Shown piece after piece: positions 1-64,000 of a stretch of 64,000 nt of DNA. Source of the stretch: Apostichopus japonicus (taxonomy: Eukaryota; Echinodermata; Holothuroidea; Aspidochirotida; Stichopodidae); NCBI RefSeq assembly GCF_037975245.1, contig NC_092568.1, forward strand, positions 23,729,501-23,793,500. The letters are read 5' to 3'. Below the pieces are notes generated by a model. That model worked only from the letters and a program-made list of their open reading frames with translations, was not told where the DNA came from and made no database searches. Position 1 is the stretch's first letter; each line of letters opens with the position of its first letter. The translations under genes and the position numbers were made by a program.

Positions 1-330
1 TGGAATATCTGAAACACTGGTTGTACACTGGTTACTCTATTGCTTACTACCTTCCCACATTGACTGTGCATGTAAGCAGGTGGAACATCTGAAACACCGG
101 TTGTGCCTAGCTATTGCTTACTACCATCCCACGTCCATTCTCTGCATGCGAGCAGACAGAATCTTCAGAACAAATAAATATCGTTATTTAGTTGTCCTTA
201 CAATATCTGAACAAATGAGGTATTTATTGAGTAACTGTTACTACCTTCCCACATCCAATGACTGTGCACATGAGCGGGTGAATCCTGGGAACAAGCCCTG
301 GTCTGTCCGGTCTATTCCTCAATGTACCTT
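1..330. repeat. Degenerate tandem repeat, about 80-bp unit, three copies
   Basis: Related units begin near 1, 81 and 203. Each carries a version of 'ggaacatctgaaacac' followed by 'ttactaccttcccac' and a short segment resembling 'gactgtgcatgtaagc'. The third copy is the most diverged. The block lies downstream (3' side) of the last visible MTA exon, so it is probably intronic or flanking. I see no coding potential: the open frame across it (80-346, plus) is made of repeat sequence. From 331 to 1090 I see only AT-rich DNA, a poly-C run near 440 and no recognisable exon. Confidence 0.65.
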
Positions 331-1090
331 GCCTCTCTCCATCTGAATGAGAAGAAGATGAAACCGGCTTAGGATCTCACACATACCTGTACTCATACCT
401 ATGTGTACTATTTGTTTCCTATACACTGCATCCCTTCCCCCACCCCCCCACCCCCCTCCTACAATGTCTGGTTTGTAAGTGCAATCTTAGGTTTGCAGTA
501 TGATTCTTTTTTGCTTTCTTTCAGTTTTAAGATTCACAATAAATTACAATCATGCTCCTCCTATTTTCTGCCATGTTAATTTTCAACTCAATCAGCTTGC
601 TCTTTTGGTAATATTTTGTGGGGAATATTTTGGTAAATCTTGTTGTAACTAATAAAATCATTTCAAGGGGCCTACACAATTGGGCATGTCGAATTTCATA
701 CTGTTAGTGGATTGTTGTTTTTGCCAACATACGGTGGGATGATTTGTAGGGAGCAGAAGCACAAGCTTATAAATAATGAATAACAAACTCAACGTTTTCT
801 AAATGTGACGAATAAATGACGGACAAAAGGATAAAATGAAACCAAGTAGGAAAGATTTCAACTTTGTGGTTTAAACCTAGCTGTCTCTCTTCTGCTAGTC
901 TTCGTAGTTGTTAATTTTTTCAATGTTTTTGCCCCTGCCTTGTTTCTGTGCACTTCCTTTCACTTCATGTATATATTATTTCTGTACTTACAATTTATGT
1001 TATGTTGAATCTGTTGTGTTTATACGTGAAGTGATAAAACAAAATAAAACGAACTAAAAACGAAACGAGATATACCCAGAAATATCTCAC

Positions 1091-4000
1091 CGAGACGGGT
1101 GGGCATCTTGAGTCCCCCACACTTCTTCCAGTAGATCCAGCATGAAGCACACAGCCTGCATTGCATGTTAGCTGGACCCCAGGAGTACCACTGATATGAT
1201 GAATTGGCTGTAGAATATTAAAAGCCAAAACTGAGTATTTATGCTCTCTGCCAATTCTATCACACCAATATTAACATGTAAGAAACTGATACACCCCAAC
1301 ATGTTGTCGACAGTAATTGAACAGATAGCCATGTGGGTTCCATTTGTGGGAGGATAAATAATAACATTTATGACCAATGTTGATTGTTCCACTTTGGTTT
1401 ATCCTTGATTCCTTTCTCTGTCACTTTCTTTCTCAACAAAGACCAGATGTTTTTTTCCAAGTAGATCCCACTCCATTCTCAGCCAGATGTGGACACTAAG
1501 CAGGCATAAGAGCAAAAAGAAGAGTCTGTCTTCTGGGAACTCGTTGAAAGGAGAGAAACCTTTTTTAGAGCCCAAAGCAAAACCTGAGATGACGGAACGC
1601 CTGTATTCCATATAAACCCAACGGCTAAAGATAATACGATGAGAGTCATTATCCTTACCATGACAGCTTTCACATGCTCTTGTTCCAGGCATGGATACTT
1701 GTCCACCCAATCCCATCCTTCCAATTTGATTGGGATTTGGCTTGTTGCTGAAAAGGATGAAACAGAGCATTTGTTAGCAGATGTCATACAACAGTTGCAC
1801 AAGTCATGCAAGAATTTACACAGTGAGGAAATGGAAGTGTATTGTATTTTTAATATAATATTGTTTTGTAAAGTATTTTACAAAAGTATCAGCCAAGGCA
1901 ACAGCCAAGTAAATGATATTATTTTTTATTTTTTTTATTTAAGACTTGTAAAACATCTATCAGCAGAGGGAGATACCATTCCTTAATACAAATCAACAAC
2001 TTTCACTCATCAGTAATTTATAGTTAGGTTTGAAGGCCAATTAACAAAAAACTTAATTGTAAGCATTGCGACAAAGTTTCAAAGTCTTTAAGGGAATGGC
2101 TATGATCCTTAGGTTGGGTGAATTCAGAAGTGGAAGAAAAAAGAAAAGAAAACATCATGTTGTACATAGATAATAATCTCCAGTTTGAAGGTCAAAAGAA
2201 CAACAGATTCACTTACTAATTTGGAATATAAACTTGTTTAAGTTTGCTGTCTGCTTCTGCGGCCTTGAGTCGTTTCTGCTGGACGTATCTATCGGTCGTC
2301 TTCCACATGTAGTAGTACTCGATCACACTCTTTAGGGATTTCCACGGAAGCTGTGCGGTAGGAAACGAACCAACCAGTGTAATAAAAATGGAAGTACCCC
2401 CTCAATGAAGGTCCCTGCCCATGTAATGTGCAGTATAGTCTACATTTTATAAGAAACTTAACAAATTTGCATGGCAATAAAATTAAAGTACAGATCATAC
2501 AGAAATTCAATGCATGGAATTTCCTATGAGATTGCAGTGAATAGCAGATATGCTACATTGAAAAGCTAAACAGTCAATAATTCCCTTACATAAATTATGT
2601 GAGTCACTTCTTCACCTAAAACTGAAAAATCAGTCATAGTTTTAAATTTTTTTTAAGACAGCTATGAAACTGTTTAGCATTTTACCTAGAAAAGCATTTG
2701 AAGCAGTAATTTGAGAAAAAAACACATCTGTTGCCCTGGAAACAAAGCTTTTCTAGCTCTTCCTTCTGGTGAAACCCATTTCAACTCTGGAGTGCAATTC
2801 AACAAATTTTCTCTGAATATTATCATTCCTGAATTGCTCATGGAAAAATTGACCATTTGAGGAAAATAAATTGTCAAAAAGATTATCATAAAAAAAATAC
2901 ATTGTTATCAACAAATGTTACTTTTTTTTTCTTAGGGTCATGGTCTTTACATGATTCCAGCAAGTACTCACAAAGTCTTGTCTGATGTCGTTGAAGTCCT
3001 TTCCATATTTTTCGAGGGCTTCCTCAAAGAGGTTTGCCTCTGAGGAGGACCATTCTTCCAGCTGGTCCCTGCAGATAACGGGACCACCAGCAGGCACAAG
3101 AGTTGCCACAGCCTTTCCAATCTCATAGTTCTTCTGGTACAGTACGTCCATGGAATGAAACTGCAGTTATTGATGAAACACAAAAAGCCATGAGACATGA
3201 AATGGGATTCAAGATGATTTTGCATTTAGTATATGGATGCTGTAGAGTTAAACAACTTTGACTCACATTCATCAAAATTCAAAAAAAGTTTGCTGCTACG
3301 CTCTCGCTTAAGGCATTTTTTCAATTTTGCTATCCACCTCAATGTCGGGGAATTTATCTGAAATGTCAGAACCTTTAAGAAACTTGTATAAAGGACAATC
3401 ACAACAACAGCAGTAATATTGCGTTATTGTTTCAAGTTATGCAATTGCCAAAAGACAATGGGTTGCTTTATGGGTGGTTTATGGGAACTATGGGGTATGG
3501 GAAATAGTTTATGAGAACTGACTTGTAAGGCTTGACTAATGGCCTGAGGTGACCAGATTATAGGTGAAACAACCAAATGCAAATTCCCAGGGTACCCAAA
3601 ACTTCTTTTTTTTTGAAAACCAAGTCACTCAGACATACCTCCATTACATATTAACCGCTGGTACCGCTCGTACCACCAAATTGGAAAGTCCAGTTTTTGT
3701 CAGTCTTAGGGAGAAAACAAAACAACCTTGCCTTATAATGAAACTTCCACCCCGAGTGGGATGGTTCTTTGACTCACCAAAGTGATATCTCTAGAGGCAG
3801 CTGCAGCGCTCATGTGCAAGCTGGGCTGACGAATAGAACTACTGCAATCCAGTGCTCTACCAAAGGTACCCACAGACCTGGAGTGCATCAAAGAAACAGT
3901 AGTGAGAATGCAAACAGATGTGATATAGCAATGACAGACACTCATTACGTAATATTACCTCTTAAATTATGTCCTTTATTATAAACCATGTTTTGTTCTC

Positions 4001-7000
4001 TTGATATACCTTCATAAACTTATTACAGATAAGTTTAAAGTTCCAACAATAAAAATGGAAGGAAGGAGGTAGGTAGGGAGGGCGGAGAGAAATGGATCTG
4101 AGGGGAGGGATATGGTATCATCCCCTCCCAATATTGATTTCATTATGAGCCCAAAACATTCGTCACTATAAACCGGGAATAATTTATCTGGTATTTATGG
4201 GTATCACTCATGCAAGTGAAAATATGTGCATAAGTTCTTGTCACAAACCACAAAACTGTTATACAAGATGTGAGCAGTCGGTTATTAACTGTATCAAAAA
4301 TCCAACTATAGGAACCTACTCTACTCAGTTAGATGCTGAGCCATCACAGCCAGTTTCCTTTCACACGAACAACTTTGCATTGTTGCTCTCCCCTATTCGT
4401 TATTTTACAGCGATCCGCAACCATACAACACTTCTTCCTATTATGAGACTACTTACTTTGCCTATTAAGTTGCATTTTGACCGTGTACAGAGTCACAATT
4501 ACCTATACTTAATACCATAACACAATGGGCAAAGTGTGTGTAATTCCCTGCACCCTCTGACAATACATCAGTACACATCAGTAACAATACAAGTAACTGG
4601 ATATTACTTAAATAACAAGTACCTTGTCAAGACCAAAAACTGGTCGATTTCCTTCCCGGAAAGAGGGTTCTCTGGAGTCCATATTTTGATTTCCAATCTG
4701 GACGGATCTCTCTCGTCCATTTTTTCAGCTGGTGAAAGAAATTTAAACACCAATTATGCCGTGCAAAGGAAACTGACACTATGGCAAAGAGGGAATGTAA
4801 CTCGACAAGGCACGACAATTTCTTCCATTCAATCCAGGACGAACAGTATCTGTGCCTGGTAGATTTAAATCTCTAAGTTTCATCACCATGTAGAGACTTG
4901 AGAACACATCAAATCGATGGTACATTAGCACCTCAACAGACATTTGAAATCAGCCAAACTTACTGTTAGGGATACTTAGGAGCAACGATACTTTTAGTAC
5001 CTGTCTGCAATCTACATAAAATAAAATTCCCGTCTACCTAGCCGGCCAATTGGTATCGTTTCTTTCTTTGATGTCCCTCCACATTTAATAATTTTCTCGA
5101 CAGACATTCAAAATAGAGAAACTCACTTCCATGTTGTCTGACACTGAACATTAATGTTCATACATTTAATGCGTGACATCATAGGTCAAATTCGATTTTT
5201 GCATCAGAGTCAAGTGACAATTTTTTAATGTCGTAAAGAGCGCCCGTCAAATAATACGACATATCTACCATCTGAGCCAAGGCACCTACAGGTGATAACT
5301 TACGCTCTTCAAATTTGTCTGGAATTTCTGCTTGGTATCTAGGACCAACACGAATTTCACCTTTGTCTGCCAGTAGGGTTTTTTGGTGGGGATCGTACAC
5401 CAAGGAATAAAAGTAAGCATCCTGCATAGAAAGGGAGATTCCATTCTGTAATTACAATGTTCTAGATTAATCGACAGAAAGGTCATTCAGCCAAGATAAC
5501 TATTACCAAATATTGTTACTTCAAAAGGAAATATTGCTAAAGACAGCTGCTGAGTATGTAACTGTAACAACACACACAGGACACAACATCTTGCAAGCAC
5601 CTTCTTTCAAACGTTTTCCTTGGTGACCAATGTTGTAACTTCCCTTGTTTACTCATGACCCATCAATTTCTATGGGCTAAAATCATCTAATTAGCACTTC
5701 CTGGTGATTGGAATTGGTGACTGAAAATTAAGTTACCAACACATACACACATCCATCAAAACTTGATTCAACATTCAACATTGATGAACAATCACCACAT
5801 GACAGGGAAGAAATTTACTGTCAGATTCCACATCGAAACAATGTTTATCACTGAAGTTTCATTTTCCACTTCCTGGATTTGCAACCCACTGTAAATGGCG
5901 TGGAGGGCGTGTGGTCAAGTGGTTAAGGCAGTGGACTTGTGATCTAAGGATTACAGGTTCGAGCCCTGGCCAGATCATTGCGTTGTGTCCTTGGGCAAGG
6001 CGCTTTATCTCCATTGCCTCTCTTCACCCAGGTGTGTAAGTGGGGACCTGCGAGGTAACTTGTAAATATAGTTGCGTGCGCCGGTTTGTGGCTGCACCCT
6101 ATGGGAAGTCCCCCGGGGGACACGTGGTTGTGGTGCACTGTGGTGCCCCAGGAGAGATTGATTGAATTGTGCACACTTTGGTGTGTGGGTGTGACAAGTT
6201 ACCAATGACCAGGGGTTAAGTTGTAAAGTCGTGTGAGGAGGCATTAGCCTCATACAAGACTGTAAACCTTCAACTTCAACTTTTAACTTTAAATGCATAC
6301 TTTTAAGGGACATGATACCGAAGCATTGATAACTTCAGCAATTGGTGGATCTAGTGGATTATATTAGATTCGAGATCGACGAAAGGCTTTCCATGAATCA
6401 AAGAAACAAGCAGTCAGTCATTTGATGCGAGACTTACCTCCTTTGAAAGATACGACAGTAAACTCTCTGTTTCGTTGAGGAGGGTCACCGTGCACTTCCC
6501 CCGGATGTGAGTGGCCGGCAGGGTCTCCAGCTGTCGTGAGAGGAACAGCTCCCGGTGTTTTAATTGGTGGCGCTGTTTCTCTGATAGCTCTTCCAACGCC
6601 TCTTCCTGCTCCTCTTCCAAAGTCACTGAATGATTAAGAATGCAAAAAGAGGGATCAATAGCTTGAACATCAGGTATATCCAAGAGACTGCTCAGAAGAA
6701 GAAAACCCTCTCTGGATCACCAAATGCATTAAAAGTAGCTCTGGTAGTGCTTCAATAATTGACTTGTGAATATGTAATAAACTAGCAGTCCACTCCCTTC
6801 CCCCCCCCCTTCCCCCCTTAACTACAGATATAACCCAAACCTACTTGAGGTGCGCTTTTCAGTTTGAACGTTAAATGGAATCTGTTTTCTCACTGGCAAC
6901 TGACAAAGAGTACAAGCAAGATAAACAGCATAAGAAAACCAATCATCTCCCAAGTAAAGAGTCACATAGCATAGAGTAGCAACTGCACAATCATGAACTG

Positions 7001-10000
7001 CCTATAATTTCACAGTAATCCATCAGCCAACTAAATATTTAACCAACTTTTACACAGTTTGGAAATACTACAACTTACTTGCATGCTTGTCGGCCAACTG
7101 TATCAGAGAGCTAGGAATGTCTCTCCTCCGATAGAAGCAAACCACTTTGGCCTCAACATTACCATTCTGTGTCTGGGGGAGAAAATTTGAAACCAGTCAG
7201 TATTCTGGTGACCAAACATGATTACATGTATGTTTCTAGTATCTTTTCAATACCTTTGACCTCTGACGACCTCAATGACCTTTAACCCCTACAACACTTG
7301 ACAGGATTCTTTCACTTACTAAATTGGATCCATTTTGTGTCCAAGCTCTACTAGTGGATTCACCAATTTTACAGGGTTTTCAGACTTTGACCTTCTGTGA
7401 CCTCAAGTAACCTTTGGCCTCTACAATCAACAAAAGGTTCTTATACTCACCAGGATGGATGAACACACCAAGTATGAACTTCATTCAAGACTTGGTATTG
7501 GCATTATTGTGCTTTCAAGCTTTGACCTCAAATGACCTTTGACATCCAAATGCCACTAAAAAAGAACACTTGTGTTCTTTTATTCACTAAGATGAATCCA
7601 CATACCAAGTACTGTATGAATTTCAACCATAATGTACTGTTTGAGTTATTAAAGCTAAAAGCATTATAACACACATGAGCATCCTCACACACATACACAC
7701 TCACACCTATAGTACACACTATCACCATCACATACTGTAGATTCCTTTGAAATGTCTTTAGCTACAAGCTGACTACATTTCTCCATTTCGAGAAGGAATC
7801 AGGGCTTTGAAACCTTAGTTTCACTCACGATTGTCTTTAATATATCCTGTACACTTCCGTGACAGAAACTTTGCACCACAAGTGAGAATTAAACTCAATT
7901 CAGTCCAGACATAACATTTTACTATATTGTTCCTTTTCGTTGGCTCATCAAAATTTAAAGACGGGGGTTTACTTCCTATACAATTTAACAGACCTATGGA
8001 TGCAATTTGAAAGATTTGCCAATTGTGCTGTTTGCTATATTCAGGCTTCTGAATAATGCAGAAAATTGCCTTGCCTTGGAACAAACTTTGTCTTGATTTA
8101 TGTTCTGAAAGTGTACAGACTAGATAACATGCCTAACCTTGTTTAATTCTTCAATTCTTCTGATCAGGTACGGCTGCGACGAGGATGTTTCAAAGAAGAC
8201 GTAATCTGTGGACAAAATTCAATACAGAAGTGCAGTACTTGGATGCATTTCATTCTAAACATATTTAACTGTTCTACACTTACCAACAGATCCACTCATG
8301 TGCTATGTAATGCACAAACATCCTTTGGGACCTAGAAGCCACCTCCCACCACCACCCCCCCCCCCCCACACCTTACTTTGAGGGCCCATAGGAACTTGCC
8401 TCAACTACCTTTTTTATTAATCTGGCAATGAACATAATGAAGAACCTCTTCCCTTTCAAAAGGGAAAAAATGATAGAAGGCCTTACTGTCTAATATCGTT
8501 AATCACAACCAGTCTACCCTGATTCTTATATAAAGTACTGTGAGTTTGGCTGTGTACTTTGAGTTTTGTAGGCCAGGTTATTTATGTACTGATGCTTGAC
8601 TTGAAAAATAATGACTCTTGAGGTTACAAACAAACACATTTCAATGCAAAACTACAAAACAAAACTCTGAACTAAGTTACAAGTATGTTTTGCATGAAAA
8701 GAAAATAGTTGCCACAACACACACAAAAAAAAACAATTTAAAATTTAAAAAAATGTACAGTGCATAGTCGGTTCGTACATGGTCAAAAGCCTTTTCCCCT
8801 TTTTTGGCACTTTGTAATTCCTACAATGAGGACAATCGCAAATTAAATAGGTGCTTTACGAAAAATTAGCCAAAAAAATATTACATCTTTATGTTTGATT
8901 TGCCTAGCATTTCCTCCTCAATGAATCCATCCCATCAGCAGTTTCCAACAGTCCATAACAAGCAATAAAAATATATACATGTAGTCATAACACTGGACAT
9001 ACGCAAGACAAGTATGATCTTTCTTATGTTATTACAGTACTTGCAATAATGTACTATAAATCAACCTCCCCCCTAATGCTATATCACAATTTTAATATAC
9101 CAGAATATGCCATCACACAGGTACCAATTCCCAGATACATTTAAAAAGGAAATGAACTGTTCAGGGAATACTTTATTCAGTATCGCATCACGAAATGCTA
9201 CGCAAATGGTCAAATCGCTGTTCAAGTCCAAAACTGTATACCAATTCTACGGAGGAACCATGGTTTTTTTTAAAGTGACCAATGTCAGGGCCGTTCAAAC
9301 ACGTTACGCAAAATTTGATTACTAGCATATATAATTAAATCGTTCAATGACTGTTTTCTCTTATCCAGGAACATCATGGTGTACTGACGATATTTAAAAT
9401 TTGGAATCGATATTGAAAAAACTGCAACATTGTTACAACGATACTTGGCAACTGAACACAATTGATGGCTTTACAGCCAATACAAGTAACGTTAAGTTAG
9501 GCAACATTATTGTTCGGCAAAGTACTGAACGGTATAAATCCTCTTAATTGCTTTTAAAAGACATACAAATTTGGATAAATAGACATAATATTGAGCCCAC
9601 AAGACAACCCTTTCCACGAACATTGTCAGACTTCCATCATCTAGGAAGATAGCGGGGTGTTAACAAGTTAACTAGTTGACTAACTTCCACGAGGCCGAGT
9701 CCGGCACCTCGACTATCAGAATTTACAGATTTTGGCAATCAAATACTTTGGGGTAAGTTTAAGAATTTTCAGACAAGGGATGTGTAAGAAGATGAGAGGT
9801 CTCACTTTGAACAAAATGGCCACGTAGGCGTTAACTGGTGCGAATACTTCGTGCAGTTTCTTTGTTGTGCACATTGGGTATCCTACAGTACACGGTGTGT
9901 GTAATACAACAATACAACGAGCTGCGTATATATTAATACACTGTTGCTTTAAAAAATGTTCGTTTCACACACGTGAAAATAACGAAACAACATACCTCCA

Positions 10001-10053
10001 ACGCGATACATATTTGCCGCCATGGATTGGGAAGCTGCCTTGTCGGACTGCAT
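1091..10053 (-). CDS. MTA: Metastasis-associated protein (MTA1/2/3 family), NuRD subunit, 5' eleven coding exons; 3' end outside window
   Basis: Scaffold subunit of the nuclear NuRD deacetylase/remodelling complex; it binds HDAC1/2 through ELM2-SANT. Coding exons, 5' to 3' on the minus strand: 10053-9996, 8205-8138, 7166-7079, 6625-6438, 5421-5304, 4728-4623, 3877-3778, 3160-2972, 2350-2217, 1747-1659, 1207-1091. All have GT/AG borders and compatible phases, giving about 418 residues. The N-terminus reads MAANMYRVG then [20 protein letters not shown] (BAH domain); [20 protein letters not shown] and [13 protein letters not shown] follow. ELM2 includes the [19 protein letters not shown] region, and SANT includes [19 protein letters not shown] and [18 protein letters not shown]. 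The last two exons form the GATA-type zinc finger, CESC then CRLCASC. The start could be 10053 or the in-frame ATG at 10023; the latter matches the vertebrate start. The proline/lysine-rich C-terminus lies to the left of the window. An invertebrate single-copy MTA is likely, so I do not assign a paralogue number. Confidence 0.95.
5905..6292 (+). mobile_element. tRNA-derived SINE in an MTA intron
   Basis: The 5' part looks like a tRNA gene head: a box-A-like 'tggtcaagtgg' at 5912-5922 and box B 'ggttcgagccc' at 5956-5966, the internal RNA polymerase III promoter. It is followed by a non-tRNA body starting 'gcgttgtgtccttgggcaag', a segment type common in marine invertebrate SINEs. The 3' end is a short repeat tail of 'cttcaacttcaactttt' character. 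It lies in the MTA intron between the exons at 6438-6625 and 5304-5421, antisense to the gene. A true tRNA is unlikely because the 3' acceptor strand does not pair and the sequence continues for about 300 bp. The family name is not assigned. Confidence 0.75.
7250..7660. repeat. Three degenerate units of about 130 bp containing 'tgaccttt' motifs
   Basis: Units start near 7257, 7385 and 7521, each opening with 'tttgacct' and a nearby 'gacctcaa-tgacctttg' string, then an 'actaa/accaggatggat' segment. Divergence is high, so this is an old tandem duplication within an MTA intron. The reversed motif (AGGTCA, with a DR1-like arrangement at about 7532-7546) resembles nuclear-receptor half-sites, but the same sequence may simply be part of an old repeat. 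Confidence 0.5.
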
Positions 10054-10591
10054 CTTTTTTTGATGTTTTAAATACACTTCCTTGACCGAAGAAATGAAGA
10101 AAAAGGGGGTAGCCCTACCAGTTGCCGTCGGTCACGCTTCCCCTTCGTTGACCGGTTTCAAATTATTAACAAACGTGCTTACTAACTAAGTGTTAACAGT
10201 TAGCGATAGTGTTAATAGTTGGTGGCGCTCGTCTGAAACAGGAATATATAGCAGCTGAGACTTCTGAGCTGTTAGTATCTTGATGATTAAGTAACACTGA
10301 CACATGACCGGACAAAGTAACAAATGACAGTGCGCCTCCGTAACAAACTTTGGTACTTTCCTTGACCAAACATTGGTGGAAAGAAACAGCGCCGTGACCG
10401 TTTGACTATACAGTTGGGTGGTACATGTCCATGAAGTCGACAAAATATTTACCAGAAATCACTGCACTTGTCTGTGCATTAAATTAATTATTGAGTTTCG
10501 TTATATCTCAAGTCACGGGATCTCAACACACTAGAGGAGCCTCATTTTTCTGCAATTCAAATCGACGACCAACTTATGGTATACTGAAATC
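10054..10591. promoter_or_regulatory. Divergent promoter region between MTA and LAMTOR3
   Basis: The start codons of MTA (minus) and LAMTOR3 (plus) are 538 bp apart with no other gene between, so both promoters must sit here or overlap the first exons. I see no clear TATA box at a fitting distance from either start and no dense CpG island. The annotation follows from gene arrangement; transcription start sites cannot be placed from sequence alone. Confidence 0.6.
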
Positions 10592-13500
10592 ATGGCACAG
10601 GTAATGATTTTCAAACAAGTTTTATACGTTCACTAAGAGTAAGACTCCAAACTATGTTAGTTCTGAATTATGTTCAGGTCATTAGTTCATCCTTTATGAT
10701 CCCATAATACACAGCAGTCATGCAAACTGTGTTACTTGGTCTTTTATTTTTAACATACAAGTTACAGTAGGTGTAAGGCGCTACTCAAAGTAGCCTAGGC
10801 CTATGCACAGAAAAGCTTATAGACCAGTCCAGAACATAGCCTACTTTGTGGAGAAGCCAAAATACCAAAATTGTAAACCTTCCTTCTGTCAATTATGCCA
10901 CAGAGATCGTAGCGGTAGGACTATATGTGAGTTACTTTATCGGTCTAACTTTAGAATCCGTACCATATGAATGGGAAAGCTTACTTCGAATCGGCAGAAT
11001 AACAACTGTATAATCCGGTTAGGATTAGGAGATAGAAGAACGGGAGGTGGAGATAGGGAGTGATTACATGAATGTGGGAGAGAGATAGTAAGCGGGATAT
11101 GGATTAACAGAAATAGTTGAATGGTACGGATTTAAAATTAGTACCACTTTATCTTTATTAGTCTTGTCTGTTACTTTTGTTCTACTCAGCAGAATGTCAA
11201 GAAAGACTTATGGAACTTAATGCAAATGTGAGTACTGTGTTTATTGTGTACTTTGTTCAAGTCTAGTGCCAATCGCTTCACCAACAACATGTTAATCATG
11301 TAGGATTAGGAAGCAAACTAATGTTTCAGTTATAGACAAGCAAATTTCTCCTATACGATACTTATGGATGATATCATGAAAATAAGTTTGGACAGGATAG
11401 AAGGGATAGGCAAGAGGAAACTATGGTGAGAGAAAACAAACTATGTGTCCTTGATCCCTAAGTTGATCCATTTCATGTTTTGCCTTATTAGTTAATTTGG
11501 ATCCCTGTTGTATTCTCAAGTGTCTGCTTCTACAGTTCTACTTAATTTTATTTCAGTATATGGTGTACAGCTAAAAGTCATATCATTTTATGTCAATATT
11601 GGTTTTAAGTCTCAAAATGTATCCCTTTGATCAATCTAATGTTAATGTAGCAACTCTGTGAGTAGAGTAAGTTGTAAACTTGTTGTTTTCATTGATTTTT
11701 TTCCCCTGCACAGGATTGAGGGTTTAGAGGCTGTCATTATTGCAGACAGAGATGGAGTTCCTATAATTAAAGGTTTGTTTAATTCATGGAAATTGTCACT
11801 TCAGAACTTAAGCAAATAATGAACAGATAACTGCTGGGAAGTTTCAAACATACACTTGTACAGCAATGAAATTATTGACTGGAACTGGATTCAAGTCAGT
11901 GATCCTAATATTACATGTCCTGTGCTCTAGCAACTGAGCTATTCACTACTCAGCTAACCTTTTTCAGTCTTTTTCTTTCCAGTTTCTTCTGAAGTAGTTC
12001 CTGATGCCTCTACCAGACCGGCTTTCCTTGCCACTTTTGCCACTGCAGCTGGTCAAGCTAGTAAACTTGGCCTCTCAAAGAATAAAAGCATTATCTGTTC
12101 TTTCCACTCCTATCAGGTACGTTTGTCTTTCCAGAAAATTTAATACCTAACATTTTCTCGTAGAGATATTTCTTCTTTTGGAGAAAGCGAGCAAGCAGGA
12201 GGGAGGATATTTATTGTGAAAAGTTAGGTTTTGATTTGTGATAGTCCATTAAATAGGTATTTTGGGGGAAAAATTTATTCATGTCTTTGGAGAACACAAG
12301 CTATTGTCAATTATGTAATTTCTTGGCTAAAGCCCAACTGTTATTGAGTTATAATTTTTTTATGAATTCTAAAAACTAGACCAGAAACTGACCCCCAACT
12401 CCATAAGTCTCTGAATACATTGTCATTCTCTATGATCTTGTAATAGAGTTCTGTCGGGATTCTTAAATCGGTCTATAAGTAGCAGTTGTTCTGCTATGCC
12501 ATAATCACAACCATTACTATACACCTAAGTACCTTAAAAATGTTCAAAACATTGTGCTTTGCATTCTGTATAAAATGAGTTGATATTTATTAGGGTTTGG
12601 CATGTGCATCACCCTTTTATCCCAAAAGTAGCTTTTTGACTTGAGTTTGAGATTGAGATTTTTATCTTCTTTGTGCCATTTGACACCAAAATCTGGTGAC
12701 TATGTACAGTATAGTATGTACAGTAGTTGTCAAGTCAAGTTATATTTCAAAAAATGAGATATAACAGTCAACAATTTTTGAAAATTTTCATTCTGTATTT
12801 CCATAAAATCAGTACTAATTCGTAGAGTGTCTGAGTGTTGAAATGTCTCGAAGGAAATGGATTTATTAATTACTTGCCTATAAGATTCCTTTGGTCAAGA
12901 AAAAAAGACCTGAAGGTTCTTAGTTTACTTAATTGTTATCTCAATTTCATTACAGTGTTTAGGTTTAGTAAAATTGCAGAACAAATGCCAACAGCTACTT
13001 CAACATTTTTGGTTTTTGATTTTTGGACCATTTGTTTACCACGCACATCAATAATACATCTCAGTGTGTTTACAGAACTTCATTTTCTTTGGGTGTTGCT
13101 TTTTGTTTCAACAGGTCGTTCATTTTAACAAATCACCAGTCTACATTAGCCTAGTAGCAACTCGAGATGCCAATACAGGTAGGTCTTATCAGTTATCCTT
13201 ATTTCTTGCTCATTATTCCAAAGTTATCAGACATTTGCCATCCAGTTGTTAGTATGATCATAATAATATTGTGGTGTAGGATTGTTGATGCCAGGGTAAT
13301 TAATAAGTCAGTAGTAAAAAACAACCATGCACAAAATCTTTGGCAGTGAAATTGTCCATTTTTAGTTGTTGTTGATAGGTTTAGGTAATGGTGAGAAACA
13401 GAAGTAGAAAACTGGTATGACATAATGTATTTTCAAGAATATTTTTGGTTAATTTTATATCGAAAATTTTTAATAGATGTGTGAAGTGAAAGTGGATCTT

Positions 13501-13809
13501 TGATTTGCCTGGCACTGTCTTTTGTAAATGTACAGATCCAGTTGCGTGATCTATTAATGCTATAGAGTGCGTCTCTAGTTAGAAATGCAAAAATATACTC
13601 CTGCGACCCCCTCTAGACTTTTCAAAACTGAGGTGGAAGCTGTCCCTCTGAGCTTGTTAAACTGATGAGCACTGTATATAAATACGCCTGCATTTGTCAT
13701 AAGATCTAAATGTACTGTATTTTCTTTATCTACAGGATTACTTTTGGGATTGGAGCCTGAATTAGAAAACCTTGTTGCCCTTGTGGGTCACACAATTCAA
13801 ACAGAATGA
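10592..13809 (+). CDS. LAMTOR3: LAMTOR3 (MP1), Ragulator complex subunit
   Basis: Roadblock/LC7-fold scaffold that pairs with LAMTOR2 in the Ragulator complex on late endosomes/lysosomes, anchoring Rag GTPases for mTORC1 activation and MEK1 for ERK signalling (family knowledge). Exons: 10592-10600 (only MAQ), 11190-11227, 11714-11772, 11983-12116, 13115-13178, 13736-13809 with stop TGA. Total 378 nt, 125 aa; the human protein has 124. Recognisable strings are IEGLEAVIIADRDGVPIIK, STRPAFLATFATAAGQASKL, GLSKNKSIICSFHSYQ and VVHFNKSPVYISLVATRD. All splice sites are GT/AG and phases agree. Exon 2 begins at a 'cagcag' tandem acceptor, so a 124-aa form lacking one Gln is possible. The first exon is unusually short but has a good donor. 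Candidate polyadenylation signals AATAAA lie at 15136 and 15927. Confidence 0.94.
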
Positions 13810-16800
13810 GTAACTTTTGCTGTTGCAAAAGTAGACAATATATAAAATATATAAAAGGAAGAGCAAAAAAGAGCTGATATCAAAGCGACCTGTTAATGCA
13901 GTTAGTTTACGGACACTTTTGTTGCTATCACTCATCTTGAACTGGTCAAGCAATTTCAACTATTTTCTATGGTAATGGTAAACATTTTCTGATTAAAGAA
14001 AGGAGTATAATTTGAAGTGGAAGTCGAGGATGGGCACCTTTGGAAATCATGGAAAGTTGTCCGTCTATGAAGTTTCTCTGATCTGGATGTTAGATACCTG
14101 AGGTAGCACAAGACAAATATTGCCAGTAGATACTCAAATGTCACACTGAGATACAGATGGAAAAATGTGTAATTGCTCACTTTGATGTTAAATTTTGCAA
14201 AATACTAATCCAGATATAAAGCAATTTCATTGTACCTTAATAGTTAATATTACAGATATCTTCAAAAGATGAAAGTTTCTTTTCATGTGTGGAATATATG
14301 TCATCATTTGACCCAAAAATGACCAACTGAATTCCAGTGAGTATCATGTTGAGTCTGATATTTGTACATGATATCAAATCAGTGACGATCGCAAAGGGAA
14401 AAAAAAACAATTGCGTCTTCCAGGTTTTGAATAACTTAGTTAATAAATCACACAGTTTGTTGCCGTAAATACATAAGTTCACTGATTTTCATGGATTCAA
14501 TTGGAAACATTAACAATTAAAGCGTCCAGTTTCCTTCAGAGTATTGAGGGAAGCAGTTTGAGTTTAAAATGAAAAAGGTATTTATGAGCTGCTGAGAGTT
14601 GTTTAATTTGAATTCATTGGTTTCTCTTGCTGCTCTTGCATCTTCATGTTAAAGTATTGGTCTCTTGTGGATAACCATCTTGTTAATTTCTTAGATGTAA
14701 AGACAATGGGTGACTGCTGGGTTTTGCTTCTGGATATTTCTTTATGTTATGGTCAATGGTAGTTTTCAGAATGTGCTCTTAAGTTGTATAATTAAGCTAG
14801 TACTAATATATCATTTGCTCTTGTAACTTCAAACTAACCTGAAACCATTTTGTTGGAAACAATGATTTAATCACAGTACAAAACAATAGAAATTCAGTTG
14901 TTCCCCTCACTGCATGATTTAAGTTCCTTGATGTTCTGGTTCACCTTTATATTAATATCCTTATGTAATCATAAATTCATTACTCAACCATGTAGTTTGT
15001 TTTTCTTTCCACTATTATGGTAAAGTGATTTTTTTTGCCCATGCATCCCTGCAGATGCTATCGATACATGTTGCTGCCGGGTGAAAACAAGGATAAAGTC
15101 AACTGAAAGTTAACAACACCCTTTGTACTGTTAGAAATAAAAACAGTGATCGACAAAATGACACCAACGTCTTGATCAAGACCAGAAGAGAGTTAATATC
15201 TACAGAAGTTTATAGCAATTTGATTTATGAATGTCTTTCTTCAAAACAGATTTATTTGCCTTAAGGTCCAACCTCAGTGAGTTCATGAGAGGTGTGAAAT
15301 ACACCTAAAGCATGTTGCATCATTTAACCTACACACTGGGAGGACCAATAATCAGTCCAATGGTTAACTTTAAAACTTTAGGTCTGAAATTAACGTAGGA
15401 ATGGTGTTCAAAGATATATCGCTTTTCTTATGTACAATCTCATCCTTATTACCTTGCTGTATACTTCTTATGTATATATAACATGATCCAGGTTTATTAA
15501 AATATGATTTACAACTATCATGCAATATAGGCAAAACACCGTACATATATCCAAACTTTAACTGTCTATCATAACATGCAAAGCTAGGCAGTACTCTCCA
15601 CATTGAAAGATGCTCTTAAGTTAAAAATTTGAGGTTAAATTGTAAGAGTTCTATTGGATTTTAATCGCAGAATTTTTTTCTTAATTTAATTCTCTCTTTC
15701 ATGTTGTATTTAGCAACTGAGTTACAAATATGTAATATTTTTTACTTCTTGGTACTGAAAAGCAGCAAGTTGAACCATTTCTGAAATTTTTGTTGGTTTC
15801 AACACCTTGACGCACTACTTGTAATTATTTCCATTCATCACTTTGTCTTTGTTGTAGATAAATTCAGCAATGATCAACAGTCAAATTAATCTGAAACTAA
15901 TATCATGAGAAGAGAAATTCAGAGCAAATAAACTTTTCTTATAACTAATATGTACCATGCGTTGTTGTCTTATTTTTTGTTTGTTATTTACTGTTTTAAA
16001 TCTTATTTTTATAAAGTGCACAGTGAATACTGTGGAAGTCAGGATAGGAAGTTGACTTTTTCATACAGCCAAAACTGAAAATTATTTGGTTTTAAGTTCC
16101 TGCCAAAGATGTGATAAACTCACTAGATTCCACAGAAACTTGTCCCACTAAATGATGTCTAGACTTCCTGTTTGACTTTGCAAGCATGATCAACCACTGC
16201 TTCTGTAAGATTTGCATATTTTTGTCCCCATAATTCATGGTAATTTATTTGGAGAAATATCTGTTTCCATTTTAAGTCTTAAAGCCAGCAGTTAAAACAA
16301 AAAACCCTTGGAAATCAAAACAATCCAGATATGCAAAAGTCAGGTGGATGTACATTCCACACACCAAAAATGTTTTGGCACATCTATATAATAGCAATGG
16401 AGTAGACAATCACTGTACTTTCCTTGTACCCTCAATTCAAATTATGAATTTTTAGAGGTAAAGCGAACAATTTGGAACAATTCAAATCTAATCACTTTTT
16501 GTACTATTCCAACATTGCAACATTTACTTGACTTTGCATTTTGGGCTTAATGGGCTGATAAATGAAACTTTTTGTACAAACAGCATAGAAAAGAAATTCT
16601 GAAACAAACTCAAGAGACTTGAAGAAAAAATGATAAGTGAAATCACTATTTTTGCTTGACTGTTTATTTACAATGTTCAGTACACATATCATTTTATGAT
16701 AAACATTGGAATGAAGTGCTTTGTTAATCAACATATCCACTTTCACAAGGCGGTAAATAAAGTTTGTTGTCAAATTGCAGAAGATGCAATAAGCTCCCAT

Positions 16801-17340
16801 TAGAGGAACCATACCAACCAAGTCATTCATGGTTCTCTTAAGTCACACAATCTCTCTCACTGCAATTAGCCTAACCTTACATTCTGTGAATTCTGGCAAC
16901 TGTTTACGAAACCCTCTGTTCAATTTTTATAAGCTACCAGTGATTGAGCACAAAGTGTAGATTAAATCTTGGATGACCTGTCAGCTACATGACCATCCAA
17001 GTAGGATTAATCTCGTTGAAATTCATGAAGGTCTTTTGTGTGACAAACCATCTCGTACAGCAACGGTCAAGGAAAACAATGTCAGATATCAACCTTTATA
17101 TCTATCAGTCTTGAATCATGAATGTTCAATACATGTGAACCAGTGTTTGAGATACAGTGAGGTTTGTTCATACAAGTGATCAAATCATTCTCCTTGACCT
17201 GTGTTAATCATATCCTGTAATATCTTTTGACTTCTTTACAGCTGAGTAGAAGCAAAGAGAGCCATATGAACATTAAATGAAAGATACAGTTTGCCTCCAA
17301 GCTTAGATACTCAACATATCTCCCTTCTGTGTTAAATCCT
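13810..17340. other. LAMTOR3 3' UTR and intergenic DNA, no gene seen
   Basis: AT-rich sequence without a recognisable exon on either strand. It probably holds the LAMTOR3 3' UTR (AATAAA hexamers at 15136-15141 and 15927-15932) and, further right, the possible 3' UTR of INTS7 on the minus strand. Small open frames here have no family resemblance that I can see. Confidence 0.5.
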
Positions 17341-17342
17341 TC

Positions 17343-18446
17343 AAGCAAATCCTTGTTACATCTGCCTATACCTCTGTTGTTACATCAACAGTCTTCCACC
17401 TCACTATAGATGGCAACCTCCTTTCACTGACCATCATCTGTGAGGTGCCAGCTTGTTACATCTGCCTGTACCTCTGTTGTTATTTCAACAGTCTTCTACC
17501 TTGCTTAAGATGGCAACCTCCTTTCACTGACCATCATCTGTGAGGTGCCAGTTTGTTACATCTGCCTATACCTCTGTTGTTACATCAACAGTCTTCTACC
17601 TCACTATAGATGGCACCCTCTGTTGATTGACCATCATCTGTGAGGTGCCAGCTTGTTACATCTGCCTATACCTCTGTTGTTACATCAACAGTCTTCTACC
17701 TCACTATAGATGGCACCCTCTGTTGATTGACCATCATCTGTGAGGTGCCAGCTTGTTACATCTGCCTATACCTCTGTTGTTACATCAACAGTCTTCTACC
17801 TCACTATAGATGGCACCCTCTGTTGATTGACCATCATCTGTGAGGTGCCAGCTTGTTACATCTGCCTATACCTCTGTTGTTACATCAACAGTCTTCTACC
17901 TCACTATAGATGGCACCCTCTGTTGATTGACCATCATCTGTGAGGTGCCAGCTTGTTACATCTGCCTATACCTCTGTTGTTACATCAACAGTCTTCTACC
18001 TCACTATAGATGGCACCCTCTGTTGATTGACCATCATCTGTGAGGTGCCAGCTTGTTACATCTGCCTATACCTCTGTTGTTACATTAACAGTCTTCTACC
18101 TTGCTGTAGATGGCAACCTCCTTTCCTTGACCATCATCTGTGAGGTGCCAGCTTATTACATCTGCCTATACCTCTGTTGTTATTTCAACAGTCTTCCACC
18201 TTGCTGTAGATGGCAACCTCCCTGTTTTGACCATCATCTGTGAGGTGCCAGCTTGTTACATCTGCCTATACCTCTGTTGTTACATCACCAGTCTTCTACC
18301 TCGCTGTAGATGGCAACCTCCTTTCCTTGACCATCATCTGTGAGGTGCCAGCTTGTTACATCTGCCTATACCTCTGTTACATCAACAGTCTTCTACCTCG
18401 CTGTAGATGGCAACCTCCCTGTAGTGACCATCATCTGTGAGGTGCC
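17343..18446. repeat. Minisatellite, exact 100-bp period, about 11 copies, overlapping the INTS7 stop codon
   Basis: The anchor 'tgaggtgccagcttgttaca' or a near copy recurs at 17441, 17541, 17641, 17741, 17841, 17941, 18041, 18141, 18241 and 18341, exactly 100 bp apart. The last unit is 97 bp because of a 3-bp deletion, with the next anchor at 18438. The central units (17641-18040) are practically identical, while units at the INTS7 side and the far edge differ more; this is typical of recent homogenisation in the middle of an array. The right-hand copies overlap the last INTS7 coding exon. Confidence 0.95.
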
Positions 18447-21400
18447 TGGGAGTGAGTTAACATGAGGTTGATTCATGGCTGAGATAATATCCTGATATGT
18501 CTTGACTGGTAGAGTCCTCCTGGGACCCGTCTGCCAGGTCCTACCCTCCTCATCCACTATACTAGCCTCTACTGTAATGGTGTAAAGGCCGAGTGTAGGA
18601 CATGATAACAGGACCTGCTGACTAAAGTAATCATTGTGAGGGCTAATTAGCCACTTGGAATGATGATCGGTCTGGAAAAAACACAAGGGAAAACACATGT
18701 AACAAACATATTTCCAGATGACAACATTTCAATTATCAGATTATCCATTCATTTATGAACAAGAAAACTGTTAACTTAATAACAATTTCCACTTTAAATT
18801 CAATATGAAACGGTACATTAATTGTGCAAGAAATGAGCATCTAGTCTAAAAAAAAAGAAAAAAGGATGAGGAATCTTAAACCTATGCATATTTGTGATTA
18901 AAATGAACCACCATAAACGTTTAAATTTGTTCTTACCTCTTGTGATTTGGGAGCAGCTTTGGCACTACATGAAGCAGAAACAACCAGACAGACTTGATCC
19001 ACTTTTCGGAACAGACCTGATATTTTACAAGAAATGAAGAAGAAAGAAGATTGGTAGATGTTATATGGAAGAGGTCAGAACTTACAGTGCCCTTAGAAAC
19101 ACAACCTCCTTATGAAATATGACATGTAGGGGACATTGCAAAAACCAGATGATTGAATCTGCGAATTCTCATAGCGATGAAGAATAAATAGCATTTTAAT
19201 CATTGTATCATGAATGAAACCTGTGGTTGCTGCTAGTTAAAAGACCACTGAATTAGTCTACAAGCTTTGGCATTATTAGATGCCATGTCAAAGTGTGCCC
19301 TATCTAAGAGAACAGATAGGGTACATTACTGTCCTACATTAGTGAACAGATACTGTGCAGTTCTGTACTACATTAATGAACAGATATGTACAGCATTGTC
19401 CTACACTAGTGAACAGATATGGTACAGTACTGTCCTACATTAGTGAAAAAACAGTACAGTACTGTCCTACATTAATGAACAGATACCATACAGTACTGTC
19501 CTACGTTAGTGAACAGATACCGTACAGCATTGTCCTACATTAGAGAACAGATATCGTACAGTACTGTCCTATATTGGAGAACAGATACCGTACGGATTGT
19601 TATTTTAATCACAGTGGTTCACATATGAGTTCAACTTTAGACCTTGAACATGCTAACTTTCAAAGCCCTGCTCTCCATTTATTTCACAATCATAGAATGT
19701 TTTTTTCACTTCTAAAATCCTTCAGTTCTTCTTGAAACTTAAGCTAGGATAATCAAAGCTGAGAACAAACCTGGTTTAGACCCGTGTTGTATGACTCCTT
19801 CGATCTTCAGGACAAGTTGAGTCTCCGTTGAGATGAGAGTTGGCTCACCTGATGTCCGAGGAGAAGGGGAAAGGGCCAGCTGGAATGAGAGAGAATATTT
19901 TGTTGATGATAAGTTACAATTTGGATTCATTCTTGGACAAAATCTCTTAAATGATTGGAATGGTTTTATTTTAACAACTTTGTGAGCAGAGGGTGCTAAC
20001 TTGATAGATAAATCCCATTTACGAAGAAATAGGTAAATGAGCTCACCTTGATTGTAGTTGTCTGTAGGGCCTGGTAAAAATATCGTGGAAAGGTGAAAGG
20101 AAGTTTCAGCAGGGCTAAACACGAATCTAAAATACAGTTTGTATGCTGAGGACAAAAATATAAAAAAGATAAAGTCTCTTTTGTCATATGTCAGTTATTA
20201 AATACTATGCCAAACTAGGACATGTTTTTATATATGCTTTGAATCCTGCAAGATCTAGTTGTCATTGTCAATGTCAATGGGAGTAAATGGAAAATTGGAA
20301 ATCAAACACTAAATGATGTGAGACGTAAATAATATAACTTCAGCAAAAATTCAGGTATAGATATGACTCAATTGCAACTAAGTTTTCTGCAGGATGTGAG
20401 GGTGGGGGGGGGGGCATTGGCTAACTAACTAGCACAAAATAATGTTCTTTCCTCATCTGGGAGCAGGGAATTTCAAAATAATTTGCTAAAGAGACGTCAA
20501 AATATGGATGTACATTGCTGACATTTTATCTCTTTTTTCATGACACTTTTGGTACTTTGTGATTTCTAATTGTTATTTCTAAATCTGCTCTCTTCAAATG
20601 CTCCTACAACCTTTTTGACTGCAAGGTCTAGAAGACGATACAAAGTTCACTACTGATTGGTTGAATTAATGACTCACCACATGAGATATAATTTGTCCCT
20701 CTGTGCTCTGCAAGACTTGCTTCGAGTCTGTAAGTATTTCCTTGGTAACCTTGTGATTGATATCCTGATCTGTCTTATCATTGCTGATGTCTTCAAAAGA
20801 ACTCAGAGTTTGAAGTGGAAGATAGGTATTACTTCCCCTATAGATTGAAAAAGTAACATGAAAAAAATACTTTAAAATATGTCAAACAAATATGCAACCT
20901 ACATAGATCACTCACATAACTACAAAGAAAAGTACGGAAGAGAGGTACTGTAGGGCCAATTAACCTGAAATGTTAAAAGACACAGTAAAGTGTAAACTTA
21001 ACCTGAAATTAATCATCTAAACACTAACACATGATCTTCCCCTGTTCCCAACCTCCTCCCGACGCCCACCCCATCCCGAGTCTTTACAACTCAGAGGAAG
21101 AGAGCGGGAAAAATTGACAGTTATGCATGGAAGACCTTTAATGTATGTTACTTCGGTCCAACTTCAATTAGCCTCAAATGTACATTTAGATACGATGTGA
21201 ACTTGGAAGTAACGCTACCATTGCAACACATATATCTTGTTATAGTCAAATGTTTATACAACACACATGGCAAGCAATTTTATTCAGCAATATCCAGTTC
21301 TCTTCCGATCTATGGATGTGGAATTTCACAAAACAAAATAAAAAGGGTTGTACTTGCATGTAGGTTCGATTGTTTAAGATGAGTAAGTCCACTGTGTGCA

Positions 21401-24400
21401 TCAGAAGGTAACACTGTCTCTGCATTCTGGTAGAGAAGTTGTTAAGGAAAACAAAGTCGAAAATTGTAATGTTTCACACAGAGAACTCTTACATAATGAT
21501 ATTAACCTTCCCAGTCCTATACTTTTAGCCTATCACAAATACTAACCAAAACCAAGATATCTTACAATCATTTCTATCACTTGCATGTGTCAGTAAGGAT
21601 ATATTACTAAGTGTTTGTCTGTCCATATTTAGAGTACTGAGATGATTATGAATTGTGAGTTGTACAATTTCTTTAAGCTGACTCTTTTACCCCTTTGAAA
21701 AGGTACCGCCAGTAGGAATCTTCTTTTATAAAACAGATCAGTTGCTGAATTGGTAGAACACAGGGTTGGTCTCATGACCTGACTGGCTTCAAGCCCATTC
21801 TAACTGAGCTTAGCTCTTCGAAAATAAAAATTGCAAATATCCTTGCCAGGTTTGTTCTTGACTCTTACTTAAGAATAATAAAACAAAATTAACGGAAGAA
21901 GATCCTGCTAGGATCGAATCATCAAGCACTCTAAATTTTATGAAGAAAAAAATTGTTAGAAAAGGATACAACTGAATTTGTTCCAGAGTTTTCGGATCTG
22001 CATCAAATGATACCCTGTAAAGCTGGGAGAAGCGAGATGCGAGGGACTGTAGATGATTGTAACATTGTTGCATCTGTGAGAAGAATGGATGTAAGATTAC
22101 GTTATTTATGATGTTATTAAATAAAAGTTTGGTGGAATGAAGCTGCAATCAAGGGGGAGTAAAATGTACTTAAGATTTAACACTTTATCTGTTATGTGGA
22201 ATCAAAGGCATAGATCTTTTGTTTTTGTGTAACATAAACACAGAGTTAATATAAAATACAATTCAAGATACACAACTGCAATTATTAAGTTTTAACAATT
22301 TGAAATGAGATCTTAAAAGAGTGAAAATTTTGTAGATTGATTGAAAGAGTTGGTTCTCTTTGTTTAATGCTTGTGTAACTTTAATGTACATTTTGCTAAT
22401 GAGAGATGTCTAGCTATCATTAGCCTGCAACGCAACAGTTTTAAAAGTTGAAGTTGGCGATAATTTGTAAACACATACTGACTACATGTACTTAATGTAC
22501 CCAATGGACACACTTCCCTGCCAGGATTTTTAAGCTGTGCTATTATAAAATCACCTTTACTCCAGTAATATCTAATTTGCAATTCATCAGTTTTCACTGT
22601 CAGCAATGGAAAACTACCAACTTTATAAGAAAGTGTTGACTTTTACAAGTTCTTATTACTAGTTTGAAATCTTGTTCAATATGAAAATTCATGAGTTTTC
22701 ACTATCAGAATTAGGAACACCACAAAAATAGGGCAGATGAATGTACAAGGAATTATTAAAGTAACCTGAATATACTATGGTAGTGAATTGCAGAAATAAT
22801 TTTGTCATACCAGAATATTTGACAATTACAGCCCACTGGTTCAGTATTCTACAAACAGTCTTTTTTAACTATTTCTTCTTCTGTTTTGCCTTTGCCTTGA
22901 AAATTGCTAGAAGAAATATCAGGCTATTTAAAAGTTTCATATATTTGTGACAGTAGGGTAACACTTCGATTGAGCTTTCTGTATAAGCTTCCTACCACCC
23001 GGGATTCGCTAAACTCATCTAAGCAAATACCTGGGCAGCAAGATGGCCACACTTGAGAAGTTCCTGGCCGTTAGCAACAGCCATTGCAGGAGCAATGGCA
23101 GGAGGAGGACAGGTACGAGAGGTTACGAGACTCGTAACCAAGGAGGAGCAGGACTGAAGCCAATCACACCGGAGACGGATGAAACTGAGCTGAAACTGTA
23201 GAGGATGGTTGGGTGTTGATGCTGCCTGAAAAGAATCAAAAGAACACATTTACAAAATAAAACTTCAATATATTTAGACACTTTACTTAGAAACTATCAT
23301 TCGTAATTCATAACAGCTTCATCTTCCACGTACCAAAAAATTTCAATTTAGTTGAGACAAACATCATTTAGTTTTGTCTTACAGGACTTTTCAACATATA
23401 ACCCAATCATTCAAGACACCAACGAACAGTTGGTACCATTTTCTGCAGAAATTTTATGTTGTTGCATCTTTAACTCAAATCAGTTCAAACCTCTTGTAAT
23501 ATTGTGGGTGGTTCTAATTCGAGTAGGTTGTAATTTTTTTCACCTTGCCGCAGATATCAAGAATGTGAATTCTATCTCAAACTATTCAAAACATGCATGT
23601 GCATGCAAGGAGAACATTGCTACAAATCAGGCAGGAGTCCAATCTGTTGGAAACTCAGTCTTTTCAGGGGAGGAAATGCAGCAAACCAGGTAAATTTGTT
23701 CCCTTAAAATGTTCACACTTGGTGAAAATATAACACTTATTTTGAGCAAACTGTGAAAGTTTCCCAGACATCTCAATCCATAGTTAATACCCAAATTTAG
23801 ATGCTTGTTTTAGCAGACAACTTGCTGCATGCTAAACTCACCTCGACAGTCATAGAAATACGGCAGGCTCATGTAGAAATGTAACTTTGTGCGTAGGGTT
23901 ATATTAAAATATTTATAGCAGTTATTAAACTTATCACTAATCATTATTCCCCTGATGGTGTTAGACAGCTCACCTAAAATATGTGAAAGTAGTCGATTTG
24001 GCAAAATGAGACATTGATGGTCATTGGGTAGCCAATGCTTGGAATTTTGCCATAAATTTACAACATTGAATATCATGTGTACAATTTGACCAAATGTGAG
24101 AGTTTTTTAAAACTATCAAAGCTTTATATTTCTGATATTGAAGTATTAAGATGAACAAACATGCGACCATCGATGATACACCATTTGTTACTACAACACT
24201 TGCAGTACTCAAGCTGCAAAGAGGTATGGAATGGTAAGGTTTGTTTACTTAGCCTATTTGTTTCTATGAGATACCTTTAAGCAGCCGATGCCTTTCTGAT
24301 ACAGCTGCACCGAAGTCGACAGGCAGGAAATGATATCTTTAAATCTGGCTTGCTCTGGCAGTTCCAACAGAGCAGATTCAGCCGAAGTGAATTCGTGAAG

Positions 24401-27400
24401 TGAATTCAACCAAAAGTAGTAGTTTTCTGATGCCACCTACGTGCGACAAAGAGACAACAAAGGAAAAAAAAAACATTGAAAGGAATAATGCTGTATTAGC
24501 AATGTGTTTTAATATTCCTCTTGGTTGATAAAAATGAAAGACTGACAAAAACGACAGACAGATGGACTCACCTCGGTAGAAAGAAGCCGGAAAAACTCTG
24601 AAGCAGTCAAATGACACCCCTGAAATTAAAAGAGCAGCAAGTTTTGAGTTACAATACAAAACAAAATATATATAACAAAATAAACATCCTAAATGTCAAC
24701 TTTATGCAAGTTGGGTTCTTACACCAAAATGTACATGGCTAGTACATGATATGAATTAAGGGCCTTTCACGCTGATTGAAATTACCTTTTTGGTACCCAC
24801 CACTCACTATCCATCCCTTCCCGCCCCCCTCCCCCTCCCTCTGGCCATTTTATGTATCCTAAATGGACAGTTATTTCCATATCATACTAAGGTTCAATCC
24901 AGCCGATTGTTATTTTATTATTCTATTATTATTATTATTATTTAGTATTTATTATTTTATTATTTATTTATTATTTAGTAAAATGATCATGTTTCTATGA
25001 AAGTCCCTTAATAAGTAGAGTCATGATGCTGCCTTACCAATCTTGTAGCCTGTCTTGATATCTTGAATGCCAACCATGAATATTCATGACATAGACTGGC
25101 TACTCTTTCATGAAAGAATTGATCCCCAGAACTTGATTTCTTGCTGCATAGCAACAGAGGTACACTCAGAGCAACCTGAAAAAGGAAAAAGGGAAATTTG
25201 TCAAACAGAAAAACAGACAATCTGAAACTTTCATAAAGTTATTGATGAACCATACAACTTTCCCCTCCACACCCCCCCCCCCCCCCCATGTTCCTCCTCA
25301 TGCAGACTTTAGAAGAATGTATGTCCTTACCAAGAGATCCTTTGCTCCTTCCTCTTCAATAGATTTTAATGTAGAATCAAACATCTCTTGTAAAGTTTCT
25401 TCATGTTGAAGCAGAATGGAGGGATTCTTCTCACAGAGACTTATGAGACCGTGACAAAGATCCACACATTTCAAACCTGAAAAATCAATAATCACGAAAT
25501 AAATACGTTGTCAAGATGTTGAAGGGTCCAGCCCTAAAGTTTCTAAAGCAACCTTTCCAAAAGTTGAGTTCCATGTTGAGTGCTTAAAGAAGAATAAAAT
25601 AGGAAGACTGACCCTTTCTCAAACTAGCCCTTCCACACCCCCCCCCCCTTCCCTCTCCATCTCCCTCTCAACATTCCTGTCTCTTGTGCCTATGATAATG
25701 ACTTCCTTACAGTATCTCTTAGAGATGTAAAAACAATAAAATGTTTTTTACCTGTGGTACAAGATAATCCGGTCGATAGAGTTCCAACCAAACTTTCTGT
25801 GAATTCAGAATCTTTCTCACACAGTTGTTGCATGCTCTTCAAAACCAGCTACATTGATAGAAAAAAAAGAAAGATATTTACTTGAATTTGTCTCTTCATA
25901 TGTAGTATCTGCAATCACTCAAATTAGTAAATAATGAACAGGTTTTAAGTGAGTACATTAGATCAACCATAGGTCTATCAATCGTTGAGGCTCAAACAAT
26001 GAATAGGATATGTAAATATGGGAATATAAGATGGAAAATTTATCAAAATGGAAAATGTGTCAACTACCTTGCTATATTCCTTAATACCTTATTTATAAAA
26101 AATTATGAAATGTAAAACACAGCAAATGACACCTACAGCTGTTTTATCTGATATGATTTTAAGCCAGTGAGAGGCTTCCTGAATTTTATGAGTTTTTTTA
26201 TAAATTTTTATAACAAGTGCAGTCAAGGAAATGAATGATACTTTCTACTTGTTTAGACCAAATAGGTATTCATATGATCGCATGTTAAAGCCAGAGTTGG
26301 AAACAAGTAGAACTATCATAAATTAAGTCAAGCATTTGGTTGACTACAGGCAAAAACAATTTGCCAATACTGACATTTCATTTGTTCAACAACAGCATCC
26401 TAAAACGACACTCTTTACAACATAACATCCCTCATGATAGATCAACTATTCGAAATGTGTTTCTTAGCTTTAATTATCAAAAATAATCTTCCCCGATAAT
26501 ATTGACATGGCCCTCGAGAGTACTATGTAGAAGACCAGAGTTCATGGAAGGTGATGATTCAAAGTATACAAGGTACCGTGGCCACCGACAATTATAGAAC
26601 CTCCTGGGTTGTGGGCCTAAAAGTCTGTGGACCACTGTCCTAAAGCAATTGTTAGTTACATAGAACTAAAATATTATTAATTATACCTTCAGGTTGTAGT
26701 GGCATTTATGAGAATCTTCCATTATACATTGTGTGAGGAGTGTTTCACTGCAGATCAAGGTATCTTGCAATCGTTGCTTGTCATTGGTCAGTTTCACCAG
26801 CAGTTCCAGGGCCCTGGCTGCTATGGAGATGTCCCAATGTTTACAGAGTGTCCAATACAAGTCTTCCAGATGGGTCACTGAGGACAGAAGATACAGAAAC
26901 AAATATTAAAAATATTGTCAACAGTATAGCTGTGTATCTTGTGCGAAAATATCCACTTATTTGTAAAGTACTTGCTTAACATCCTCAAATTATAATTGCA
27001 GTTAATGAACTTTACTATCAAAGCAGTTCTTTTCATTTTTGTTGCAAATTTCCAGCTACTGTATTAAATCAAACTTAATGAGTAACATCCAAGTGAAATT
27101 ACAACTGATCAATTTCTAGATTTTTGTCCATCAAATAAACCTTAATTAGTAATCTTGAGTTTAATTGAGCTGCATGTGGTTTAAGGTCATCAGTGTTAAG
27201 GCCCGGTCACACTACAGCGATATTTTATCAGAATACGGTCCGATTTTTCCGATTTTAGGTCGAAGAGTGAGGTTTGTGGTAGTGAATGTAATGAATGCAA
27301 TGGAATATTCGAATACCTACTCCAAATCTGAGGGGTCCTGGAACGGACTACATTCTGAAGTGACGTCACATCGAAAAACGATAAAAATCGGAAGAAAAAT

Positions 27401-30400
27401 CAGATAGCTATCCGATAAAAGGAAACGGAGTCAATATCAAAAGTTAGGAGAGGGCTATTCCACATCGGAAAGGCTCAACAGATAGCAAATCAGGTCCTTT
27501 ATCACTGTGGCTAGAAGACCCGAACAAAAAACTGGATGTTTTGATTCCTCCGGGAAAATCGGATAGTATGTAGAGATCTCATTTTTCAATTATACTCCTA
27601 TGTAGATCTCTGTAGGGCTAGACTACATCGACAATAATTACTTTAAGCTGATACAAGAACTAAACGTTACACTCACAGGTCATATTGACTCCAAACAAAG
27701 ACCACTTTGACAGCGTCCGTAAAACATCCAGTCTGGACGAAAGTAGTCTGATATCTTCTAAATCTTGACCAGATAAACTTAGATCAGAAATATGGGCTTC
27801 TGTGAAGAAATGTGGCGATCTTTCAGCTAATTGTTGAAGGTTGCTAAGGGCAACCAGTTTTACAGAATCTGAAGTTTGGTTGGTTAAAAATTTCAGCAGC
27901 AGAGTGATCTAGCGGACGACAAAAGGGAAAGAAAATGTTATCTGAGTGAGAGAAAAAAGAAGAGATTTTCTCAAAAACTTTTCTTACAAAACAAAACAGC
28001 TTTTCTGAGTAAATTTTATTGCTAATTGAAAGCAGTAACAGGTCTTGTTTTCCTGTAACTGAGATCATCTTGCACTAGCACAGTCGGTATTTCATTGCAG
28101 CCACTGTTTTGATTGCAAGTGCAGCAATGCTAGTTTATTTTTTGCATTTGGCAGCTATAGCCACATGATAGAAAAGCAACCAAACAATTTACTTCTAAGG
28201 AACCTTCACATGAAACTTATGTATGCTGTTTAGAGATCACACAACATCAACATGAGTTTTGAACTTAAACTTTTAGACAGAGTAGTTTACAGCTATGAAT
28301 ATACTACTAACATATGAAAGAAAAATACAGTGTCTGGGAATTGTTATAGTACCTGCTCAGGTATTAAGATGTGTGATGCAAGGGCCAATTTTGTAAGGGT
28401 TGTGAGCAAAACATCCAAGAAATCATCAACTGGATATAGGTCCAACAGTTCCCTGCAGACTCCATTCACCATCATAGCAGAATGGGCATCATGGTGCATA
28501 TGCTCAAATGTTGGTATTAACTTCAGCTTTATCTCAGTCGGAGTAGATAACCCTGCAAGGAATTATGCAAACACTCTTTCATAGAACACTAAATGCATTG
28601 AAATGTTGGATAAAATAAGCTAGCCAGAAAACGTTGAAAACTAACTGTAGAAACTATTCTGTTACTTAATAGGTTACTTGTGAATTGCTTGAAGCTGTGT
28701 ATTCGATTTTAACATGAATACTTTCAACAAGACAAATACAAAATCATGCATCCAAGAAGAAGGAAGCTCTTCAATATGATGCTAAGTCTTGAACATATAA
28801 TAGTTAATAGTCAAAATCTGAATCCTGATGCAAAATACATACGGTCTTGGTAAGGTTTGGAATGGTACAGTATGGTTCTGATTGGAATGGTATGGTAAGG
28901 TTAGGTACAATATGGTATGGTATATCATGGTATAGCATGGTACGGTAAGGTGTATCACCGTGTATGGTAAGCTATATTTGCAGTCCAATGCATTTATATG
29001 GTCAGCAAACTAGAAAGCAACATTGCTGAATAATCTCACAGATCCACATTTGTTCCTTGGTAATGTGTCTATCTACATTAATGTGATGTGTCATCTTCTG
29101 AGATCAAATATCTATCAACCATTAGAAACCACTCTGTTGTTATAACACTTGAACCCACATTATATTGCATCATACCATGTACACCGACCATCCTCCCCTG
29201 ACCCACTCCACGCCCTCCATTAGTCTTCTGACCTTCCTTCCAATTCATACATGATTTTCGATTCCTTGTTTATTTCTTTAGCTTGCAGTTATTATAGTGA
29301 TGTTCAAGCCTTTGGTTCAATTAATGCAACAAATATACCTTGGATCAAATCAGCCAATTTGTTACAGATGCCATTAGCGAAAGCCTTTGACTCTGCTGCA
29401 AAGGAGGACACAGCATAGATTGCGGCTTCCATCTCCACCTTGTCATGGGAATCGAGTCCAGTATGTATGCTGTGATGGACACTCTTCCTTTCAGAAATTA
29501 TGGATGCAATGCTGCCTAAGACTCTAAATAACAAGGAGAGCAAAAAAGAAGGAGGAATATCAGGGAATAATATATCTTGTATCGCAGAGCAGTCTGTATA
29601 CAGTAATAATACTGCCACATAAAATTTGAACACTAAATTATACCTATTTTTGACAATGCTAGGTAGTCCTGTGGATTTTTGCAAATAAAGGGTCTGACTT
29701 TTGCGACTTTCCTGTTATTCTTAGAGGCAAGTAGGTTTTGACAAAGTTATGTATAAATCTCATTAGTTACAGTCAGTTGCTCTTTAATGATGAATGAAAT
29801 ATTTCTTGTTCTTTAGCCCTTGTTACTTTATTATTAATTATTAAATTTTAATATTATTTATGATACAATATTTACACAGAAGGCTGATATATTGCATCAT
29901 TTTGCAAAGTTCTGGAAACACTTACACCAGTACTACTTTACACAGTTACTTATGCTCACATTTGGAAAGTCCAACAAGTTCTTTTGTCACACCGGGTGGC
30001 AGAACAAAACACTCAAACACTTAGCTTGCAGTTCTTTAGAACTAGGCTTCATCATGGTCATTGACACTGCCTTTTTTCTGTTGGAATTCCATAGCAATGT
30101 TTTTCTAATATATTAGACATCACAGCTATAACCACATTCAGACTAATTTACTTATTTTATGAGTTGATCAAGTGTTATGTATGAGGGTCATGTATGAGGG
30201 TCATGACTCAAGTCATTTGTCTTCTAAATGAAATGGCTAGAAAGGAATCGGTGAAGGTATGTTCCCAATAATCATATATGAACAGTTATATCATCTGTAA
30301 TGCATTGCATGCTAGTAAAGGTATTTATATCAAAGTTCACCAAAGTATAAACAATTTTGGGTCCAAATGCAGCTGAAATGGCTGAAATGTTCAATCGGAT

Positions 30401-32776
30401 TGTCTTTGCAACCTACTTTTATAAAGTCGGAAACACAAAATTACAAGTAAATCAGGGTTAGAGAGTACCTTAATGTCAAAGCTCGAGCAACAGGGTCGTT
30501 GCTGTGAATGACAAAGAAAATTCTCCGGACAAACTCATCGATGTTAAGGATTTTATCCAGGTGTTTGTTGCTCTGCTGGGTAACTCGTAAGATGCACATT
30601 CTAAGAAAGTTTGAGCTGAGATTGAAATAGGGAAACACAATGCAATATTATTTCTAAGAATTTTAAACTTAACCAAATATTTCCCATATAAAATACATGA
30701 ACCGAAATTTATATGCACGAATGACAATGCTTCATAAATAGTGCAGATACTGATGAAGGAAAAACTAAATCATCACACTGAGCTTTATGAAAGATATTTG
30801 ATCTAAATTTAGATGATACATAGTAGACGATCTGTAGGTGCTACTATTTTCACAAAAATTACACAAAAACTAAAATGATGAATTAAAATTACCCATCTCG
30901 GAAGACGTCTGCCAGCTTCAGGAATGCAGAGTTGATGAGGATTGGAAAAGGATATTTTTCAAAAAGTCTTGGAAATCTCACAATTGCTTCACATTGTTCT
31001 CCAACTTTGTTTGACCTTAGCCCTATCAAGCAGAAGAAAAAAGCTATCAATGGATCACAATTGGGTATCCAGTCAAAACGTCCCTTTACCAAAACGTCCC
31101 CGCTTTTTTAAGACCAAAACGTCCCCGCTTTTTACCAAAACGTCCCCGCAGTCAAAACGTCCCCGTGAGTCAAAACGTCCCCGCTTTTTATAACTAGTTG
31201 GAATACAAGTGTGGATGTATTTAGTTCAAATCAAAGAGTAAGGATAAGTATAGTTTAGTTTGAAACACAGTTTTTAGGAGTGGGAAGTGCCGGTGATGAG
31301 GGCGGAAACATTTTTGAGTATAATTTTTTTAGGTAATATACTAGAAAAGGGAATGCAAGAGGGCTGTAGGGTAAAAGGATTTTTTTAAACACGAGTTGGT
31401 TTCTGAATGAATGAATATATACGATATTGAGGGAAGGGAATAAAAAAGATTTTTTTTTTGTTGTTTTGTTTTGTTTACGTACAACAAGTTACTTTTGGAA
31501 TATGCGAGACAGACTGGATGAAAGTGATATATATTTTCCTACAGCACATACGTTTATTTTTTTATTCTGAAGACACTTTATATTTTTGATTTTCGTGATT
31601 GTTTGCCTATTTTGCAATCCTTTTCCAGAATTTATTCTGCCTTCTTATTTTTTGATGGTATAGAAGGGGGACTACGGCTAATCCGTTTCTGCCCTAAACG
31701 ATATATAGTCCTTCATGATTTATTTAGCACCTGTAATCCTGTAATCCAACTTGCATGCCAATAACTTAGCCAAATAATAACTTAAAATTTATATATATTA
31801 ACAACTGTGAATGAATGTATTAGACGGGGACGTTTTGACTTACGGGGATGTTTTGACCAACGGGGACGTTTTGACCAACGGGGACGTTTTGACCAAAAGC
31901 GGGGACGTTTTGGTTCGGGGACGTTTTGGTTCGGGGACGTTTTGACTGGTAAGCCACAATTGTATGTCAGTTTCATAGAGACCCAATAATCAGTATAACT
32001 AGTCTTCCTTGACATAAGTACAACCAAATCAGCAAAACATATAAGTCATTCATAAGCAAAAATAAAAGTTAAAAATGAACTGCAAAACTGCTACAAAGCA
32101 TAAAAGCTACAGTACCAGATGGTTTTGTTCATGCATTTTTTCTTGAAGAGGAAGTAAGCTGTATCCTACATAGCACTGTAGGCCTACCATGTGCTTAAAA
32201 CATTTACCTAGGCCTAGTTGTGAATCTGAAAACTAAATTCCTGCTAGGCGTAACTGAGGCCTATGTTAAGTTCTGGATTACTTGCATAGTACTAGCCAAG
32301 GCCAAGTTTCATCGAAGCTTGCAACTTAACATACAGTAGCCTAAGTTAGGCCTAAATTAGAGTAGCATAGATGGGCCTAACGCTAGTGGATCCATAAACT
32401 TTACGTTCTATGGATCTGTTTCTTGCTCTTTCATAGCAAAGTTGATATACAGAAAATTTACAAGCCTTGGAACACACATATATAGACATGTGTATATCTC
32501 TGTACACGGTTCATGTCGTTCGCAGCTTTTCGCACAACAAGGCCACGTACAAACATAGTACTGGGCCTAAGCTCGTAGTACTATCCTAGGCCTACTACTT
32601 TAACGTTAGTAAATCAGTACTGAATTGAATGACAAAATTTAAACAAAGTTCGAAGCCATAAAAATTCAAAGTAAACCTTTGTCTAGCTCCAACAAAGCTG
32701 AATTGGCATCTTGTTCTTGATCCCCATAGCCAGAATCAAACCCTACGACAGAAGCTTTGCCGAAGCTTGCAAACAT
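18393..32776 (-). CDS. INTS7: INTS7, Integrator complex subunit 7, complete, 19 exons
   Basis: Alpha-helical repeat subunit of the nuclear Integrator complex, which cleaves nascent snRNAs and attenuates paused RNA polymerase II. Exons 5' to 3' (minus): 32776-32677, 31022-30893, 30615-30469, 29523-29339, 28552-28353, 27908-27677, 26877-26687, 25848-25752, 25476-25331, 25175-25038, 24619-24572, 24436-24275, 23225-23031, 22073-21970, 20837-20678, 20145-20047, 19879-19771, 19016-18937, 18671-18393. The sum is 2802 nt, 933 aa (human about 962), with every phase consistent. Diagnostic strings: SGYGDQEQDANSALLELDKG, GEQCEAIVRFPRLFEKYPFP, NVDEF-like NIDEFVRRIFFVIHSNDPVA, FDADPKTLEQIQ, LALSPSPRTSGEP, EGVIQHGSKPGLF and PHNDYFSQQVLLSCP. 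Exon 15 (20837-20678) is a diverged, acidic insert region but holds the frame. The final residues come from the adjacent minisatellite. Initiation at 32776 fits the vertebrate N-terminus. The introns also contain tandem repeats and two mobile-element candidates, listed separately. Confidence 0.96.
19325..19595. repeat. Tandem repeat of about 33-34 bp, eight copies, in an INTS7 intron
   Basis: Copies of 'gtcctacattagtgaacaga' followed by 'tac-gtacagtact' start near 19331, 19365, 19398, 19432, 19465, 19498, 19532 and 19566. It lies between INTS7 exons 17 and 18. Short open frames across it are artefacts of the periodicity. Confidence 0.9.
24905..24985. repeat. ATT-rich microsatellite in an INTS7 intron
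   Basis: A run of TTA/ATT trinucleotides ('tattattattattattt') with interruptions, between INTS7 exons 10 and 11. Simple sequence with no coding potential. Confidence 0.8.
25268..25289. repeat. Long poly-C tract in an INTS7 intron
   Basis: An almost uninterrupted cytosine run of about 18 bases upstream of exon 10. Similar runs of about 10 or more C or G occur near 8358, 20402, 25637, 37981, 42123, 45536, 46936, 53450, 54870, 56071 and 58331. Lengths in an assembly at such tracts are unreliable. Confidence 0.8.
27195..27645. mobile_element. Possible fragment of a non-autonomous DNA transposon in an INTS7 intron
   Basis: The block opens with 'aaggcccggtcacactacag', a motif I associate with the ends of short non-autonomous DNA transposons in many animals. 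It then continues with 'cgat'/'atcgg'-rich sequence (gtccgatttttccgatttta, atcggaagaaaaatcagata) distinct from the surrounding intron. I could not find a clean inverted copy at the other end; 'gggctagactacatcga' near 27617 resembles the start in direct rather than inverted orientation. The element is therefore truncated, decayed or misjudged. Confidence 0.4.
28855..28975. repeat. Imperfect GGTAT/GGTAA simple repeat
   Basis: About 120 bp made of 'atggtatggtaaggt', 'ggtacagtatggt' and similar variants, in the INTS7 intron between exons 4 and 5. Degenerate microsatellite with no sign of function. Confidence 0.75.
31057..31963. mobile_element. Foldback-like element: inverted arrays of a 16-17-bp repeat around an AT-rich core, in INTS7 intron 1
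   Basis: The left arm (about 31071-31192) has six copies of 'caaaacgtcccc' units, and the right arm (31825-31946) has seven copies of the reverse complement, 'cggggacgttttg'. Outside the arrays, the left edge 'acaattgggtatccagtc' mirrors the right edge read in reverse, 'acaattgtggcttaccagtc', so terminal symmetry extends to the flanks. The centre (about 31195-31824) is AT-rich and non-coding. Arms of short direct repeats facing each other are the pattern of foldback elements or MITE-type non-autonomous transposons. No transposase is present. It ends about 34 bp from the INTS7 exon 2 acceptor. Confidence 0.8.
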
Positions 32777-33432
32777 TTTACTTAGCTCAGGTCTTTCCTC
32801 TGACAACCTTAGTTCTAGTAATGTTTCCTTTACTGACGAAGGGTGACCACAAGAGTTGAGAAAATGGGCTAGGACAGGACCGCAAAATCAGACCAAAAAA
32901 TGTATAGCAGATTTACCCAGAAAATTATTTAAAAAAAGTTTTATTAGAGTGATAATTTTGTAATCACCATTGCAGTTAAATCTAAGATGATGACCATAAA
33001 AAACTGAGTTTACTATGGAAGTACGAAATAGGGTATCGTTGTTCGCGCACAACTTAGGGATTGCGGTCATCAAACTGTTCAGGTGCTGCCCGTCTCATAA
33101 CAAAACAAGAAAATATGCACATGAAATTATTGTTATCTTCAATTTAACATCTCTAAGGAGGTAAGGGGAGGGAGCTGTAACCTGGTACGGGTAAATAGTC
33201 TGAATTGACTGGAAAGTGCCTCCCCAGTCCTCGACTACAAATCCTGACCTTTAGCACAGCTTCCGGCATAAACAATGAAACCGCGGGAAATGTGAGTGAA
33301 ACGTTAGAACCAGCAGTATGCTGGTCATGTGTACGCACACGACAATGCTACAGATAGTCAACGCTAGTATGTAGCTTATGTGAATGTGAGGCCTTAGAAA
33401 TTGGAGTTGTTGTCCATATTGCCTGTTCGATA
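32777..33432. promoter_or_regulatory. Bidirectional INTS7/DTL promoter region
   Basis: The start codons of INTS7 (minus, 32776) and DTL (plus, 33433) lie head-to-head 656 bp apart. I see a consensus E2F-type site, ccgcgggaaa, at 33281-33290, about 145 bp upstream of the DTL start, and an ETS-type core, ttccgg, at 33261-33266. No TATA box is obvious near either start. ETS and E2F sites fit a shared housekeeping and S-phase promoter, DTL being a known cell-cycle gene; use of these sites is inferred. Confidence 0.75.
33281..33290 (-). promoter_or_regulatory. E2F consensus-like site upstream of DTL
   Basis: Reads TTTCCCGCGG on the minus strand, matching the TTTSSCGC consensus. It sits in the shared INTS7/DTL promoter. 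Vertebrate DTL is periodically expressed under E2F control, so the position is meaningful, although a single short match can arise by chance. Confidence 0.55.
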
Positions 33433-36400
33433 ATGGAACTCGTTAAAACCCAAAGGTATAATGTTGCCAATCGTGTGCTGCATTGGCCGCATAACAGACA
33501 AATTGAAGGGCGATATTCGATAGGAAAATACAAGAAGAGAGGTATGTGATAATTAATGATTTTCAATCATTTAAATGACTCATCCATGAATGACTTTCAA
33601 CCGATAGGGAATGCCACTACGCTGTGGTCCTACAGTATACATTACTAGTGTCCAACGTTAGTCCTAGGCTGGGCCGGGTTCTTAAATTGGTTTCTGAAAA
33701 TCTGTGATACCACTACAAGGTTATTGTTTAATTTGAGGTTGCAATTAAAGCTCTATATAGTGATCAATGTATTATGATTAGATATGCAGGTGACATTGTG
33801 GTAACTGTGTTTTTATGTAAAAATGACAGTTTTGCTTTTGTTAATGAAGTGCAGTAGTGTTCTACAGACCTACTGAACCCTTGAATTTAAAATTGTTGAC
33901 TTGATTTTAACCCCATTATTGTCATTCTTGTTTAATCTCGTCATTGCTGAGTAGTGAGTACATTTTTCTTCTTTCTCTTCTTCACTTTTAAGGATTTCAA
34001 CAGGTGTTTGAAGGCCTGAAAAAGTTGACCTGTTACCCACCAGATCACTTTGCATTTCTTCAAGCTGATAATGAAGATGAGTTGGTGCCGTCGTTTTCAG
34101 CAGCATTTAGTAACATCAATCCTGACATTCTCGCATCAGCCGATGAAGATGGAATCATGAGGTTCTTTGATACTAGGAAAGCTTTATCAAATGGGTTTGT
34201 TTCTGGTAAGACAATGTTTTAGTTTTTTTGCCCAGAATTGATGAAAATCACAAATATGAACTGGTTTTGTAAACAAGCCACTGTGACAGTTAGTGTCTGG
34301 AATGTTAGATATAACATCAGCAATATACATCTAAGCGTATAGATTACTCAGAACTGCTTTATATTGCCACTATAGCTGAACCTGGTAAACATAACTTTCA
34401 ATCAATAGTTGTAAGTTAAATGAGTGTCACTTTTAGGAGATATAGTACACTTAAGATTTGGTTTAGACACACCCACCCATATCTCAAAGTCATACATAGC
34501 TATGAAACAGCTGTTGGATAATTTACTGTATAGTACTATACAAAAACTCAGAACAATTTATTTATGATTACTGACAAAGTGTTTGAGTCCAGTAGGCAAA
34601 TATATGTTTTCACAATAAACAAAGTCTACTTTTGTACATTATACACTAGTTTCAATATTAATTCATTAATATAATATGATTGAAGTAATATCCATCTTAA
34701 GGATTCTGAAAGGCTTTAAGTTTGCAAAAATTATGAAACAAATATTCCATTTCTAAACTGTCCTCTCTTTTATGTAAGCCAATAATTCATAACCGTAACT
34801 TTTATTACAAATCATTCTTTTCAGGATTTGAAGCTCATGACAATGCAATCTTTGACATTGCCTGGGCTCACAAGGAACCATGGATAGTTACTGCATCAGG
34901 TGACCAGTCAGCTGTTTTGTGGGATGCACCCTCCGGCAAAAAGAAAGCAATATTTAAACAACACAGTGGAAGTTTGAAATCAGTGTCTTTTGGTTTCCAA
35001 AACAACAACATCTTAGCAACTGGGGCAAGAGATGGAAGTATCATTATCTGGGACACAAGATGCTCTGGTAAGGTCGAGATGGCTTCTTTAGAAATGTGGT
35101 AGTCAAATATCTATAAAATATAAACATATCTTTCCAATATTAAAAATGTCACAAATCTTGTTTTGTTCAATTAGTAAAATACATGATACATCAAGATTTT
35201 AGGATACCAACTTTAAAAAGCTATGACAATTGCACAATTTTCTCTTGTGTTTATGTCAAATCATACACAATAGTCTTCTCACTAAATTATCATGTTTGCA
35301 TGGATGATGTAGGCCAAGCTTAAAGATGTAGCTTCACATATGGGAGGATACCTGAAAAAAAGGAATTTATTAGTATTTAAAGGATTCTTTTCCTCAAGGT
35401 ATTCTCAGATGTAAAAGATAGAAAATAGAAAAGTCAATTTCTCAATGAAGCAAACATCTTATAACAGTGTGGCACCATTGCCATTTAAGAGGGATATAAG
35501 ACCTGTTTATGTTGTCCTATGGAAAGCCAATATTGTTTCATGTTGTTTATTACAATACGGTCCAGCTACTAATGTTAGAATATATGGTGTTTGCTGGTCT
35601 TTGTACTCCTTATATACTATGTTAAACGTCCCATCATTGTTTTAAGTGGACAAGTTCAGAGCTGAACACATTTAACTGCTTTGTGTCTGACTCTTGTATT
35701 ATTCATGACAGAGAGCAGAAAGAATCGCCCAGTTCCGATCGCTACCATCACCAAAGCACACGAAGACAAAGACTTAAGCAGAGTAAAACCGAGATGGAGA
35801 CGAGGAATGTCCAAGGCCATGCTGAACATTAATCCTCTCCAGAGTGTAACCTCCGTCCTGTTTCAATCAGATAACCTGTTGTTATCATCTGGTAGTGCTG
35901 ATGGGTGAGTAGATTCAAGGAAAATCTCCTCCAGAATAGAAAGAGCGTAACGTTTAATTGCTTTGAATTCAAAGGGATGTAAGGGAACTGCTGAAAAACT
36001 ATTGCTGTCAAATTTTGGCAATTTTCAAAAATTTTGGCTATTTTCAAATTTGACAGCTTACATTTTTCCCATGGTAATTTTCTCAAGTCTCTGCGACAGT
36101 GAAATGTAATCATAACATTTGTAATTGGATTTTGTTTTGAGTTATCCCATAGTCTAGGTCAGTGTTTGTGTTATTGTCAGGGTCTCTGATTCATTATAGC
36201 CTAACAGGGCTTTATATGTATTCATAGAAACAAGGCATGTTTTTCAATTCAGAGGGTATTTTTGCAATCACTCAGCATATTTACACGTCTAGTCGATGGA
36301 ACCAAAGTTTATATATTCTGTTCTTTCAGCATTGTTAAGATGTGGGATGTCAGAGCCTTACCTAAGAAACAGAAGAAGACACCGGACCCATATTATGGAT

Positions 36401-39400
36401 ATCACTACGGTGGCAACAGCCAGGGAAAACATGGTCAGTCATTTCGTTTCATTTAAGTTCTAAGAAATCTGTCTGTGTCATCCGCAAGTGTGCTGCCTGT
36501 CAGTCTGTGTGGTTTTAAAGGCGGCAAAAATATGTTTTTCTTTTTCTAAATTATTATTATTATTATTAATGCGCAGTTATTTATTATGTTTCCTTACTAC
36601 TTACAGTAATATTACACTTGTCAGTTTTCTCAGAAGTTAAGATTTCTTTTCATTTTACAGGTTTCTCCTCCTTGACGATAGACTCTTCTCGCAGCAGGTT
36701 TTATGCAAACTGCACTGACGGTGTCGTCTATGCATATGATTGCGTGGGTGTACTGAGCGGCCAGCCGGCAGCGAAATATTCCGGTCACGTGAATTCTACG
36801 TTTTATGTAAAGAGTCTTCTATCATCTGATGATCACTACCTGCTTAGTGGATCATCGGACTCAAATGCCTATATTTGGAAGGTAAATTCAGCTCCTAACC
36901 ATTGTCAGTTAATGGAATATTTAAAGCTCAGTAAGACAAAAACAGTTTGCATTGCTATTTGAAAATCCAATCCCAATTTCTTCTTCCTAATTTTAGATGC
37001 TGCTTGAAGGTCACTTACTATTGCTTGATAAACTCTTTGTTACTCCAAAAAATCTGTTATATCATCATGTCATTGCGTATGTTCTGACAAAGCTTTTCTC
37101 TCCTGTGGAAACTGTTTTGTTAAGATGTCCTTAAAATGTGATAAATTGCTTAGCTGTCAGTTCCTCTTCTTCCTTTTACTTTTGTTTTCTTCTTGTATTT
37201 TTTCCCCTTCTTCTCATTGGCATTTGTAAATATAAAAGTAAAACTAAAGATAAGTTGGAAGTAATTTGCCTTAGAAAGTCAGTCAGTCATTCACCTTACT
37301 TAGATACTTTCATAATCATAAAGTTTCACCAAATATTAAATAGTCATGTCTTTGCAATCAAAGTTGCTATCAGGTTTTGTATTTTTTTTCACTCAATAGT
37401 GAAGCATTTCTTGTAAAAAGTCAGCTATTGACCATCAGAATTGTTTTTCCTTCAATCAGTACTAAATATTTAATCAATTGTGTGATGACAAAATGAAGTA
37501 AGAACATCATATCAAAGAAATAATTCAATAATGCTATATACATTATTTCCTGCTTTTCATAGACGGATGAGCCTGACAAACCTCCCATAATCCTTAGCGG
37601 TCATAGTGGGGAAGTCACAGCTGTGGCATGGTCTCCAATTGATAAGACAAAGGTATTTGCTACTAATCGTTAAGACAGGTGGAAAAAAAATACATTAAGT
37701 TATTCCAATTGATATATAGGGTTAGAAATGTCAATCAGGCTACAAGCCCGGTGAATTCTCTATTAAATGTTTACTTTCATAGCGATGTTTGTGGATTTTG
37801 TACTAGTATCAGGTAAGCTTCAGGTAAGACACGTAAGTATCGTCGCTCATAAATTTCAAAACCAGTAAGGTTTCGGGAATTATAGGACATAATTATATTC
37901 AAGTGTAAACACTTACAGAGTTACAAGCAGTTTCTATCTGAAGGGTGTTTTCCTAGAGACAATATTTACTTGAAAAGAAGAGGGGGGGGGGGGCATGAGA
38001 GGAAAGGAAATGGGAACGAATGGAAGGGCAGAGAGTGGGAGAGGGAATAGGAGCAATGGAAATGGAAAAAAGGTTGTTCCTTGACAGGAGTATGACTCCC
38101 AAAGACTGCGGACAATCATAGGAGTTCACAGAACATAGGAACGTACAATTTATTATTCGGGTAAACAATTTGACAGGGAAAAGAGCGTTAGGGCTTTACA
38201 GGGACTTAAAACAAATCTAGCAGTAAAATGTATCCATGTTCAACAGTGTTTCACAAGCAGCTCTGAGTACAATCACCAGGGTGTTGTTCATTCCTTTTAA
38301 TGGCAGACTTTTCATGCTTTACTTATCCTTTTCAGTGGCAGCATATCGAAAGACTTTGACATATAAAGCTTTATAGCAAAATTGGCACCTAACCTTAGCA
38401 AAACAGTTCTACAGATTGTCTAGCTTCATACTTGAGATTCTACCACGTAATGTTGGATAAGGTTGAATTTACGTCTGACCCCTGATATTTTTTCTGTTGA
38501 CCTTTGCTCTTATAGGTCGTGACCTGTGCTGATGACTGTACCATGAGAATCTGGAGGATGAAACAAGAAGGTGTGAAAGAGGAAGAACGTCCAATTGGAG
38601 AAGCAAAGTGGGAGCAACCATCCTCAGAAGAAGGTAAAGCTACAGTATTGTGCTTCATGTTTTTTTTATTTTCTTTTTGTTAACACCATCCCACAATGAA
38701 AACATGGAAATGACTGACCTATTTATTGGAAACTTGTACCAAAAGTATTAAAGTAGTGATTCCCATTTACTCTTATCCTTTCACATTAATGATAACTTAT
38801 TATTTCTTTTATTTCTTATTTCTTTTATCGATTAATCATCAGAATGTTTGGCACAGAGTGAAACTAGAACACTGGAACCCCCTGAAACAATGAGAGAATC
38901 AACAACAGCAAACAATTCGAACTCAAAGGAAACCGGTACAACTTTGCAGTCAAAAGAGACTGGAAAGGGGAAATTTAATCTAAAGGCCTGGGCAACGCCA
39001 CCGACTAATAACAAAAGCAACAGAAATGAGAATGGCAAAGAACAGAGTGATGAGCCCAAGGATAGGAAGGAAGTATTACAGAATTCAGAGAGGATAAGCA
39101 AAGATAAAAGTCCCCTCAAGGACTCCGTAGAATGCGATGTCACGAAGACTACATCTAGTCCAACAACTCCGAGAATGTCTGTCGCCAAGGAAACCTACTG
39201 TAAGAGGAGAGGGAAAAGGCTGTCAAGTTTAAAAGATTGGATAAACAGGACAGACAGTGAAAACAGCAGATTAATGAGTACTGGATCTAATGATGATACT
39301 AGAAGTGGTGAAAGTAGATCTGAGAGTGTGTTAGATGTACACCAAAGAGTGACACACTTAACACAAGCAGAACATAAAGCTGAATCGAAAAATGATAAGG

Positions 39401-40351
39401 AAAATAAACTACCAAATAAGGAACAGAAAGAGAATCATATATTTAGGCTAGTAAGACCAGATAAAGAAGACAAAATAAAAGGAAGTACCCAGAGCATAGT
39501 TGGTGGAAGAGACAATCCACAAGACGGAAAGGAATTATCCATTGAAAGAACTTCCACGTGTAAACAAGAGATTAATGTGCGAGATATCCAGGATAAAGTG
39601 GAAAAGAAGAGGGGAGGGGAAGGAGTTGCCCTTCGGAATAAAGGGAACAGAGCAGGTTCGAGTAGTGAGGAAGTTCAAGAAGAACATAGCAACACTCCAA
39701 AGGTAAGGAAATTGTAACTGAAAGAGAGTAGGTCTAGGCCTAACTGATTTTACTGGTGTTCAGATATGTTCAGTTTTATAGAAATATTTACCTCAAATAT
39801 TCATATGATTTATGATAAACATATTTACATATCGCCTACATGGTGAAAATGAGTGATTAAAAGTTGTGATAGCAATGATTATCGGTAAAACTTATGTGAC
39901 TTATGAAATTACCTTTGTTTGGCAATGATTTTGAGGCAAGAAAACTGTATAGAGATGATGTCAAAGGTCATTAACAATTGCTCTCCATTTCAGACCACAT
40001 AGCGTTAGACCGGCTAAAAAGGCTGTCAGTTAATTTTAAACTGTTCATATTCAATAGTCGGTTAAACAGCGAACATTGTCAGAGGACAGTTTAATACTGC
40101 ATTCAATTGATGGAGGTGAATTAACTCCAGGAACAGTTATATCACCTTTTCACTCCTGACAATGCCTCAAAATTACAAAATTTCAAATTCACTATCCTTT
40201 CTGTTTTTGAAAGTTGTTTAACCTGTGTGTTTGACCTATCTCATTCCAGGTTAGAGTCTCGAAACGCCGTAAAGGTGACCAAATATTTGACTACTTTCAG
40301 CCGTTGAAGAGACAGAGAACAGATTCCCCATCACAATCTCCAGAGACATAA
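33433..40351 (+). CDS. DTL: DTL (CDT2/denticleless), CRL4 ubiquitin ligase substrate receptor, complete, 10 exons
   Basis: WD40 substrate receptor of CUL4-DDB1 that targets CDT1, p21 and SET8 for destruction on chromatin-bound PCNA. Exons: 33433-33541, 33993-34205, 34825-35067, 35712-35904, 36330-36433, 36661-36881, 37563-37652, 38516-38633, 38843-39702, 40250-40351 (TAA). Total 2253 nt, 750 aa (human 730); GT/AG borders and phases all agree. The WD40 propeller is carried by exons 2-8, e.g. FEAHDNAIFDIAWAHKEPW, SLKSVSFGF, GHVNSTFYVKSLLSSDDHYL and VVTCADDCTMRIWRM. Two WDxR motifs expected for DDB1 binding are present: IIIWDTRC (exon 3) and VKMWDVRA (exon 5). Exon 9 encodes a long, charged, probably disordered tail with SSLKDWINRT, resembling the conserved helix of the vertebrate tail. 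Exon 10 ends with a PIP-box-like GDQIFDYFQPLKRQR. AATAAA signals follow at 40846 and 41035. Confidence 0.96.
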
Positions 40352-40845
40352 TATGTGGAGCAGCGATGACAGTCCAGTCAACTTTCAGCTAAATCACTAT
40401 CAGTTTAATCTCATCCATTGAAGACTCACCCCAAACCGCATGCAGCTATCAGAAAAAGTTAACTTTCTGTTGCTTGCAAGTGACAATTTGTTCGTGTGGC
40501 TACAAAATGCAGAAAGTAATGAAACGTGATACCTTATTATCTTTAGCTGGACCTGAGATGTCCATCGCTGTATCGTTTATACACTGTGCTGTGTGTATTG
40601 ACCGCAGCTGTATGTACTGACTGTACACTAGTGTCCAATTATCTACGGTAGCAAGCTTTGTGTGTATTTTCTGGGATCGATGGTGGTGTCTAACACTTCT
40701 GTTACACCTCATTAGAAAGTAGGTCAGATTACCGGCATTAGACGTTTCTTTTTGCGCAAGTCTTCACACCCTTTAAAGTCTGCTTTACTTTCACACTTTC
40801 TCTAGGGTTGTGATTACAGAATAGATGGAGCCCCCCTCCCCCCTT

Positions 40846-41040
40846 AATAAATCATAAATTATTCCTGAACACATTGTAGCAACTTTTCATGCTTTTTCCT
40901 GTCCTGTAGAACCATGCCTCCCTAAACTATGGGTACAAGCCCAAAAGACAAGTCGCCAAACTCATATCGTGGGTTGTGAGATGGGTTGCAGAAGAAAAGT
41001 TATTTGTAAACAATGTTTTTGAGAGAGTCTGACCAATAAA
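40846..41040 (+). other. Candidate DTL polyadenylation signals
   Basis: AATAAA hexamers at 40846-40851 and 41035-41040 lie 0.5-0.7 kb after the DTL stop codon, a plausible 3' UTR length. Choice between them is not possible without transcript data. Confidence 0.4.
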
Positions 41041-43990
41041 ATGTTTCCATATTTGTCAAAAGGTGATTTCTTTCCCAAGTTTTTGATAAATGTTTAACTT
41101 CCATTTTAATATGCAATCAATTGCAATCAAATTAGTCAATGTGCAGTTTTATCATCAGTCACCATTGTTAGGTGATTTTTAGACCATAAAAAATTAATGG
41201 GTCAATTACTCTGAGGTAGTTTATCAAGTAGGGCTATAGAATCTTCCAGCAACATACAGCATTAAGAAACACCCACAAACAACATCGACCATATCAAAAA
41301 CAAATTCTTTATGTCAAAATTGATCAACTTTTTGCAAAGAAAGTGAAAATAATCCTGGAGTGAAATGGAAATTTCTATACCTTTCCTGTCATGTACACGA
41401 TGATACTAACAGATTGAACGACTTTACCTGACCGCATTGTGCCTATCTTTATAGCCTTAGATTGGATATTACCTGAAATTACAGTTGAAGAGCCTGTGAT
41501 TAAGTAACATCATTATATACTAGTTCCAATTGCTCAAGTGGAAACATGCCACCCTTGCAGCAAAGTACTTCCCTGTTTGGAAACAATGTCACATAAAATG
41601 ATGTGCAAAATATGTTAAAAGCAATATCTTAATTGATGTTTTGAATTTTATACAATGTTGATAAATGATTTTAAAATACAAATTGTGACATACAACTGTT
41701 GTAGATCTTATTTTTGGACTTTCTCACAATTATGTGTAAAGAAGGAGTGCTTTGAGAGTTTGAGCCAACATATTCAGCCTTTGGGAATTTTTCAAACACA
41801 GACTACAAAATGTATTTTTAGGATGAATGTACTTGAACATAACTACAGTATGTGCATGAATGAGAAGATCCCTCGCAACCCACTTTTTGTTACAATAAGC
41901 TGCTAGAGGAATTCAACCCGTATATGTGGTAATTTTTAATACATGAGCACATATCATATTTAACTTCATGTCATGCTGCATCTTAAAGTAATGCTCTGCT
42001 CTGGGAGGAATCTAACTTCCAGTCAGTACTTTTCTTCTGTTCATGAGACTGGTGTTGTAACCTGCAACATTTGCTCACAATGGAAGTGCAAAGGCGGGGG
42101 GATTGCAGTGGGGGATTGCAGTGGGGGGGGGGGGTTGGTTGCTAGACATGGTGCATGTGTAATATTTTAAAAAATTACTTAGATGTGTAATACATGAAAT
42201 GATGTTGCAATAAGACCAGCCGTCACTTTGTTCAGCTTCACATGTAATTGTCATAGATTTCTTTGCTAATGTAAAAGCAAGATACTACATCAATGATTTT
42301 CTAATGGTGAACACCAGACAATAATTCCTGTCATGAATCAAGTCATGTGATACTGATGTCAAAGGTCACTTGAGGAAAATTCCATAATTCTAGCATTTAG
42401 ACAGGACTTGAAAATCTTTAAACCAACCAATTAAAATATCTTTGGAGAATAATATGATCACCAAAGGTTTTTCAGTGATCTTCAAAATAAATATTGTTTC
42501 CTCCAGTTCTCAAAGAAATTTGAGAGTCGGAATCCTAATAATGATGGAAAAGTCCTTTCAATTTTAGCACACTCAGTGTGATATCAAACTTAATCCTCTG
42601 GTATATGACACACACACAAAAAAACAGAAAGAAAGACAAAGCAACAAGAAATTAGAGTTTAAAACAATTTTTCCATTTTTATTTTATGCAAATCCATCCA
42701 TAATACAATACTGTACTAGACCATTATCTACTGCTCTCTACATATATCATGCAAGTCTCCAAACAATGGATCCTTGTCTCTCAAAGAAATAAAAACACAT
42801 GATGGCAGCATCAACACAAAAAAGACAAACAAAATGGTACCTGGACAAGTACTTCGTTTAGACACATGGCCCAAAAAATTAACTTTGGAATCTCTAAGAG
42901 CTAATTTTCATGTTTGCAAAACCTCCAGTACCTTACAGTTTTATGTAGTGTCTCATAGTGAAATCTCCAAATCTCATGTGTTGGATTCTTAAACCAGTAA
43001 GACAAAATCAAAGTAGATTTGATATGGGGTTGCGGATATTTTTATTAAAATAAATGAGTTTTAATTATTATTTGACTTCCTAATGTTTTTCAAAAAATCT
43101 TCATATTTTCAGGTTTTGGGGGGTAAATCTCCAAGATTACACCATTTGTATTTTGCAGGTTGGGGGATGTAATGACCGAGTCACTGAATCCACAAAATGC
43201 CAGGACTTGAGACACTTTTCCTCCCAGAGAGATAGTAAAGTGACTTGAATCACTGACTCGACTCGAGTTAGGAAACTTTACTGGTTGTGGCTCAGCATGA
43301 ACATAAAAGTAATTGTTTTCAATGATGTTGGTAAATTTTAAGATGCTACTGGATCTTAACTAAAACTCCATGAAAACACTAGCTCATCAGCTTTACTAGT
43401 CGAGTTTCATTACATGTAATGACGTAAAAAAGGCAAGGTTTGAAGTTTCCCAGTCTGCTCGTGGCGAGGGGCTTCAGTGTTGCCTCTATATATGCTAGAT
43501 AGTTCAATAATGGTCACTCATGCTCAGATTTCAACAAGCACTTAATTATAGCGATCCTCAAAGCCTTGAGCAGTATTGAGACATATAATATCTGATTGCA
43601 CCCTTTCTCTGTGTCTGGAAATAACATGGAGTGTCACAACTTCTAGCAAAGTACATTTTTGAAATATATAAAACTTCTAGTAATTTTTTAGTGTGCTAAA
43701 ATTTGGGCCAATACTGACGACCTTCAACACGAATATGAAAATAGCACAGGCAACAAAGTTTTGAAAATCTTATCAAATTTCATTAACTAATCACACCTTA
43801 ACCATCACTCCTTATTGGTCCTTTGGTTACAAAAACAATCTAGGAAGTGTCTTAATTTGATCAATTATTTTCAGTAACACTTGGTGGGTTATATAAAATT
43901 CTTAACCAAGTACAAAATGACGGTTAAAATTCTAAAAATCGTAAAGACAATCTGTATTCTTGCTAATGAATCAGTAATTCTATTCCTGTT
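41041..43990. other. Intergenic DNA between convergent DTL and WDR26, no gene seen
   Basis: AT-rich sequence with a G-run near 42123 and scattered short frames lacking any family resemblance. DTL ends to the left and WDR26 ends to the right, so this is a convergent tail-to-tail spacer. The repeat array at 43995-44580 follows; from there to 46614 I again see no gene, only poly-C near 45536 and A-rich simple sequence near 45880-45910. Confidence 0.5.
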
Positions 43991-44550
43991 TGGAGGAATT
44001 CACTCACTTCACTAGCAATCACCTGCATATTTAAGCAACTGAGGCTAACAAAAGGATCTCCACAGAACATGCACATGAGTATTAACCTGGGTATTATATT
44101 CAACGGCATGGACCGTGCTTGAGCACAGAGGATAACGAAACCGAGGCTAATGAAACTGCTACCGAAACAGGCCGATATGCTAATGAAACTGAGGCTAACA
44201 AACAGAAATTCACCGTACATGCACATGACTAACCTGGTTATTAAATACACCGGCATGGACATTGCTTGAGCACAGAGGATAACGAAACCGAGGCTAATGA
44301 AACTGCTACCGAAACAGGCCGATATGCTAATGAAACTGAGGCTAACAAACAGAAATTCACCGTACATGCACATGACTAACCTGGTTATTAAATACACCGG
44401 CATGGACATTGCTTGAGCACAGAGGATAACGAAACCGAGGCTAATGAAACTGCTACCGAAACAGGCCGATATGCTAATGAAACTGAGGCTAACAAACAGA
44501 AATCTACAATACATGCATATGAGTAACCTGGGTATTAAATACACCGGCAT
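43963..44550 (-). repeat. 147-bp tandem repeat, about four copies, open as a 49-residue repeating frame
   Basis: The anchor 'gataacgaaaccgaggctaa' recurs at 44131, 44278 and 44425, exactly 147 bp apart, with diverged partial copies on both sides (43995 to about 44580). Because 147 is 49 codons, the minus strand stays open for 195 residues with units such as FVSLSFISISACFGSSFISL followed by GFVILCAQAMSMPVYLITRL. The units are hydrophobic and Ser/Phe/Ile-rich. No splice context, homologue or promoter was recognised, so I list it as a repeat rather than a gene. The complementary strand has a stop in each unit. Confidence 0.8.
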
Positions 44551-46614
44551 GGACTGTGCCTAGAGCACAGAGGAAGACCAAAGGCAGAGGAAAAGAGCTT
44601 CCATTAAAGTGTTTGTGGTAATTACAATATAGCCCTAAGAGTGCATCGCAACATAGGTGAATAAAATCTCTGATGTAGGAAATATCTCCTCTACAAAAAA
44701 TTAAGCTGATATGCTACGAAGCAACATTCTGTCGTTGAGAGGACTATTCAGTCATGCAAAAGTCCACGTGGATTAGTATTTATTTTGCGAAACAAGGTCA
44801 AAGAGATAGACGACCCTGGATAGATGAGACTGTGTGTCTGATACCTATTGAACTCACAGAGATGATCTTATAGGAGCTACAGTTACCATTGCATAGCTAA
44901 CACAAATTTGCAAAGCAAATTTTGTAAACTCAAGTTTAAAACTTTGCAGCTCTCTGTTACAAACACTAATAACATGATTGTATCAGAAACGGATGTCATT
45001 CCTGTGCCAACATGAAAAGGACTTGATGGAGTTGAGTTTTAAGATTTTGCCAACCAACACAACACAGTGATATAAATGAAATCCTTGACTTGAGTTGAGT
45101 TGAGTCAGGAAGTTTTTAGGGATGATTCAACATGAGTGGCAAATGGAGTGACTCAATGGAAATAATCCAAAATATCCGACACTAACATCTAAAATGCTCT
45201 CATCTTTTGTATCAAATGAGCAAAACAAATGATGAAGCCTTGGTAAATTTTCATAAGTCTGTAAAGTATGGTAAGATTTGACAGCTTAACCATGTAACAT
45301 ATATTACAATCAATCTTGATTCCACTAGTCATTTGGATAATAGGTTGGTACATCATTCCTTTCATCCTTGCTTGTGTAATGCCATTTAGTAAATAAGTCC
45401 AATAGCTTGTTCCCTATGTGATTTGGGTTTCAAAGCCAGTCAAGCAGGCCATTTGTGTGCAGTTTTTGGGTGTATTTACCAAACAATATCAAATGTTTCT
45501 TATTACAGTCTAAACCACTATCACCAAGGTAATACCCCCCCCCCCCCCCACTCCCCCATATGAGGAAGAGGTGGAGCTAATGAAGGGGAGAACTGATGGA
45601 ACTATTCACAGAAATTAGATATTGGAGTAAAGCACCCTTCTTGTCACTCTGAAACAGCTGATTTCTTGATGTACAAGTTATTAAGTACTTAAGAGGTTAG
45701 AAACTCAAATAAAGAACTGGTTTACTACCATCAACTAGCTTTTGATCTAGGTTAAAATTGTCTAACTTTAAACATAAAACTTCCCAGAGATATAAATCAA
45801 ATCAGATAAAGATTTAGAATCCCCGAAAATGAATGAAAGATATTTAAGGAAACAATCCCTTCTCCCCAGTTTCTGAAAAACGGGGAAAAAAAGAAAAGGA
45901 AAAAAAAAAACGGATCTGTCTTCAAGTAACATATTTTTTACATTACTTTGATTCCAATCAAAACTGAGATTAAAACTTGATGAAATTTAATTTTAATTAC
46001 ATAGTTAATCCAAGATTAGGACAACTTCAGTATTTCAAGCCACCACACATATATCTCGATTCAATTTTCTCAATTTTCTTCATAAAACAGGCCACCTCCT
46101 TTTCATTCTTTTAGGAGCAGTCTTCATCCTCCACTGTTCCTCTTCAGATCAATCTCTCTCTCGGGATTAGAGACTATCTCCATCTCAGTATCTTCTACTG
46201 CTGAAACTCAGACTCAGTTTCTGAGAAGTTCGACTGACCGTACCAATCATTTGATCTTACCTTGGTTTTACCCTTTTCCAAGAGCGGATTGCTTTCAGAT
46301 CCTTCACAAAGAATTTTCGTTGAGATCTGCCTCATGAAAATACCTTGAACCAGATTTTTGGGCTGGTTTTTCAAACCTTCCATAGAGCAACTGAGCCAGA
46401 ACTACTTCGGAGTTGCTTCCACGTACACAGACGTCAGATACTGTAAGCTAATTCACTACACAATGCTGCCCTATGAGAATCGCTGAAATCCTACGGCAGA
46501 TACTCAAGCGAGTCTTTGGTCAGCTTGATACAAAGCTCGGAGACTGGTATCAAGCCACACTTTTTCTTTGACCACTTGATGGAAGAGTTTTGAATGATTT
46601 TGGTATCATAGATG

Positions 46615-49600
46615 TCAGACTTCCGTGCTGTTCTCTGAACCTGACAAGAAAAAAAATTACTTAAAATTTCTGTTACTGTAATAAATTTGTCAATCCAATT
46701 GTCATAATGATTGTAATGATTTGTTGCCTCAAGAAGTTGAAAATCTTTTTGATTAACTTCATCTAGTGGCATTATAGCTATCATATGATGTGTTCTGTAC
46801 ATAAGATCCAGCACTCATTTCTGGAGATAGATATTGGTCATTTAACACTTTTGTCTTCATGCCACAAGAACTTTAATAATAAGTAATAGCTCATTAGCTC
46901 CACATTTAGCCGATGACCATTCATAGATCCAAACCCCCCCCCCCCCCTTCAGCCACTTTTTTCCATTCTAAATTTTAGACTCATTACTCTTAAATTAAAA
47001 AAGAAAATTAAAAAAATTCAATGCTACTAATGATTCTATAGCTATTATAGTTTTCAAGGTATTTTTTCCTATAAGTTATGCTGAATGTCTGGAATTCTCC
47101 CTTACGAATAAATCAGCGATGAATGTAACTTCTCAGTCCAGGTCAGCTTAAATTTAATCCATTGCTTTCATGAAATTTTTAGTAACTCAATCAAATAAAT
47201 GTTGTTTAAACCTTCATAGCAACAAATTAGCACCAGTTGATGACATCCCAAAATCATATTTTCCTTGGTAAATGTGTACTGCACTGTAAACATGTTATTT
47301 GAGGCCAAAAGTCTTTTCTTTTTCTTATGATTGACTTTATATTACTTCTTAAAAGCTGACCTGATATCCTATAAACTAGGCTTTGTGGTCCTGCAACATA
47401 GATATGTACGTTTCTTTGAATATCTCAAACAATAAAAAGCGTTATAGACAGTGGCTCTTTGCGCCTACAGCTTTTATCATACGTAGACATGTCTCTAACT
47501 TTCCAAGAGGACCCTGCCCTCCTTGCCAACCCTAAATTCTTTTTGCCTTCCCTATCATCCCATATCCTGCACCCCATACCCATCAATGTTCCCTCTTTCC
47601 TACATACCATCATCCGCTCCCCATACTCTGATATTACAGTCATCCGACACGGAGACGAGCATAGTTGGTACGACTGGATTCCAAGCGACGCAGTTGACTG
47701 TCCGTGTATGGCCCTGAAGAACAGCTATCGGCATCTCCTCCTTGATGTGCCATATATATACATTATTATCTGAAATACAACGACACACAGATATACATGA
47801 TACTTCATCCCATATGGGTTCTTACACAATTCAAGAGTCCCAACAGACTATGCATGTTTCCAAGTTCCAACAAATGAACAAAACTTGTTTCCACTACTTT
47901 TATCACACTGACCAATGACAAGTAATTTGTACTGGGGTCTTCTGCAATTACTTGCAGAGATAATACATTATATATTGACTGTTTTTGGAAAATAATTTTT
48001 TACCACTGTTTTGATCACACCTGACCTTGGAACAGTCCTTTCTACTGGAGTCTTGTGCAATGAATTGCAGAGGTAATACATAACATATTCACAGGTTTTT
48101 TTGTAAATAAAATTTTAACCACTATTTTGATAACACTGACCTTGGACTATTCCTTTTGTACTGGGGTCTTCTGCAATTACTTGCAGAGGTAATACATAAC
48201 ATATTGACAGGTTTTTTGTTGTTGTAACTTCACACATCAGTTTTTTTGCAGCTTCAAGAAATCTATTAGCAATTCCATTCTGAGCTTATATTTGCAGCTG
48301 GCATCGACAAAAAAATAGCATTGTACTGACCTTTTGGAAGGAGAATATTACCTTACAGACTCTAAACATGACAATGCCCTTATGGTTGGATTTGGAAATT
48401 TCTTCTCTTAAATTACAATTCCACCCTGAATATCATATATCATCATGCTTTATCCTTAAAGCAGCATATACAAGCCACTCTTTTTGTAAAGTTATTTCTA
48501 ATTATTTTGTCAGTAAGGAGGCCACTCCCTTCCTCCAGATGCCTAACAGAAACTAACAACACATTCTGAACTTTGCACAAGAACAACCAAAGTAATAAAA
48601 TGATAAACGGACGGACATTTCGGTTTTGTATTTCGCTAGAGCAGGTTCAAAGGTACAAAAGAGTTCAAAGGACAGAAAGCTAAATTGAGAACCAACGTAA
48701 AACTCACCTTCACTTCCGCTTGCAACAAACTTTTCGTCCACTCCCCCGAAACATGAATGTATTGTGTAAAAGCCCTGGCTGACACCTTGGAACTTCCGAA
48801 CGAGGATTTTGTCTTTGATATCCCAGAGGTGAACACCTTGGTATGCTACGCTGAGGAGTGCTAGTCTTTCATTGGAATCGACAGAAAAGGACATAATGGA
48901 GTGATCTTCCTTAATTCTGAAAAATGAACAAACAAAAATTATTAACGTTAAATCACGATAAGAAAAACTTACGAGAAACTTCCAGACAGGTTCTTAGAGA
49001 CCAAAGAAGTTAATTCAAGAGAATACTAATTTCATTACTCTTCAAAATAAAATTATAACCACATGATTTCCTCACTTTGGTTTAACCAGTGCAGTACTTG
49101 GTACATATGTTTTCAAGAGCTTTCGTCTTCTTGTCCAAGGTTTGTGCAATCTGCTAGTAAGTAGCCTGTCACTAGATATCGATAAGAAACTTCAGCCCAG
49201 AGTTTGGGTGAAGTAGGGCAGCTACATCTGCTGTGAAAGTGTTGTGGTTTGTGCAATGTTTTCATAATTCAAATTCTGAAAAATTTCTGTGATCTAAAAC
49301 TTTCTTATGACACTATGTATGCAATAAATGCAAATAAGGCTGCGTTACATTATGTATCAGAAACCCTGCTCGGTGTTCAGCTTTAAAACAATACAAACTG
49401 ATATTAAACCTCCGTGCATCTACAAACTGATTTTAAACCTCCATGCATCTACATTAGACCCTGTGCTTGGTATCAAACCAAGAACTTGTGACCACCAAAG
49501 AGAAAGTTGAGGTTGGTTTACAAACAGAAAAGGCACAAACCCATGAGTCATGTTATGTGAAGCCCTGCTACTATAATGCCAAATAAGGTGCATAACAAAC

Positions 49601-52600
49601 AACAGTGGAAGTTAAAGGTCACAGCTGATCCAAAGTCAACCTTGAGCAGTCCAATGGACAACCAGGAAAAAGCCTTACACATCTGCCCTGTATAGCCACA
49701 TCACATAGCACGATCAACATACAGAATGACACAAAAATGAATGGTTCTATATCACATAGATACAAAAGATACAGGTTCTGATAATCCAGATCTTCATAAA
49801 TTTCATATTACATCAAACAAATTAAAGATACAATGAGAATTCAACCTGTTTAAATGCTGAACAAGGGAAGTTGTAAACCTTTAATTCTTCCTTTTATGTT
49901 TGTCATTCATGATTCTTTCAATTCTTTTACCAGATATCTAAGCTTTGTACACAAATTCTATTACCGGCTTAAGTTTTGTAAACGAGAAAACATTATTATA
50001 CTGAGGAAACCATAAGTAAATCATACACAGCAACTCATGTTAAATCCAAAATGCAGACGTTAGCATTCTTGGAAACACATCCACGAAACATACGATGGCT
50101 AAGAGTTGGAACTTACAAATTTTGTGAAGTTAAGTCGTCAAAGTTGTATTCTCGTAATCTGCTGTGTGTGTCTGAAGCGATGGCAGTTTTCCCGTCCTTC
50201 TTCATGTACAGCCCTTGAACTCTGACTCCTTCCCATGTGTCTACGACATTACCGTCTATATCCTGTGAATGTAAGTGTATAGAATAACACTACGAATGAA
50301 TAGACTTGCACATACATGTACACCAAAGATAAATCCATGCTGCAAGAATCCGAATACAGTTAGTTGGGGAAAACTTATCATTTTCTAAAGCTAAATATTC
50401 AACATAATATTTTAGAAAATGACCAAAAATGTCCAGTTCTAAATTGGAAAAGTAATGCTTTCATTACTAATTTATCTCACAAGACCAGATTTTGCCATTC
50501 GAAGCACTATTACAGAAAACCGGGGGTTTTCAAAGAATTTTCTGACGCTCATCGTTGCATGTATTCACCAAACAAAAATGTTAAACTGCACTTTCAATGA
50601 AATGTCCAAGACCACCCTGTGTTTTCAATAACACTTTTACTACCCCTTATGCCCCTATTTATGTAGACCCTGTTAATTCCTCTTTCAATACTAGAAATTA
50701 TTTCAACACCCAAGGAGAACTAGATTATCATATCATCCACTGACAAGGTCATTCTTCTGTTCATATTTCACAGTTTTCTCAGTTGCACTAGTAGAGAGCA
50801 AAATCAATACGAAAGGAGGTAAATCCGATTTTGCGTCCAACTGTGAGTCCACTGAATTATTGACCGAATATCATAACTGGCATAATTTCCTTCTACATCC
50901 TCGTCCCTTGGTAAGACAAGCTATTAACAATAACCTTGTCTTACACACAACACAAGCTTTCATGAATAATACAGCAGTGAAGAATTTTATGCTCAAATTT
51001 TGTGTAACACTTTTTGAAGTTTATGAATTATGCTTCGTATCAAAGACTAAAGAAATATCATGGTTCAGTATGTACTTCTTCTCTACAACTAATTGAGTTT
51101 GTGTATCAATAATGCAATGTTTGTATACTGTTTTGTGCTTAGATATCAGCTTAACTATTCCCCAAACCCTGAATGTTTAATTAATTGCACAAAACAGCTA
51201 CTGTAAGAATACACACACACTGAACATCCCATAAACTTTTTGTTTAGCTCTTTATGACAACATTTTTTGATATATTATATTTGATATATGACAGAAATAA
51301 AACAATGTACAAAGAAAGACACAAGCATATTCACAATTTATATTACTCAAGATGATAACCATGTACATGTGGAACATTGCACATATCCCAAAAATCAAGA
51401 GAGGGCAAATTCTAAACTATTTTGCTTATTCAATATCCAACAGAGTTAAAATACCTCTTTCTCCTTCACCCCCACCTTTTAGAGGTTCTGATAATCCAGA
51501 TCTTCATACATTTCATATTACATCAAACGAATTAAGATACAATGAGAATTCAACCTGTTTAAATGCTGAACAAGGGAAGTTGAAACCTTTAATTCTTCCT
51601 TTCATGTTTGTCATTCATGATTCTTTCAATTCTTTTACCAGATATCTATCTGGATTTGTGCCTTTTCTCCCCTAACCACCCTCCCACACACTGTGAGAGT
51701 TTTTGTTCTCCAGTGATAGACAGTACACAACAAATGAAGCATTTATGAACACTTTGGTGGAATGATGAATGCAAGTCATTGATTCAAACAGAAGTAATTT
51801 GTGCCACCCCCTCCCCCTCCCAATACCACAACTAACATTACCCACACCCCTGGCCTCCCTCCCCATGACTGAATAGTTCAATTGCATTCAAATAACTTAC
51901 ACAATGGTAAAACTGGCCTCTCATACCACCTGTAACAAAGTTACCATTACTAGAGTTACATGATACACTGGTTAGACTGTCATCTGGAGACTGACTCATC
52001 TTCGTCTTGGTTTCACCGGTCTGAAAATAAATATCACACAAGAAGGAGAACATGACAGTTACAAACATCAATGCCACCCTTACATAGGTTTGCCTCTCAG
52101 AGGCAATGCTCGGAGCTTCCATATGAAATATTGTTGACAGCTGCGAATGGCAATGAAGTAAATCAATATTGCTCGCCTTACTATGCTACAGAGATTTAAA
52201 ATAGAAGCATATAATCATGTTCTCAACCTGAGGCAGGCACCATCCCCGATGCCGTACTCTATAGCTGCCATTACATGTATTTTGAACATTTTTTGAATAT
52301 CATATGTATTATAATATATTAAGATAATAAAATGTAATATAGTTGATTTTAGTGCAAATCACAATACATATCCCAATATTGTCAAGGATCCAATGTGTTT
52401 TGTTCGTGAATAGAACACCAGCTTTGGGGGTGATAGCAATGTATCAGTTAACCTATTTCGGGGTGTACAGTGCAATTTGAATTTGATGTAAACGACTAGT
52501 TGTACGCCGGACGACCTCCACATTTGATGTTTGTTGTCCGAACATAAATTTGGTCGTCTCGGACTACCAGACCACCATTAAAAATATGCCCTGTCATTAC

Positions 52601-55425
52601 CTATAGCTCCATCCTTTAATAAAGAAGCTACTTCAAACCAAAGGAAAAGAAACGTTACAAGAAATTTTGTTTGGCAATGAACACTCTGAATGAAGACTTC
52701 ATCAACAGAATCTTTACCTCTACGTTCCATATCCAGACCTCTGACGAGTCTTCTGGTCCACATGCTATAATGTACCGTCCGTCCGGGGTCCAACAAAGAA
52801 AGGAAACCTGGAAAGTGTGTCTCTCTAAGGTCCGTCTATGTTTCAGCTCACCCGTTTCCTGAAAAGTGATTGAATGTACAATGTCTCTCTTACCAGGGCA
52901 TTGCTACGACACAAAGGCTCACTTTCCTTTCTGGATACGCTCGGCAAGTTAGAAATGATGTCAAATGGAACAAGGAAAATTCCTTCCTCTTGTTTTAACT
53001 TTCTCTGTCTCATGTAAAATAAAATGTAACAGCCACTACATATGACTACTCCTTCATTTTTCAAACCTGACATTTGTTAACACTGACAGCTGAAAGACCC
53101 TACCTTATTTACATCCCACACGATGATAGTTGCATCTTTGGAACCGGTGGCGAGTTTACTGCCGTCGGGAGAGAACTTACAATACCAGACTTCGTCGCAA
53201 TGGTCTGACAAAACCTGTTTAATTTTGGATGGAAATTGATTTCTGGGGAAGAAACGAAACAGATTTCAAAATTAAGGTATTGTTAAACATGATCAGTATA
53301 ACTACCTGAGAAATTAAGCTCTTTGAAAAATATAACCAAAAATATTAATTTCAATGTCTTGAGTGAACAAATTATGTTGCAAATATTATGAATAATGGAA
53401 GTTTTTTTAAGTACCATCTCAAGGCCCCCTCCACCGTTTACTCTCTCTCCCCCCCCCCCCCCCTTCCTCTTTCCTAGTCCTGATCCACAATAATATATCC
53501 CACCCTACAATGAGCTCAAAATGATTGACAGTAACGATAACCATGACATCCTTTCTGTTCATCCGAAAGTGAGAGCCAAAGCAATGACAAAGAAACTATT
53601 GAAATTAATACTCAATAATGTGACAATATCAAATGTAGTACCTTATAGTCTTAATTAAAACACTTAACAATTATCCAGTTGCTATATACAACCATCTGCT
53701 GGGTTTATATCAAGCTCACTGATTGCAAGAAGCACCCATCAGTTAATTTTCAATCTTTTGAAGCTAATTGAGGTATTACAATATACATGATACAGATAGC
53801 TTTACTTGGGATAGGGGTCACAGTGCTAAAATGTTACCCCCATCAGTAGTTTACTGTAGGTAGATGAGGAATATACACAATTAGACTGGAGACAGGTCAC
53901 AGAGGAGTGAAGTAAATACCTAGCTCTCTCGACTTATTTATCATCTGAGTCATTCTAGACAATTCAATGAAAGAGTCAGTAAAAATACTCCAAGAATGGT
54001 ATTATGTGAATTCTAAATTTAGTGTTTTTAGAGTGGAAGGTGGGTGGGGGAAGGGAAGAGGGGAGGGTAAGGATGCTGATAACCTTTAAGAGGTCTAATG
54101 AACTGTAAAAAGTGTGACAGCAATTGCATATGACCTTACACTTAATGTTGCTGCATTTACATTTCATTTAGTCTCATTCTTAGTGAATGACATGTGACAC
54201 TAACATCAAACAACAGTGAAGTTAGTGGGGATTCCAACCTCAAATCCCTCTCAATATTTTTTGTCAACAACCACATACAATTTTCAGTTTGTTCATAGAC
54301 AGTGTTGCTTCAAAACCTTCCATGTACCCTTTCGTTTCAGGGTAAAATCTTTGCATTAGAACTGTGATTGCAAATGTAAAGACCCTTTGAGAGCAATTAA
54401 GAATACTTTGTTAGGAGTAGGAGACTGATTTCTTATTTATTACAAGTACACTCTTTGAAGTAGGACTCACTTATTACAAACGTGGTCATATAGTAACGAA
54501 ACATTCTGAAAGCCATCTTCAGCTGAATAAGTAGGGCTGTTGTGGTAAGGGCAACGTTTCTTCTGTAATTCTACGGCCTGTCCCAGTAGGGTCAGCAATC
54601 TTCTCGGTGGTAACATCACAGAGGGAGGTAGAAAACCTGCAAAGACAAAGCCAATTTTTGTTTTTACACTGAGGAAGAAAACTATCACTTCTGTGAGTTG
54701 ACAGACTAGCCGACAGAAGGGAAACAGGCTCCTCACTGGTCACAAAACAGACAGAAACACCAGCTGACCATCTTGAAAGTAGCCTCTTGATATTCGGTCA
54801 ATAATTTCATGGACCTTACAGATTATTACTCAAAGTAGGACTGCAATTGATCAAACTAAGACACCCACACCCCCCCCCCAACCCTATCTAAGATTTTTCT
54901 CAAAAAGTCTCATGCTAAATGCTATGTGATGTCACCATTTTTAATGCACAAATTACTTGAGATCTGATATTTGTAACTACACGTTTGTCTCCTACCACCT
55001 ATACAATGCCACATCCGTACACAATATCAACTTATCTCCGGATCTATTATATCAATTAGAAATCCTAAAACTCACCCCATTTGGGATATTCAATACTTAA
55101 CTTGCTTACCTCTCTCCTCACCAGTTCACCCTAGACACGGAACAGCGAGAGTGCAGCGGTTGTGAGGAGACAGGTAAAGCCAGGAAACAGAGTAACTTGG
55201 GGATGTATCATCCATAACACCATTGTATCTCATGAGCCTTTTGGCAGTCAATACAGATGATATACACTCATCGCTGAAGAGAGAGATGTTGGAATGAGGC
55301 ACTTAGCCATCACATGTCATTATTTACCTTGTAATAACTCCATGAGTTTGCTTCGAGATTCATTGCCTGTGCCACCCCAGCCTGCTTTACTCCTCAGTTC
55401 GTCTCCGCTGGTGCACATCAAGAAT
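46615..55425 (-). CDS. WDR26: WDR26 (CTLH/GID ubiquitin ligase WD40 subunit), C-terminal nine exons; 5' exons not found
   Basis: WD40 scaffold and substrate adaptor of the CTLH (GID-type) E3 ligase. Exons on the minus strand: 55425-55328, 54636-54471, 53242-53104, 52858-52718, 52020-51901, 50262-50117, 48916-48708, 47769-47608, 46640-46615 (TGA). Together 1207 nt, about 402 residues, with GT/AG borders and agreeing phases. Diagnostic strings: [129 protein letters not shown] and [18 protein letters not shown]. The last coding exon is only 26 nt and gives a short acidic tail ending SENSTEV. The LisH and first CTLH exons should lie upstream (higher coordinates), but I found none between 55426 and 59366, so they are probably beyond the retrotransposon and the right edge. 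Confidence 0.95.
47893..48235. repeat. Three tandem copies of a 112-115-bp unit in a WDR26 intron
   Basis: Units containing 'tttgatcacac-tgacc', 'tactggggtcttctgcaatt', 'acttgcagaggtaatacata' and a T-rich tail start near 47899, 48011 and 48126. They lie between the exons at 47608-47769 and 48708-48916. Divergence between copies is moderate. Confidence 0.85.
49774..49940. repeat. Copy 1 of a 167-bp intronic duplication
   Basis: Starts 'ggttctgataatccagatct' and ends 'ttttaccagatatcta'. It matches 51484-51648 with only a few substitutions and single-base indels. Located in the WDR26 intron between the exons at 48708-48916 and 50117-50262. Confidence 0.9.
51484..51648. repeat. Copy 2 of the 167-bp intronic duplication
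   Basis: Same orientation as 49774-49940 and about 1.7 kb away, in the next WDR26 intron (between 50117-50262 and 51901-52020). The two copies flank one WDR26 exon. A dispersed short element is an alternative to local duplication; I see no terminal inverted repeats or tail. Confidence 0.9.
55104..55180. repeat. Inverted repeat resembling DIRS termini, in a WDR26 intron
   Basis: 'gcttacctctctcctcacc' at 55104-55122 faces 'ggttgtgaggagacaggtaa' at 55158-55177, with about 35 bp between. Both halves are close to the repeat 'gcttacctgtctcctcac' (then 'aacc') found at 59404 and 60068 in the DIRS-like element. It could be a relic of a related element's end-to-end junction. Only the short arms are shared, so the relation is tentative. 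Confidence 0.45.
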
Positions 55426-58400
55426 CTGAAATCGATCGAGAGCAAAATGGGTAGTTATAATTTCTTCAAAGAGAAGGCGGAAAAGGTAACAATGTCGTCG
55501 CATTATTTATAATTCGACTGGTGTGTTGGTACTGTATATAGTACTACACCAAACTGATAATGATAGATGTGCCTGAAAGATGTAACCCATGTATTAGCTA
55601 GCGAAAGGTAAGTGTGACATTGGTATTAACAAATTATCATTTAGGCTTTTCAGACTTTTTCAAAAATATCCAAAAATCCACATTTCGGCAAAAATACTGT
55701 CTTACAGAGTGATAAATAGGCTTTGCGGATTTGGACAAAAAGAGAGTTTTTCTTGTGAAAGTGGTTCAATATCCCAAATGATGGTGAATGTGGAGACATG
55801 TATTAAACAGGGCAAATTTATGAATAATACGTTAACAACATAGATCACAATAATGGGGTAGGGGGGGGGACTGGAGGCTAGGGAAAATGGCAACCAAAAT
55901 GAAGGATACAATTTAGTCGGACAATGTCGCAATAATTAACATCATTACGACCTCATAAGTCTGGAGACTGATGGAGCAGTTAAATTTTTAGTAGACCTAC
56001 ACTTCCAATTTATGATGTCCCTCTAAAAAAGCTCTCTTAAAATCCCCTTCCTCAAAATTCCCACCCTCCCCCCCCCCCTCCTCCCGCATGCTCATGTAAT
56101 TTAAACCCCGCTTCACAGTTTACAGTACTAGATGAAATATTTCTGTTTCAACCACCTTTTTGCCATTACGACATTTTTTCAGGGCTGCAACGGAAACTCT
56201 CTTCAAACCTTTTCTTTGTCATCCATCAATTGAAATGCTACCTGAACACATCTGCACACACTGTTCAGTTTGTCTACTTGTCTATATATCTTTCACAATA
56301 TAACATGCTGCATATACTTCTTTTTCCCCCTTAAAACATCCAAAAACACTATCGCCCGATTGAGGGGCACATGACAATGGAAATTTCTCATTCTCCCTAC
56401 ATCTTCTCGAACAGAAATGACCTCAAGAGCTCTCTCTCTCTCTGCTATTGAAGACGTGGTAATTGTAAATTACCAAGTCAAGACGCCTGTGTAAACATTT
56501 ATATTCACAGAGAGATTCTGAACATGTCAGCAGCTCGCTATATTAACTTTGAGGCATAAAGTATCCTTCTCGTTACATACATCATGCCATGATAATTCTC
56601 AGAGCATCCATGTCTGACGAACAGCAGTGGAATCCATTATGTGAACTGCATTGTCAGTGAGTGAAAGGAAATCAAATAGTCTTGTTCAAATGAGTGAAGA
56701 AATAGAAAGCAAGTGCCCATAGATGTGTTCAGTCATGTCCATGTAAACATATTCCTGGGGGTGTTACCGTGTTAGTACTGACAAGTAATTATAAAAAATT
56801 AGAATCATTTTGAAGCAAGAAGTGTAGCAGGTTTTGAAGGGAGTAGTTTTAACATTTCCATGTTATGAAAGTTGACACTTTTGTATAATTAGCGAAAATG
56901 ACTACATTAATTTATGAACAACAGTGAAAGTTCTCAACTGTCTAATCTTCCAACCACCCATCAACCTTCCACCCCCTTCCTCTCCCCTTCCCCCTCCCTA
57001 CCTATTTAGAGAGTATCAGTGATAGAGGACCATTGAGGCTATCTCCCCTTGAATTGGACAACAGAATAATTGATAATGTTGTAACTTTGAAAAAGTTTAA
57101 CCGACATCATATGAACATGTAAGTAAAAAGACGAGGTTCAAATATCCAGATATTAATAATGTGACAAACAAACTTTAATGTTCCATATATTACAGCACTC
57201 AGGGTTTGACTGGTAACTTTGCTCCATTTTGTTACTACATTTTACAAAATAGGAATCATCCCATTAGCGCATTAATCTTAGTCCTAAGAAAATTGAGAGG
57301 AAAGGTTTCTTTATTCATATCTTATATTTTGTTTCTCCCTCCCTCTGCAGCTATTCCATCGCCTCTCCCTTTATTTCCCTGGAAGCAAATCCCCAACTGC
57401 TACTAGTTACCCAGTCTTCCTCCACCCCTCAAAGCATCTTTTACTCCTTCACCTCTCAGTCCACCCCTTCTCATACTCCTTTCACGCCTCATAAATATGA
57501 GCAATTATTGCAACATATCCAGAACACGACACTACCATCTTTTCATTCCTGGGTAAAGAGTTTCCCCCAAAAAAGTTTGATGATGTACATTCATAGAGGA
57601 TGCAATCTGCTTGAAAAAATCTCTCAGTAACCTATTCCTATTTTTAAACTCATAAGGACACAGACAGACAGCCATTTTGTTTATTTACAGAATCTCTTTT
57701 GAAAGCAAAGTTGACAGAATCAAGGTTTTCTTTATCACTTACAATGGATCAAGGAAATGCTCTGACAACACAAATTATTGATCCCTCTTTTGATTCTCTC
57801 TGAATGTGCGTTCATCATCATCATCAGGGTTTGTACAAAGCCGACCTGTATCTCACAGTTCTAACAGGGAGCAATATCCTACATGTAAGCTCATATATGG
57901 TTTAAAAAAATGAAGATCAATATTTTATGAAGACTAGCAATTTTTTACCATAAGAACAAGGTCAATTATATTACCAGACATTTTACTGAATACCAGATAT
58001 TTTTACAGTAATATAAAGAGCACTTGGGCAAGTGAAATGGATAAAGATTGGAAGTAGCATGGCCAATGGTGATTGATCTAGAAATGGAAATCTAGACAGG
58101 ATAGTAGCTGTTCAAGATGAAGTGGTGCAAGACAACTTTAAAGCAAAAACGGAACATTCTTTGGGAAAGAGGAAGAATTACCACCTTTGTAGACAGCATT
58201 TTTTAGGTGGTTTTGGCACCGACAAGCCGCAATTGATGCTGATCTACCTTCACCCTCCCATATTTCTAGTCCAACTTATATAAATGGAAAATGGGAAACT
58301 ATATGAGCATTTTCACCCATATTACTGCAATTTTTTTTGGGGGGGGCGGGGGGGTCATTGTCCATTTCTCCATAATAAAAACCTAGTATAAAGTAGATAC

Positions 58401-59366
58401 AGATTTGAATGGGGGCCATTTCTCCTTCTATATACACCTAGTATAAAGTAGATCTTTACAGATTATAATGGGGCCCCTACCTCCCAATATGAAGATGATC
58501 CAACTGTAGGAAGTTTCCAAAAGTTTCCACACATTTGGTAACATTGCAAAAGTCTTCTTCTAAAGATGTGCTCTTCGTGTGATTTTACAAACGTTAGGAC
58601 ACGTCGACCATCTCTGCTCAAAACCAGCATGAAGTTACTGTCCACTTTCTCCCATTACTGATCTTTTCCAGTCACCAATATTCTTGCTGACAAACAAACA
58701 ATACAATTGCACTTCATATCCATTGCTTTGGAAGGAACCAAACTATTATTCCTGTATCACTGTATCAGGTAGCAAGGTCACAGGCCAAATACTCAAGGAG
58801 GCATTGGGTAATTACCATTAGAGAGATGAGATCATTGAGTGCTGTAAGAAAGAGGTCTTTTGCAGCACTGGTGACCTTAACCTCACCAACCTACAGGCAA
58901 TTAAACTTCACCATTCAACTTGAGAGGATCATGTGTTACTCCTCCCATCATGGTGGATGTGAATAACCACTGGAATAGGCAGGCTACTATGTCACCAGTC
59001 TTTTATTGTATGGGTAGGTGTTTCCCACCCAATGTCTGTCAGTATGAAGCTTGCACAATGTTACACCCAGGGAATAAATGGCTGAAAAAAATTCTTACTC
59101 TATTCACACAGCAACCACGTTTTACATTATAAGATAGTATCGGTACACTGCAGTTTGTATATATCTGACAAATGCATAATTACGTTTTTGGACAGGTGGA
59201 CAAAAGAAACAACAATACACAATAGAAAATGCACAATACACAGGTTTGTATATAAACTGACTTCACGGAAATAATTGAGTGTTCAAAATTTGTGTAGCAG
59301 TTTTGGATGATCTGAACTCTTTTGTCTGATATATAATGCTATGGTTCTTATGTACAAAAGATCTTA
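55426..59366. other. Probable WDR26 intron, no exon recognised
   Basis: AT-rich sequence with poly-C near 56071, pyrimidine-rich stretches near 56970 and 57420 and poly-G near 58331. I looked on the minus strand for the missing WDR26 LisH/CTLH exons and saw none. A minus-strand open frame at 58463-58645 has fair codon composition but no family resemblance. Confidence 0.45.
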
Positions 59367-59433
59367 TCCAAAACTTACTGGTTTGGATATTTACGAGTGA
59401 CGAGCTTACCTGTCTCCTCACAACCTTAGCACC
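59367..59433. repeat. Terminal repeat at the left end of the DIRS-like element
   Basis: 59367-59421 is the near-perfect inverse of 60000-60049 (both contain 'cttactggtttggatattta' in one orientation or the other). 59404-59433 is also repeated directly at 60068-60097, 30 of 30 bases. This double relation, inverse and direct, fits the outer end of a DIRS terminal repeat mirrored in the internal complementary region. Confidence 0.85.
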
Positions 59434-59998
59434 TCATTCTACCGTGCCTATAAAGTCCTGGTAAATAAATAACACTGTGCGCCCTCTATGACCGGACCCC
59501 CCTTCCGGTCCCTCCTCCTTTCTCATGAGACCATTCCTAAAGAGTGGCCTCACGGACACGGGAGTGGGGGTGGCAAGGTCTGGCCACCCCCAACGACCCC
59601 CGTCGAGTTAACTTCCCAAAGTGAACCCCTAACAAAAAATTCACTGACGCCTTCTTAGCAGGGGGGAGTGTAACCCTCCCCGGCGCAGCGGGAAGAGTGG
59701 ACACTCTCCTGAACCCTGCAGGCGGAACTACCCCTTACACTAACAAGGAGCCTAAAGATTTACGGTCCGCCACTTGTTACCCTTAGATCAACTTAGGTGA
59801 GAACGTAAGTGGAAGACTATGTACGCAAACGCATACGGAAACACATAGGTACACTCACCGATAGACATAGTCGATGGCTCTCTGGTGGATGGTGGTTCTG
59901 TCTATCTGGTGTGAAGCTCGGAGTCATGAGTCAAGTCGAGCGACCGCTCCTCCGTCCGGCTGTGTCCCACCACCCTCTCGGGGGAGGGAGGCGGGAAT
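59434..59998. other. Non-coding 3' region of the DIRS-like element
   Basis: GC-rich DNA between the terminal repeat and the ICR, with short self-complementary patches (for example 'gaccggacccccc' then 'ttccggtcc' near 59491-59509, and 'ggggtggcaaggt' with 'ctggccaccccc' near 59566-59590). No protein-coding potential is recognised. Such hairpins may matter for the replication intermediate, but this is a guess. Confidence 0.5.
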
Positions 59999-60097
59999 GG
60001 AGACAGGTAAGCTCGTCACTCGTAAATATCCAAACCAGTAAGTTTTGGAATATTTACTTCGCTCCTCGCTTACCTGTCTCCTCACAACCTTAGCACC
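59999..60097. repeat. Internal complementary region (ICR) of the DIRS-like element
   Basis: A near-palindrome centred about 60050. Its left half, 'gagacaggtaagctcgtcac...', is complementary to the left terminus at 59367-59421. Its right half, ending 'gcttacctgtctcctcacaa', matches the other terminus type. In DIRS-1 such a region is complementary to the two joined ends and is thought to template completion of a circular copy. The end of the recombinase frame (stop at 60090) lies inside it. Confidence 0.8.
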
Positions 60098-61200
60098 GAG
60101 TGGCACTGCCCGATGGTGGGAGGCCCGAGGGGTGGGACCTGTTACCCACCGGACCTCGCATCACCGCGCTACCAAATGCCGCTTCGGCGTGTAAAGTGTC
60201 GGTCAAGTAGCAGGCGACGAACGTAGTTGGAGTTTTCCACGCTGCTGCTTTGAGTATGTCCTCTACCGGGATGCCGGCGAATAGGGCTGTAGAGGCCGCG
60301 ACCCCTCTGACGTCGTGAGCCCTTGGTCGGGAGGTCCCCGATGTGAACGGGCGTATGATCTCTACTAGCCACCTGGATAGAGTGTCTTTGGAGGCCGCTG
60401 CGTAGGGTGGTCGTGGTATGATGAAGAGAGAAGTTGATTGTCTTAACTTCTCTGTCTTGTTCAGGTACCACTTCAGTGCCCTGACTGGACACCATCGTTT
60501 GTCCTCGGCTACTGATGACATGGTCTTAATTTCCGGGATGAAAATGTCTCCTGGCAAGAAGGTCAAGGTCTAGTTCTTTGCAATAAATGACGGGTCTGGA
60601 ACCATCCTCACCCCGTGGCCCTCAAATCTGATGTGATTCTGCTTGGTGGATAGGGCGTGGAGGCAACTCCTCCTTCTTGCTGACGCAACTGCGACGAGGA
60701 AGAGTGTCTTTTTTGTGAGGGCAGCCAGGGAGGCGTTAGCCATTGGTTCGTATGGTGGTCCTGCCAGGGCATGTAACACTGCTGAGAGTCCCCAGGAGGG
60801 GGCCAGCCGTCTGATCTGTGGGCGACGATTCGCCATGCCTTTGATGAGTTGTGCAATGTACGGGTTATTGCTCAGTGTGGAGCCATCTGGGAAGCCCTGG
60901 TGGATGGCAGCGATGGCCGACCTGTAATTCCTGATAGTGGAGACTTGTTTCCCTTCTCCGAAGAGTGAGAGGAGGAACTCGGCTATCTGTGTCACAGAGG
61001 CAGCAGGCAGCAGTATCTGTCTCGGTCGGCACCATTGGTCGAACTTCCGCAGACGGGAATCGTAAGTCGCTGCGGTCGTTCCCCTTCTAGCGTCGGCTGC
61101 CATCGCGGCAGCTGCTTCTGAAAAGCCTCTCTGTCGTAGGGAAGACCGGACAGCCTCCAGGCAACTAATTGTAACCCCTTGATGTCTGGGTGGGAGAGAG
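60090..61200 (-). pseudogene. DIRS tyrosine recombinase with an in-frame stop codon
   Basis: Site-specific recombinase expected to insert the circular DNA copy. The N-terminal SAM-like core-binding part contains VRSSLRQRGFSEAAAAM, TYDSRLRKFDQWC and IRNYRSAIAAIH. The catalytic part contains the first arginine in ASARRRSCLHAL, the HxxR box in RAHDVRGVAASTA, the H/W position as tryptophan in AAAWKTPTTF and the tyrosine in ACYLTD. A TAG at 60570-60572 separates ...PSFIAKN from TLTFLPGDIFIPEI in the same frame, so both catalytic halves are in phase but interrupted. The frame ends with TAA at 60090. The true start is unclear because the frame is open far upstream through the RT gene; an ATG at 61103 lies inside the core-binding domain. 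The break suggests an inactive copy, unless the stop is read through or is a sequencing error. Confidence 0.85.
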
Positions 61201-63097
61201 TTCCCTGTCTCTGGGACAGTAGGTGGGGCTTGTCCGGTAGACTCACTGGGACGTCCATGAGGAGTTGGGGGATCTCGGCGAACCAGGGTCTGCGAGGCCA
61301 GAACGGGGCTATTAGTGTGAACCTGCCCTTGGAGTTCCGAATTTTCCTGAGGACTTGTCCGATCATACATAGCGGCGGGAAGATGTACGCATCCATGTGG
61401 TCCCAGGAGAGGGACATTGCGTCCGTGTGGTAGGCCAGGGGGTGGAATCGTCTGGAACAGAAGGTCTGGAGTTTGTTGTTCTTGTGTGTTGCGAACAGGT
61501 CTATCGTGGGCCTGCCGAAGATCGAAAAGATTCTGTCGCAAGTCTCCTGTTCCAGAGACCATTCGTTGGGGTCTATATGCCCCCTGGATAGGGCGTCCGC
61601 CATCACGTTGAGCTTGCCTGCGATGTGGGAAGCCCTTAGGATCGTGCCGGAGTCCTCGGCCGCTGTTATCACCTCCCACGCGAGTCGGCACAGTCTCTCT
61701 GAGCGGGTGCCCCCCTGCCGATTGATGTAGGCCACCACTGTCGTGTTGTCGGTGAAGATTGTGGTTATCGTTCCCTGTACGTGGTCGTTGAAAGCTTCCA
61801 GGGCTCTTTTGACCGCCATCATCTCCAGGATGTTGATGTGGAGAGATGTTTCTGTTTGGGACCACGTCCCCCATGCTGTGCGATTGCTCCAGTGAGCTCC
61901 CCATCCGGACAGTGACGCGTCCGTCGTTATCGATGTCATTGGTAGCTGTATCGCAAAGGGTACCCCTGAACTCCAGTTGTTTGGGTCGAGCCACCATCGA
62001 AAGTGTTGTGTGACCTCCTCTGACCTGTAGATGAGCGTTGTTTTGTCTGGGTCTGTAGGGTCTGCGGACCTCAGCAGGTGCAGTTGCAGAGGTCGCATGT
62101 GTAGCCTGCACAGTCTCACTATATCGACGAGGCTGGCCATGAGTCCCAGGGCCCGGAGCCATGTCCCCGTTGGTGACCCCCGGTGTGCCAAGATCTGTTG
62201 TGTGGTCGCCTTGACTGCCGCGACTCTTTCTTCTGAGGGTCGGGCTACCCCGGTGGTGAAGTCCAGTATGGCCCCGAGGAACTGGATCGTCTGGGAGGGT
62301 GATAGCCGTGATTTCTTCTGGTTCACGATCCAGCCCAGTTCTTGAAGGGTCTGGAGCGTTTTGTGGACGTTGTTGGTTGCTTCCGATAGACTGTTCCCTA
62401 CTACCAACCAGTCGTCTAGATATACGTAGAGGGTGACCCCTCTTTTTCTGAGGTAGGCGACTACTGCTCCCGCGACTCTCGTGAAGGTTCTGGGAGCCGT
62501 GGCTAGGCCGAATGGGAGCGCCCGGAACTGGTAGTCTTGTTCTGCGTACCGGAACGCTAGGAATCGTCGGTGTTCTTTGTGTATCAAGATGTGCAGGTAG
62601 GCGTCCCGTAAGTCTACGGTCGCCGCCCACATGCCCTTTCTGAGTAGGGGTAATATTAAGTTTAAGGTCTCCATACGGAAGTGTTTTGGTCTGATGTGTT
62701 TTGTGTTCAGGGGTTTTAGGTTTAGAATGGGACGCCAGGTGCCGTCCCGTTTTTTGGTCAGAAAAAAGGAGGACCGGAAGAGTGGTCCCGTCTCTTCCGG
62801 AACTCTTGTAATTGCCTGCTTGGCCAGCAGGGCCAGAATTTCCCCTTCTAGGGCTAAGCGTTTGACGGGGTCCGTGGGTGTGAGTGTCTGCCTTCCTCCG
62901 CCCCCGAAAGGTGGGCTGGAGGAGAATTCTATTTTGTACCCGTGTTTGACTGTGTCCAACACCCACTTGTCCCCGCCAATAAATTCCCATTGCTGGGAGA
63001 AGTTTGTTAGTCTCCCCCCCACCGGCGGAATGGCCGCGGTGAGGTGGGCACCCCTAGGGCTGGGCGGCGAACGCTGGTCGATTGGAGGAGCGGTCAC
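60992..63097 (-). CDS. DIRS reverse transcriptase / RNase H polyprotein
   Basis: A 701-residue open frame. The reverse transcriptase region has the fingers motif FFLTKKRDGTWRPILNLKPL, motif A TVDLRDAYLHI, motif B ALPFGLATAPRTFTR and the catalytic motif C YVYLDDWLVV. It is followed by a DIRS-type RNase H with acidic positions in TTDASLSGWGAHW, LHINILEMMAVKRAL, IFTDNTTVVAYINRQGG and KLNVMADALSR. No integrase or aspartic protease is visible. The frame begins inside the gag-like frame (44-bp overlap, 63054-63097) and its 3' end overlaps the recombinase frame. All RT and RNase H key residues look intact, unlike the recombinase. Confidence 0.93.
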   Translation of the reverse strand: MTAPPIDQRSPPSPRGAHLTAAIPPVGGRLTNFSQQWEFIGGDKWVLDTVKHGYKIEFSSSPPFGGGGRQTLTPTDPVKRLALEGEILALLAKQAITRVPEETGPLFRSSFFLTKKRDGTWRPILNLKPLNTKHIRPKHFRMETLNLILPLLRKGMWAATVDLRDAYLHILIHKEHRRFLAFRYAEQDYQFRALPFGLATAPRTFTRVAGAVVAYLRKRGVTLYVYLDDWLVVGNSLSEATNNVHKTLQTLQELGWIVNQKKSRLSPSQTIQFLGAILDFTTGVARPSEERVAAVKATTQQILAHRGSPTGTWLRALGLMASLVDIVRLCRLHMRPLQLHLLRSADPTDPDKTTLIYRSEEVTQHFRWWLDPNNWSSGVPFAIQLPMTSITTDASLSGWGAHWSNRTAWGTWSQTETSLHINILEMMAVKRALEAFNDHVQGTITTIFTDNTTVVAYINRQGGTRSERLCRLAWEVITAAEDSGTILRASHIAGKLNVMADALSRGHIDPNEWSLEQETCDRIFSIFGRPTIDLFATHKNNKLQTFCSRRFHPLAYHTDAMSLSWDHMDAYIFPPLCMIGQVLRKIRNSKGRFTLIAPFWPRRPWFAEIPQLLMDVPVSLPDKPHLLSQRQGTLSHPDIKGLQLVAWRLSGLPYDREAFQKQLPRWQPTLEGERPQRLTIPVCGSSTNGADRDRYCCLLPL

Positions 63098-64000
63098 TGT
63101 CCCGTCTGGTCGACGTGGAGCCTCTGCCTCCTCTGGGGGCCCAGGGGCGGGTTGGACGGAAGGCTGCCCCCCGGCTTCGGCCTCTGAGAGCTCCTCTGCT
63201 CATAGATTTGGCGGGTGCTGCTCTCGTTCCCCTAGGTGCTCTGCTCTCCCTCGGGCGGAAGGGTCTGGTTCTCTGGGTAGGTGGGGGTCGGAATTCTGAT
63301 TTGGCCAGAGTCTCCCTTCGGGCTACCTCTTCCTGGAGTTTCTTTTGGAAGCAGCCCGCAAAAAGGTCTTCCCCGAGGATTGGTAGTTCCAGCATTCTGT
63401 CCTTCGCCTCCGTCGAAGGCCAGTGGATGGCGGAGACGATGTTTTGTCTACGGGCCTTAACGGACCTGGTAGCGACCCTTGCAAATTGATCGTACGCGAG
63501 TCTGACGAGGGGGCCCAGCAGCAGGAGGAGCTGGCCCGCTTCGTCCCTGGATACTTGGCTGCTGTCCTCAGGGAGCTGTTGGTGGTGTCGCATAAGGACT
63601 TCGGCTGATAGCATTAGTACCGATGCGAAGTTCATGCCCGAACGGGCTGCCATGTCCACCTCTACCAGAAGCTCTTCTAGCTTCCTCTGGTCCGGGGTCT
63701 TGAACACGTGTGTGGATGAGGCCCCTTGTTCGGCTTTTAATCTCTCCTTGGCCTCCTGGGGAATGGTTGGGCATCTGAATAGATCCTTCCATGCCTCGTC
63801 AGGTACCCTGACCGCTCTATCTGCCCTGGCCGGGAAGGCCGTCCACTTGGTCTTGTTGGCAATGGCCTCGAATCTGTCATAACAGGTTGCGTCTACTGGT
63901 ATGGTAGTTTTGGGCTTATATGACGCTTCGCCGGTCGCCGTCAATTTTGATACCCGGCCCGCCTTCTGCGGTTGCGTCTCGGGTTCCTCGAACCCCAGGT
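63054..64000 (-). CDS. DIRS gag-like protein, 5' end beyond window
   Basis: An open frame from the window edge to the stop at 63054. The visible part has a helical region including CYDRFEAIANKTKW, EAWKDLFRCPTIPQEAKERL and LLLLLGPLVRLAYDQFARVA. The C-terminus is rich in Arg, Gly, Pro and Ser (RTRPFRPRESRAPRGTR, RGALRGRSRGAAFRPTRPW), suggesting nucleic-acid binding. No zinc knuckle is seen. Its position upstream of RT and the basic tail support a gag role; homology itself is inferred. The frame has no stop up to 64000, so the start lies further right. Confidence 0.7.
   Translation of the reverse strand, partial: LGFEEPETQPQKAGRVSKLTATGEASYKPKTTIPVDATCYDRFEAIANKTKWTAFPARADRAVRVPDEAWKDLFRCPTIPQEAKERLKAEQGASSTHVFKTPDQRKLEELLVEVDMAARSGMNFASVLMLSAEVLMRHHQQLPEDSSQVSRDEAGQLLLLLGPLVRLAYDQFARVATRSVKARRQNIVSAIHWPSTEAKDRMLELPILGEDLFAGCFQKKLQEEVARRETLAKSEFRPPPTQRTRPFRPRESRAPRGTRAAPAKSMSRGALRGRSRGAAFRPTRPWAPRGGRGSTSTRRDSDRSSNRPAFAAQP

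Follow-up and report, generated by a model that had tools for sequence, protein, structure and literature searches.

In this work, a head-to-head pair of genes was found in a 64-kb window (the whole stretch of DNA analysed) of the Apostichopus japonicus genome, in which INTS7 on the minus strand and DTL (CDT2) on the plus strand are adjacent, with their 5' ends facing each other. INTS7 serves RNA processing, and DTL serves the control of DNA replication. The features of the locus are as follows.

18534-32777, minus strand: INTS7 gene, matched extent of the coding region, with partial exon mapping
32677-32777, minus strand: first coding exon of INTS7 (open frame and donor), start codon at 32775-32777
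32778-33432: interval between the two start codons, 655 bp, GC 0.40, CpG observed/expected 0.68
33042-33048, plus strand: weaker E2F-like core TTCGCGC, short of the full consensus and separated by 264 nt from the INTS7 start
33259-33266, minus strand: ETS/GABP-type core CCGGAAGC, the sole exact CCGGAAGY in the 64 kb
33283-33290, minus strand: perfect E2F consensus TTTCCCGC, lying within AAACCGCGGGAAA (33278-33290)
33433-39717, plus strand: DTL gene model of nine exons from splice modelling, stop codon at 39717
33433-33541, plus strand: proposed first coding exon of DTL (open frame, start codon at 33433-33435, GTATGT donor)
33993-34205 and 34825-35067, plus strand: DTL exons 2 and 3
35712-35904, 36330-36433 and 36661-36881, plus strand: DTL exons 4 to 6
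37563-37652, 38516-38633 and 38843-39717, plus strand: DTL exons 7 to 9, the end of the last exon being putative

The identity of INTS7 is well anchored at its 5' end, where exons 1 and 2, joined by hand, match the Integrator subunit 7 chains 8rbx_g and 7cun_G (residues 13-77, E about 3e-32). Additional PDB matches to INTS7 were located at about 30468-30644, 29334-29528, 28350-28556 and 23016-23243 (converted from query residues), with a weak one at about 27708-27914 (5.3 when taken alone). Further exons match the Pfam families INTS7_N and INTS7_HB, and INTS7_C was matched in the frame 18396-18728. Intron 1 of the gene contains tandem repeats with a unit of 16-21 nt around ACGGGGACGTTTTG, at 31085-31184 and 31824-31947, and their orientation is opposite between the two places.

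The DTL model has GT donors and AG acceptors at all eight junctions, and a query of the first 410 of its 721 residues matches the chain 9c5t_A, 'Denticleless protein homolog' (1e-84, residues 68-407). The model's residues 1-67 were unmatched in that comparison, and the 35 whole codons of exon 1 found no match in PDB, so exon 1 rests on its open frame, start codon, donor, the right phase for joining exon 2, and the spacing of the E2F site described below. The first-pass annotation had held both first exons to be mapped directly; this stands for INTS7, and the DTL exon is of the more indirect kind just described. Across the 671.6-Mb assembly, one exon per gene was searched: the INTS7 exon gave a single match, and DTL exon 3 matched perfectly at one place and weakly at three more (33-50% identity), the latter being probably other WD40 genes. 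Orthology is therefore meant here in the sense of a best match and a single clear locus for one exon per gene, as distinct from a tree. The names INTS7 and DTL and their divergent order, both proposed earlier, are borne out by the PDB and Pfam matches, the splice model and the adjacency of the genes.

The two start codons are separated by 655 nt, a small correction of the 656 bp given before, and the transcription starts would lie even nearer each other if there is no leader intron. The CpG ratio of the interval is unexceptional, since 10% of 655-bp windows (taken up to about position 60000) equal or exceed 0.68. The search for repeats in the interval gave nothing notable, and Rfam at gathering thresholds gave no match in the whole window.

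Other features were noted in the window and in the assembly. At 60093-63998 on the minus strand there are long open frames, one of which matches Pfam RVT_1 (4e-22) and RT_RNaseH (1e-5), in a region with a GC of 0.57 and CpG above the rest of the window. This is probably a DIRS-type retroelement, judging by tyrosine-recombinase-like residues at 60093-60569, a segment that had no Pfam match. Two exon-like minus-strand frames at 48556-48993 and 51841-52185 presumably resemble WDR26, although neither matched Pfam when searched singly; if rightly read, the WDR26-like gene runs toward DTL in convergent orientation. The human WDR26 gene likewise lies on 1q. A BAH-domain exon at 6417-6716 on the minus strand (Pfam 2e-9) resembles, in our assumption, proteins of the MTA family. 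Outside the window, in the COX1 of contig C35, AAA stands where asparagine is presumed and AGA where serine is presumed, in agreement with NCBI table 9, the echinoderm and flatworm mitochondrial code; given this protein, an echinoderm is the probable source, and the comparison with human thus spans echinoderms to mammals. Pieces of COX1 also lie on a second contig (C29:14745-31219), perhaps as a nuclear or misassembled copy of mitochondrial DNA.

E2F-type and ETS-type cores had been noted in the interval at 33281 and 33261, and both are present, at 33283-33290 and 33259-33266, 16 nt apart. The E2F core is 142 nt away from the start of DTL, and 505 nt separate it from that of INTS7, to which only the weaker TTCGCGC comes nearer. 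The pattern TTTSSCGC occurs four times in the 64-kb window against a mean of 1.91 in shuffled sequence, and 14 of 100 shuffles reach four. In a wider background of 175,193 bases, made up of the window and most of the fetched loci (a few overlaps were kept and four loci left out), 14 sites were counted, or about one per 19.5 kb once the five sites of S-phase genes are subtracted. The E2F site by itself is thus moderately unexpected, and its position is the stronger argument. The exact 13-mer TTTCCCGCGGTTT was found genome-wide at eight places (none forward, eight reverse), while the reversed control pattern gave 16; the 13-mer is thus unenriched. The pattern TTTSSCGCSAAA with at most two mismatches occurs 17 times in the window against 17.7 expected and not at all in the interval.

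The position of the site was compared with that in further S-phase genes of A. japonicus, counting to the start codon and not to the transcription start. Exact TTTSSCGC sites were located upstream of the following genes.

PCNA, contig C6:8085880: 148 nt upstream of the start codon
MCM6, contig C4:27557065: 145 nt upstream of the start codon
MCM7, contig C10:18476843: 149 nt upstream of the start codon
RRM1, contig C14:20697990: 156 nt upstream of the start codon, or 147 nt if a Met further upstream is the start

Four of the eight S-phase genes with a located start (DTL excluded) therefore carry the site at 145-156 nt, near the 142 nt of DTL, and the other four differ. Up to 600 bp from the start, the sites of MCM5 all carry one mismatch, with gaps of 24, 153 and 188, and so do those of MCM2 (178, 211 and 294, the MCM2 start being read from a two-codon exon); the exact site of EXO1 is far off, 1,006 nt from the start, and MCM4 has none in about 5 kb upstream. 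A ninth gene, CDC45, was excluded from the count because its first exon was not located. The chance of at least four of eight genes having a site within 300 bp is about 4e-6, or 2e-5 on a denser background. We rely on this 300-bp figure because the narrow band was noticed post hoc and DTL falls 3 nt outside the range of the others. The MCM, PCNA, ATP-cone and proteasome families had been picked before the sites were inspected; XPG_N, CDC45 and GINS were added once the spacing had appeared. Control genes were named from their Pfam family and the N-termini that we presume for them. MCM3 was absent from the five MCM_N matches in the genome, the GINS family had no match in the assembly, and FEN1 was not recognised among the three XPG_N matches, which we take to be ERCC5, ASTE1 and EXO1. 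No TTTSSCGC was found in 936 bp at ERCC5. Beside the ASTE1-like gene, a palindromic E2F-type site, TTTGGCGCGAAA, lies about 1.2 kb upstream (locus L034, 262-273, contig C12), and may belong to an unseen neighbouring gene rather than to the ASTE1-like one.

The proteasome genes served as a control, a weak one as their start codons are unlocated: none of the seven loci near an N-terminus has TTTSSCGC in 1.5 kb upstream, and the sites at three of the 16 loci (L017, and L018 and L024 which share one) are inside genes by exon order. Five exon matches to the E2F_TDP domain were found in the genome. In the available text of a human table of 488 RB-E2F targets, chosen by promoter ChIP, all nine control genes and DTL are listed (PMC9090780). 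E2F1 motifs are tightly placed relative to the transcription start in human promoters, at +5 and +11 to +23 in the accessible part of that report (PMC5117513), so the spacing seen here would be a variant of known behaviour. The 142-156 nt could reflect a fixed distance between E2F site and transcription start combined with short leaders. If the spacing of PCNA, MCM6, MCM7, RRM1 and DTL holds genome-wide, it would be of use in predicting S-phase promoters and first exons in this genome, and it is the part of these results most deserving a genome-wide check.

The corresponding mammalian promoter has been studied by experiment. The CDT2-INTS7 interval was described in seven mammals, and the human one is active both ways in A549 cells as a bidirectional promoter whose minimal region was judged inseparable (PMC2194621). 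In these cells E2F1 raised the CDT2-direction reporter but not that of the INTS7 direction, its overexpression increased CDT2 mRNA and not INTS7 mRNA, and E2F2-E2F4 likewise raised the CDT2 direction; the E2F sites beside CDT2 were the most important for the E2F1 response, and the tissue expression of the two genes differs (PMC2194621).

We hypothesize, with some confidence, that INTS7 and DTL form an ancient inherited head-to-head pair whose interval contains both promoters, with E2F acting on DTL and INTS7 being constitutive. Both promoters would lie in the 655-bp interval. Restrained in G1 by RB-type proteins and activating at G1/S, E2F/DP would control DTL via the core at 33283, which lies about 150 nt before the DTL start codon, as in PCNA, MCM6, MCM7 and RRM1. 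INTS7 would be a constitutive housekeeping gene transcribed in the opposite direction out of this open region, perhaps aided by the ETS site. We infer here the ancestry of the order, the binding of E2F and the direction of its effect. The S-phase-gene spacing of the E2F site from DTL and the human reporter data together speak for an E2F effect in one direction, and by the spacing yardstick the site belongs to DTL, being 505 nt from the INTS7 start. It would be a support for function if GCGGGAAA were kept at an equal distance from the DTL start in species of the same class.

The first-pass annotation had suggested instead that the shared promoter couples Integrator to S-phase control, and the alternative that the E2F site drives DTL and INTS7 jointly, so that the supply of Integrator tracks S phase, is in our view improbable. 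INTS7 stands together with DTL among the 488 RB-E2F targets, of which 415 meet all criteria including p53/p21-dependent repression, as far as the available text of that source goes (PMC9090780). However, promoter ChIP cannot tell which of two genes responds, and the tick marks of the table's columns are lost in that text, which makes the criteria met by INTS7 unreadable; its coupling to S phase is thus unproven by this source. A study of RN7SK also shows the two genes as an example of a bidirectional pair (PMC8497571), and reporter activity toward INTS7 fell with p53, B-Myb and c-Myb (PMC2194621). The weaker core at 33042 is nearer INTS7 as well. Against this, the absence of an E2F1 effect on INTS7 in A549 cells and the placing of the full consensus at the S-phase-gene distance from DTL, and not from INTS7, leave the coupling unsupported in the form in which it was proposed. 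A broader version, in which selection maintains a deuterostome-wide or older shared promoter because RB/E2F sets both outputs and ties the dosage of Integrator to S-phase entry, the ETS site keeps both directions open and E2F cores in this lineage have a nearly fixed place about 150 nt before the start codon in many S-phase genes, is equally doubtful. That the true first exon of DTL lies elsewhere, and that the interval is consequently not its promoter, is quite unlikely: the first 67 residues of the model lack a homology match, but an open frame with a start codon, a clean donor and the correct phase begins at 33433, and it is from this codon that the E2F core has nearly the spacing of S-phase genes. 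Still harder to believe is that both cores are chance matches. By chance alone 3.3% of 655-bp intervals hold the E2F consensus, and 0.87 exact CCGGAAGY are expected in 64 kb, where one was seen; however, the two lie 16 nt from each other in a single interval, and the distance of the E2F core from the DTL start is near the values of PCNA, MCM6, MCM7 and RRM1, for which the probability is about 1e-3 in a 21-nt band. Human head-to-head pairs show an over-representation of E2F4/E2F6 and of the ETS factor GABP (PMC4089025).

The strongest competitor, although itself not likely, is that the gene order is old but passive, with two separate close promoters that are unshared and no selection for linkage. 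The interval has room for two core promoters, and chance can preserve gene order over long times. However, gene order seldom persists from one phylum to another unless parting the genes carries a cost. The human interval also works both ways, with the inseparable minimal region described above. An inherited pair with E2F acting on DTL remains the reading we prefer. An independent origin of the same pair in the same orientation is very unlikely, which makes inheritance likely, and it is reasonable to infer that the INTS7-DTL order dates at least to the last common ancestor of echinoderms and mammals. Among the matches listed in the literature searched, no report of the pair outside mammals was found, and the pair was absent from those on an E2F spacing rule or on ancient head-to-head pairs. 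In a comparison of insects and vertebrates, the available part suggests that most human divergent pairs are younger than the deuterostome-protostome split (PMC2670823), so a deep age is not the rule. If the order was inherited, a promoter that the papers found describe in mammals only predates the echinoderm-chordate split, and the pair becomes a natural comparison for why functionally unrelated genes stay together, whether through shared open chromatin or through a shared cell-cycle input.

Most probably the locus is a deep instance of a conserved pair already known. The likeness to the human arrangement, pointed out in the first-pass annotation, agrees with the published mammalian pair: the identical, orthologous genes face apart, and an E2F consensus lies close upstream of CDT2 (PMC2194621). 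The TTCCCGCGG core is common to both, the human copy being known only from a published primer, but it is on the opposite strand relative to CDT2. The human distance is 246 bp between transcription starts, compared with 655 nt between start codons here, and four E2F sites are predicted in human, two by each gene, whereas one full consensus is present in A. japonicus. Promoter activity has been measured in mammals, and the sea cucumber interval is known from sequence alone. The DTL side resembles E2F-controlled S-phase promoters such as those of PCNA, MCM6, MCM7 and RRM1 in this genome, with TTTSSCGC shortly upstream of the gene start, and differs from them in that a second gene departs the opposite way. 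Of the neighbouring coding genes of amphioxus, 25% are in bidirectional promoters, and 372 such promoters are called putatively ancestral (PMC6292497); INTS7-DTL is like these in being a head-to-head pair of housekeeping-type neighbours inferred to be pre-vertebrate.
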